Positions 1 through 64,000 of a stretch of 64,000 nt of DNA are shown here, one piece after another. The stretch comes from Branchiostoma floridae (taxonomy: Eukaryota; Chordata; Leptocardii; Amphioxiformes; Branchiostomatidae). Position 1 is the first letter of the stretch, and each line of letters begins with the position of its first letter. The stretch lies in contig NC_049982.1 in the NCBI RefSeq assembly GCF_000003815.2, positions 17,122,365-17,186,364 on the forward strand, in the 5' to 3' direction. The position numbers were made by a program, and so were the translations under genes. Below the pieces are notes generated by a model. The model saw only the letters and a list, made by a program, of their open reading frames with translations, searched no databases and was not told the origin of the DNA.

Positions 1-3000
1 CATATACATGTATGTACTTTCAGACAAGAAAGATGAGAGGGCACAGGACATCTCTTCATGCTCTTGTACACATTAGTTTGAAGGAGTCATGATGTAAGTG
101 ATGCAGAAATTTTCCCAAAGTTTTGGTTCTGTATTGACAGAAGCCGATAGGTTCAGCATTAATGCACTGTGAAGTGTTTTGACAACAAAATTGTGCAAGT
201 ACAGGCCAATGTGTTTCAGTTTTTGAGCCTACCAGTTATTGAACTGCAATTTAATATTCCTGAATGATGACATGCTGAAGTGACCACTTCTATTTAGGGT
301 CCATTTTGTAATTTCAAATTCAATGTGTAAAATATTTGTCTTCCAACAGAAATCTGTTCCTTTGTTGCATTGGAATTTTCTTGTAAGTTTAATAACCAGT
401 GGTGTTATACTATATGGAAATGGCATTATTCATAAGGACTGTATAGTAAGGCTTTGATGAGTTGAAGTTGAGCCCTCCATACTTACTGATAAGTACACTG
501 TAAGTCCCAATGGGTAATCCATTCCTAGTTCATGCTAGCCCCTAGTAAGCCTTAAGATAGTTGAGCAGCCTTGGATGTACCTTGGTTGAATGAATAAAAT
601 AATGACCACACATTTCATCCAGTTTTCTTCTATATTTGACAATTCAATGCACCACAACATTTGTATTACTGGTAATTGATAAAAGATACAGTGGATTTCT
701 TTCAATTAGCTTATATATATACATTCTTTCATAGATTATTTTGCTAATAAACTACTATACACTTGCGACTGCAAACAGAAGTTACGTTACATGGTATATC
801 ACCTATTCACTGGCTTGAAAGTGACTAGAAGGCAAACTAATTTGGAGGATCTGTTCTACATGCAGACACCAGCAAGGATGATCTGTTCATTGAAAAGGCT
901 CATAACATCAGGAATAAACTTGGTAAACTATCCATATGCTTTTCAATTATCTTAGATGTACATGTATATGCATCACCTTGCTTTCACGCTACTTGATTAA
1001 CTGGCTGTTACACAAGTTATACATATCTGTCTTTGCTGAGGTAGCAATATAGCTACTACCAATAATATAAAATACAATGTGATATCTATCATGTCTACAT
1101 GTCTTTGCCATCTCAGTGTTGCTTCTTCCAAGTGCAGTGCATTGGATTCTATCTCAGACAAGCAGCACTGTGATGTGTCTTATCACAGAATCCAGACTGA
1201 ACTGTGTTGCAGTACTACCAATATCAGGTAGATGGCATTTCTGATTGGCAAGAAAAGATGAGTAAGTACTAAAACTTGTATATAGCAAGTCTTTATACAG
1301 ATTCCTTTAACTTTGCTGTCCAAGTACAAGACCCACCTTACATCTTAACACCGTTTCTCCACTAAAAGCTGCAACCAATGAGCAACCAAAAAATGAATTT
1401 CGTACATTGAGAACAATTTTTTGTGTTTTGTCTTTCAAATCATACATGTACCTTTGAAATCATACCCACTGCCTAAAATCATGCATTGATTCCAATTTTA
1501 GAGCTGCACAAAACCAGTCTTGGTCACTCAACAGTCTTCCAACAGTTGCTGTCTTGTGGAAAAAGCCCAAGCAGTTCTGGGTGTCCATTACTGCTGTCAG
1601 GTAGTTACAAGTATTCTTCCTAACCATAGGTTTAACTGATCCGATGCCAACATCAGCAACATTTTCACTATACCAATGTTACCATACAATGGAACCTGCC
1701 CATGAAAAGCAGTTTTTTAGGTTGCCTTGCTATTTAGATTTGTACAAAAGATCAAACAGATTTTTTACAGGTGCCTTATAAGAGTCAAGCAATTTAAAAA
1801 CAATTAGGGATGGACCAGATTAAGGATTGGTGAGGGCTATTCATGTTGAGATGTTCTTTGTGGTTTATGAAACTTTTCTTTGTGGAAAAGGGGGGTTCTT
1901 GCACTGTCTTGGGAACAGGTTTATGTGCTTGAAAAACGTGTGCATGCACGTGAACAATTTGCAGGTGACAAAATAAAGATCTCAAAACATGTCAGAAAAT
2001 GTGCAGTCAACTCATCTAAGGCAGACAAATGTGACCACATGACCTGTCAATGCTTTGAAAAATTACTGATTTTTAGATCCCTTGGGAATAGCCTAATTTG
2101 CATATCAGGAACATGTCAGAAATACAAGGAAATGGTAAATCCTCAAACAGATATTGTTTCACACGCAAATGTCAAATTTTTTTTTAGCTAAATTGCATAT
2201 TGTCCCATGCAAATTTTTGATGCACAAGGTTCTCACGCAGATATATTTCAAGCGCACAAAACCCCATCCCCATTGTTTTGGGCAAATGGTCCTTTACTTG
2301 GGAACAATCCTGTTGTCTTTTTCATTGTCATTTTCTCACTAAAACCCGTCACAACCTTTTGGGTCCATCCCTTAGACAAGATACCTTACATACAGCAATA
2401 TACACTAACTTCTTCCAATGTACATATCGCAACAAGTACCAATATCCAATTCTAAATACATCATACTAAAATATCTCCATCCTTGCATGAAATATAGTTT
2501 AAATTGTAGAACAGTAGAGAGCTTGTTCACATCATTCTATAGTATATAATCATTTATACCAGAAGAGGTAATTTTACAACAGTACCTTTATTACAGTTAC
2601 ACACATTACTATGATTACGTAGCACTATTACTATGGCACTCACGGTACAAAATGGACAAAATTTACTCAGCCCAACACAATGTCAATGGCACAATATTCT
2701 AATCTGTGTATTCATGGACTTGCACAGACATAATCTTCAACAACAAGGGAGGATCTAAATTCTAAAACCCTGCTAACTGTAATGTAAGGTGCCATGCACA
2801 TCCCCAGTCTTAGGCCAACTGTCTTAGAGTCATTAGTTTACTTTGGTAAGATTTTACAGCAATTTCTTCAAACAATTTGGGTAGGCATTGACTATTAAAC
2901 CTGACAGAAACACATCTGATACCAAATCACCCTTCTCCCTGCTGCCTAACCCATGGTGCCAAAAGGCTTCTTCAGCAGGGAGAAGGTTACTTTTTCTAAC

Positions 3001-4158
3001 TTCGTGCTGTGAAAAAACAGGAGAATATCATGGCAGTAGTATGTGAAGCACAGAACTAATCCAATGGTATACTGACTGTACATGTATTTGTACATGTACT
3101 CCATTTGTCATTTCTTTTCCTGCAAGCGCAGATGACTGTTCAGTAATTTCTATTGTACTACATTTGTACTGTTATCTCCTTGTACATATGTGCCAGTTTA
3201 CATGTACATGCTCTTTCACGTCTCTGGAATAACATCCCTGATCCAACTCGGGGAACCCTACAAGTCCTCTTTCTTCCTTCATCTACCCTGTATTGGTTTC
3301 AGAGGCCATTTTTTGCATAAATATACGTGCCAAACTTGAGGAAGGAGCAAGTAACAGTTGTTGACTCTGTTTGATTTTGGAATAACTCTTTTCGTGTCTC
3401 AGTAAAAAAAAAAGTTGTTGTTTTTATCCCAGCTCTCTTCTACAGACAGCTGACACATTGAGGATGTGATTTGCTACTGGGTGCTGATCTTAATAACCAC
3501 TTTTGCAAACTTGTAAATATTCCAGTTATGTATATTGATTAATAATGATGAAAAAATAAGTGCCTACTGTAAATCTTGAAATCTTTCATTAACTAATTCA
3601 AACCACCGCAAATTAAGTAAATGAACTTACATTGTACAGTGTATGAGCTACCTAGACATAGGATCTTCAAGTTCCGCTTAAGTCCAAGCTGCCATTTTGG
3701 TTCAACTTTTGGCTTCACAGATGATTGAAAGAAAGACCAGAATACCATGATTGCAAATGCTGATACAAGTATATACACATTGGCTGAATTTCAAATTGCT
3801 TTCCAACTTTTTAAGCTTCCAGCATGACACTTGACTGTTGACATAAAAACTTTAGTTAGCATATACTTACCACAATCTAAGACATATTCATATTCACAAA
3901 TATCTTCAATATATTTCAGTCCTATTTGACATATACAGGAAGGGAATGAGTTCTGCAATCCACAGAAGTATTGGTTGTTGGATAAAATAGGCTGTTGTTA
4001 ACTAATTATCATTCTAATACTCCTCCACATATAAAAAGACTATATAACAAGGAAATGACTTTGAGTCTACATAATGTTTACTGTCTAATCCAGCTCTCCT
4101 ACCTGCCTCATTAATGGACCTTTCCAACTACCCCATGGTGTGTCATTGGAAGGGTCCA
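1..4158. other. 3' flank of the RING gene; no gene recognised
   Basis: No convincing exon is seen on either strand; the open frames are short and lack domain similarity or paired splice sites. On the minus strand this lies directly downstream of the RING-H2 gene stop codon, so the part nearest 4158 is probably its 3' UTR. A minus-strand AATAAA lies near 2586-2591 and could be a distal poly(A) signal, but this is weak because the hexamer is common in AT-rich DNA. Confidence 0.4.
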
Positions 4159-4282
4159 TCATACTCTTGTGACAGGGAGGTCCACTGTCCTGACCAGGGT
4201 GGACCTCTCACTGGCCTGCTGTTTGACTTGGGAGTTACACATGGGACAGGTGTTCCTGATTTCCAGCCACTTGGAAATACAT
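4159..4282 (-). CDS. RING gene terminal coding exon (second half of RING, C-terminal tail)
   Basis: The acceptor TTTCACAG precedes 4282. The first base completes the split Lys codon of HRK, then [15 protein letters not shown] supplies the last three RING cysteines. A polar tail of about 25 residues follows and ends at TGA (4159-4161). The tail has no recognisable motif. Confidence 0.88.
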
Positions 4283-7200
4283 CTGTGAAATACAAGCAAT
4301 ATCAAATCATCCATGCACGTGTAAATCTTCAAAACTATCCCAAATCATAGTTACATAATACATTGTAAATGTATGTTTCTTCTTGTCATCACAGCATCCT
4401 TGGAGGAGTGGACAGAAGAGATACAATGTTCTTCCAAAGGTAGTTACTCAAGCATCAACGTAAGGAATGATCTTAACGAAAATGACATTTAACGCTAGTT
4501 CACCTTTATCCGTAGGGTAACCTATATCCGTTGCTTTAAAAAACAAGTATTTAGGGATATCAAGTCGACGGACGACAGTTTCAAACTACAATAGTTTGAA
4601 CGCATTACAACTTGATCCACCATCCGTCGACTTGATATCCATTAATACCATGTGTGTAAACACAACGAATATAGGTTACCCTGCGGATAAAGGTGAACTA
4701 GCATTAGATCTTTTATTGTACAAATACAGCAAATGTCCAGTTTTTATCACATTTCTTATATGTTGTGGTGACATGCTTCTGCAAAATAGTCAGGATAGGT
4801 ATTACTATAAGGAATGTGTATCTAAATATGGTGAATCTGCCAATATCACCTCTGGCAATTTGCTGACAGAAATAGATTGAAGTGGGAATAATTCAATAAT
4901 GTTGCCACCAGCACAGGCCTGTCTCCAGCTGCAGCTTTGATGGTTTTTTGTCCTACTCATTGTTTGGGATCCCATGTGCCTGGTTAATTTCTGTTGTTAC
5001 ATGTGTAATTCTAAACTTACAAAAATACATTTTCACCAATTTCATGTAATGAAGCTCAGATCTGTTTATAGACGGGGTGAAATTTCTGTCCTGGGGCAAA
5101 GGGACGGGTCCAGGAGACAGCCTAGCCTGGTTACCAAACCCCAGCCCGATCTCAAGTATCTATCGTGCAAGGAAACACAAAAGATATTTTTGAGGTTGGG
5201 GTATGGTATCCAGGCTAGAGACAGCCCTGTGTGAGCACAAGTGTAAGATACTCACTTTCTATGGAAGGCATGTCCACATGGACATAGCCCAATCTCCTCC
5301 ATCAGCTTGAAGTCTTCTAAACACACTGCACAGGTCTGCAGAGGACACACAGGGCATCCAGATGAACACAATGGATACCTCAGTGTCACAAAATCAAATG
5401 AAATACAGCTAGACAAAGACAATCTCTTTGGCAAGATCATTTTGCACATAATCTTGTTAGATCCTCAATAAATTCATGCTACATTTGGGAATACAATGTA
5501 CAGCAACTGGTTCAGACTAGGTAAACGTATTTGTAACAATTTAGCAAGACAAAGTAGCTCAGGTTCTGAAGTTGTAAAATGCAAAAACAGCACTAAAATT
5601 GACTGCATGTTTGCATATATGCAATTGAAAAGATTATTACAGGACTGGACCAGGTGAACACACAGGAAAAAATGATACCTAGTTTTGTATATGCATGTAC
5701 AATGGATATTTCTTAGTAGATCACACCTGGCCCGTATTTACATGAACGATCGTTATCAGTGTTCAGACAGATCTGTATTTTACGGTACAGTCCAGGGCTC
5801 CATAGTTCGGTTAGAACTCACTTGCACACATTTGTATTGAAAATTTTAATAACTGTTCTCAAACTAAATTGGCAAACTGGCGGTTCTTTTGTTCGAATTG
5901 ATGGGTAAAGCTGTTGGCACAAAGTGCATTTAATTTAATGTCAAGTTTTTTTCTCTTTTTATTTGCGATAAACTTGGGCGAAATACCTCGTGGCCTTTGG
6001 GCAAAATACCCTGTGTTGTACTTTACATATCTTCAAAATGTATGGCAACAAGTTAAGTACAGCAAACCACATTTATTCCATGTTTGTACTAAACTCAATA
6101 TCAATATTTGTAAAGACAAAAGTGTAATGGAAGTCAGAAAAATGTTCTCTCATCAGATGGTACTAGTCTCCCCTACCTTGTCAGAGAGGAAGTCCAACTA
6201 TAACCAGAAGCAGGATATAGAGGATAAGGCATAGAGGCACACAAGAATTAGTGCAGGTACATAGATCATCAAGGCAATGATGTGTGATAGTATGTGTCAC
6301 TGGGTGATATCTCATAATATATCTAGATGGCCCAATTTCAAGGACAGTGCTTTCATACAATTGTGTTCAATGAACAGATAACCCTGTATATACACAGAAG
6401 GTTACACAATGTATTTCAATGGTGACTGCATAGAACATGCAGGCCACACTTGAGCCATTGATATATTGGGACTTACGAAAAATCACTTAGTGACACATCC
6501 CTATCATACATGTACCTTATTTGTCTGAATTAGGCCATGCCAATTGATCTCCTTGGTTCTCAAATTTAAAAAAATGAAAATGTAGCAAGCAGATATCATG
6601 AAAGCATAGGGCAGAAAGGAAAACTTGTAATGTAAATGTATTCACTCCATAAAACTGAGTGCACCAAGGCATAAACCTGGCCCTCTGGCTTTGTTTTCAT
6701 ATTTTTTTTTTTAGTAATGAGCATATTTCTTTCTTTTTAATTCAAGAACCAACAAATCAAATTGGTACGGCCTTATAAAAGTATTACCAGCACATGAGAC
6801 TGAACGATAGAATGACAGCTCTTCACGTCGTTGACCCTCAGCAATCTGAAGTAGTCATTTGGCCCCCCAATTCTTTATTAGCTACGGAGTTACACATGTA
6901 GGTAGCAGGGGAAGTTTAGCAGCTTCCCTTTGTCCTGTATATAGGTATCCATGAAAACATAATGTACCACTTACCTCATTTGAAGAACATTTCTTTTTCT
7001 TGTATGTGATCTGAAATTGAACAACAGAAAAATGCTACAGATACATGAACATCTAGAACAGAATTACTCCTGGTAGCCACATGTGAGTAGCAGGTTTTTA
7101 ATATTTATAAACAGTGTCTAATAATTCTCTACTGGTTACAGCAATAAGCAGCAAGGTGCAGGTTAAAACATAGATCTGTGTAACATTACATCCTGTCTAT

Positions 7201-10200
7201 CATTAAGAGAATGCAATTAGACAGACTGAAATTGCTTGGGTGAAACTTACAAAATATCCAGGTTTAATTGAAGTGACCATTAATCATGTGAGCAGTATAG
7301 TGTGACCTGTCTGATATATAGTCTCATGCTTTTAAATATTATACAAATCCTCGATTGCTGTTACATGTAGTCCTTGATGTAGTTTAGAAAAAGGGCAATA
7401 TTCCCCTGGGACCAATTTGTAAGCCTGTATATTACCACTCATTTATTCACACATTTTAGCATAATTGACAACCATAACATCTGCCATTTGCAGTATATTC
7501 TTTTATCCTAGTATGTTGTTTGAAAATTGTAACATTCAATTGCAAAAATATTGTATCATTACATTCCAACCTCAACCTTTAAAGTTTAAGTGAATAGTTT
7601 ACGAAAATTAAAGTAAAACCAACCAAGTAACCATAAACTGATTTTTTTTAAATTTGTGTAAGCTATCACCAAAAAATTAGTACTGAGAAGTGCCATAAAA
7701 TATTCACCATCCTAAGGAGACTAAACCAGCTGCAGCTAGCCAATTTTTGTTGGGTTACAACCGTTACATTTACATACTTCATGGGTATATCCATCCTTCT
7801 GAGCAAGATACATAATGTAGTGGCAGGCACAATGTACACAAGGGCTGTAACCAACGCAATAGGCAACTGGAGGTGTTTTGGACACTGGTTGGTACATTAG
7901 ATTCTGCCGTGCCACTGATAGATTTGCTTGGAGATGATATACATGGAACAGATGGAGCAATACATTTTTGTATATAGGTGGGAGACCAAGCAATCTTTAC
8001 TGGGAGTAATACAACAGAAGTATAGCATAGGGTACATTTTGTACTAACATGTCATCACTTACAAAATGTAATGTAGACAGGACAACCTGTGTTACCTGTC
8101 TCCTGAGTCCAACAACTTCATCCCTGATTCTTTCGCCCAGGGCTTTAGCCAGCTCAATTTTTTTTTTTCCGTCAGCCAATTACACTCGTCACAAAAACCG
8201 CAAAAATTAATTAGAAGGACTGAACTGAAACCTTGAAAAACGGGGTTTAATGAGATTATCGTATGCGAAAGGGCACAGACACACATTAAAATTTTTCCGT
8301 CAGACGCAGCAAAATTCCGTCGATTGACGGAAAAACGAACGCTGGCTAGAGCCCTGCTTTCGCCCCTCCTGTGAGAATGCCAATTATTTGCTGCTGCTCT
8401 GTGCTGTGTGTTTCTATATTGAGCACTTGCCTGATTAGTGATAGCAGGAGAATTTATCCAATTGTCTATATAACCACTTGCACACCTTTCTCCAGAGACA
8501 AATTTGTAAAGACCTAGATTTTCGGATGTCTGCTCCCTCAATCTGCAAAAATCAATCTGACTGTCATCCGTCAACTGCTGTCCTCTGCCATGGGGTGTTG
8601 TGTCCCCATGTGACATTTCCATTCCAATAATGTACACATTTTGGCAATGTGAGATATCACATCATCACAACAGATGGCTCAGATGGTAATTTCAAGCAAA
8701 AATTGCCTGGAGACAGTCTCTACCACTATAATATCTAGATAAGAGCCCACTGCTACTGCTACCAACTGCTGTTTTATAATATTAGGTTTATTTTGATTAC
8801 GTTTCTAATAAAAATATTCTAATAATGCAACACACCCATTAAGGACACATGTTGACGTCAAAAGAATAGAATGCAAGTCATATACCATGTGAAACATGGC
8901 ATGTACACAACTTTTAATCAATTTTTAAGAGCCAATTAATAAAACATAACCCTGGCATCAATACACTGACATGACACTACATGACACGTAGCAGTCTATG
9001 TTGATAATTTCACAAAGAAGCTTTACTAGTCTCATTAAATGAACTTTGACTTTGGGGAAAACACACAAAAACGGTATAGGTATCAAATGTGTGTCAATGA
9101 AGGTTGGACATCCACGTGATAAGATACGCCAAAAAGCTCAAGCAACAGGATATGATTTTGCAAATGGTCAGATGACCATAGGTAGGGTATAAAACCTGCT
9201 CTTCAGCCATCTTTTATGTATCTGTCTATTCATTTATTTGCAATTGGCAGTACAATCAGTCAAGGTTACTTTTTGTCATTGTCACTGAAGAAAGATAGCA
9301 GGATAGCAGGATGCTATCTGAAATGTCTGACCGTTTCCAAAATCATACCCGTTAGTTGAGTTACAGCTTTTTGGCACATCCTGGTATTGTAGTATTGCGA
9401 GCACTCACCTTTTTATATCCCCTTTCCAGCCTTGCTTCTCTTCTCAATCTGTAACACAAAAGACAATTTTAAGGTTACATTGTAAAAAAAAAAGGAACAT
9501 TATAAGCAGTTATATTTTGGTGCAGCAAAAGACAATCTCAATCTAAAGGCAAATAAAAACACAGAAGCCAATAAGTATCAAACTCAATTACAAAGTAGCA
9601 GGTTAGTGTTATCTATGTCCTTCAATGGGTTTGCACCAGTGCATGGAAAATCATGGTCCAAAAAGACCATAACCTCCCAGTGGACCTATTTTGAACCTGA
9701 TTCCCAAAACAAACATACTAATTGGTTAATCCAAAGCAACCAAAGACTAAACCAAACCAGATGTATCAAAGCTTACAATTTTGTCATTTCCCCCTGAGAC
9801 AAATGCCCAAGGTATCCTAATTAGGACAAGGGTTGACCAACAAATAATATGTAAAATACTGGAGTTGAACAGGTGTTCAATGTATGATTAGGACCTAGAT
9901 CTGAACCTGACCTGAACCTAAATGTTCTAATCTACAATATTGTCTCACTATGGGGTTGATATTGAAATGTTTACAAAGGGATGCAGTATTGTATTGCTTA
10001 TTAAGTTGACATTCATTATACATGATTACAGATACTTCACATGCATTCCAGCTATAAAGTACAACAATGTGGCCTTTGTGGACATCACCACTCCAAATTT
10101 CATTACAATATTCATCCATCATCTTTATGATGGCTTTCACAAGACCTGCAAATGTAAAAATCATTCCACTTGACTTGAGTTACAAACTGGACGTGGGAAT

Positions 10201-13200
10201 GCCTCAGGCTGTAAATTGGTTTTTGGTAAATTGTCAACAGAAAATGATAAACAAATACACATTCAGTTTACTGGCAACACAAGTCCTGTATTTCAGTTTG
10301 TTTTGGGTAAGAAATAATTACAAGCTTGCTGACACACAACAAAGATCCAAATTCCCAGTGGGAATTAAAACAATTGATAGCATTGCAAGTGGATGGGTGA
10401 TAAACCATTTGTACTACTGGGGAAGAAGACACGACAATTGCAGTAGCTTTATATATACATTTGTAACTATAGGATGACAGTATGACTGAGGAAAGTCTTT
10501 TTGTGATTAAATTTTATCTACTGTTCTAACAGCAACTTAATTAGATGTACTGGAAATATGCCTCAAGCAACAGATTATCCTCACAGGTCAGAAAAGACAG
10601 TCTGTGGTTTAACGTGTCAGATGTAATGAGCTTTCACGGTACTTCACATATTGTGAAGTACTTCACATATTGTGAAGTACCATGGTATTGGTAGTCATAT
10701 GTTTTACCAAAAGTAGGCCATCTTCAGGTCATCATAAGGGACAACCTGTGCCATCCCACTAAAAATCCTTAAGCTACACACCTTCGACGGTAAAACCTTA
10801 ACATTCTATACTTAACATCACATAGTCGCCCACCTTGCCTCTCGCTTGATGTGACAGTAACAACAAGTACAACACCAACAGAGGAAGACACCAACAATGG
10901 CAATGCTGGGGGCCAGTGGCAGTATGACACTATATCCAATATCGTAGGGAACATCATGGTCAGTCATAGTGCAGTTGTACTCGAGTTGTCCAAAAGGTCA
11001 CATTTAAGTGTTCTCGTCCAGAAATAACATGGTCTAGCTCCCAAATTACATGTTGCAGCAACAGCTCAAAAACCAATTGTATCACGCAACAAGTTACACC
11101 ATTTTGTGTAGCAGTTGCACAGGTGACGTCAAAGATAGAGGTGGACAACAGCTTATGATACAGCCCACACCTCAGACAAGAATGCTTGCACGGAACAATA
11201 AACAAGGGATAATGCCTGAAGGTATGAACAATCCCACAAGGAACTCCCAGACGATTTCAATACCCTATACAATGTTTTAGATGCCTGTTTCCTATACTCA
11301 AAGGTATACTAAACACCAACAGAATTACAAGGCGTGGGCATCAAGGTACTAACTTGTTTGCCAAAGACTGTAAAAATTCTGCCAAAGAAGATAAATGCAG
11401 AAGTTTTGAGATGTTCCCAAGCTAGTTGTCAGACCTGTATATGGGTGTACACGTCACTGTACCCTTGTGCCCTCCACATACATTGTGCAACCAACTGTCA
11501 CAAGACCAGAAGCTATTATAATCAAGTCATTGTTAAGTACAAACAACCAAATTTATACATCAACATTCACAGGTTTACATCACAATTTCCAAATGTATGT
11601 CAGGTTTTAGGTCATTGTTGTAACATCTGCATGGTATTGACTTTAATATGTTGATACTGCTATAATCATAAAACTGATAAAATACAAATTTTACAATGAT
11701 GCAGAGTGAAATTAAGGAAAATGGATAACAGAGTAAACAGTAAAAATCAAATGCATGCTAATGTTTATGCATCAACATGGGTACAAATGTTTGCATACCT
11801 GGAAAACCATCTTTAATATGGCATAAAACACCAGGTTTGTGCTGAACAGTACAACTTGCATATTGGGACAAATTTGAATGATTCACTCAGACCATACTGG
11901 ACCCCATTCTTTTCTCAGTAAGGTTGGTGGGTTCTTTAACATGCTAGAGGTGCATTAGGCCCTCCTCAAACACAGGCCCTCCGTCTAACATCCTATCCAA
12001 GGAACCATCCTAACCGTAGCCACATTATAGGTACTCGTTTCATCTCAGTGAAGTGAGAAAATCGGTATTAAAAGTCCCTGAAAGGCCACAAAATTGGAGC
12101 ATATATCAGGGGACATGAATCCAGGATCTCTAGGCTTTGAGCCTATAACAACCTACCATAGCCCATTACAATACACCTTACCATTTTTCTGCGCTATACA
12201 ACATGTTATGATATGATATGTTATCAGCAAAAGTGCAATTGTAATCATTGATGCATAATAAATAATTCATAGTCTTATATTTTCAACAAGAGGAAACAAT
12301 GAACCCATTGCTACAAAAGGAGGTGGTATGGTATGGAGGTATAGTATGGAGGTATAGCATCACTATGTCACCTATAACCCACTCATACAGTCAAGCAAAT
12401 CCCTGTGCCATCTTCTAGTAGGCTAAAACAACTCAAAACCTTCATATTTTCCTTGGGGCTGTGGTAACAACTGGGAATGTAAGTCTGGAATAAGTTGCTG
12501 TAAACATGTTTGCCCCTACAGCAGGTCAACAGTTCAACTGTCCACCAGCTACAGGTTGTCATTAGATGGCAGAATAATGGAGTTGTTGTACAAACAGCTA
12601 ACATGGCCTGACTTTACAATGCGTTTTCAATGGTAAGGTTGATCTTAAATTGTCAAGTATGATATATTATGTCATAGTAAAAAAAAACATGTGCACAGTG
12701 TCTAGGACAGTGTGAATATCAGAATAACATTAAATTTTGTACATACAAATATAAAATAGTGTTCACACCACTTTGTGGCCCTAATCCAGTCACATATTAC
12801 AAAAATGACAGCACTGTATGTGTATGGTAATGCTGCAATGTGTACTATACTGTAATCGCAAAAACACATATACGTGACACATACACACGAACAGACGAGC
12901 CATACACAATATTTCACTCCCCTTTGATAAAGTAGCAAAGGTCCCACCAATACACAGTTTTTTCCAACCCTGCTGACATCCGGATTGCGACGTCAGGACA
13001 GTGAAAACAGTGAAAAAACCTCTTGTCCCTCTTGTCTAGTTTTCTTTCTTTTTTGATTTTGTTATACCCCAATTAAAAACGGGACAAAAAATCTCCTACC
13101 TGGGCCACGATAACGTTTGATATGTGACGTATCTTGCCATATCACACATTGTTTTACATGTATCACAGAGGCTTCCATCATATCAAAGACATCAAAATCA

Positions 13201-16200
13201 CTCAATGCGCCGAGTGCAGTGCAGTCGAAAGTAAGAGCATCAGATTCAGATGTTGGTATAACTATTTCTGTTGTTGCAATTTTGTGTTTGAGGACACCAA
13301 ATTTTCTCAACTTCTAGCATATTTCTCTTTGAAACATCTTCTTTGTTTTTTGGATGGGAATGACATTATATAGAATACAACGAGGTATATAAATGTATTC
13401 CGTATAACCATCGGTCCCAGCCCTTCCACAGGTTGGATAGCCACAGTCGGGCTGGACATACATGTATGATGATACAAAATATGCCGTGTTGTGTTCTACA
13501 TGATGTACACACCAAGTAGCACTGTAGTTGTGATACATTATGATAGATTTGGTTTCCAGCTACTAAAGACTGATTCTAATACTCTTGTAAACTTCTTGGA
13601 ATCACGAAGATACCTTTGTCAGTCTGATTTGACCAATCATTGTAAGGTCTGGAATGGTTCCTTCTATGCTCTATCCTTGATTCCTTATAGCTAATTTCTG
13701 TCACAGCCCTGTCCTAATTTGCGAAATCAACTTTCTAATATTCACCTATATAGAATATAGAATAAATCTGACTTCAGTCACAATACGTCAAAATGTGTCT
13801 GAGAGCCAGACAAGTCTGACAATGACATGTAGGTTAATAAGTTTGGGACTCAAAACAGCTATGAGATCATGCGATTTGTCTTCTTCCACGACTATATGCC
13901 AATAAGCCTGAACCATGACCTTCCGTACCCCGATATGTTGGCTTTATACATTTGCCCGAGCTGTTGGGTACTTGTGCTGAGGTGTCAGACAGATAAATCT
14001 GAGTTATTAGGTGGGATTTTCTGACATATGGAATAACACCATATAATTCCTGTTTTGACCAAAAAAAAAGCTGTCTCCAATCAGATGTTGGCAGTCACGA
14101 CATCTTGAAAAAACTGGGTGTACATGTAAATTGGGCAAAATAAATTAATAGCAGGCCACATGCAATGACTTCTGGAAGAGAATGATAATGATTATGATGG
14201 TAAAAGATTGCAGTACACCTTGTAATTGTCAACAGACTCAACACCATATTTTGCAGGCCTGGGGAATTATGCTTTATGAATAGACATTTTCCATCCATAT
14301 TCTTCTTTATTCTTAACCTTCTAATATTCTCATTGAAACAATAACAGGTTTGAGCCCATGATGTAGCTGTCAATAGTTGACATAGAATTCACTGTTGCTC
14401 TGAGTCAATGTTCCAGTCTGTTGCCACAGGGGAAAATTTTATATCATTCATGGCTTCCTTTCAGAATATCTTGTCATGGCATCACACATTTTCCCCTCCA
14501 TCCTGAAAACAATTCCTTTCCTTTCTTGGTTGTGATGAACAGCAGTGCAATTGAAACGCATTTCCCTTCTTATTGTTTTACTTTGATCTTGCGTTAGACA
14601 GAAAAAACATGGAGGCACACAAGGCCCCATAACCAGAATCTGCAGGGATGAGCCATTTTAGATAACAGTAATCCTCCTGCCTGAAAAGCAACTACATTTT
14701 GGGTTGATTACGTCACCAGTGACAGAAAATGGTTGACTCTGCAACGTCATTGCACCAAGGTTTGTCTACGAGGCTGTACCACAAAGGTCATCATATACTA
14801 TTCATGGAATCCCTCCATACGCCATTTTCCTATTGAAAACAGATCACACCTTTGCTTTGTGTCAACTGCTACAAGTAATTTTTTCTCATGACACAATCCA
14901 AAGATTCTGATACCACAATTACAAATCACATTCAATCATCATTCCACACCGCCACCATTAACATTATCTACATCCTGTATAGTGTACCGCACATCAGCAT
15001 CACGTAGGCTAGCTCATTGTAAAATCAATTAAACCAACCCCTCCTATCCCTAGTGTATCAGTTATAAGATCTTCAACCTACCTGCTATGACAGAGGTAAC
15101 AGCACATACACAGTGCTACCAGCACTAGACACATATAACAGGAGAAAACGGCAAGTCCAACCATTGCAATATCACCATCTACAGCCTCCTCCATGGCTGG
15201 CAGAGCTTCCTGTTATACTTAAGGCCTCCTGGGAACGCCAGCAAATTGCTTATCTGCTTCTGAGATGGGCAACAATTAAACCGGCATAACAGCAGGCCTA
15301 CAGTCTGATAATGCACCGAGAGTTACGCAGACTCTATCTCCAAATTTATATGACAAAGACAATATAGATCCTGCCATTACCTCATGTACACACACATATA
15401 TTAATGTGGAATAAAAAAAAAACATGTGAATCGTACATGCACAGCAGCATTTACCACATCTTCATGGCATATCCAGAGGAGTCTGCTAATGTTATGAATG
15501 GAATATATAATCATCAGTGAAAAGGTTGCTTTATTATGATTAGTGCAAGGGCATCAGAGGGCCACGCAACACTGACCACAAAAAGTTCTAATGGTAAGCC
15601 ACTAAGAAATTCCCATTTAAGATCAGTTCTGGAGATAAGTGTTGGGTTCTGATTGATTTTCAATATGCCGGAGGGTTGTGTGTTAATTGTGCCAAGTCTG
15701 CAGATCTGCTCCCCGTATTCTATTCACATCACACACACGTTCAGGTCTACTCTGCAACATGGGACACATACTGACATAGGCAAGAATATAACATGGATGT
15801 GGATTTATGCAGTCTGATGGATGGGTGTTATTACCATGCAGCCCACAATATTTCAGCGGGCATGAACCTGCCTAGCAGTCTTAAGTTATATCATGACAGG
15901 AAGATATAATGCTGTAGTGCTGAAGGCCAAGCTAACAAGCAACTGCTGTTTAAAATTCATGGTAATTTCCTTTGCCGAGAAGGATTTCTTTTCGTTATGT
16001 GTGTGTTTGTGTTAGTTAGTTAGTTAGTTTGTTTGTTTGTTTGTGTGCAGAATAACTCGAGAAGCTACAAATGGATTCTTACATTGAATGTGGGAAGGGG
16101 TCGAAAAGAATCAAGTTCATTAAAGGACCTTCAAGCAGCTTTCTATTGTATTTCTACAAACTTCTGATTTGGATATCTCATCCTCTGTGAAAATTCAAGC

Positions 16201-19200
16201 GTCCCAGACGGTGAAACGCCGTTTGCGACAACCGTCCAATGCGTCTCAAATTATTGGGACGCTTTGGACGGTTATGGCAGCGGACGGCATGGGACGGCCT
16301 TTAGAACGCCCGAAGAAACGTCAAAGACGGCCCGAACGGCATAAAAAACGCTTGGACGCGTCTAGATTGGCACTTTTGACGCGTCCAGAGGGACGTCGGG
16401 GCCGTCCGAAACGGCATCTGAAAGCGGGCACCCAGACGCTCCCGCGTCCGTAGGGCGCCCCCCCCGCTGGGAACAGACGTCTCCGCGGGCAAACCGGACG
16501 CCGATTGCGACGGACGTAGATGACGTAATCCAGGCTGCTGGGACGGTCCGGACGCCGATTGGGACGGTCGTAGATTACGTGATCCAGGCTGCCAGGACGA
16601 ACTGTAGCCTTCGCCAGGCCATCCCACGGGGGTATGGATCGTAAAATTCGACAGAAAATGGAATAGCCAAGGAATAGCCAATAGAGTCAGTCATCGCCAA
16701 GGTTAACATCTGGACCAAACGTCTAGCAAACTTTTCTCCTTCAAGACGCAACTTGTAGTTTAATAGTAATATAATAGTCAGGCAGTATGGGAGGGGCATT
16801 TGGAACGTGTGCAGACGGCTTTCCGGACGCCGTTTCTGACGGCGTCTGGTCACGGCTATGATTTTATGGCCTCTAGGGATAAGCGTTCCCACATACCAAA
16901 CATACAAATATTCAGCCAGGCAGTGAATTGTAGAAGACCACCCACCACCGGGCCGTCAGGTTTAGCTAAAATCAAACACAACTTGAACAAATTTCTTCCT
17001 AAATTCAGACATACACGTACTCCGCGGCGTTTAATCAACTTTGCTACATGTACGAAATTCAATCCGGCCTTCAATCGTGTCCACGCCTTTTTGTGCCGCC
17101 GTGCCGACACGTTACATCAGAATGGACGAGCCCAAATAACATCAAGGGTAAATACAGGACGTTTGAAATTTTCTATCGTAAATTTTAATTGCACCAGTAT
17201 TTATTAAAGACTGGATATATAAATGTGAAATAACGTTAAATTTTCTACAAAGATCATAAGTCATTTTTATTTCGAGGTAGCGAAATAAAGTCTTCCGTTT
17301 CATAAGTTCCTAACCCCAAGTAGTTGGAAGAGCCGACTAAGATTTTGATTGGCACCGGCAAAATCGGTAGGTGCTATCTCATTATCTGTTGTCTAAATCT
17401 ACATTTTAACAGCATTATCATTCTTAATAGAAACAACAGATATTTTTTACAAGTATTCTACAACGTGTTCATAATTCTTTTTATTTTGTGGCATCAAAAC
17501 AAGATCCTAAATTTTATCATTTCTTCGCGTATGTGGGGAGGGCACCCGTAACAACAAGTCGTCGGTAAACTTTGCAACAGATGAATGTACAAAAAATGAG
17601 AATAAAATGCGAAGTATTCACTTACCGGCGCCTGCAAAGTATCGACAATCAGCTAACGCTAGAACCGCTGCTTCTTTTGACGTCTGTCACATCTGTGATT
17701 TCTGCTGTCCAAGGTTTGCTGCTTCGAGTAAGTAGTATAATTTTTCCCCCTTGTCGGCGCACGACAAATAATTTTTGTACATTCTTTTTAGTATAAATAA
17801 CGGATACAGTCATCGCCGTAAACCCAACCTCAGCACAATGTCGTACAAACATCAGCTGCTACGTCTAGACGTGAAGTCCTTGGTCCAAAAGTGCGCAAAA
17901 TTTAACAAACGGACATGAAATCCACAGAAATAGTCACCTTCTGAACATAAGTCCTGCAACCGCCGGAGTGTTCAACGGTCTGAAATTCGAATTCACCCGC
18001 TGAAATTGGCGCATGTGCAGAAGTTAAAACGTCATGTTTCCCGTGGGGATCATAAGAAAAGACGCAGCCGTCTGCCGGCGTCGGGTGACTAAGTATTTTA
18101 TAGCCCCGTCAGTGGCCGTCTCCGACGGCAATGGAAGGTCTTTCAGCCGTTCGGGCGTTCACCATAAAAACTGACAGAACGGCACGGACGCTCACGATGT
18201 GTCCGCGGCCGTTTTGGACCGCAATGAACGCGTCCAGAACGTCTGAAACGCGCTCGGACGCCATTGGACGCTTGTAGACGCCGTCCGGGCAGTTTCGGAC
18301 GCTTGAATTTTCACAGAGGATGTCCTTGACATGCTAGGGATGTGATTTTTCAGCGGTCTTAGTGTAGGTATGCCCGGAATTTGTCAGAAACTTTAAAAGA
18401 GAATTACTCACAGGTTTAATGAACTGTCATGATGTTAAGTAAATTAGTAATTAGATGCTCACAATGCAAGTCATGATCTAATTTGCCTAATCAGTGCGAG
18501 AATTTATAGATCTGCTACATTCCATGATAGAATTCTCGAGAATATAACATATGTAACTAAGAAACATTAGGCATATTGCCAAATATCAATTATGCAAATG
18601 AAGACTTCATTTGCAAAATCAATGAGAATATATTAAAAATCTACAGAAGTAGATGACAGGAATTTCATACTTGTAGCATTTGGAAGTTATTTACTTATTC
18701 ATTTTGGGAGTTAAGTAAATGTAACATCAATAGATAAAAATCATGCAAATTTAGGCCCCATTTAGATAATCTATGAGGAAACACTACTGTACAATAGATT
18801 TCTTTGCTGACATAAGACTTCATGTTTTGAACAACTTGTGTTATTCAGGTAGAGAGGTTGATCAAATATATCATCTATGCAACTGAGAACCTTTATGATA
18901 TGTCACTCAAAAATGTGAACATCATTTAGCAAAGGTATAGGCCAATGAGGTCATGAAACTGTAGCCCAAACAATATGTTTTCTTCCTGCTGGTTTCCTGA
19001 TTTGTATGTCATCATGTCAGTTTAGATTCTGAACTTCCAGGCAAATTGAGCACTGATATAAACTTTTATCATCAGATTTCATGTGTACCATAACCAAACG
19101 GTGCCAAACTGCACAAAAACATACAATCATGTATACTGGAAGTTACATATTACGATGAACGCATATCCATGCATGCCTGACCAAGACTAGTATATAGTTA

Positions 19201-22200
19201 ATCAGTCTTGCCCTGGAATGTCAATAAGGCTTGATCTAGTTTTCCCCGGGAGGGTCTTTTTAGCGAATGCCCACAAACGCCCACTCTAGAGAAGTCCGCG
19301 CTGCATGAATCTCATTTTTTTTGCTTGGGATATGTCCACGTTGTGCTCCCATGTATTAATCCTGAGTTTCAAGTCAATCCATCGACCCGAAGTGACATAA
19401 ATCAAAGTTTCGATTCTCGATGGTCTTTTTAGCGAACGCCCAGTAAAATGTCTTTTTAGCGAATGCCCACTATATCCACAAAAATATCGGCCGTCGCGCA
19501 ACGACACCTAAACCTACCGCCACAAACATGTTCAAGATGGTGTCCCATTGATGTGTACGGAGTTTCCGTGCTTTACAAGCATTTTAAGTCCCTGTTTTTC
19601 GTCAAAATGTACAGCGCCGATACTGCCATACTTTAACAATGGCAATTCAAAATGGCGGGCACTAGTCATGTGACCTCCTTGCGGGACTGTTCTATAAGTA
19701 TCGCGGGAGGGACTGTTGTAGCATAGCTTATCATACAACCATTTTAGATTGAATTCTGAACAAGATTTTCAATTCATAGTGCTATCATCTGACAGATATT
19801 TACATTGTGGTCCTTTTTTCTGTGCTATAATTACCCAGGTTTGAGGAACTTAGTGCAAATATGGATATTCACGGTGGTCAAATACGGGCTCAAAATCTCC
19901 CATGTCTAGCCGAATTCGAACCTTCTTCGATGATGTTCCATCTGACGTAATTCGAACGGAACCCGTGTTCTATTTAGGTCATCTGCGGTCATTGCAGGTA
20001 AAACCGTGCTTTCTGGCATTTTCCTCCCAACTAACTTGAATCAGGCGAAAAATATAGTTTTTAACCAATATAAAAAATTTTCTGGACATTACATCTATGC
20101 TTTCACTTTGTTTGGAACCTGTAATATGTAACGAAGCTACTGGCGTTTTTGTTGGTGACCTTGAATATCATAAGTGTTGTTTACACCGGTATCAATAACA
20201 CCCTCCCGCTCTCCGTGCGGCATGACATGCGTGCAAACATCGTTTAAGATCTCCACCAAGAATAGTCCAACATAACTCATTGACGGCTCAAAATGACCGC
20301 AACGGTTTTCCCGAGATTTCTGTTTTTGGGATTTTTAAAAAATGCCTTAGATTTTGAATTATTGGTAATTAAGTGCGAAAAATGCCATTTTTACGCATAT
20401 TTTTGACTGTAACTTTGCTTAAAATTAAAAATTAAAAAATCCCAAAAACAGAAAGTTTTATTTGCCTCTCAGATGACGAAAAATATAAAAATCGAGAATT
20501 TGCCATGGCACTTGCGGCCCATCTTATCAAGAGTATGGTCAAATTGAAGGCCTTCCTAGAAACAGAAAAAAAATCGTCTTTGGAAGCAAAATCGAAACGA
20601 AACAACTATCTCAATTCAAACGGGAAGATTCAAACTATCTAAAATTGCGAATTTAATCTTATTTTGAATACATTTTCCCTGTCATAACATCTTGTTTATT
20701 TTGAAATATTTTACGGTTAGCAAATAGTAGTCCTCTTGTAACCCGATACTCTTTCGAACTCGCATAGCAACGGGAAAGAATACCCTAGCAACCGACCGCC
20801 GTGATTGATTCTCCTCAGTGCCCAATTAATGTACAACAGGCTCAGACACATTAGTGTTATAAACCTGACTAGGGGCAGGTAACCAATACTAGAAAAACAT
20901 AGCTATTCATTATTAACAATACTATTTACATTATAATAATAACTCTTCACCAAACTGGACTTTTCTTATCTTTATTTATCACAGAAACATTGTTACAATG
21001 AGGATTTGATTAGATGAGTATCTGTTACAGTGTGTACAAACTTATTTCAAATACAAAAATGTATTTCATTTCACTTCCTAAATATTTTTAAAGTATTGGA
21101 AGAGGTTGACACATAAACAATATTAATTGCATTATTTGTGTGCAGAAAAATGTGACCACATGCTATTAATAGCCTATTTAATATAGTAATAAAATATTGG
21201 AACATGGCATGAGCGGGCTCCTCTTCTGAGTACAGAAAGGAAATGTTTTATAACATTTAGTTATGACGTAGAAAATTTCAATTGTAAAATGTACCTTTAT
21301 TAACATTGACAAACAAATTGTTTTTCTCTTCTTAATAAATGACGACAATACAGGTAAGTAAGGTGTGTTTCCTTTTATAACAGGCCAGGTAAGACGCCGT
21401 ACAGGTAAATAAGGTGTGTTTCCTTTTGTAGCAGACCAGGTAAGACACCGTACAGGTGAGTAAGGTGTGTTTCCTTGACTACAGATTAGTAAGACACCGT
21501 ACAGGTGAGTAACGTGTATTTCCTTTGATTACAGACCAGGTAAAACACCGTACAGGTGAGTAACGTGTATTTCCTTTGATTACAGAGCAGGTTAGACACC
21601 ATACAGGCGAGTAACGTGTATTTCCTTTTATAACAGGCCAGGTAAGACACCGTACAGGTAAATAAGGTGTGTTTCCTTTTATAACAGACCAGGTAAGACA
21701 CCGTATAGGTGAGTAAGGTGTGTTTCCTTTGCATATAGACTAGATAGTGTAGTATACAGGTGAGTAAGGTGTGTTTCCTTTGCCTATATACCATATAGGC
21801 CATCAAACAGGCGAGTAAGGCGTCTTTCCTTTGCCTATAGACCAGATAGGGCATTATACAGGTAAGTAAGGTGTCATTCCTTTGCCTATAGACCAGATAG
21901 GGTATTATACAGGTGAGTCAAGCAACTTTCCTTTGCCTATAGACCAGATAGGGTATTATACACTTAACTTACCTGTACAATACCATACATGTNNNNNNNN
22001 NNNNNNNNNNNNNNNNNNNNNNNNNNNNNNNNNNNNNNNNNNNNNNNNNNNNNNNNNNNNNNNNNNNNNNNNNNNNNNNNNNNNNNNNNNNNACTTGGTC
22101 TGTAATCAAAGGAAATACACGTTACTCACCTGTACGGTGTCTTACCTGGTCTGTTATAAAAGGAAACACGCCTTATTTACCTGTATGGTGTCTTACCTGG

Positions 22201-25200
22201 CCTGTTATAAAAGGAAATCCACGTTACTCGCCTGTATGGTGTCTAACCTGCTCTGTAATCAAAGGAAATACACGTTACTCGCCTGTACGGTGTCTTACCT
22301 GGTCTGCTATAAAAGGAAACACACCTTACTTACCTGTACGGTGTCTTACCTGGTCTGCTATAAAAGGAAACACACCTTACTTACCTGTACGGTGTCTTAC
22401 CTGGTCTGTAGTCAAGGAAACACACCTTACTCACCTGTACGGTGTCTTACCTGGTCTGCTATAAAAGGAAACACACCTTACTTACCTGTACGGTGTCTTA
22501 CCTGGCCTGTTATAAAAGGAAACACACCTCACTTACCTGTATTGTTGTCATTTATTAAGAAGAGAAAAACAATTTGTTTGTCAATGTTAATAAAGGTACA
22601 TTTTACAATTGAAATTTTCTACGTCATAACTAAATGTTATAAAACATTTCCTTTCTGTACTCAGAAGAGGAGCCCGCTCGTGCCATGTTCCAACATTTTA
22701 TTAGACTATTAATAGCATGTGGTCACATTTTTCTGCACACAAATAATGCAATTAATATTGTTTATGTGTCAACCTCTTCCAATACTTTAAAAATATTTAG
22801 GAAGTGAAATGAAATACATTTTTGTATTTGAAATAAGTTTGTACACACTGTAACAGATACTCATCTAATCAAATCCTCATTGTAACAATGTTTCTGTGAT
22901 AAATAAAGATAAGAAAAGTCCAGTTTGGTGAAGAGTTATTATTATAATGTAAATAGTATTGTTAATAATGAATAGCTATGTTTTTCTAGTATTGGTTACC
23001 TGCCCCTAGTCAGGTTTATAACACTAATGTGTCTGAGCCTGTTGTACATTAATTGGGCACTGAGGAGAATCAATATCCATATTTGCACTAAGTTCCTCAA
23101 ACCTGGGTAATTATAGCACAGAAAAAAGGACCACAATGTAAATATCTGTCAGATGATAGCACTATGAATTGAAAATCTTGTTCAGAATTCAATCTAAAAT
23201 GGTTGTATGATAAGCTATGCTACAACAGTCCCTCCCGCGATACTTATAGAACAGTCCCGCAAGGAGGTCACATGACTAGTGCCCGCCATTTTGAATTGCC
23301 ATTGTTAAAGTATGGCAGTATCGGCGCTGTACATTTTGACGAAAAACAGGGACTTAAAATGCTTGTAAAGCACGGAAACTCCGTACACATCAATGGGACA
23401 CCATCTTGAACATGTTTGTGGCGGTAGGTTTAGGTGTCGTTGCGCGACGGCCGATATTTTTGTGGATATAGTGGGCATTCGCTAAAAAGACATTTTACTG
23501 GGCGTTCGCTAAAAAGACCATCGAGAATCGAAAACTTTGATTTATGTCACTTCGGGTCGATGGATTGACTTGAAACTCAGGATTAATACATGGGAACACA
23601 ACGTGGACATATTCCAAGCAAAAAAAATGAGATTCGTGCAGCGCGGACTTCTCTAGAGTGGGCGTTTGTGGGCATTCGCTAAAAAGACCATGCGGTTTTC
23701 CCCAACATCTGTGGGGCGGATATTATCTTAGTCAAGATGTCCGCAAAATGTCCCCCAACAAGGCTGGAGTGTTGACAACATCTGAGAGGACTTATTAGCA
23801 GTCTATTAAAAAACATGCAATTATCTTAAACATTTAACATGCAATAAGTCTTAGACATTTACAAGTTGTTGTTGTTATTCCACGCATTTCACCATAGATC
23901 TAGAAGGAAAGTCAGGCCGCCATATTGGTTGGTCAATGTTGGGGGTTTGCATGGGATGACAAGACGGTGGTCCATAGATCATAGCATAGCACATTTTATC
24001 ATTACCAACTCGAAATACAATGTAATTAACGGATGTATACAAAATGTATTTCAGTCTCAAATATAAGCATGTACATTTGAATATATCCTATTTTGAAATG
24101 TGCCTAATGGCTTTAAAAAATTGGTAAATACCAAAAAGACTCGCTGCATGTTTTTTTATTTATAGATGCACAATGCATCCAAGGCTAGGAATAAAGTGCT
24201 CCTTATTAAACCTGTTTGTGGTCCTTTGTGGTGTTTAGGCATATCTCTGACTTTGATAGGACCTTGTGCTATCACACAATTCAAATTCAGAAATATACTA
24301 CTAGTAGTGAAAACTGCACTTGTACTATCAGAACTAGGGGTGGGTATCAGAAATTCAGGTCCAGGTATGGTTCAGCTCCAGAGGGTCAGATCCAGGTCTG
24401 GACCTGAACCTGGACATAATTATCTGTGAGAACTTATGAATAGCTGATGCTCCAAACAATGGTCCATTTCACTACAAAGGATTCTGTTTGGTGGAGTATC
24501 AGTCTGTATCTATATACCCGATATAACCGCCCTTCGGCGTAACGCACCAGCTTTGCAGGCACACAGCAGCAGCTGGTTATACTAAACTGAACTGAACAAC
24601 CAGTCACAGCTAACCTTTGTACATCTATTTGACGTCCATTGGCGTATTAAAATTTTATCTTCATGTAAACAACGGCAACTTCCTCTGTCTTAGACCAAGT
24701 TTGACCGTAAGAAAGCTTGGTAAAAAATTATCAACTCTACTTCGCTCTTGTTCTTTTCTTGGACCTGTAAGCTCAAAAACACGCGAACGCCTGCCGACAT
24801 AATCTGTTCATTTCAATTCAATCCAACATCCGGTCCACTGATGTTTTTCAGGTCCGCATGTACAGGTCCAACAAGAAAACACGGTTTTGTACCAGTACCC
24901 CACCCCTAATCAGAACAAAAGATCTGATACAGTTATTTCGGTCACTGCATGTTATCCCTTTATTGAATATGACGTCTAGTAATGATGAACCACATCATCA
25001 GGTGGGATGTCTGTCCTAATTGGCCATTAGTCAAAATTGGTCAAACGGCATGTTTGCTCATGGTTTGTGCCTATTACAGGAATCAGACTGGGTGATGACG
25101 TTAGGACTTCACAAGCTTTTCATCATGTTATTTATTGTAAGTAATGTATTTGAGGAAATGCAAGCTGATTTCCTATAAAATACAAATGGGATGTAAAATG

Positions 25201-28200
25201 TATGACGATATCATACGTGACATACAATGTAAATGTAGATGCGACCAAAAATGAGGAAACGGGATACCGACAGTCATGGATCATCGAGTGACGGGAAAGA
25301 TGACATGTGCCTGTAATGTCCACAGTTTGGCCCAGCATCCCAGTCACCCCAACTCTCAATAACTGTACTAGTAGTGGATTCTTTGAATAAGTTAACTTCA
25401 GGCTTCAGGCCAAAATACCAAGACAACATATTGACCTCATTCAGAAATAAGATATCTTTTACAGGTAATTTTTTTTTACATGGAATGTGCTCATTTCTCG
25501 CGTAAGTATTACAACAACCACGCATGACATATTCCCATTTTGCGGCAGCAATTTCTTCCTCTGCAGCAAAAATTTCTCCACCATTTGGGCCTGCGCAAAT
25601 CTAGTAATTAGCTGCGCAGTGACCTCCGCCCTCACGTGACTAGTCTAGCTCCAGTCTAACATGGCCAAAAGGTGCCGACAGGCGTAGTTTCTAGTGTTCC
25701 ATTTTATTGCTCATATTTCGAAGAATTAAAGTTCTCTTCCAAGCCCACTCAGGTCTCCCTGCCATTACTCGGAGTGAGAGTGCAGATAATCTGTTGTGTA
25801 CATGTAATCAGGGTTCAACCTTGTCGTGTTTCGCTATCTGTCAAAAAACAATCCACATGCAGGTTTAGTCTTAACCACAGTCAAATTTCAGCAATTGCAT
25901 TTGTTGCAATTGAACCTGAACAAGATGTCTGGAGGATAGCACGCAAGTCCAATGTGCAGGACCTTCCTGGAGTGGAACTGATGCCTTGGCTGCAAGATGA
26001 TTTACATGGAAAGTAGATTGGTTTTACCTCTAGTTTGACATGGGCTATTGATCGGAATGTCACTGGTAAAGATAAGAAATGAGCTTGGTCCCCTTCAACA
26101 AGTTCAAGGGAGGCAAACTGCATAACTAATGAGAAGGCTCAAGTTTCAACATTGGCATGTGCAGGGCAATGCTGAGCTTCCTTTGCTACACAGTTCTCTC
26201 AGAAGATGAAACAGCAGGCTTTCTTGCCTTCTTACTAAATCAAGAGGCATTCACTATGCATGATCTTTCCTCTCAAACTTCCCATGCTCCTACTTTTGGC
26301 TTCCCATCACTCTCACATGGGGGTGCCGCAGTCTTTAACAGGGATAAAAGCTGAGTTCTTTAGCCAGGGGACTGGTCATCATGCTTACCAATTGAATTTG
26401 TTGGCTCTCGAATTAAAAAAAAAATAAAAATAAAACATGCTTAACAGGAAAAGCATACTGAAAACAAAGCCCAGGAACCAGGTTTATGGCTTGGAGCACT
26501 CAGTTTTAGGAAGTGAATACAGTCATATTCAAGTTTTCCTCCCTGCTTTTTGCTTTTATGCTGTCGATTGCTATATTTCACTTTGAAAATAAAAAATCCA
26601 AGAACCAATAAATCAAATTGGTGTGGCCTTATGTCACCTCGACAAATACAACAGGATAATCTAGTAATTTGAGGCAACTTTGATTCTGGTGATCCATTTG
26701 GAAACAGAGAAACTTACCATTCCATTGTCACTAACTTAAAAGCAGAAACTTTTTAATTTAAGACAAGTGTCTTTCCTAATCAAAGAAAATTTTTTTACAG
26801 AAATTCTGGTTTACATTCAAAATAGATCGTTTAGCTTCAAAATGATAGATCTACACAATCATGCATTTAGGCATTGTGTTTTCAAGATAACATCCACTAA
26901 TCGGCTAAATCTATATGGAATGCATTCAGCTATCTTGTCAATCTGCATTACAACATTATATGTTGTTTTTGTTTATAACATGTCAAGAAGAATGTTGAAC
27001 TGTTTTTTTGCTACAAGGTTTGGAGAAGTTATACTATAGTGCACACACCAGTACTGTACATGCATGTACAATGCCATGTATATATCTTGTAAAAGAACCG
27101 CTGTTCAGCTGAACAGACAATTCATCAACCTATCTTTTACACACAGACATACAAAATGTATCCACAAACCACACTGCCACATGTAAATCAAAATACATGC
27201 TACACTGTATCACTATAGAGGACAGTAATGAACTTACAAATTTTCTAGGTTTGGCAGTTCAGAAAGAATACATCTGTACAAAGAGACACAGAAAGAAATA
27301 GACATAAAAGAATGATGCAAATCAAACAGAAAGTATGATTCCAATACACTTTGTATAATCATCAATATGAATGAATGATTGCAAAGAATGATTATCAGTA
27401 TGAATGAATGATCGTGAAGAATGATTCCAATGCATTACTAGTATCAATATTGTACGTGTCCAGTTGATATAGCTTCAGAGTACTGGGCTTGAAATACCAC
27501 CTGCATATGCAGGTTATTAGTGCAAGTAAAATTGGAGCCGTGGAGGTATTTCTGGTGTCTACATGTACCTGCACCTACTAGTAACCTGCACTGGTCCATG
27601 TACTGGGTTTATATATCATGTTTCATGGCTTTTGTCGGCTGACTGTTACCACCTATGAAGCATAAAAGAAATAATGGCAATGGTTTCTGAACATATTTTA
27701 GTATGATCAATACTTCCTAAATTCTGAGTGGTACAGGTCAAAGTGCGGGTAAGTTCCAATGTTACATGCATATGTGCAGGTATGCAGAAAAAAGTATTTC
27801 AAGCCCTGGAGTACTACAGTGGATTTTCATGAAGATGCACTTCATGCACATCTATCCTTTATACTTGTTAACATGATTTATGATTTATGAATAAGGCATC
27901 TTAAATGTGGCCTTGCACAAATACATACCTCTGGTAAATGAGGTTTGGACAGTTTGCATTTGCTTAGCATAGCTGTATATAATTTTCAAGATATACATAT
28001 GGAACAGGTGCAAAATAGAACAATCATCATCAGTCAACTGAAAACAATTGACAATACTCTCATAAATTCTGCAAATTTACATGGTGTCTGAATGTCACAG
28101 TATTTATCAGTACCTAAAAATACATGACATTGTGACATTCTAGACATTAAGGCATAATACATTGTAAAGCTTCTCACTAGTTACGTAAATAACATCCCTG

Positions 28201-29101
28201 CATAATTTAAACCTTGTAATATACATGAAAATTGCTACCTGAAACTGATGAATTGCATATTAATCTTATCTCCTAAATTTGATTTCAATCATTTAATACA
28301 TTGGAACCACTATGTATTCATACTAATTATCATATAGCTTAACGACATTGACCAATCAGAAGGCCCCATTTCATGTTGGTTATGACACCGTAAAACATAC
28401 AATTGTCGAATGCCACAGTTTAAATCTCAGAGACAAGTTTAGACACAAGAGTGAAGGGTAGCTGTGGGACACGCACAGGAGAAACATCCAACAGCTGACA
28501 AGCAGGAATGTGAACAGACCGGAGGAAATCGGGCAAAGTGACACAAGACAGAAGCCGGTCAGTTTGTATAGCTATAGGCTATATGATGATATTGTTGATA
28601 ACCTGCCTATTCCTCTGAGTACTAGTATAATTGGTATCATAACACCTGGTCATTTGCTATAACCATGTCATAAACCCACCTTGTTTGCTTTGCTAAGTGG
28701 ATTTATTTGGTGGTGACACAATACACCTTGGGTGGGTCATCAACAATCAATTAAACAGATCATTCTTTTTCATTTTGAGAAAATTTCTACATCGCAGGAG
28801 GATTAAGTTTCAGTAAGAAAAAAGAATTATCCAGTTAGAAGTCCAAGCTCCATGAATCTCAATTATAGAATTATTTTCCAGGTAGCATTTACATGTATGA
28901 ATTCTGAGATACAATACAATGATTAAAAATGATTAAAAAAAAACACTGAACACTAAATGATTAAGTCACTTACCTGACAAGGTAACAGCAAAATATGAGG
29001 CTCAACACGAAGATGAAGAGACCTACGCTGATCATAGGCAGAGACACACGGAAGTGTAGGAGCATGTCTGATGACATCATGTATGTTGGTGTCAGGTACA
29101 T
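4159..29101 (-). CDS. RNF24/RNF122-like membrane RING-H2 E3 ubiquitin ligase (whole gene, longest-span isoform)
   Basis: Predicted membrane-anchored E3 ligase that recruits a ubiquitin-loaded E2 through a RING-H2 domain. Joined exons on the minus strand: 29101-28974, 9448-9409, 7010-6975, 5335-5256, 4282-4159, giving 135 aa; vertebrate RNF24 and RNF122 are about 150 aa. Residues 21-42 are hydrophobic and end in FCCYLV, as in the RNF24/122 transmembrane segment. A basic juxtamembrane stretch ([13 protein letters not shown]) follows, then the [19 protein letters not shown] and CPMC supply the C3H2C3 ligands, with the conserved W-L-E in KWLEIR. All junctions are GT/AG and phases match. The gene spans about 27 kb including the non-coding first exon at 31.2 kb. 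Other exons at 15.1 and 10.9 kb can replace the first coding exon. RNF24 versus RNF122 orthology cannot be settled; it may be the single pre-duplication relative. Confidence is high for family and shared exons. Confidence 0.88.
4492..4708. mobile_element. Fold-back MITE, copy 1
   Basis: An imperfect palindrome of about 215 bp. It opens with CTAGTTCACCTTTATCCG and closes with the inverse, CGGATAAAGGTGAACTAG. A second inner inverted pair, GGATATCAAGTCGACGG and its complement, lies around 4555-4640. A related copy lies at 46058-46285. Ends read TAAYGCTAG on both sides, so any target duplication is ambiguous. No coding capacity. It sits just upstream (in gene orientation) of the last RING exon, in the intron. 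Confidence 0.75.
5114..5226. mobile_element. 95-bp MITE with 9-bp target duplication
   Basis: A palindromic element at 5123-5217 has inverted ends TAGCCTGGTTACCAAACCCC and TAGCCTGGATACCATACCCC. The direct repeat GAGACAGCC flanks both sides (5114-5122 and 5218-5226). Nine-base duplications are typical of Mutator-like elements, but no transposase is present. It is inserted 30 bp inside the intron between the two RING-encoding exons. Confidence 0.75.
5256..5335 (-). CDS. RING gene exon encoding first half of RING-H2
   Basis: Acceptor CTCTGCAG precedes ACC TGT at 5335 and donor GTGAGT follows 5256. It encodes [20 protein letters not shown] followed by GHAFHR: the first Cys pair, the third Cys and both His ligands. 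It ends in phase 2 (AA of a Lys codon), matching the A at 4282. Confidence 0.92.
5336..6974. other. RING gene intron; nothing further recognised
   Basis: AT-rich intronic sequence between the 36-bp exon and the RING exon. No exon, RNA gene or clear repeat was found on either strand. Confidence 0.5.
6975..7010 (-). CDS. RING gene 36-bp micro-exon
   Basis: Twelve codons ([12 protein letters not shown]) lie between acceptor TTTCAG and donor GTAAGT, phase 0 to 0. It bridges the juxtamembrane region and the RING, at the position of a similarly short lysine-rich linker in RNF24 and RNF122. Because it is in phase, skipping would keep the frame. Confidence 0.82.
7011..9408. other. RING gene intron
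   Basis: No established exon. A minus-strand frame at about 8096-8179 encodes an amphipathic-looking stretch ([20 protein letters not shown]) and ends at a CAG/GTAACA donor in phase 0. This could splice to the 36-bp exon, but no acceptor or ATG is evident, so it is not called as an exon. Around 8170-8340 several CCGTCAGAC/GTCGATTGACGG motifs resemble repeat debris. Confidence 0.4.
9409..9448 (-). CDS. RING gene 40-bp juxtamembrane exon (common acceptor for alternative 5' exons)
   Basis: Acceptor TGTGTTACAG precedes 9448 and donor GTGAGT follows 9409. The single first base completes an AG/A Arg codon; 13 codons follow ([13 protein letters not shown]), ending in phase 0. It matches the arginine-rich region with the conserved GYK motif directly after the membrane segment of RNF122. 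All three candidate transmembrane exons end in phase 2 with AG and fit this acceptor. Confidence 0.87.
9449..10833. other. RING gene intron with small double palindrome
   Basis: No exon recognised. At 10639-10683 a GTACTTCACATATTGTGAAG palindrome occurs twice in tandem, a compact hairpin of unknown meaning. Confidence 0.45.
10834..10967 (-). CDS. RING gene alternative 5' coding exon (transmembrane variant at 10.9 kb)
   Basis: ATG at 10967-10965, with A at -3, opens 44 codons plus AG, ending at donor AAG/GTGGGC. It starts [17 protein letters not shown] and continues into a hydrophobic, cysteine-rich membrane segment ([14 protein letters not shown]) and basic KREA. It ends in phase 2, exactly as the 29.1-kb and 15.1-kb exons do, so joining to 9448 keeps the frame and gives a 137-residue protein. 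It lies only 1.4 kb upstream of the common exon, implying its own promoter, although no TATA box was recognised. An upstream in-frame extension was not excluded. Call based on sequence logic, not transcripts. Confidence 0.68.
10968..15081. other. RING gene intron
   Basis: No firm exon. On the minus strand at about 13099-13149 a short frame starting MCDMARYV ends at a CAG/GTAGGA donor in phase 2, compatible with the common acceptor, but has no membrane segment and no other support. The rest is AT-rich DNA without recognisable features. Confidence 0.4.
15082..15194 (-). CDS. RING gene alternative 5' coding exon (transmembrane variant at 15.1 kb)
   Basis: ATG at 15194-15192 in a good start context (GCCATGG) opens 37 codons plus AG, ending at donor CAG/GTAGGT. 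A short acidic start (MEEAVDGD) precedes a hydrophobic segment ([20 protein letters not shown]) and then CYLCHS. The phase-2 AG end joins in frame to 9448, giving a 130-residue RING-H2 protein. The acidic outside, hydrophobic core and Cys-rich inner boundary mirror the other two variants although the residues differ. Inferred from phase and hydropathy, without transcript evidence. Confidence 0.68.
16010..16045. repeat. Simple repeat (GTTA)n then (GTTT)n
   Basis: Four-base microsatellite, TTAG units changing to GTTT units, next to the GACG-rich element. Confidence 0.85.
16179..18322. mobile_element. 2.1-kb GACG/CGTC-rich element with terminal inverted repeats
   Basis: Both ends carry the same inverted sequence, CATCCTCTGTGAAAATTCAA followed by GCGTCC, within AT-rich surroundings. 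About 400 bp at the left and 300 bp at the right are strongly GC-rich and made of degenerate GGACGC/GCGTCC words that can fold within and between arms; the centre (about 17.1-17.9 kb) is AT-rich. No transposase-like frame was found. A clear target duplication is not visible. It resembles a non-autonomous cut-and-paste element with arrays of subterminal repeats, but no superfamily is assigned. Confidence 0.7.
18323..19238. other. RING gene intron; nothing recognised
   Basis: AT-rich DNA between two transposable elements, without exon or repeat signal. Confidence 0.5.
19867..20806. mobile_element. 934-bp CACTA-like element nested in the left palindrome arm
   Basis: The element occupies 19870-20803, starts CACGGTGGTC and ends with the inverse of CACGGCGGTC. 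The trinucleotide ATT flanks both sides (19867-19869 and 20804-20806). The opposite arm has the uninterrupted site with a single ATT (complement at 23072-23074). A three-base duplication and ends starting CAC fit CACTA/EnSpm-type elements. No transposase is encoded, so it is non-autonomous. Confidence 0.8.
21350..21992. repeat. 51-bp minisatellite, left half
   Basis: Tandem units of 51 bp contain ACACCGTACAGGTRARTAAG, GTGTGTTTCCTTT and ACAGACCAGGTAAG, about twelve copies with drift, worse toward the gap. Because 51 is divisible by three, open frames run through the array; they are not genes. Confidence 0.9.
21993..22092. other. Assembly gap (100 N)
   Basis: Exactly 100 N at the apex of the palindrome, inside the minisatellite. 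The round length suggests a placeholder, so the true size is unknown. Confidence 0.97.
22093..22542. repeat. 51-bp minisatellite, right half (inverted)
   Basis: The same 51-bp units as the left half in opposite orientation, about nine copies, ending at the same boundary (CCTGTATTGTTGTCATTTAT). Confidence 0.9.
24327..24916. mobile_element. 574-bp hAT-like non-autonomous element
   Basis: The element spans 24335-24908. It begins TAGGGGTGGG and ends CCCACCCCTA, a perfect 10-bp inverted end of hAT type, and is bounded by the 8-bp duplication ATCAGAAC (24327-24334 and 24909-24916). Inside, AGGTCCAGG-like words recur near both ends. No transposase frame. Confidence 0.85.
24917..28973. other. RING gene intron; no exon recognised
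   Basis: AT-rich DNA upstream (in gene orientation) of 15.1 kb and downstream of the 29.1-kb exon. Short tandem words around 27360-27430 (ATGAATGATTG) are the only structure noted. Isolated donor-like sites occur but none follows a convincing coding frame. Confidence 0.4.
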
Positions 29102-29117
29102 GTAGAAACTGGGAAGA
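28974..29117 (-). CDS. RING gene transmembrane exon (29.1-kb variant), RNF24-like
   Basis: Acceptor TGTTGTAG follows a pyrimidine tract before 29117; donor GTAAGT follows 28974. The first ATG in the exon (29101-29099) opens 42 codons plus AG. Several in-frame ATGs follow, and MSSD at residue 9 resembles the MSSD start of vertebrate RNF24. The membrane segment ([19 protein letters not shown]) is the closest of the three variants to RNF24/122. Phase 2 at the donor fits the exon at 9448. Confidence 0.85.
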
Positions 29118-31171
29118 CTACAACACGTACAAAACAGATTAGAAAAAGGAGAAATTTCTGATTCCACCAATCACTGTGGATGGTGGATGTTGATTATAAC
29201 TTGAATGACATGGCACACATTTAGTACAATACAACAGTGAGTTTTCTTGATACTTAGCTATCACAAATTCCATAAACTTCCTCTGGAGGAAATGGACATC
29301 AGATTCTTCACTAAGTGAAGAGATACTTCCTTTCTACCGTCTACTACTAACGTTAGCACTGACAGGAAAATGACAATCCTTATAATACAAGAGTTTGTAT
29401 ATTATTGAGATACACAACAATCTCAACCTTTGTCTTGATACCTAAGTTGGTATTGCCTGAGGTACTGACTGAGGTACCACACACGAGTACTGGCTAAGGT
29501 ACCATTAAAAAATTACATTTTCCCAGTTAAACTCCTTTGTTCTTTCTTCAAATCTTTTTGCTTCTAAATATGTAAAGCAAGCTGGCCTTGAATGGGGTGC
29601 AAACTTTCTTCAAGTTTCTGTCCTGGGGAAATCAGCAATGGATCTCAAAATGCCCAGGAACCCTAGGAACTACCGGTACATGCAGGCATGTTGAGTAGGA
29701 ACTGGACTGATCCATTGATGAAATTAAAAGTTTTAAACAAGATGATCCTATATACTTAAATTCATAACTATAAGTATAAAGTGACATATTCCATGCGTAC
29801 ATCTACCTACATGTAGTACACTATTAAAGTACCAGTATGATTGAATACTTGGCAACATCAACTTTAAAATAGACATTGCATCAAGGCAAATTGTCTGACT
29901 TATAGATCATCTTGCTGGCTGCCAAAAAAACGATTTTGTAGAGGGTATCTTGAACATACAGTTATCAGCAGTACCATCTTAGGTTGGTGCATGAGAAGAA
30001 TACAGAAACAATTAACAATTATTCAGGGAATAAAGTGTTTCTAAACCACAATAGAATAAAAATTCTACTCGGCAATACGCACGTAACACAACAGCACAAA
30101 TTTATTTTCAAACAAGAATTCATCATATTCAAAACATCTTCAAGTTCAAGACATAAACGTGTCTGATCTGCAGCTTGCCTCAGGGGTTTAAACTTTCATT
30201 TTGGCTCGCTCTCAGGACTGAAAATATCTATCTGATATATGTGACAAACATGTATTTTGACACATTATGCTAATAGTCTAAAGGGTTTTTTTTGGAATTC
30301 AATTTGTACTATTTTTTGTAGACAGTCAATCATGACAAACCTGTATAGTCCTGTAACATTACTCTGATTATCTCTCTGACTAAGATGTAGTGATGACAAG
30401 CTGAATGAGGAAAATAGCTTTATTTTCTTAGTATCTTACGTAATTATTCTGTTTTTAATTATTAAGTTTTGACCCTGACCTCAGGTAACATCAGTTCCAG
30501 CGGCACTGATTGAGGATTAAGGGCACCACCCAGGACAACAAAAGCTGTCAATCACAATTAGAACTCTTCATATAAGAATTTAAGACATGCATTTTAAAAT
30601 AGTAACTATGTTCTGGACTCCTGGGCCCTTCTCCCTCTTATCAATAGAACCTGCTTTTATTTTTAATTTATACTTTGCAACAATTTATAACTCTCATACT
30701 TTATGTTACGGCACGAGAGTATTAAGCTTAACTAACATGTGTGGCACGTACATGATCTAGCGTCACTGTGTGACGTTACCTGACGTATAGCACTCTCACA
30801 TGTAATTATTGATGATTTCAAACGTTGTCTACAGTCGTCAAATCTAGGCCAATTATAGTCACTGTGATGCTGAAACATTTCTTAATACACCATCATAACA
30901 CATCCTTGACCACGGCATGGGGGTCCTGAAACTAGGTAGTGTTAATTCCTCAACTGCAGAAAATAAATGTATGTTCCAATATACCGACATTAAAACGGTG
31001 GTATTTCATTTACCATCACATGTCCCTATAGATTGTGCGTTATTCAAGAGGTCATTGTGAAATCTTTGTTTACATTCGTGGAATACATAACACTGGTGCC
31101 TGGTACTACCATAACCTGTAAACACCCCGAATCTCCCGAGGAATTCAACAGGGAAAACAAAGTCATCTCAC

Positions 31172-31340
31172 CTGTAAATTACGCCTATTCTCCTCAGAAT
31201 AACAGCTCGTTTATCTTGGCGTCCTAAACTGACGTATATGAGGGGTTTGGGGCGCGTCTAGGGGCCAGAATCGGGGCAAAAGCGCCAAACGATCAACCTC
31301 AGCAGTTCAGGCGGCCATGTTGGGAATGTGCAGGAGAAAC
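31172..31340 (-). promoter_or_regulatory. Candidate non-coding first exon and promoter of RING gene
   Basis: On the minus strand a good donor (TTTACAG/GTGAGA) ends a putative exon at 31172. Upstream at 31314-31322 is GCCATGTTG (minus CAACATGGC), an exact match to the core YY1 site often found just downstream of animal transcription starts. The region is richer in CpG than its surroundings. It precedes the acceptor at 29117. No TATA box was identified; the start point is inferred. Confidence 0.45.
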
Positions 31341-33911
31341 AACAAATCCCGGCATGCTGTGCGAGGACAAAGTCCTGTTTGACAGGTAAAGGTAAAGCCA
31401 ACAGGTGTGTAAACAGGTGGACTTAGGATCGAGCTTCAGATCATGATCGCTTATGTCCAACCTCTCACGTTACTCTCTTACGTTACATATCATGATCAAA
31501 GGGAAAGTTAAGTTCATGCCGTGTGGTTTCGTATATGACCATTTCTATGAGATGGAAAAGTCGACCTACATATTTAACCGTTGATACCTGCATATATTAC
31601 CTGCATGCATCAGGTCCGCGTGCCTTTCCCCGTGTAGCAAGCTATTACTTCACGGATAAACGTAGCCGTCCCACTTAAATCCAACGTGAAGCGTTCTCGG
31701 TAATCATCAATTCACCAATTCGCCCTCTTCAATTGAACATCCCCATGCCCTCCCCATGCAGACCTATTTACAAACACTCGGACTGCACACTGGTAATAAA
31801 ATGAAACATTTAACGTTAACGTTAGATGATGTGATTTTTTTTTACTCAATAAACATCATGTTCAGGCCACCAGATGACACATACTTATCTAGGTCCCTGC
31901 GGGAAGAAGTGACCAGTCACATGCTAGTAAAAAAAAGTCGTGACTTTAAGTATTTCTCACAGTTGGTGTAACGTTATGCATATGCCATACGGTAACAGAG
32001 AAGTTTGTTGATTAATGAAGTGACTGGCAGATTTTGGTCCACTGGACAAGGTCGCAAAAACGTGTTATCGAACTTTTTTCCTCTAAGTATAGCAAATAAC
32101 CAGGCTTCCGGCCAAGAACCCAATGACCCCCTGGTATTCTCAACCTTGATGTAATATTAGATGATTGTTGCCAGTCTGTCTGATGTACATGACCATATGT
32201 TACCTGCAATCACGAAGGTACCGTTCCCCGGAATAACCCTAACCATCACAAGGCTGCATCACGATGTATACTACATACGTAGCCTATTCTTGTTACCATA
32301 TTGGCTTTTAGGTCGAGCAGGTACCTTAATTGTACAAAGTCCGATAACTACACACTCAATACACTTCAAGCTCCAGCATCTCAAGCGGCCCGCTTCGATC
32401 TAAATCTGCTTAATGAAGCTAGATGCGATCAGCAAACGCTATCAAGGAGAAATAAAAGCACAAAGTCTTGCCTGGAGCACATCTTTGAAATGGAATATAT
32501 TTCGTGCGACTTGGCCACGGCAAAATTAACTTAACTTTCTGATTGGTCCTCAAGCTCGTTGGGAAACCGAACATTTCAGATAGAGAACGGATCTTCTTTT
32601 TCTTGTTTTTTGAAATAGTACTTTTACATCGTGCATCGTGCAACGTGCATCGTATTCCAACTATAACCGTTAGATTTAAGGGTAACACAAATCCAATTGT
32701 GGTCGCTGAACAGTCGCTCGGCGATCGTTGTCAGGAGAAAGTGGGCGTTATCAGCCCACTCATCATAACCTCTGCACACCAAGTGACGCAGATTGCATGG
32801 CCATGTGTATATCATCACAGTAACTGTGTCGACATTTCATAAAGCACTTCTAGGTGTAATTGTGAGGGCTGCATGCTCACTAACAACTCCCTTCGTGTCT
32901 GCATTGTATAGTTTTACTTAAAGGGAGGCGATTTGCGTTATATCTTGACGACGCAAACCGCTTTCATTTTAGCGATTTGATTCATGTTATCTCTTTACTT
33001 TGATTTTACCCGTAATTTCGTGGCTTCTGCTTCGATCGTTACGTTATATGATTTATGTGGATAACATGGTGAATAAATTGAAATAGCGTTTCCAAATTGC
33101 TAACTTTGAACTTTTCCAAGCGGATAAATTCTTAATACACAACCAAAAATGCAACAAAAAAAGCTGAGTATTATAATCAAACTTGCCTATATAATCTTAT
33201 ATAATCATTAAGTGCAAATCTGAGCAGGAATGATGCTGGCGAAGTTCTGAAGGTAAAATACGCAAAAATAGATCTATTTGATCGATAGCCGACAAATACT
33301 ATAGTTTCTGCCTTTGATGAAATGCGCAGCGAGGAGAATAGTAACGTTTTGTACACTGGTTTCTGGTTTCTGTCGCAACAAATAGCACGAAAAAGTTAGG
33401 CTTAAGATCGCCGTCTACCAGATCACTCGTGCACTGCAATTTCTGGGTGCCGTGGCTGACAAGAACAATGGACAAAACACCTAAACTCAACACATATATA
33501 TTTTTCTGCTCAACACATGTATTTTTTTCCGACAGGTATCTGGGTATTCCTCAAGCTAACAAATCGAAATCTGCAATACAACATTTATCTGAGCATTCGT
33601 TTCGTTACCATAATTACCAATTCATACTTCGAAGACTTAAGGAAAAATGTAAACTCAATGCTAATCACTCCCGTGAAAACATTGCGTTGTGATGCCTTTG
33701 ATTTAGACACATTGAACTTATCTAAATCATAGCCCCCTGTGACTATGTTCGATATATGATTATATGAAGTCCGTTGCTAATATAGATGTAGGACATAAGG
33801 GGACATTGATACTTACATCAGGCAGGACCTGTGATTATTATAACAACTTTGATTAAACATTGGCAAACTGTTTACATTTCCCAACAAAATTAAGACGATG
33901 ATGTCCTTCCT
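31341..33911. other. Intergenic; nothing recognised
   Basis: Sequence between the RING gene promoter and the tail of the duplicated fibrinogen-like exons. No coding exon, RNA gene or transposon was identified. Confidence 0.45.
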
Positions 33912-34144
33912 CTAACGGATGAGGATGGAGTAGCGCCAGTTGCTCCCAGCATCCCGGATGTCGGCGGTATTTCCGGTCAGACAGCAGGAGCTGGTGTACC
34001 AGTTCCCCCAGTGGCCGTGAGGAGACGTGTTCAGGTCGTAACCCCACGTGATCTGCTGACCTGTCCAGCCCAGCCCCACGTGAGGGTAGGATGGGTCATT
34101 CCCAGTCTAAGGGAACAAGAAAAATGCACATTTTCGACCCCTTA

Positions 34145-34527
34145 AGATATTCAGACCTGATTATTTATCACATTTATTTAGCACTGAAAAGTATATAAAA
34201 TAAATGTCGTGATAACTGAAAAAGATGTGATAAAGGATTTAGGTTTTTATATCACATTAATTCACCAAATAAGTGTTACTACAATCTTCTTCTGGAGAAT
34301 AAATGTGATAGCAACCCCTTTATCACATTTATTCTCCATAGAGAGAACCAGGATTCTTCTTCTAGAGAATAAATGTGATAGAAACCCCTTTATCACATTT
34401 ATTCTCCATAGAGAGATCCTGATTTCTTCCTCTGGAGAATAAATGTGGTTAATAATAATTCTGGTTCTCTCTATGGAGAATAAATGTGATAAAGGGGTTG
34501 CTATCACATTTATTCTCCAGATATTCA
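34145..34527. mobile_element. Cluster of nested hairpins (GGAGAATAAATGTGAT family)
   Basis: Several copies of GGAGAATAAATGTGATA and its complement face each other around CCCCTTT, giving repeated hairpins of about 45 bp. The cluster lies between two copies of AGATATTCAG (34145-34154 and 34518-34527), which may be a target duplication. It occupies the last intron of the partial copy and explains why that intron is about twice as long as its partner. Confidence 0.65.
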
Positions 34528-35189
34528 GTGCCTGCAGGAAGGCAAGGCATGCGTCTAAAATGTACAAAGACCCGAAAGAAGCCTTCTGTATCATGTATGG
34601 AAATATGATCTGTTGCCATACATGTATATCACATTTCAATTATGTTTCACCCCGCGTTTAGATGTGATTCAACGTGCACGTGAGAGGCTTTTGTACTCGA
34701 ATATAGCATATTTGGTCATAAACATGAATCTTCTTAACATGTAGCTTTCAACAAACATTGAATTAAGAAAAGTAACTATTTTATGCTTTGTAAATAGGGA
34801 CTTCAGTATAATCTGCGATCTGACCTGCAGAGCGCAAAAAAGTTATAAAAATTTTTTGCTGAACAGCTCAGAGGAGCGGGCTTAGCCCGACTTTCCGCCA
34901 TGAATACTCATGCCTAAATACAGACGATAAAGGTACACCATTCTTTGTCACAAGTACGGAACGAACTCTTCCAGACACGATGATAATACATGTATCACCT
35001 TGATCTCTTTCTTCTCCCTTGTGACGCTGCTGGTCATGGTGGCCACCACCGTGTTGTCCCCACAGAAGCCGTCGATGTAACAATGTCCCTTCAGGCCCAG
35101 GTCGTCACGGTAGTAGCCGTAGTGCGACACCACGTCATCAGAAGACTTGGCCCAGCCGTACACAACCTGCAGGGGGCAATATCGATGTT

Positions 35190-35222
35190 GTTTGTTTGTT
35201 TGTTTATTTGTTTGTTTGTTCA
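35190..35222. repeat. (GTTT)n microsatellite, copy in duplicated intron
   Basis: TTTG units lie just upstream, in gene sense, of the 168-bp exon. The full-length gene has a matching tract, showing that intron sequence was duplicated too. Confidence 0.85.
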
Positions 35223-35877
35223 TACACCAATCTGTTTGTTCACTTTTCGCTTTTTGTAGACCGGTAATACGATATTGTTAAGTGATAATTTCCGCCAGTT
35301 CATCTCCTGGCCAATCGCAAGATAAAAGAAAGTGGCAAAACGTCTGAGCAAACAAAAAGAATAAGTCATCACTGCAGTTTACAGAAGAGACCGGTAAATG
35401 AGCCCTGTTCCCACCTCATGGTACGCGCCAAGGTCCAGACCCTGTGTGGAGATAGCTGTGCTGGTGGTGTTGGAGAGAACTGCTTGGACAGGTCCGTTGC
35501 TATGAAGAAAACAAAACATGAATTTCTAACGTTACACATATTGTTCATACTTAATAGAGTTTATACGAAATTCTCAAATCTTCTACGCGCAAGCAACGTT
35601 TTTGAGAAACATACAGTGACACTGTTACCCAGAATTGAGTTTTGATAAGGGTTTCTTTAAATTAATAGCCCCCCCCCCATGTGCCATTCCTTCCAAACTC
35701 CAGTAAATCTACTTACATCGCGAATGCATTTGTACGTTTTCTAAATATCATTTGCCCATCAATTTACCTCTGTATAATGTTGTACATTTCTGTAGCCGAT
35801 GCTTTGGTTGCAGGCTTAGCCATCATATTGAAGACACGTAACCAGCCTCCGCCATTGAACTCCATTTCACACCAAAC

Positions 35878-37383
35878 CTGATCATGAGAGATGCATGGTT
35901 ATGTCGATATAAGCGCAATATCAGCACACATATAGGTACATCATACTCGGCACCAGAAAGGAAGATTATCCGAAGATACATGAATTTTGCTCTACCTGTA
36001 GACATTTCATTTGCAATAGGTAGATCTTCTATATAACCTCCTTGATACCAGCTGGTCAGCTTCGTCGTCAAGCACTTGTCACCATTGTTATACCAAATTA
36101 CTTTATGTATGTTTACTATATCTTCTGTATGCTTCATGTTGCAATTAGCCCTCGGGCAAGAACTTGCAAATAAACTTCTTCTATGTTAATGGGCTTAGCT
36201 CCAAGCAGATAGTGAGGTGATTTGTATGACAGCTGTTTGGGGAACCCCGAGTTTTTTTAATATGATAATTAGTTTGATTTATGTCTGCTTAGGATATCAT
36301 GGAGATGTGAAGCGTAAGTGTAATTGTTAGAAGTTGAGGTACATTTAACGGTCATGCTTAACAGGTATGGATGTCTCACATACTGTACTGCTGATTTGAG
36401 TGACATGGTGATTAAAATGCCATTAGGTCCTCTCATCTTAGATGGGTTGGGTGTCAGAAGTTTTATGGGCGATACAGATGTTCTGATTTCGTTACGATAA
36501 GGGACAGTTGTTAGGTGTCTCTTTCGTATCCAATGGTACTTGTTTTTTAGCAGACGGGGTTGGCGCCAAGTATTCATCTTACAGTTGGTGTAGGGCTGTC
36601 AGAGGAAAGTGTGCATCTCGTTTTTGTACCGTGTGAACAGCTGATGTTATGACATATTGGTGGAAAATCAAATCACCATCTGACTAAAGTTGGCCACATC
36701 CCTTCTTCTTTCTGAGTTTCCCAACTTCCTCCCACCACACCGCCCTGAGGCACATAGTCGAACCTCAATAATGCTGACAACCTTAGACAGTTTAAATGCC
36801 AAACATCAAGCTTAAGGAACACCACGCTGCCATATGCCGTCGATTTCTTAAACGCACATTACACAATTAAGTGTCACATTTTAATAATTACTAATCAGAT
36901 GGACATCCTCTGTGTCATTAAATAAATACACCACTACTTTCCCATAACATTTATAACCATTACTCTCAAATACAACCGACTATAAACATACATACCATCC
37001 ACAAAAAAGCAATAAATATTTCATGGAGGTATGAGGTCCCCGAACTCTAGTTTAATGATATTAGTATATTTGTATACAAGTTATAAATGCGAGCGTGTTA
37101 GATTTTGAACATCATTATATGTTAGAAGCTAAACACGCACTTTTGGCACCGACAAGAAGTTTCACACCTATTTTCCATGGTTGATCAGTTTGTGAACGTT
37201 ACATTGTCTGGACAAATTTCAATGATTTCACCTGATGCACACGAGTGCGCATGATGCCGTAGTAAGAAAATAGACATAGGCTACTAACGCTGTAGTTCCT
37301 AAGACTATTCGTTACTTGCTACAATATTGGGTAATTGTTTCCGTATTTCTTCGTCACCACGGGCATCTTCGTCGTTCCTTTCT
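35878..37383. other. Spacer between duplicated exon sets; nothing recognised
   Basis: About 1.5 kb without any trace of exons 1-3. No poly(A) signal or repeat could be assigned with confidence. Confidence 0.5.
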
Positions 37384-40300
37384 CTAACGGATGAGGATGG
37401 AGTAGCGCCAGTTGCTCCCAGCATCCCGGATGTCGGCGGTGTTTCCGGTCAGACAGCAGGAGCTGGTGTACCAGTTCCCCCAGTGGCCGTGAGGAGACGT
37501 GTTCAGGTCGTAACCCCACGTGATCTGCTGACCTGTCCAGCCCAGCCCCACGTGAGGGTAGGATGGGTCACTCCCAGTCTGAAGGAACAAAAAAACTTTT
37601 CCGCACCTTTATGACTGTACATGTGGTGTGTGAAGGTAGGAAAGTAACTCAAAATGTAAAGAGACCTGAAAGAAATCTTCTCTATCACTCTATGTAAACA
37701 TGTTCTGTCCCTAATTCAGTCGTATTCTACGACGTGTGTTAAAATGGGTTTCAACATGATAGGATTTTGTGATGGAAAAAAACATTCCCCCATAATCATA
37801 GATGTTCATTTATACATTAAGCTTTTGATAAACGTTGAATCAAGAAAAGTGATTATATTATGCTCTGTATACATAATTAGGGGCTTCATTTCAATATGTG
37901 AGCTGACCTACGGAGAATGGGTCTAGAAAAGCATCGCTTTGAACAACTCAGATAGATGTTGAAAGTGTACCAATCTTTGCCACACGTACAGAACGAACTC
38001 TTCCAAACACGATGATAATATCACCTTGATCTCTTTCTTCTCCCTTGTGACGCTGCTGGTCATGGTGGCCACCACCGTGTTGTCCCCACAGAAGCCGTCG
38101 ATGTAACAATGTCCCTTCAGGCCCAGGTCGTCACGGTAGTAGCCGTAGTGCGACACCACGTCATCAGAAGACTTGGCCCAGCCGTACACAACCTGGGGGG
38201 CAGCATTGATGTTTTTGTTTGTTTGTTTGTTTGTTTGTTTGCTTGCTTGTTTGTTTGTTTGTTGGATCATTTGTTGGATGGTTTGTTTCTTTTTGTCTTA
38301 GTTTGTATATTGGAGACGGATACCATGAGATATTGTAAAATGATTACAAAATGTACGTCCCTGCGAATAACTCGTAGTAAAACTTAACTAAAATGATTAA
38401 GACTTTATAAGTCGTGTTTCATCAAGTAACTTTGTGCAGATAACAAAAGTCACTTTAATTAGATTTCCCGCTACGTTTAATAAGAAGAAAGCGACAGCAA
38501 AGAGTAATCACTACCTCGTGGTACATTCCCAGGTCCAGGCCCTGCGTGTAAATAGCGCCACTGGTGGTGTTAGGGAGAATTGCCTGGATCGGGCCGTTCC
38601 TACATATTGAATGGCAGCTTTTATTTCTTTGGCCAATAAGGTTACTGTATATTTTCGGCAGTGGGTGGAATACAAAATTTGTGGTTGGACTTGAACAGCA
38701 TGGCTGAACCATAATCATATTTGGTATACTTTAGTAATTTTGTGATCTATTACTGATATTACAGTGTTATGAATATTTCTACCCTCCTTGGTTCTTTTAC
38801 TGGAAACTATCAACATGTACTTAATGTAGACTTATGTTTTCAACGCCGATTTAGCCAAGAAGAACATACACTGAAATCAAATCATCATTGTGAGGTTGGT
38901 ACCTTTTGATGATGTTATACATGGCTGCAGCTTCGTCTTTAGTGGCTCCCTTGGCCATCATGTTGAAGACCCTGAGCCAGCCGCCATCTTTGAATCCCAT
39001 TTCGCACCAGACCTGTAACAAATAATGTGCCCGTTTCATGTGGTTCTGAAGAAGCATGCTATGCTGAGGAAATACATGTATCTAAAAGTATGAGTATCCA
39101 TATTCTGAGATCTCATTAGTTAGCGTCAACATCACGAGTATTAAAGCGTCGTCGTCTGAGGAGTCAGAAATATGCAAATGAGCATACGGGCTATCTTGAT
39201 CTACAAATCTATCGCAAACTAGTCTACATGTACTTGTCCAAGCAACCCCTCCTTCTCTCATCTTGATTTCTTTCAAAAGATTCCGGCGTTTTTTCTCTCT
39301 TCATTTTGGATTTTAATCTTTTTTTGACGCCTGTACCTGGGCTACCCCCTCGTCCTGTGCAGAGAGCCTTATCCAGTACAGCCCACTTCTGTAGGAGCCA
39401 AACGTGAAGATCTCCCGGCAGGACATGGCAGGGTTCCCCTCCGACTCTCCTCTCCTAGAGACGGCCTCTCCGGCAGCATTTTGCCAGTTCTACAAAGAAC
39501 AACAAGGGGAACATCTTCAACAATTATCGGATCTTCTGTTCATTGAAATAACATGTTTTAGCAAATTTGGGAACCGACTGGTGTTTAATCAGAACCTCCT
39601 GGACATTGATTTTGCCAACAGCGGAGGACAGCACCAACAAACCGAGATCTCTATGTGTAAGGATCCCTTAGTGCGTTAAAAGATTACTTCAATGTGAAGA
39701 AATTATTCATTTCTGCTTGGTCACTAATCTCAGAGAAACTAATTCATTTGCATATTTTAAACGAATATAAAGTCGACTGAGGTCATCAACATTGCCGTAA
39801 TCAACTGCTCAACTCAGGCAATATTGATCTTATTCTACATACATGTGTCATTGGAATAAAATCTGAATTTGATTATAAGAGTCATCTAATCATAAAGTGG
39901 TGAGCTAGATAAAGAATGACAGCACATTGGCAAATTGCACGTACCACATAATAGCTTTGGTAGCAAGAGCAGTCTTGTTTATGCCGCTAGACAAAGTACA
40001 GGAATACGGAATTGAGAGGAAATGAGAGTGTACCTGTCCGTCGCACACCTGCAGCTGTGTGGTGGCTCTGTTGTACCTCAGCGCGCCGGCCTGTTCTGAG
40101 ATGCACGTCTCACCTTCCACATCCGGGACCCTGAACTCTGCGCCAACGGCAACAATATGAATATCGACCTTCAGTTATGAAGTTCAAGCTGAACTTTGGA
40201 ATCAACTTCATTACAATCATGACACCTAGCGTCTTTCTCAAATTGGAACCAACTGTCTGGGGAGGGAAGCTTGCCAGATCCATGTCAGTTAAGCGAGCAA

Positions 40301-40888
40301 AGCAATCCCCATGCCAAGTCGGAGCAGGTCACATTCTACCCTTGCATGGAATCCACTGAAGAAGTGTTGTCCGTGATTTTTCTCTTCATTCCCGTTGTCT
40401 CGTACCTTCATAAGATGTCGAGAAGATGTAAGAAACAAAGTATATCAACTCGATCAGGAACTACCCTCTGTCTCCACTGCTGTCACCAGAAGCCCCATTC
40501 CCAACCCCCGCTCTCTTGACTACAACAGCTGTCATTCAGAAACCCTTTACCTTGCTGCCCCTTCCGTTAACAAAAGTTTAAGATGTCCAGATATTTGTAC
40601 AACAATATTAATCTTACATGAGAAGAGTACAACGCCCTTACCAGAAAGTTCTTGAAGCCTTGTCTTGAGCTCCTTCAGCTCGCTCTTGTCCACACAATTC
40701 CCACTGTGAAATACAAAATTCCCGGTGATGCTGCAGCCTTCGGCGCCGGCTGCTGGGTCGGGGGAGCCATCACAAGTTGTCGATGAGCTGTCCGCATCTT
40801 CAGCAAGAGTTAAAGGTAACATTAGGCATAGTGTGAAAAGCGCAAGAAGTCGGTTAGACGAACGAAGCATCGACATGATTCTCAACAT
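37384..40888 (-). CDS. Secreted fibrinogen/intelectin-like protein, seven exons
   Basis: Exons 40888-40642, 40137-40034, 39489-39337, 39012-38903, 38599-38515, 38192-38025 and 37578-37384 join in matching phases to 353 aa. Residues about 1-29 form a signal peptide (LALFTLCLMLPLTLA core). A polar, cysteine-bearing stretch ends in a short helix (KSELKELKTRLQEL). Exon 2 carries GALRYN and CDGQ, a short motif seen in various extracellular proteins. From SCREIF and SGLYWI onward, with WCEM and DGGWLRVF, it resembles the start of fibrinogen-related and intelectin domains. The remainder (LDLGMYHEV, HCYIDGFCGDN, SSCCLTGN, final YSILIR) is not recognised as canonical fibrinogen C. Function unknown; glycan recognition is a possibility by analogy only. 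The start was chosen as the first ATG in frame before the signal peptide. Two other Met codons follow within seven residues. Confidence 0.8.
38216..38268. repeat. (GTTT)n microsatellite in intron
   Basis: TTTG units interrupted by GCTTGC, in the intron before the 168-bp exon; orthologous in position to the tract at 35.2 kb. Confidence 0.85.
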
Positions 40889-40956
40889 ATTACTCGTTAC
40901 TCAGCCGTAGTTCAAGTTCGCAACAAGGCGGACAGTGACCTCAAAACTGTACTGTC

Positions 40957-40980
40957 CATGCACGTAAGTCACGTGAGCCT
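40957..40980. promoter_or_regulatory. E-box upstream of fibrinogen-like gene
   Basis: The sequence GTCACGTGAG contains CACGTG, a bHLH (USF/MITF/TFEB-type) binding core, about 85 bp before the start codon of the minus-strand gene. A second half-site CACGTA is adjacent. Promoter role inferred from position only. Confidence 0.35.
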
Positions 40981-42833
40981 GTTTGAACGCATAGCATCAG
41001 CACTTTCTCTCGACCGCTGCATCAGGAACTGATTAAACTTGTCAAAAACAAGAAGGCAAGAAAATGAATAGGGTGCAGGGTTCACTGACTTGTTCACGAG
41101 CAAACCACAGAGATACAATGTACGCCACTGTCCGTTTATAGTGACTGCTACTGTTGATCGACCCAAATTTTGGCGGATTGTTTGTAAGATCCTAGTGAAA
41201 ATTTTACAAAGACATCTATTAGCCCATGGGTCAAAACGCAGAAATACAAAACCTGGATGACAAAATATAGTTTCTTTGACTGCAAATTCGGATGGCGGTT
41301 GACAGATCCTGGCGGCTGCAGTTCATGAAACATCGCAAGGCTACTTTTCATGCTCAACATGCCAGCTTTGCGTCCTCCGCTACTCGAGCTCCTGAGTTGA
41401 TGGGAAATAGACGTCGTCATATGTCTTAAGTCTTGCAGAGCTTACTTTTATTGAGTACTTGGCAGGCCACAAATGCATTTTCAAACAGGCATTGGACCGA
41501 GCGGTAGAATTGGATAGGCTGCCAACTGTTAAACAAGCTAAGAACATAGGGCAATCCCTATTTTAGATCTCCTCGATAAATGTGTTGTTTATTTCAGCGT
41601 GCAAAAGTTTGATACCTGAGCCTAACGCCTATGGTCATCAGCGTTATGTCACCATCCAAAAATAACGAGTACCAACATATAAACGAGAAAAATACATCAC
41701 ACACTGTGGTGCGCTTGTGCAAATCCAAACAGAAGATGGATAACGTTATCATTTGCTTCGACAAGAAAACACAGAAAAAGAATGGTCCAACAATTGACCA
41801 TGCTTGGTTTAAAACATACAACTTCTAAATCAACCTTTCACTTTTTTCTTCGAACAAAAAATGTCATGTAAGCACCTGTCTTATTGGCATTTAGAAATGT
41901 CAAGGATAGCACTTCGTTTGCTAATTGATAAGTAATACTATAAGTAAATAGTCATGAAATCGTGACAGCATAAAAACACACGATAAACCTCCACCGTGTC
42001 TATTTCTGTCACGACGAACCGGAGGCTGAAGGCCATACTAGTATTTGACAAAACAATTTTGTTTTCGTACAGGGAGGGTGATTCCGGTGAACGAGTACAC
42101 CTGTCGACCTCCCACACAAAATCAATGAAAGCTAGACAGGCTGGCACTTCAAAGCGTACGACAATAATCTAAAATTGATAACAAAGCCATCGAGTAATTG
42201 AGATGTCGTTATCATTGAATTAGGGAAGAGACGTTGGGGTTCAAAATACCTCTTACAATGTCACCGACTACTAATATCCAAAGGAACATGTAAGGAATAT
42301 AAGTATATATTAGGGAAATAGGATATCACTTTCACAGTATGACAGAATAAGTAAGGCCAGTGTAAGGCCTTGGGATTTCTTTCGTAATTTGTTCATGCGT
42401 GAGGTATTGTAGAAGGAAAAAATTGTCTCGGGGGAAGACAAAGTTTTTTTTACTTCAAAAAGGTGGCATTATTGTGGGAAAACATACTGGAGTTGAACAA
42501 AAGGACGCCACTTATATTACCCTCTATCAAATGATAAATGTTAGCAACGCCATAATCTGCACATATACCCAATCAGTATCTATTTTATCCACGACGTCTC
42601 AAATCAAATATTTACCTGTTGGTAGTAAAATTAGCTCCCCGCAGATTAACACAGGACACTTCCTGTGGAGAGTTTGTTTATAGCTGTTAAGGACATGTTT
42701 AAGGACACGATTAATCCAAGGACATGTGTCGTAACGTGGGTGGCGCGGTTAGTAGAAGTAGACACCCTATATAAAAGAGTAAAAAAATCCAACATTCATA
42801 ACTTTACACCGACACTACCAGATATGTACACAT
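40981..42833. other. Intergenic between divergent genes; nothing recognised
   Basis: No exon, RNA gene or transposon boundary was identified. It separates the minus-strand fibrinogen-like gene from the plus-strand CUB relic. Confidence 0.45.
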
Positions 42834-44889
42834 ATGATGCTGTACATATTCACTGTGCTCGCAGTAGGGCTTCTGCTCAAGGTAAATTTTGTATTCCTCG
42901 TTTTTGTTCTCTCTCCCTCTTTTTCTGGGGAGAATGTAGTGCCTTCTCCAGTATATCCACATTGAATTACATTTCCCTAACACTCAAATTTATTCAAGGA
43001 TATGATTACGGATTAATAATCATACGATTTGAACAAATTGTTGCCTACCATGGCCCTCCCAACGTGATTGTTTCCCAAATCATTCCAGAACCATCAAAAA
43101 GCGTAGACACTAAAAAAAAAAGATTCATTGAAATTCATGAACTTCTTTGCTGTATCTTCCATCCTGTTGATTATGGCCAATATACTTGCACGTTGCCTGT
43201 GCTGAGCTACAAAGCCCCTTAACAGTTCGTACGTGTATATCCTAGTACGAACTTTCTAAAACGTTAGCTCAGACAACGTGCAAGTATATTGGCCATAAGC
43301 AGCAGGATGGAAGATACAGCAAAGAAGTTCATGAATTTCAATGAATCTTTTTTTTTTCATTTGTCGAGGGGACTGAACGTCAACCAGAAAGTACCATGTT
43401 ACATTGTACCCCCCCCCCCTCACCCCACCCCCATCGTTAAAGAAGTGTACAAATCCTGCACACGTTTTCAGGACGTTGGTGCGGCACCTCAGTGCCCGGA
43501 GACGCCACGACGACGTTACAATTCACTTGGTCTCGAACTCTGACAGCATCACCATCACCGGCTTCAAGATTAGGTACGAGGTGGAGGGCAGCGACCATCA
43601 CCACTTCGGACCCGGGCATGTGGACTACTGCGGAGATGCGCTGCACGGACATGACGGAGAAATAATGTCTCCTTCGTTTATCTATCTATTCGCAAATGTG
43701 ACAAAATACATTACACAGACTCTCAGGCAGCGTTGCTGATATTGCAAGGTCTACAGGTAGGGACGGATACACAGGAATGGTAATATAACGTTACACATCA
43801 CTGTCAATATCACTAACTATAAATACTAAACATCACTAACTTGAATACAACATATCTAACAAATCATTTGAAAGCAGTCTGTAATCTATTTGAGTTGGGT
43901 TACCAGAATTTCATTTTAAGTACTTAAACGAGAACGGCAGTCATTGCCACATAAGTCAGATCTTTAAGCTGGTTTAGTTCTATTATAATGGTCTGCGAGT
44001 CCACCTATCTTCTGCGCTGAGGATCATCTACAAACATGACTTAGGTTCTCCTGATCAGTCGATATAAATATTCATATTCCACTACATTCCGTGATCATGC
44101 TATATGAGCAGTTTCACAGATTTCCACACATACCCTACCTGAAAACCTTTCCGTTCCGTCCCATGTTTTCTATCGTCTTTCTGTGCATTTTGACCGTCTT
44201 TTTATATCAAATGACGTTTCTGTGGTGAAAACGCTCCTCCTACGGTGACGTACTACAATGAGGATGTCACCATCAGGTTTCATACGGACGCCGACAGAGT
44301 GGACCGTGGTTTCCGCTTCAGCTGGGTATACCTCGATAATATATGGTCAGGGATAGGACATTGGTAATAGCTTATTTCCAACTGACTGTGGCCTAAAACC
44401 GCCAACGGATAGAGATATCAATTACCTACAGATTGTTGTATGTAATGTACTTCTCAAAGTCCAGTCCCCGTCATTATCACATGTACCGTACGGCAGGGTT
44501 ACAACTACCCTCATCATGAGAACCATCCTCCGTAGTGACCGTTGGCTCAATCTTTTGCTGGCGAAAGGATGAAACAGCGTTCACTACGGTGGATGGCACT
44601 CAGGCTAGGTTATAACAGTAAATTGAGGGCGTTCTGATGGGACAATCTTGGCGTTGCTGTGTAAAATTAGGCAGAAAAAAAACTGTCGAATAACCTTGTC
44701 GATGGTCGGTTACATGATGGCCAGGCCGTAAATCGTACGAATATACGGTAGCTGCGCCTTTATGAATACGTGTCATGTAGCAAATGCAGCATTTTGTACA
44801 CCGCGTTCTTCAGACCCGACTGGCAGTGGCAGCGGGGAAGGCAGCGGCGATGTGGTGGGCGGCCTCCCGTAAGACACCAGTCGTCCATG
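42834..44889 (+). pseudogene. Damaged CUB-domain secreted protein gene
   Basis: A signal-peptide exon is plausible at 42834-42881 (MMLYIFTVLAVGLLLK, donor AAG/GTAAAT). After acceptor TTTTCAG near 43470 a frame begins GRWCGTSVPGDATT, the usual second half of a CUB domain, but its continuation (DVTIHLVSNSD, FKIRYEVEG) lies in another frame, so one base appears lost near 43513. The same piece runs on to CGDALHGHDGEIMSPS, the start of another CUB, where the expected donor is absent. At 44234-44330 a further CUB second half (CGENAPPTVTYY, VDRGFRFSW) is readable, but its first half was not found. A last piece at 44817-44869 encodes GSGSGEGSGD. The organisation resembles the intact FN2-CUB gene at 50-55 kb. 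Either a decaying paralogue or a locus with sequencing errors; not a confident functional gene. Confidence 0.55.
43112..43357. repeat. Snap-back inverted repeat inside the CUB relic
   Basis: Arms 43112-43207 and 43266-43357 are inverted copies with few mismatches and one 5-bp difference; the loop of about 58 bp contains its own GTTCGTAC/GTACGAAC hairpin. No direct repeat was seen at the borders. Confidence 0.85.
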
Positions 44890-46057
44890 TAGTACCAACA
44901 AACAATGCATTCAACCTCCGTACCTCCGCATTTAAACTTTGAAGGAAGGCAAATATAGACCTGTTAAGAACGCATTTGAATTCTCTGTCATCTTTCAGTT
45001 AGAATCACGAGACTAATACAATGATAACCCTTCCACAGATCGATGCCCACAGCTTGTATTTGATAGCTGTTAGGATGAAACTATAAGGACAATTCAACAA
45101 AGTAGATCTAGAAGTCAAACAAAAATTGGTTTATTCTCCTATCAAATGCAGAGCCCCGTATCTTCTTACATACATGTATGTATTGCACTTACATCACTGC
45201 ATATGCCTGCTGTTCCAACATGTAGTGCTACCTAGTAGAGAAGGAATTATTACAGCCACTTCATCTAAGCGAGTTTGTACTAGTACAAACACGCATACCA
45301 ACATACGTGATACGTTTTGGACCTGCTATTTACTTGCCTTGGGCCATTCCTTACCTTACAGTACTGTTAGTCCAACCTTTGTTGGTCGGCTTATTGTATT
45401 GGCAACTGGGCAAATGGTGGCAGAAGGTTGTATACAGAACATTTTGCAACCTACATACCATACAAATTGGCGCCTCAAACACCCTGCACCTAATAACATC
45501 TGCATTCTGCACCCATCTCATGCTGTGTGCAGCATGAAAACGGAGAAAAGAATCTGTCTTGATCTCTCTACTGAATTGAATAGAACTAGAGACCTGTATA
45601 TACATATATATATGAAGCATATACAGATGAAAGAGTAGTAAAATATCCGTCTGTATCTCACGTTATATACCAAATTAATTTCATTTGGCCTGATCATAGG
45701 GTTAGCCGAGGGTCAAGCAGAACAGAATTTTAGCAGTTAGGAGAAATGTGTGTTAGGAGCGTGACTGATTGGTTGGATCAAAATCTCCTTGGTTGGATGA
45801 GTCAAGTACCCAGGCTGAATGCTGTGATTGGTTAGGATTGGGGCACAACACGGCACCCATTTTTGCTGCTGACAAATTCAAAACATTACAAATCTGTAAT
45901 GATTTCCCAGGGGTAAAATTGCTTCAAGGACGGCATCAGGCACTGCCACAGGGTCTACTGTAAATGCAGAAATGTTCGACGAAGTTTTGACAGTGACCAC
46001 ATCACCCCAAAACTGAAAACCACCAAGAACATTTTTAATTTACAGTATGTTAACTAA
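44890..46057. other. Intergenic; nothing recognised
   Basis: The longest plus-strand frame here (45126-45638) has no domain, signal peptide or splice support and is judged fortuitous. Confidence 0.45.
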
Positions 46058-46285
46058 AGTAATGCTAGATCACCTTTATCCGTGTGGTAACCTATATCAG
46101 TTGTTTTACAAAAACGGGGGTTTTGACGATATCAAGTTTCCCATGGTGGTTTCAAACCAAAATATTTTTAAAATACACATTGTATATCACAATTTGAAAC
46201 CACTGTCCATCGACTTGATATCCCTAAAAATAATTTTCACAATCGAGGAATACCTCGCAGGTAAAGGTGAAGTAGCGTTATATGG
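46058..46285. mobile_element. Fold-back MITE, copy 2
   Basis: Related to the element at 4.5 kb. It starts TAATGCTAGATCACCTTTAT and ends with the inverse of TAACGCTACTTCACCTTTA, with an inner inverted GATATCAAG pair. More diverged than copy 1. No coding capacity. Confidence 0.7.
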
Positions 46286-47474
46286 TGCTACCGCAAACTC
46301 AAAACCACTGCGAACACTCTATTTTCCCGCTGCTCCAAAATCAAATCCCTGCAAACTTAAATTCATTTACAGTAATCAAAATAGATGCTCAAATTTATTC
46401 TGATGAAACCAAAGGGGATGTGATTTTAAACATATTACCTAAGCCTGGCTGACAACAATCAACAACATTCAGTATACTATGGATGGCTCCACACCTCTAC
46501 AGCATTCCTGGTACACTGCATGTGCATTTCCACAAAGGTTACAATGCACAATGTAGAATTGTGATGTAGTTTCAAAGCAGTTATGCATGAATGATCATAA
46601 CTCCTTGTGTTTTAAAAAGAGAGGAGAAGCAATTAAAGATAGTGCCTGGTGTTTCATAGAAATACATAGTGTTCTGGTTCATTATTTTCATCTTGCTTAT
46701 ATTAATAGTAGCTGTATTAGCTGTAAGTTTCCTTTTCAACCTTTTGACCACATGTGGTTCTCTGTGTGATTTAGCCTCTGGGCATGAACACGCAGTAAAG
46801 ATTATCATAATGTACTGACAACACTGCTCTGCAGACTAGCAGCATAGGTACACATAGATCATTGTAACAAGTAACTCAATACTAAAACCTGACACAGTTC
46901 TGGAACTAGTCTACTACATGTAGTTGATTTGGCTAAGTTATCTTGATAATGAACACTAAGCAGTACTGAACATATAAGGCAAAAGTTTAACTAACATAGC
47001 TCCATTCAGCAAAGGTAACAAGTCCTCACTGTCCCTAAATCAAGTTTGGAGACATTTAAACAGCCAACTATACTAGTATACTAGAGCTAGAAGATCATTT
47101 TTGGGAATTGGCATTTGTGTCCCTAACCTAAAAATTTAGGTGCATTACAAAAACAATTTGAATATACAACATAAAATAAAGTAGAATGTCAGCAAAACCT
47201 AATCATAGTCCTGAGCTTTGAAAATTTGTAATGAAGTCAAATTCTATAGATGATTTCAAAATGTCAAACAAGAAATACAACAAAGGTTTAATCATTTTTC
47301 TGACACTTAAATAAAGGACTGTTAGTTTTGCATTTCCATACTGATACATAAACCTACACAAACATCTAGTTGCACCGGAGCACACACAGCGTCAATTTCA
47401 GGTGCACAGAAGTGTAATGTGCACCTAGTATTTCCTAATAACCCAGTGTCTCTTGACTGTATTCATGACGTTGT
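46286..47474. other. Intergenic and TMX2 3' region; nothing recognised
   Basis: AT-rich. The part nearest 47474 is probably the TMX2 3' UTR; an ATTAAA variant poly(A) signal on the minus strand near 47286 is possible but weak. Confidence 0.4.
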
Positions 47475-48880
47475 TCACTCTGTTTTGTCCTTGGTTGTGT
47501 CCGTAACTTCCTCTATCCCATCCACAGTCTTCTCCACCTTTGCTTCCTTGACCTTTGCCTTGGACCGATCATAGATGTCTCGAAGGTCGAAATCGCGCAC
47601 AATGTCGTTGGCAGAGAAGGAATACTTCACCACCTTGCCTTTCACGTCGTGTCCAGGTCGCCGCATCTTCTCCCGGCCATTTTCATACAAGACCAGAGTG
47701 GGCAGCTCCTTACTCATGCCACCAGTGTCGATCTTGTACTTGTTGCCCATGGCTGGATACCTGCCCAAGTCCAGCTTTCCAAACTGCAGGCTCTTTGTGT
47801 TAAACCTGAAAAAAACATATAATTTGTTTGCAAGACATAAATGATACATTTGGGTATGATAAAAAATTCACTACCCTATGTTTGAAGAATAATACATCTG
47901 CAATAGTGTGACACTGTGAGTGCAACAGTGGGCTTCGAGCACCACAAACTGACAGATCCAACTGATCTGGACCTTTTGACTAAGTGGTTAGGTGTTGGGT
48001 TCAAATCCTGGGAGCCAGGGGACTGTTTCCACTCGCCTCTCTTGTGTGTTTGCTGGAAACTGTCGGGATCAGGACAACTCAGTCCAGTCAACTCAGCCAG
48101 GTTAGGGTTAACTAAAGGGTTAGGGTTAGGGTTAGGGTTTGGGTTAAGGTAAGGGTTAGTCAGTTAAAGATAGGTTGGGGTTGGGCGTAGTTGACCATGG
48201 TGGTGGGCCAAGTTGTTCTGACCTGCCATGGGCTGAGATGGTAAACGCATCCGATATCCAGAACTCATGAAGCGTAATGTTTCGATGCAAGTGGTGAATC
48301 TAAAACCACATACGCACCTGTTGGAGATATCTGCAAAGACTGGCGCCAGACTCTGGCAGTCTGGGGACCATGCGGTGTAGTACTCCATCAGCAGGTAGGT
48401 GGCGTGCCGCTTCCCCTTGGCCAAGGCGAGTGTTTCCTCCAGACTATCTGGTGAGTAGAACTTGATCGTATCCTCCCCAGAATATGCCGGTTTGGGGAAG
48501 ACCAAGAAAAGCACCAGACACAGAATGGCGAAGATAGCGCCAAGCCGCGGATCTACACGCATAAATAATATAAAATTGGCCGCCTTGGAGAACAGATAGC
48601 TTGTACTGGCGTACTGGTGCATGCTAGTCGCACGGCGGGTCTTGGCAAAAATAGCGAGCAGCAAGAACATCAGGATCTCCTGCTCTCGCCAGTCCAGCGA
48701 GCACGGGCCCAGATCGTCCCGGGCAGCGAACAGCCCGGTGCAGATAGGTGGAACAGTCTTAATCACCAGGAACGACACGCCTAGCAGGATATTAGTGAGA
48801 TTGTAAGGGATAAAGACTTGCTTTATGGCTTCACGAACGATTTGGATCACGCCCTCCATTTTCCCCATGTACGCCGCCAT
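47475..48880 (-). CDS. TMX2: TMX2, thioredoxin-related transmembrane protein 2
   Basis: ER/mitochondria-associated membrane protein of the protein disulfide isomerase family, linked in vertebrates to ER redox and calcium handling. Two exons, 48880-48318 and 47805-47475, join in phase 2 to 297 aa (human about 296). Landmarks in order: a first hydrophobic segment (ILLGVSFLVIKTVPPIC); the conserved DWREQEILMFLL block; a later membrane segment (GAIFAILCLVLFLVF); then a thioredoxin fold with active-site-like SPDC instead of CxxC, as human TMX2 has SNDC; and ELPTLVLYENG with the cis-proline. The acidic/lysine tail ends KDKTE, lacking a clear dilysine retrieval signal. Start at 48880 chosen for its strong context (GTCATGG); an in-frame ATG 15 codons upstream at 48925 is possible. 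Only one intron interrupts the coding region. Confidence 0.95.
47930..48065 (+). repeat. Possible tRNA-derived SINE fragment in the TMX2 intron
   Basis: The stretch CTAAGTGGTTAGGTG followed by GGTTCAAATCC resembles polymerase III A and B boxes at tRNA-like spacing, followed by pyrimidine-rich tail sequence. It probably is a degenerate SINE head, not a functional tRNA; no cloverleaf could be drawn. Confidence 0.4.
48100..48162 (+). repeat. Short interstitial TTAGGG array
   Basis: Four consecutive GTTAGG units followed by degenerate ones (GTTTGG, GTTAAGG). It matches the animal telomere repeat, located inside the TMX2 intron. Confidence 0.85.
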
Positions 48881-48966
48881 GACGGTTGTCGCAGGTCGTG
48901 ACCTTTGAACTAAAACCTGATACATCGATCATATGTGAGTATGCGTATGTGTAATGCAGGTCAGCC

Positions 48967-49242
48967 ACATATCAGGTGGATCTTTCAGCGTTCCTCCTTG
49001 GTCCACCAGCAGCATCTTATCCCCAGTTGCCAAGTTCTTGACATAAGGGGTTGAAAATCATGATGTTGCAAACTTTTACAACCAAACTTTACATGTATAC
49101 GCCAGCCACGTATCAGGTGGATCTTCCAGCGTTCCCCCTTGGTCCACGGGCAGCATCTTATCCCCAGTTGCCAAATTCTTGTACTTATAAGTTGACATAA
49201 GGGGTTGAAAATCATAATGTTGCAAACTTTTACAACGATAGA
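48967..49242. repeat. Tandem duplication upstream of TMX2
   Basis: Two copies, about 48967-49082 and 49106-49240, share TATCAGGTGGATCTT, GCATCTTATCCCCAGTTGCC and AAGGGGTTGAAAATCAT with scattered changes and an insertion in the second. Origin unknown; it lies within 400 bp upstream of the TMX2 start. Confidence 0.8.
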
Positions 49243-50180
49243 TAACCAAGTAAAAGATAGTGACATATGCATATGTATACACGCTATGCTACGCTACAGT
49301 TTCTGAGTCGTTATTATAAAGGAAAAAAATACATTTAGAAGAAATCCACCCGTCTTCATGACTGCAAAACTAAAACAAATTTGACAAAGCCAGTATCTAT
49401 TGTATTAGATTTACCAAGCATGTGACTTTTTATACAATCTATGACCTTTAATACAATACAATACAGTAACAGAACAGTTCTTATCTAAAAAAGCAACGGA
49501 AGGTTCATATAAATATAGCATTACATATAACATTCACGAGATACAAGAACGGTAGGCAAATATACTCAGTCGGTTATGAACACAGGAACTACCCTCTGCA
49601 GTCATAATAACATCTGCAGTTCTTCCACGCCCTCTAGAACTGGCTGAAGATTTGCCCCACACTTGTCATCAATGTTTGTCCTAGGGTCATTGTATTTACG
49701 CTTTACTATTTCAAAACTACTAGTAGTATTCCCCAAATATACATTAATCTTACTGATGCCATGGACTGAGTGATTCGTTGTGGTTCATTTCAAGTTATCC
49801 AAGTTCACTTTTCCAAAATCGGACGAAGAAGGGTCGTTTAGCAAATTTGCCTGTATCTATGATCGACGTAAAATCACGTATTAGAAAAATAGCAAAAACG
49901 TTAAGACTTAAACGTCGGAATCTATCGAGTGGCATGAAAGTAAAATTACTTTTGAACTTTTCTCAGAATACAGGATTTTGTAGACCTATATAGTATAACC
50001 GTGCCTCCCTGCCCATTGGTTTGCTCTGCCCGATGGTCTTTTACTTTTCTTTAGGATAAAATGATGAGATCCGATGAATCACATTGGTGTGGCCTGATGC
50101 TTCGATTCGGCAATGTACTAGTATCATCGTAATAATATCCCTTACGTCAGAAATGAGGTCATGTCCTTGAGGCTGACCTC
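49243..50180. other. Intergenic between TMX2 and the FN2-CUB gene
   Basis: The region separates divergent genes. No exon recognised; the frame at 49778-49993 has no supporting features. Confidence 0.45.
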
Positions 50181-50187
50181 ACGATTA

Positions 50188-50197
50188 GCTATATATT
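50188..50197 (+). promoter_or_regulatory. TATA box of the FN2-CUB gene
   Basis: CTATATAT at about 50189-50196 lies 78 bp before the start codon, suitable for transcription starting near 50220 and a short leader. Inferred from spacing and match. Confidence 0.55.
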
Positions 50198-50273
50198 GTG
50201 GCCAGCGGTTCGCCTGAGCTGCATCTTCGCTCCCGCGGCTGGCTGGACGGAAGAGACCCGCAAAGTTAGGACC

Positions 50274-53200
50274 ATGGTGTGCCGGACACTTCTCGCCGTG
50301 TTTGCCCTTGTGGCAGCGGCTCAAGGTGTGTAACTTCGGTAAATTCTAAGGTACCAAGTTACTTATTTTGCATGTCGTCTGATATAGCAGACGTCAACCT
50401 AGTTTAGCACTTAGGAGTATCTGCTAGAAAATGTGCTGGTTGAGAATAGTTTTGATGAATCTTACACTTTAAAGAAGACACGACATTTTTCCATTGTTTC
50501 TAGTAACTGGTACAAATATATCCTTGTGGAACGTCTTGATTAGCGAAAAGCTTGTTGTTGACGACAGAGTTTCATCCTATATGTGTTTGTGTTTTATTCA
50601 ACTTTGCAAAAGGGTAGATAACGTTATGTACTTGTTGAGGTTACCAAGGCAATCTCGTAATATTTCAGTTATTATCCCGGTGAGCAAAATCTTAAGGGAG
50701 GAGGGGTTGGTGGGTTAAGTTGGAAAAATGTGAAAAGCTTTTGCCCTGAATATCACTCGCATATGGTATCTGCTGAGCAATGTAATCGTCTCTGTTAGGC
50801 TTAGGTCCCAATTGGAAAAGGGGGCCCTGCCGGGCATTTCACGGGCATTTATTGGCACTTTCGGGCGTGACACCCTTTGGGACACTTTTCGGCTCTCGGA
50901 GTATTTTGGGGCCTGGTCGGTCAACTGGTTGAATTTAAGACGGACTTAAAATGAACCCGGGACACGGTAACAAATAGACGCCGTGACCTACCCGTAAGGA
51001 ACACCGAGGCTACATCCCTGACGGGCACCTGTGCAATTGCGACCTACGCCTTAGTCGCCACGATGCGATGTCCATGGAAGTTTAGGGACGAACATTGACG
51101 CCCAGCTTTTATGGCATTTTGTATATATGAGGGGGGGGGGGTTACAGGTTAACGATTCTCTCTCTGAAAGACTGTTGACCTTCAGATCTGCCTATTTAAT
51201 GATGTGCAATTGATACTTGCGTTTCCCCAGGACAGAGTTGCGTCTTCCCGTTCACGTATCATGGCGGCGTCTTCAACAGCTGCACGTCTGTTGACTCCGA
51301 TGTGGCGTGGTGCTCCACAGACGCCGTGTACGTAGGGAACTACATCAACTGCGACGAACGTAAGTATCAGTAGATGTTCATCAGGGAGGCTTTAGAAAAG
51401 TTCAAAGGGGGTTCACTTTGCCTGACATTCATAGCAGACGAGGTATATTCCAATAGTCTAGTCTTGTTCAGGTGCAGTTTTCTGCCAAGAAGTCTTTACC
51501 TTACTCAATCAAAAAGCCCTGTTGAAAAATCTTAAGTGAGATAGAGAATAGAGTAGGATAGCAAAAAGAAATGTGCACCAGTGCACTGGATATATATTCA
51601 ATCAAATAAGCCTCGCCATCACCGAGTCCCAGATGTGTTAAGTGTACGTCTTGTTTCGTCAGGCTACTGCTCGTTCCCGTTCACGTATCACGGGATGACG
51701 TTCACGACCTGCACCATGTATGACGACGACCGCCCCTGGTGCTCCATCGATCCACAGTACGGGTCGGACCACGTGTACTGCAGCGACGGCGCAGGTCAGT
51801 CTCGGTACTGCAGGTGCAGCTTAAGCGTGGCTTATAAAGTTCGTAAAAACTGTGTACACTTCAAATTGCCTTACAATAGCCGCCATAAATGTTGACTCAT
51901 TCTCTTGTTGTTTTGTTTGTTTGTTCCAGCGGTGCTCAGCGTGGACACAGAAGTTGACAAACCAGGTTTGTATAGCATTTACATCAACAAACACAGCAAA
52001 CTGAATTCATCTCCCTTCAGTCATGTCAGCAGCATGTTGGTAGTGTTCTCAATTACAGGGGATATATTGTAAATTGACTTTCAATTTTCTTCGTTATTTT
52101 TTTATTATTAAGATGTGATTATTGGTTTAATCATCAAAACATTAGTGGTCGGTTACAGAAAATATTGGTTTAATTGTGTGCACTGTTTATCCTGATAGCT
52201 GGATGCCACTTTCCGTTTGTGTACAATGGTGTGACCTACACCACCTGCACCGTGATGGACAGCAGCGACCCCTGGTGTTCCCTGGACCATGTGTATGACG
52301 GCGACTGGGCCTGGTGTACCGAAGGTGGGTGGATCTATCAATCCTTACAAAGAGTAAGGTTCCTCCTTAGCTTAAAGCTATGTGTTTCAAGCGGTCACGA
52401 GTTGTAGTTGTCTCCAAAATAAAAACTTCCATTAAATAGTAATATTTTCGAAAGGTACAAACCTTGAGATATAGTATCGTGAGGCCGAGTCTGTTCTGGT
52501 ATATTGGTACGCCATCCACACGCGATGGGGATTATCAAATAATTGTATCAAAATAAACAAAATCGCGCTGGTAAGTAAGTAAGTAAAGAAGTGATCATGT
52601 CTAGCGGAATGATAGACGTTAAACAAGGACATCAACAACAACACGTTGATCAGCAAGAACAAAAAAGTAGTAAAAGAGTCCACATTGGCAAGGTTGTCCT
52701 TGCGTAGAGGTGTTACTGCTACAGTCTGACTGCAGTTCTAAGGGGGCCCTAATGCCCTTTTGCGTAGAGCGCAATCGGCCGTTTTAATTTTACGTAGAGC
52801 GTAGACGGATCGCTTAATTCAACGTAGAACGTAGTCAGTGCATTTTGCGTAGAGCGTAATTGACTCTTTTAATTGTACGTATTAAATGCGTTGTAGCTCC
52901 CCGGAATTTACCGTAAAACGTAATGGATGCATTGTACGTATAGCGTATAATCAAACCTACCCTAACCGTTGCCCTAAGTCCCGTCAAAATGCAGGAAATT
53001 GCGTTTCAGAGGGTCGAGATTTTAAAATTTCCGTGGACCTCCTTTGCGACGCCCCGCACCATCTGCGCTCACGGCGACATGGTGAAAATATGTTGGGTCG
53101 TCGCCCTCAAAAACTTAAACTGTATTTTCAATAGAAATGGCATTACAGATTCGTTGATGAAGGTTAGACATGCCAAAAACAGTTCCTCCTGCAAAATCAT

Positions 53201-55550
53201 ATCCAGTTGCTTATTTTTAATTGAGTAACTGTTATGGTGGCATTAAGTATTGCCTAGTCTGTGAGAAAAAGTTGCCCCTCAAATGCATTAATTAACGTTT
53301 CAGAGGGTCAAGATTTCAAAATTTTTCCGGGGACCATGCCCCGGAACCCCCTAGGATTGTCGCGCCTTCGGCGCTCATGATGATAAAAATTCGGTCAGCA
53401 ATGGCGCCCCCGCGTTGGAAATTTGCTGCCGCTGCCTCTGCCGCCGGTTACCATTAATACTTTTAATTCAACTTTTGTCACTTCTATGTATCATAAATAC
53501 CATCTTTGACACAAATGCTCAGTCGCTCGGTGATGAATTCTGCATAATGTGTGGGGAAGCTTTCGAATTTAGCGTAGAGCGTAGAGAGGCGTCCTGAATT
53601 CAGCGTAATACGTAGCCGGCCATCAGAATTTAGCGTAGAGCGTTGTCGGGACCCCCCCCCCCCCCCTTGGGGCCCTCACATCCTCGTCACATCCTCTGAC
53701 GTATCGGAGCGACGAACTGACACTGGCTGTTGTTCTCCTCCCAGGGGACTGCGTCTTCCCGTTCGAGTACAACAACCAGACGTACGACTCGTGTACCCTG
53801 GACGGCACAGGCGACTTCCCCTGGTGCTCCATGACGCCTGTGTTTGAAGACAATTGGGTGTACTGCGAGGGCGGTATGTTGGACAGTCTCATCGTAACAT
53901 TGATTGAAGTCAAACATCATTCTCGCGTTAGTCATTTGAAGATACATTTTAGATGCGATAAGCATCTTCACTTTATGTTTGTATTTCCCATCGTTGTCCA
54001 GGTGGGTGCGGCGGTACATTGAAGGACGCCCAGGGACGAGTGGAGTCGCCCAACTATCCTGTCGGTTACCCTGACAACCAGGACTGCAAATGGCTCATCC
54101 AGCCGCGTGGAGGCCTTGCCTCGGTCAGCTTCGGCGACTTCTCTCTGGAGGCCAGCGGTAGCCTGTTCTCCACCTGTCCGTTTGACTATGTCCAAGTCAC
54201 TGCATTGGACGGAACAGACACCGGTAGGCTGTTAAAAGTAGCTTTAGAAAAGTTCCCATTGCATTGTACATTTCTATCTTTTATTTGTAATACATACAAT
54301 GAACTTTCACTTGTCCTTTGCACAATGCACATTTCGTACATGAATCTTGAGAACTCGTTCTTGTTTCCCTCCTCAGGCCAGCACTGCGGTACAGATCCCC
54401 CTGCAAACGTCACCTCTCATACAGACATTACCATCCAGTTTGTGTCGGACTCCAGCATCAACAGTCGCGGGTTCTATTTCTACTACACAGTGGAGGGCGG
54501 CGCGCCCGGGACACAGGCGTGTGGAGGAGAACTGACGGGGACCAGCGGCGAGGTCCAGTCTCCCGGGTAGGTGACAACAAAAGAAGAGAGAGAGAATTTT
54601 TGGGCAGCATTTAGAAAATGTCCCATAGTAGTGCCACCTCACAAAATGGTAGTCTCAGACAGACTACCTTGTTGGAGCCAAATTTGGACGCTAAATTGGT
54701 GACTGGGAAATGATCAGTCAATGCCAAAGTCTGATTAGAAAGCATGAGAAGCCGGGATTCGACCAATGACTGCAAGGCCTACTAAAAGATGCCCCCAACT
54801 ATTGCCCTGCACTTGCCATTCTTTTATTTAATACCCAGATATGCTAACCTTTCTGTGTCCACATCTCCAGCTTCCCGGCGCACTACGACAACAACGTGGA
54901 CTGTATATGGACCCTGCCTCCCCGTGAAGGGACCAGCGTCACACTCACCTTCGCAGAGTTCACCCTGGAGCACGTGGAGGAACACGAGCTGGGGCAGTAC
55001 TCAGGCTGTATCTACGACTTCGTGGAGATCTTCGACGGTCCGACTCGCCTCGGTTAGTGCACGGAACTGCACTATTCTTTGATTTGAACAGATCTTTAAC
55101 AGTCTCAAACTAGTCTATGTCTCATGATATGCTGGTAGAAAAATTCGCAATGCTTTCCACCATATATCAAGTAAGGTTTGTTGCAACACAAGACGTTTTC
55201 TCCTCGAAACTTATGCTGCCACTCACAGAAGAAAGGGCCACTTTGCAAATCATTGGATATAATTTTAGAGCATGTTTAGATTATATTCTACATCTAGATG
55301 TTTACAGCGCTTCTAATTAGCGTGCATGCAAAGAAGTATATTATTGTTGCTACTTCGCAGCACAGTTTGATTACGTTTTATGTTGAATTGTTTCCTTTAA
55401 ACGTAACTGCCCACTCTCCGTAAAGGCCGGTGGTGTGGGGAGAAGGCTCCAGATCCAGTCACCTCCACTAACGGACTAAAGATCCGCTTCAAGACGGACG
55501 ACCATACAGTGGATTCCGGATTCAAGTTCTCCTATCAGTACAGCGCCTGA
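50274..55550 (+). CDS. Secreted multidomain protein with four FN2 and two CUB domains
   Basis: Ten exons, 50274-50325, 51231-51359, 51663-51794, 51930-51965, 52199-52324, 53745-53873, 54002-54223, 54377-54566, 54871-55052 and 55426-55550, join in frame to 440 aa. Exon 1 is a signal peptide (MVCRTLLAVFALVAAAQ) in context GGACCATGG. Exons 2, 3, 5 and 6 each encode one fibronectin type II module with the C-x-FPF, TC and WCS pattern and four cysteines; exon 4 is a 12-residue linker. Exons 7-8 form CUB 1 (CGGTLKDAQGRVESPNYP, CPFDYVQV, CGTDPP) and exons 8-10 form CUB 2 (CGGELTGTSGEVQSPG, CIYDFVEIFDG, GRWCGEKAP). FN2 exons are flanked by phase-1 introns, the exon-shuffling signature. FN2 modules bind collagen or sugars in known proteins, and CUBs bind protein ligands; the actual role is unknown. 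No protease domain is present. Confidence 0.9.
52700..52945. repeat. Degenerate GCGTAGAGCGTA repeat array, left block
   Basis: Irregularly spaced copies (about 35-40 bp apart) of GCGTAGAGCGTAAT and variants in the intron between the third and fourth FN2 exons. Confidence 0.7.
52990..53395. repeat. Two diverged copies of a CAGAGGGTC...AAAATTTCCG repeat
   Basis: Around 53005 and 53303 the words TTTCAGAGGGTC and TTTCAAAATTT recur, the second followed by GGGGACCATGCCCCGGAACC and a CGCCTTCGGCGCTC hairpin. It looks like the end of a dispersed repeat; family not identified. Confidence 0.5.
53568..53652. repeat. Degenerate GCGTAGAGCGTA repeat array, right block
   Basis: Three further units (TTTAGCGTAGAGCGTAG and variants) in the same orientation as the left block, ending at a run of 14 C. 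Located 90 bp before the fourth FN2 exon. Confidence 0.7.
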
Positions 55551-55558
55551 ATAAGCAG

Positions 55559-55925
55559 GTAATGGCAGATATATCTTCAATATCATTCGCAGCGTCGTAA
55601 GAGTTATTCCATTCAAAACTTGGGGCGAGGAGGAATTTCTGTTGTAGACCGAAAGAAAACCGAAATGAAACGCCAAAGAGCAATACATCTATCCACACGG
55701 ATTATGAGATCCATCATCCACTTGCATATATTTTTCCGCAAATGCTGTTTTCACAGAACTGAAAACCCCATAGAGCACATTGTATAGAATCAAAGAGTTC
55801 TCATCAACAGTTGATGAAAGCTCCTGGATAGAATAGATAAAAAAACAAAGCTAAGGAAAAATTGCATTCATCATCCGATATTTTGCAGTCGTCTCTTTTA
55901 GGCATTGATTTTATTTTCTTTTGCA
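55559..55925 (+). other. Probable 3' UTR intron of the FN2-CUB gene
   Basis: A donor AAGCAG/GTAATG lies 8 bp after the stop codon and an acceptor TTCTTTTGCAG ends near 55925. The junction is close to the stop, so it need not trigger decay of the mRNA. Confidence 0.45.
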
Positions 55926-56353
55926 GAGGTGGACTTTCCAAAGTGAACCCAGATTCGACCATGACTTGGTGCGTCTTTGATCCTGTCTGATGGAGATTTG
56001 TGATGTATTAAATGGTGGAATATAGAACAGTTGATATGTAGGATCATCTGTTTCTTTTACTGCTATTTTATCAGATACATGTACTAGTTGATTGCCTAAA
56101 TGCATATCAGAAGTCAATATTCCATACAGAAGTAACGGTATTATAATTGCACAAGTTTCCTTTTTCTTAATTCTTCATTAGAATTCCATATTCAATATAG
56201 AAATGAAATGCTTCACAATTACCATTACAATGGTGCTTTGAAGTCAACATGCCAATGATACAACCCATTTACCCTGTGACCCTCCATATATTGTGAGTTG
56301 AAATTGAGTTGTGCGTTGGAAGTCCATGTTTGCTACACGGTAATGAACGTATC

Positions 56354-56359
56354 AATAAA
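56354..56359 (+). terminator. Poly(A) signal candidate of the FN2-CUB gene
   Basis: AATAAA about 800 bp after the stop codon and before the convergent gene's stop at 56534. Confidence 0.45.
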
Positions 56360-56533
56360 GAATTTTACGCTATGTTTGGTCCTCCATTTCCCCCATATCC
56401 CCACAATCATCCCTGGTCCATCCCCATCCTTACAGGCGGACAGGTGTGTCATTGGCATATCTTTGAGAGGACAGGCGACTTGCTATAACCTTGCCTGACT
56501 CGGCCTGATGCGGATCAGATAATAGACACTCCG

Positions 56534-58520
56534 CTACTTCTTAGGAACAGCAATGACAGCCACGCATTTCTTCACCCATTCCTCTGACGACATCGTTGAC
56601 AGCATGAACCTGGAGAAGTGGAGTCAGTGAGGATCACGTGCGGATTTTTGTGGTATCATCACTCAATCCACATCTACTAAAGTAAATATGTCAGATATCA
56701 CATATTAGGATAAAGGAATGGAACTTGAAGATACCTGGCCACATCTGCCCGGCACATCCCTCGCATCCCCTCCCTGTCATGTACCTGCTCACCTTCCTCA
56801 GTCCGGAACTCCATTTCTAAGGAATACAAGAAAGCCACGATTGTCTTTTCAATGGTCTCATCCCAAACCTTGCCCTTCTCTCGGTGCCCCCCCCCTCCCC
56901 CCAGTGTCCAGACGATACCTCTTCAGTATAGTTCTAAAGAAGTGTAACACTCAGTGAAAAGTAGGAAACAACTGAATCATACCGGTCACAGGGCCTGTCA
57001 GAAGATGCGGTGCCTTAACGGCTGTAAAGTCGATGTCATCGCACCCATGAAGGTACTGCTCCATTTCCGCCAGATTTTTGAAGATTCGCCCAGTAAATAA
57101 AGGCTTGAAAACCCAACGCAAGAGAAAGGGTGGTGGGTCTGACGGGTCGTCTGAAACAAGGACAAAGGCAAGTATGTCAAGGCATGCATATATGGACAAT
57201 ATACTTGGGCAGTTGGGGCCTTTGGTTACCAATGAACGTGTTAATACCCCTGTCACATTTGGCGAAAATCGATGTCGGACGACGATTCTGCTGCAATCGC
57301 CCGAGCCTCGCTTGTAATAATAACTTTATCGTGAAACAATTGTACAAGGTACAAAGTATGGCTTATATGTGATGGGGACTGTTTTCAGGTGAAAAGCACG
57401 CGCAACTCTCTGTCGATCTTTAATAAATATGGCCGATCTTCCATCGATAGGCCCGAAGATCGTGGATAATGTGACAGGGGTATATATAAGGAACACTCAC
57501 ACCCAATACACGCTTGCTCATTGCCTAGCGAGGATTGAATGTGACTCAACAGGTAAATATGTAGCCCATTGAAGATTAGGCTTCGGTTTGCCTTTATTGC
57601 CTATCATTTAAAGCATAAGAAACCTATTCTACCTGCCTTCATCCGAAAATACATCTTACCATAACCTGCATTCTCAAAAACGTGGACGCATCTGCCGACA
57701 TATCCTGTCATTTGGAGGAAGGAAATGTATATGGCTGTGCTACGGGTTGTAAAATCAAAATATCAAAGCAAGATGAAACTTTTACCAGTGAGGTACCAGG
57801 ACGACACACAGACCAGCCGTTTGATGCTGTTCTTCCTCATGGCAGAAACAATCACCTTCATGGAGTCTGTGTAAAAGGTGACTGCTGACCAAGGTGCGCT
57901 CTTACCTACAGTAGGTAAGGAACCGTGATGTAAGAAACATGGACACAAGGAAGATGTCTGGTGCTTCAACGTATTTTCTCAACCTTCTGCTGAAACTCTC
58001 TTCAGCTAACTGGAAAACTGCACTGCTTCGAGAGGGGCAGCGGGGCAGTTAGCATAATGTATTCAAACCTTACACTAACTGATTAAACCAGCAATTGCCA
58101 TATGTTACTGCATCGGCAAGTGGGGTGTGAAAGAAGCAACTACATACTGCTAAGTAATATACATACATCAAAGATACATACAACAAAGACAACCCGATTG
58201 TCCCCTCTTTTGATCAACTATATCTTTGAAAATCAAATATCTGTACATGTGCAAGACTCTGTTGTTTGGCACTTAAGACGATCCCCCGTTATCTTAGTTT
58301 GCCCTCAATCATTACAAGACGTCTAAAACGATTTTTCCCAGTAAACTAGAATATATACCACTGTTGCTTTTCCATGGTACACATCTACATATATCCAGGG
58401 TACATATCTACATACATCCAGGGTACATATCCACATACTTCCCAGACAGGAGAGGACAACATCCTTGTCCTGCAGATGTGGTTCTATCGACTCGGGAGAG
58501 GAGAAGTCGATCTTCTCAAT
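56534..58520 (-). CDS. NmrA-like NAD(P)-binding (atypical SDR) protein, N-terminus not found
   Basis: Five exons on the minus strand, 58520-58439, 57905-57786, 57150-56983, 56816-56735 and 56609-56534, join in matching phases to 175 residues ending VIAVPKK and TAG. Order of features: DKDVVLSCLG (end of a Rossmann beta strand with the family's SCLG), YTDSMKVIVSAM, then KRLVCVSSW, the strand with the serine pair typical of BLVRB/NmrA-like proteins, then KAPHLLTGPVTG, matching the usual RPPxLTxGPxTG, and RADVA followed by FMLSTMSSEEWVKK. Family members use NADP(H) to reduce small substrates or act as redox sensors. Relatives run 200-250 residues, so 30-70 N-terminal residues, including the GxxGxxG loop, are missing from what could be found upstream to 64 kb. 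Either the first exon is outside or hidden, or it was lost. Confidence 0.78.
57245..57482. mobile_element. 234-bp MITE with TA duplication
   Basis: The element at 57247-57480 has inverted ends CCCCTGTCACATT and their complement, flanked by TA on both sides, as in Tc1/mariner-type insertions. No coding capacity. It sits in an intron of the NmrA-like gene. Confidence 0.7.
58375..58440. repeat. 23-bp tandem repeat, three copies
   Basis: GGTACATATCTACATACATCC-like units recur three times; the last abuts the donor of the NmrA-like exon ending at 58439. Confidence 0.8.
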
Positions 58521-58752
58521 CTGTGGAAGATGAACAGAAAATGAGCCTGTAACATCACTGTCGGCAAATATTGATCCGTGGGGTCATGTGGGGTAACTGT
58601 AGGGTGTTTGATCTCAAAGTTCAAATTCTGTCATGCTGCCCATCTTGTGCCCTTGGCAAAGACACTCAACATGCCTGTTCTCTGCACCGAGACGTAAAAT
58701 GGGTAACTGATCACTACGCCGAACCGGGTTGGGGACTGTATTTTCGTCAAAT

Positions 58753-59815
58753 TTAAATCGGGGTTTTCGGAAAAACCTGTCCAGTCCAGACAGGGAAATG
58801 GGGCGGAAAACCCTGTCCAGTCTGAAAAGAGGGTCTGCATAGGGGTTCCTGGCAATGCTTAAAACTATTACTAGTACTTCAGACAGCACTTACACTGATA
58901 CACATATTTTCTCATGTAGTTAAACTGTTCTGTATGTATTGCATGTACAAGATGCCATACACTGTCTGTATCCTCTACAGTTGTCGTGCAATAAAGTTCT
59001 TCTTCCTAACTATATAGAATCGGCAGCATAATGAGTGACCCAAAGGTGCAATATGCATGCACAGAAAGTTCTGTCAAATGCAAAGTACCCAATTAACACT
59101 TATCTGGTAGGACATGAGGGGGAGAGAATTACACCCATTGTCCATCAAACAAGGGATAGTGAGTGTCAGTCAATTTCGGGTTGTTAAATAGTGGCAATAC
59201 ATTTCAAAGACAGGCTTTGAAAGGTTTTCTCTAAATGATAAGTGTGCAGCACTCAATTTGAGAGCTGGTCTGTTTAAATCCTGGTTTAATAGAATGGCTG
59301 TGAAAGGTTTCAATATCAACACGACTTTAGTACACAATGTTATAATATAACACATTATATTTTACAATGCACTACCATAAAGCCGAGATGGCATTTTTCA
59401 AACCCTAGTACAAGTTAAGAGCTATATAGAACTATGTATCCTTTTAAAATAATGTGTTTTATTTGTAAAATTATGCCATAAGGCTAATAGCATGTTCAGT
59501 CTCAAAGACTTAAAGAGTAGAAGTTTTTTATATGATCAAGGAGCTTTTATCAAATATTGATAAAAGCTCCTTAATATGATGCACAGAAGTAACAATGATG
59601 GATGATTTTTGTTAAGTTATAATTTTTGTATGACATTGTGTCACACTTCAAGTTGATGTTATTTCTGTGCTTAGCCATATTAAAGATAAAGAAATGTTGT
59701 TGTATACTAGTACTTAGTAGCTTACAACGTATACCCCCATGCAGACCCTCTTTTCAGACTGGACAGGGTTTTCCGCATTCCGGACTGGACAGGTTTTTCC
59801 GAAAACCCCCGATTT
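58753..59815. repeat. Inverted repeat pair of about 95 bp
   Basis: The left arm, 58753-58851, contains GGGGTTTTCGGAAAAACCTG, GAAAACCCTGTCCAGTCTGA and GAGGGTCTGCAT. The right arm, 59735-59815, is the same in opposite orientation. The arms bracket about 0.9 kb and may be the ends of one element, though no target duplication is clear. Confidence 0.75.
59538..59572. repeat. Perfect 16-bp hairpin
   Basis: AAGGAGCTTTTATCAA and its exact complement are separated by ATA. It lies between the two inverted arms. Function unknown. Confidence 0.9.
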
Positions 59816-59859
59816 CGGGCGTTTGCTCATTTGGATGTTCGTGACGAGACAAATAATGC

Positions 59860-59990
59860 GACGGTAACCGGTAAGGTAAGAGGCGGTGGGAGGAAAAGGG
59901 TTGGGCTCCGCCTCCTAATACCATGCGGACACAGTGTGCAAGCGAACCCAATGCCCCTATTGCATCAAACAATAGGATTAAATAACCTTA
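59860..59990. repeat. Dispersed repeat fragment (SINE-like)
   Basis: The stretch GGTTGGGCTCCGCCTCCTAA with ACACAGTG and CCAATGCCCCTATTGC resembles a common lancelet dispersed repeat as I recall it; related wording (CTTGGCAAAGACACT, GACGTAAAATGGGTAACTG) appears at 58650-58715. Family assignment is from memory and needs a library search. Confidence 0.35.
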
Positions 59991-61560
59991 TCAAGCTTGT
60001 TGATCTGTGTATATGTCACTGTTCAAATAAGTTATCCAATTGGATCTTTCCTTGTCCGTCTAAGTAAAATATTGATCAACTATAGAATGCTCTTTTCGCT
60101 ATATTAAATAAGCAAATATCTTTACAGCAAAGTTTGAAACCATTTCCTACATTGCTTGTAAAACTAAATAATCGTTTACCATAAACACGCATGACACATG
60201 TACATACAAACGGTGAAGTGATAAGCGATGCAGTGATAGGCTAGGACAACATCCATGAAAGCTGTGTTGAAAAAAGCCTCAGCTATGTTACACAAAAGGT
60301 ACTGGAAAGTACCTGATAAACACTGTCACTACTAGAAAGGCCGACATTTGCTTAAGAGCAAATACAGCATATTTCAGCCATACCCCTTCCCACGCAACAT
60401 TGGACTGTTCCAAATCACCCCTGCGCAAAAATGGAACATCCTCTTAACAGTACATTATCCCCCAAAGTGGACTGGTATTGTGAATTGATTCCAGGTAAAA
60501 ACAGAGCTTGCTTCTATTTTTCAGAAAATGACAATAATCACACCTTCCATTCAGAAAATTTTCATCATGACTGAAAATTGTTGAATGACTTCATGTAATG
60601 TCATTAACAATTTTCAGTACGATAACTAGGTGTAAGTTTAAAAAAGTATAAGCTCCTTGTGATGTGGGTACATTTATTATTGCAGTGAACTTTTTTTATT
60701 CAAGTAGGGCATACGATTTAATAATAATCAAGCAGGTGCAGGTACTGTAGGAGCGTTTGTTTTCTTCAAGCTGTAAAACTGTTAAACTGTTTTACTTTGT
60801 ATGCAATCAGCCATCGAGCCTATTCTTATTTTAGTTTAACAACTTCCTGCCAGACCCGGAAGATACGATTGAACCTTGTTCGAGGATTTATTTTCGTCTG
60901 TCTGGTCAGTCTGTTCATACCCTGGCGCTGAGAGTGTTTTATTGGGCCGAAACTCTGGCAGTTTAAAGTTACTTACAATTTAAATGTTCAAAGTTTATGT
61001 CAAACAACAACAGCACTAGGAAATGTGGCCACTATAGACAGGTGGTCACTATAGAGAAAATGCTGATCTATTGACTAGGAGCCATACGTTACACATGATT
61101 TCAGTACACTGATCATTAATCATATAAACATTGCACAGGTAAGCCAATTGTTTAGATGTACAATTAAGTTCAAATAATTCTGAAGAGAAATATTGATGAG
61201 AAAATAATCATTCTCGCCACTGTCTAACTTATAATTACGTATCAAAACTAAACGCAGATTTTCTAACTAACGCACCTTTTGCCGACTTCATCAAGGGACC
61301 GCCGGCTATCAATCAAACACGGCTGTTGATTAGACTTAGAGTTTCAAACAGTCATGTGCTGTGTGCCAGTTGACAGCGAACTTCATGCTACGTGATGTTT
61401 TACATTGCTTGGACCTTCTTTCCTACAGCGGTGCTTCTACAAAATATTTAGACTGTAACACTGAGTCCCACATGTTTTATAGAATAGAATTTGACGCAGA
61501 ACAGCGTTTTTTGCTGGGTATTTTTCTTGAAACATGTCCGTGGGAATATCAGCGAGGCGG
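59991..61560. other. Intergenic; nothing recognised
   Basis: No exon for the missing N-terminus of the NmrA-like protein was seen on the minus strand, and no other gene. Confidence 0.4.
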
Positions 61561-61564
61561 CGAC

Positions 61565-62890
61565 GTAGGGATATCAGACCGTCAACAAAAGTCGCACGGC
61601 GGCTAACGGCGCAGCGAAGATACTAGCGCTATAAATAAGCGCTTCAACTAAGGATGGCAACCCGTACAATATTTTTGTATACTGTTGAGCTAAGTAAAGT
61701 TTGTTGTTTATGAGGTTTTAGTTGTCTTTGAAGCTTTGACCCGAAATATTTTAAAGTCAAACTGCTGAAGAGAAGTAAGTGACTGCTACGATTATCGTAG
61801 ATATGGCCCTAAATAAACTAATAAAAGAAGCCTTCTCAATAGTCTAAAATGCAAGAGCTTCCGGGGGGGGGGGCTTCGCCCACCTGGGTCCCCCCCCCAC
61901 AGTGGCCCTGCCCCTGGACCCCGCCTGGGACATTCGGCGGCCTCCGGACCCCTGTCCGACGCTTTGAAAAAATCCTGGCGAGAAGTCTGTACGGTCTGAG
62001 TCTTCAAGTTAACGTATTGTGTGGTCCCGCTTATGAATATTAATTAGCCTTCGCTTTCCTCTTCGCTGATTGGCTGAACCATTAATTGAATTAACTCTTC
62101 CTGCCGGCTAGACGCAGGTGCAGATGTCGGCTCTGTGGGGTAAACGTCCGAAAGGTCATGGCATGGAGAACGAAAGAAAACCAATTTCGCCTAAAAAAAG
62201 TGCTGTAATTAAGCATTTTACAGTACTTTATGCCAAAAATTTTACTTCGATCATTTTACCAACTATCTTATGCCTATCTGTACCAAATGTTACTCATACC
62301 AGGGTACAGGGGTGCAAAATATACCGTTATAAGACCGTCAACAACAGTCGCACGGAGCTAACAGCGCAGCGAAAATACCATCGCTAGCGTTTCAACTTCG
62401 GATAACAAGTTATAAGTACTGTTGAACTCAGTAACGTTAAAGCTTGTTTTTAGTTGCCTTTGACGGTTTGACCTGAAATAGTATTACGCTAAACTCCTGA
62501 AGAGAAGTTATTACGACCTTCGGGCCGGTCGACATCATAGATATGCCCCTAAGAACATGATACCAACTATCTAAAGCCTATCTGTACCATAGTCTAAACA
62601 TGCGAGAGCACTTGAGTGCGGGCTATACCGCTATCCCCCTGGCGGGAACAGTCGCTCGGATATAACAGGGCAGCGATGAGGCCATCGCTTAGTGATTCAA
62701 CTTAGGATTAGCCTGTTATAAGTCCTGTTGAGCTCAGTAGCGTTAAAGCCTTTGATTTTAGTTGCCTTTCACGGTTTGACGCGAAATAGGTATTACGCTA
62801 AACGGGGTGAAGAGAAGGTTATTATAAGTGACTGCTGCGAATTATAATAGATTTGCCCCTAAGAACTGATACCAATATAAAGCATTTTAA
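61565..62890. repeat. Thrice-repeated 260-bp module
   Basis: Diverged direct copies begin near 61570, 62325 and 62630. Shared words: AGACCGTCAACAA, GTCGCACGG, CTAACRGCGCAGCGA, TACTGTTGA, TTTGACCYGAAATA and CTGAAGAGAAGT. The first and second copies are separated by a G/C homopolymer-rich patch (61862-61900). Possibly a degenerate part of one transposable element. Confidence 0.7.
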
Positions 62891-62979
62891 AATTGTTTAA
62901 GTCTAAAATTTTGCTTGAATCTTGTTACCAAGTATCTAATGCCTATCTATACCAAATTTCAGGTCATTTAATTGTAATA

Positions 62980-64000
62980 CCAGGGTACAGGAGCCAAAAG
63001 TGCCTTTTTTGGTCAAAAATTGGCCAAAAATCGCAAAAATAAGCATTTTGTTGCACTGTACACCAAAAGTGTTATTGAATTTATATGAAGGGATTATCAA
63101 GGCACATCTGTGTCAAATTTCAGCTCATTCGGTTGCAATACCAAGGTACAGGAGCCAAAAGTGTCCTTTTTTGGTCAAAAATTGGTCAAAAAATCGCAAA
63201 AATAAGCATTTTGTTGTACCGTACACCAAAAGCGTTATTGAATTTATATGGGGGCATTATCAAGGCACATCTCTGTCAAATTTCAGCTCATTTGGTTGTA
63301 ATACCAGGGTACAGGGGCCAAAAGTGTCCTTTTTTGGTCAAAAATTGGTCAAAAAATCGCAAAAATAAGCATTTTGTTGTACTGTACACCAAAAGTGTTA
63401 TTGAATTTATATGGGGGCATTATCAAGGCACATTTCTGTCAAATTTCAGCTCATTTGGTTGTAATACCAGGGAACAGGGGCCAAAAGTGTCCTTTTTTGG
63501 TCAAAAATTGGTCAAAAAATCGCAAAAATAAGCATTTTGTTGTACTGTACACCAAAAGTGTTATCGAATTTATATGGGGGCATTATCAAGGCACATCTCT
63601 GTCAAATTTCAGCTCATTTGGTTGTAATACCAGGGAACAGGGGCCAAAAGTGTCCTTTTTTGGTCAAAAATTGGTCAAAAAATCGCAAAAATAAGCATTT
63701 TGTTGTACCGTACACCAAAAGCGTTATTGAATTTATATGGGGGCATTATCAAGGCACATCTCTGTCAAATTTCAGCCCATTTGGTTGTAATACCAGGGTA
63801 CAGGGGCCAAAAGTGTCCTTTTTTGGTCAAAAATTGGTCAAAAAATCGCAAAAATAAGCATTTTGTTGTACTGTACACCAAAAGTGTTATCGAATTTATA
63901 TGGGGGCATTATCAAGGCACATCTCTGTCAAATTTCAGCTCATTTGGTTGTAATACCAGGGTACAGGGGCCAAAATATACAGTTTTGGTCTAAAATTGAC
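62980..64000. repeat. 163-bp satellite array, continues beyond window
   Basis: About six full units of 163 bp, marked by GGGGCCAAAAGTGTCC at 163-bp intervals (near 63317, 63480, 63643, 63806, 63969). Units are very alike except the first ones, which show more changes. A related fragment at 62285-62320 (ATACCAGGGTACAGGGG) lies in the preceding module. Open frames through it are by-products of low stop content. Confidence 0.93.

Follow-up and report, generated by a model that had tools for sequence, protein, structure and literature searches.

Organization of the locus

The window, by which we mean the whole 64,000-nt stretch of Branchiostoma floridae DNA analysed here (GCF_000003815.2, NC_049982.1:17,122,365–17,186,364), carries on its minus strand the exons of what appears to be a gene for a single-pass RING-H2 ligase of the RNF24/RNF122 type with three alternative first coding exons, a reading to which we assign a probability of about 0.6. 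In each of these exons, designated E28, E15, and E10, an ATG precedes a hydrophobic segment with a cluster of Cys residues, and the exon closes with a donor in phase 2. E28, read from the ATG at 29080, occupies 28974–29080 (−) and ends with the donor CAG/gtaagt. E15 (15082–15194, −), whose ATG lies in a good start context (GCCAGCCATGG), has an acidic N-terminal end and the donor CAG/gtaggt, and E10 (10834–10967, −), also acidic at its N-terminal end, has the weakest donor of the three (AAG/gtgggc). Each donor leaves an AG that becomes an Arg codon once the base at 9448 is added; the acceptor of the exon beginning there ranks at the 99.4th percentile among minus-strand AGs with a rough matrix. 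From this acceptor onward the predicted path is common and lies entirely on the minus strand: an exon for a 13-residue basic juxtamembrane stretch (9409–9448), a 12-residue exon (6975–7010), an exon for the first half of the RING-H2 domain (5256–5335), and an exon for its second half and the C-terminus (4159–4282), with the stop at 4159.

When E28, E15, and E10 were spliced by script to the common 3′ exons, proteins of 128, 130, and 137 residues, respectively, were obtained in frame. This verified the proposal of the preliminary description that the exons ending at 28974, 15082, and 10834 all combine an ATG, a hydrophobic Cys-containing segment, and a phase-2 donor after AG, and all fit the acceptor at 9448; the sharing of a single acceptor, in a matching phase, by several exons that each bring an ATG is what is expected of alternative first coding exons. 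A 21-nt stretch at 6177–6197 (−), encoding LDFLSDK just before the RING and preserving the frame, is a putative optional microexon identified on sequence grounds. Two observations speak against the assignment of three exons. The G+C content at the third codon position, which is 0.66 for E28 and 0.52 for the common 3′ exons, is lower in E15 (0.43) and E10 (0.45), and hence does not mark the latter two as coding; in addition, E10 is overlapped by a second frame having its own hydrophobic stretch and a donor at 10782. The frame ending at 10782 is devoid of the CCY motif described below, and was judged less likely than E10.

It also speaks against this assignment that E28 is separated from the other exons by a palindromic element at 19253–23689, in the middle of which lies the single run of N in the window, a 100-N gap at 21993–22092. 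The arms of the element are 92.7% (20804–21782/22107–23074) and 99.4% (19253–19869/23072–23689) identical. Misassembly was considered as the origin of the palindrome and set aside, as a 9-base direct repeat (GTTTTCCCC) located just outside both of its ends speaks for an inserted element, probably a foldback or Mutator-like insertion. E28, on the far side of the gap, is in the right orientation, and its distance to the other exons is uncertain. The palindrome also contains a 51-base tandem array (21349–21962 and 22093–22541), the unit of which matches both a splice donor (CAG/GTGAGT) and an acceptor (TTTCCTTTTATAACAG). In the right-hand array (22093–22541), these matches are in the sense of the RING gene, and the acceptor at 22506 scores equal to that at 9448.

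Elsewhere in the window, ORFs at 47475–48928 (−) resemble a TMX2-type thioredoxin-related membrane protein; the ORF at 48164–48928 gave a Pfam thioredoxin score of 16.7 bits (cut-off, 23.5), and the other ORF in this interval matched no Pfam family. ORFs at 51557–54570 (+) encode two fibronectin type II domains and CUB domains, and probably belong to one gene. An Rfam search of the whole window yielded no match at the gathering score.

Identity of the encoded protein

The RING scored 55.3 bits against Pfam zf-RING_2 (cut-off, 27.3), and the closest solved structure was the RING of human RNF24 (2ep4; E-value, 5e-23), with the next match at 2.2e-13 among the best 60 of 72 structure matches. As no RNF122 entry was present among these best 60 of 72, RNF24 and RNF122 are not separable by the RING. 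The arrangement of a single membrane segment, judged by hydropathy alone, placed directly before the RING and ending in FCCY is seen in full with E28 and in part with E15 (MCCY) and E10 (TCCY); the human RNF24 and RNF122 anchors also end in an FCCY stretch, like that of E28. The zf-RING_2 and 2ep4 matches and the FCCY of E28 together uphold the earlier assignment of an RNF24/RNF122-type RING-H2 protein with an anchor before the RING.

The anchors were further compared with the N-termini of human RNF24 and RNF122. In this comparison, shuffled sequences scoring as well against RNF24 and RNF122, respectively, numbered 0/2000 and 0/2000 for E28, 0/2000 and 78/2000 for E15, and 27/2000 and 232/2000 for E10. 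Being the best match among the three to the RNF24/RNF122 anchors, E28 is taken as probably the ancestral anchor exon. A Hemotin model that matched E15 and E10 (E-values, 0.032 and 0.045; 14.4 and 13.9 bits, with a cut-off of 27) was rejected, since only the layout of a membrane segment plus Cys residues is held in common.

Comparison of the three anchors

The runs free of Asp, Glu, Lys, Arg, His, Asn, and Gln are 24, 27, and 29 residues long in E28, E15, and E10, respectively, and CCY is found close to the junction in all three. The net charges are 0, −4, and −3 on the N-terminal side and +2, +2, and +3 on the C-terminal side in the same order, which fits an N-out/RING-in orientation with a cytosolic RING. 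In pairwise tests, 0/2000 shuffles were as good for E28–E15, 5/2000 for E15–E10, and 92/2000 for E28–E10. In six-frame searches of the window, the E28 query found E15 at an E-value of 0.036, outranked by a pair of unrelated places (0.026), and did not find E10; the E15 query found E28 (0.040) and E10 (0.055) behind unrelated places at 0.015 and 0.021; and the E10 query found E15 (0.078) behind unrelated places at 0.008 and 0.030, and did not find E28. Because the sisters of every anchor exon rank below two or more unrelated places, common descent of the anchors is not established by these searches. The characterization of the three segments as alike in layout with little sequence in common is a fair one in view of the CCY present in all, the mixed outcome of the pairwise shuffles, and six-frame scores no better than those of unrelated places.

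The background level of this six-frame similarity is also in line with another explanation, namely that E28 is the sole real exon, whereas the frames of E15 and E10 are open by chance and happen to adjoin sequences resembling donors, the gtgggc donor of E10 pointing in the same direction. Both strands of the whole window were scanned for an ATG followed by a hydrophobic 19-mer and a phase-2 donor, with thresholds (donor, 9.6 bits; hydropathy, 2.25) that were set post hoc from the weakest of E28, E15, and E10, and with approximate donor and acceptor matrices. At these thresholds, E28, E15, and E10 were the sole phase-2 matches (three on the minus strand and none on the plus strand), phases 0 and 1 were empty throughout the window on both strands, and shuffling of the 19.7-kb region produced one match in 1000 shuffles. 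At 7.5 bits and 2.0, the 19.7-kb region gave five phase-2 matches on the minus strand, none on the plus strand, and one minus-strand phase-1 match, with a shuffle mean of 0.035 (n = 200); the two extra matches, ending at 12157 and 10782, again favor chance. At the loosest setting (3 bits and 1.6), which adds a candidate at 12769, six minus-strand phase-2 matches were found in the same region against a shuffle mean of 1.07 (n = 200), with at least four matches in 6 of the 200 shuffles and five at most; the controls gave two matches per phase on the plus strand and one in phase 1 on the minus strand. Considering the rarity of matches in the shuffles, the emptiness of the plus strand and other phases at 9.6 bits and 2.25, the CCY close to the junction, and the good start context of E15, we regard an origin of E15 and E10 by chance as unlikely. 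The frame at 12157–12248 (−, phase 2; donor, ATG/gtaggt) was inspected as a fourth anchor exon and kept as a weak candidate, its uncharged run being just 11 residues long.

Use of the putative first exons

E15 or E10 might instead start another transcript by joining an acceptor other than that at 9448. This acceptor ranks only seventh among the 1026 acceptor-like AGs from 28973 to 9448 (rough matrix), so that others are available. The donors of E15 and E10 are, however, both in the sole phase that 9448 needs, and no other gene was found here, the domain scan of minus-strand ORFs in this part of the window having covered 8092–8661, beyond 9448, with no family detected. Joining of E15 or E10 to a different acceptor seems improbable.

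All six tandem joins tried, i.e., E28 with E15 (three trial 5′ ends), E28 with E10 (two), and E15 with E10 (one), reach a stop before the RING, from which we infer that a single anchor exon is included in each mRNA. The preliminary description had invoked separate promoters for the three exons. This part of it receives no support from the sequence: no CpG-rich stretch is present in the 500 bases upstream of the ATGs of E28, E15, and E10 (observed/expected CpG, 0.25, 0.34, and 0.37, respectively), and candidate acceptors are located upstream of E28 and E15. Among the 47 TATA-like words on the minus strand, two are upstream of E15 and none is upstream of E28 or E10; one of two CRE words is located upstream of E10, at 11131.

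A single promoter upstream of 29.1 kb, with E28, E15, and E10 spliced as alternative internal exons that each bring their own start codon, is a realistic possibility, though we hold it at less than an even chance. The acceptor candidate before 15228 (98.9th percentile among minus-strand AGs with the rough matrix) would make E15 an exon of 147 nt, the acceptor-like sites before 29282 and 29358 (97.5th and 98.0th percentile) could serve E28, and the early stops in all six tandem joins are in keeping with such splicing. A methylated transcribed gene body is expected to be CpG-poor, and the CpG-poor DNA extends to ~30.5 kb, covering E15 and E10; the observed/expected ratio per kb is 0.13–0.54 at 0–16 kb, 0.49–1.37 at 16–26 kb, where repeats are included, and 0.19–0.30 at 26–30 kb. 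On the other hand, E28 need not be internal. Its outer boundary had been placed at 29117, a base that does follow directly after an AG, but this AG is a weak acceptor, at the 85.5th percentile. E10 has no good acceptor nearby, the best one (95.6th percentile) being at 11215, 248 bases before the ATG. Furthermore, a CpG-rich and partly G+C-rich stretch at 16000–17250, containing a short 54-base tandem repeat, begins ~0.8 kb upstream of E15; it may represent either a promoter or a repeat. The sequence does not choose between promoters and splicing; with splicing in place of promoters, the control would differ and the products would be the same.

Discussion

RNF24 and RNF122, proteins of 148 and 155 residues, have been reported at the Golgi (PMC10357820) and at both the ER and Golgi (PMC6669922). 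They are described as little characterized, and the yeast Golgi ligase Tul1 has been named as a protein of which they may be the counterparts (PMC6669922). One review describes them in its text as having two predicted membrane segments and in its table as single-pass (PMC10357820), and RIG-I is reported to be ubiquitinated by RNF122 (PMC9424811). The lancelet protein resembles both in being a small membrane protein with a predicted cytosolic RING-H2 and, in E28, with FCCY at the end of the anchor, whereas its gene would differ in having three alternative anchor exons. To our knowledge, the vertebrate RNF24 and RNF122 genes have one anchor exon each.

The closest precedent is offered by KChIP1–4, subunits of Kv4 potassium channels, in which alternative promoters and optional exons attach variable N-termini to one core, likewise through alternative N-terminal exons; some variants contain a membrane segment and others palmitoylation or myristoylation sites, and their localization differs (PMC3973911). 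KChIP is an unrelated protein, and the membrane segment is present in some variants and absent from others there, whereas here it would be exchanged for another. Among the titles listed for RNF24 isoforms, none describes alternative-anchor isoforms, and the open-licence literature, judged mostly by title, yielded no small E3 in which one anchor replaces another; searches combining amphioxus with RNF24 returned only work on GnRH genes, and those with RNF122 returned nothing.

In the mechanism that we envisage, each first exon would supply the start codon, a short N-terminus, a membrane segment, and a Cys cluster at the cytosolic face, and would join the acceptor at 9448, so that the basic juxtamembrane stretch and the RING are common to all products. 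With one anchor exon per mRNA, in RNAs that are themselves predicted from the DNA, the basic stretch behind the anchor would keep the RING cytosolic, and the longer and Cys-richer anchors of E15 and E10, together with their acidic N-terminal ends, may alter lipidation, sorting, or the choice of intramembrane substrates. We tentatively suggest, as an idea still open to considerable doubt, that one RING is combined with three anchors of old origin, each evolving on its own and differing by degrees in length, number of Cys residues, and charge of the N-terminal end; exchange of the whole anchor would then set the membrane and the intramembrane clients that are ubiquitinated.

If the RNAs exist, the locus would constitute a natural swap experiment within one gene, with the same catalytic end on three anchors, and would allow a direct test of whether a small E3 owes its compartment and its substrates to its membrane segment. 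By means of such alternative anchors, one E3 could be placed in different membranes.
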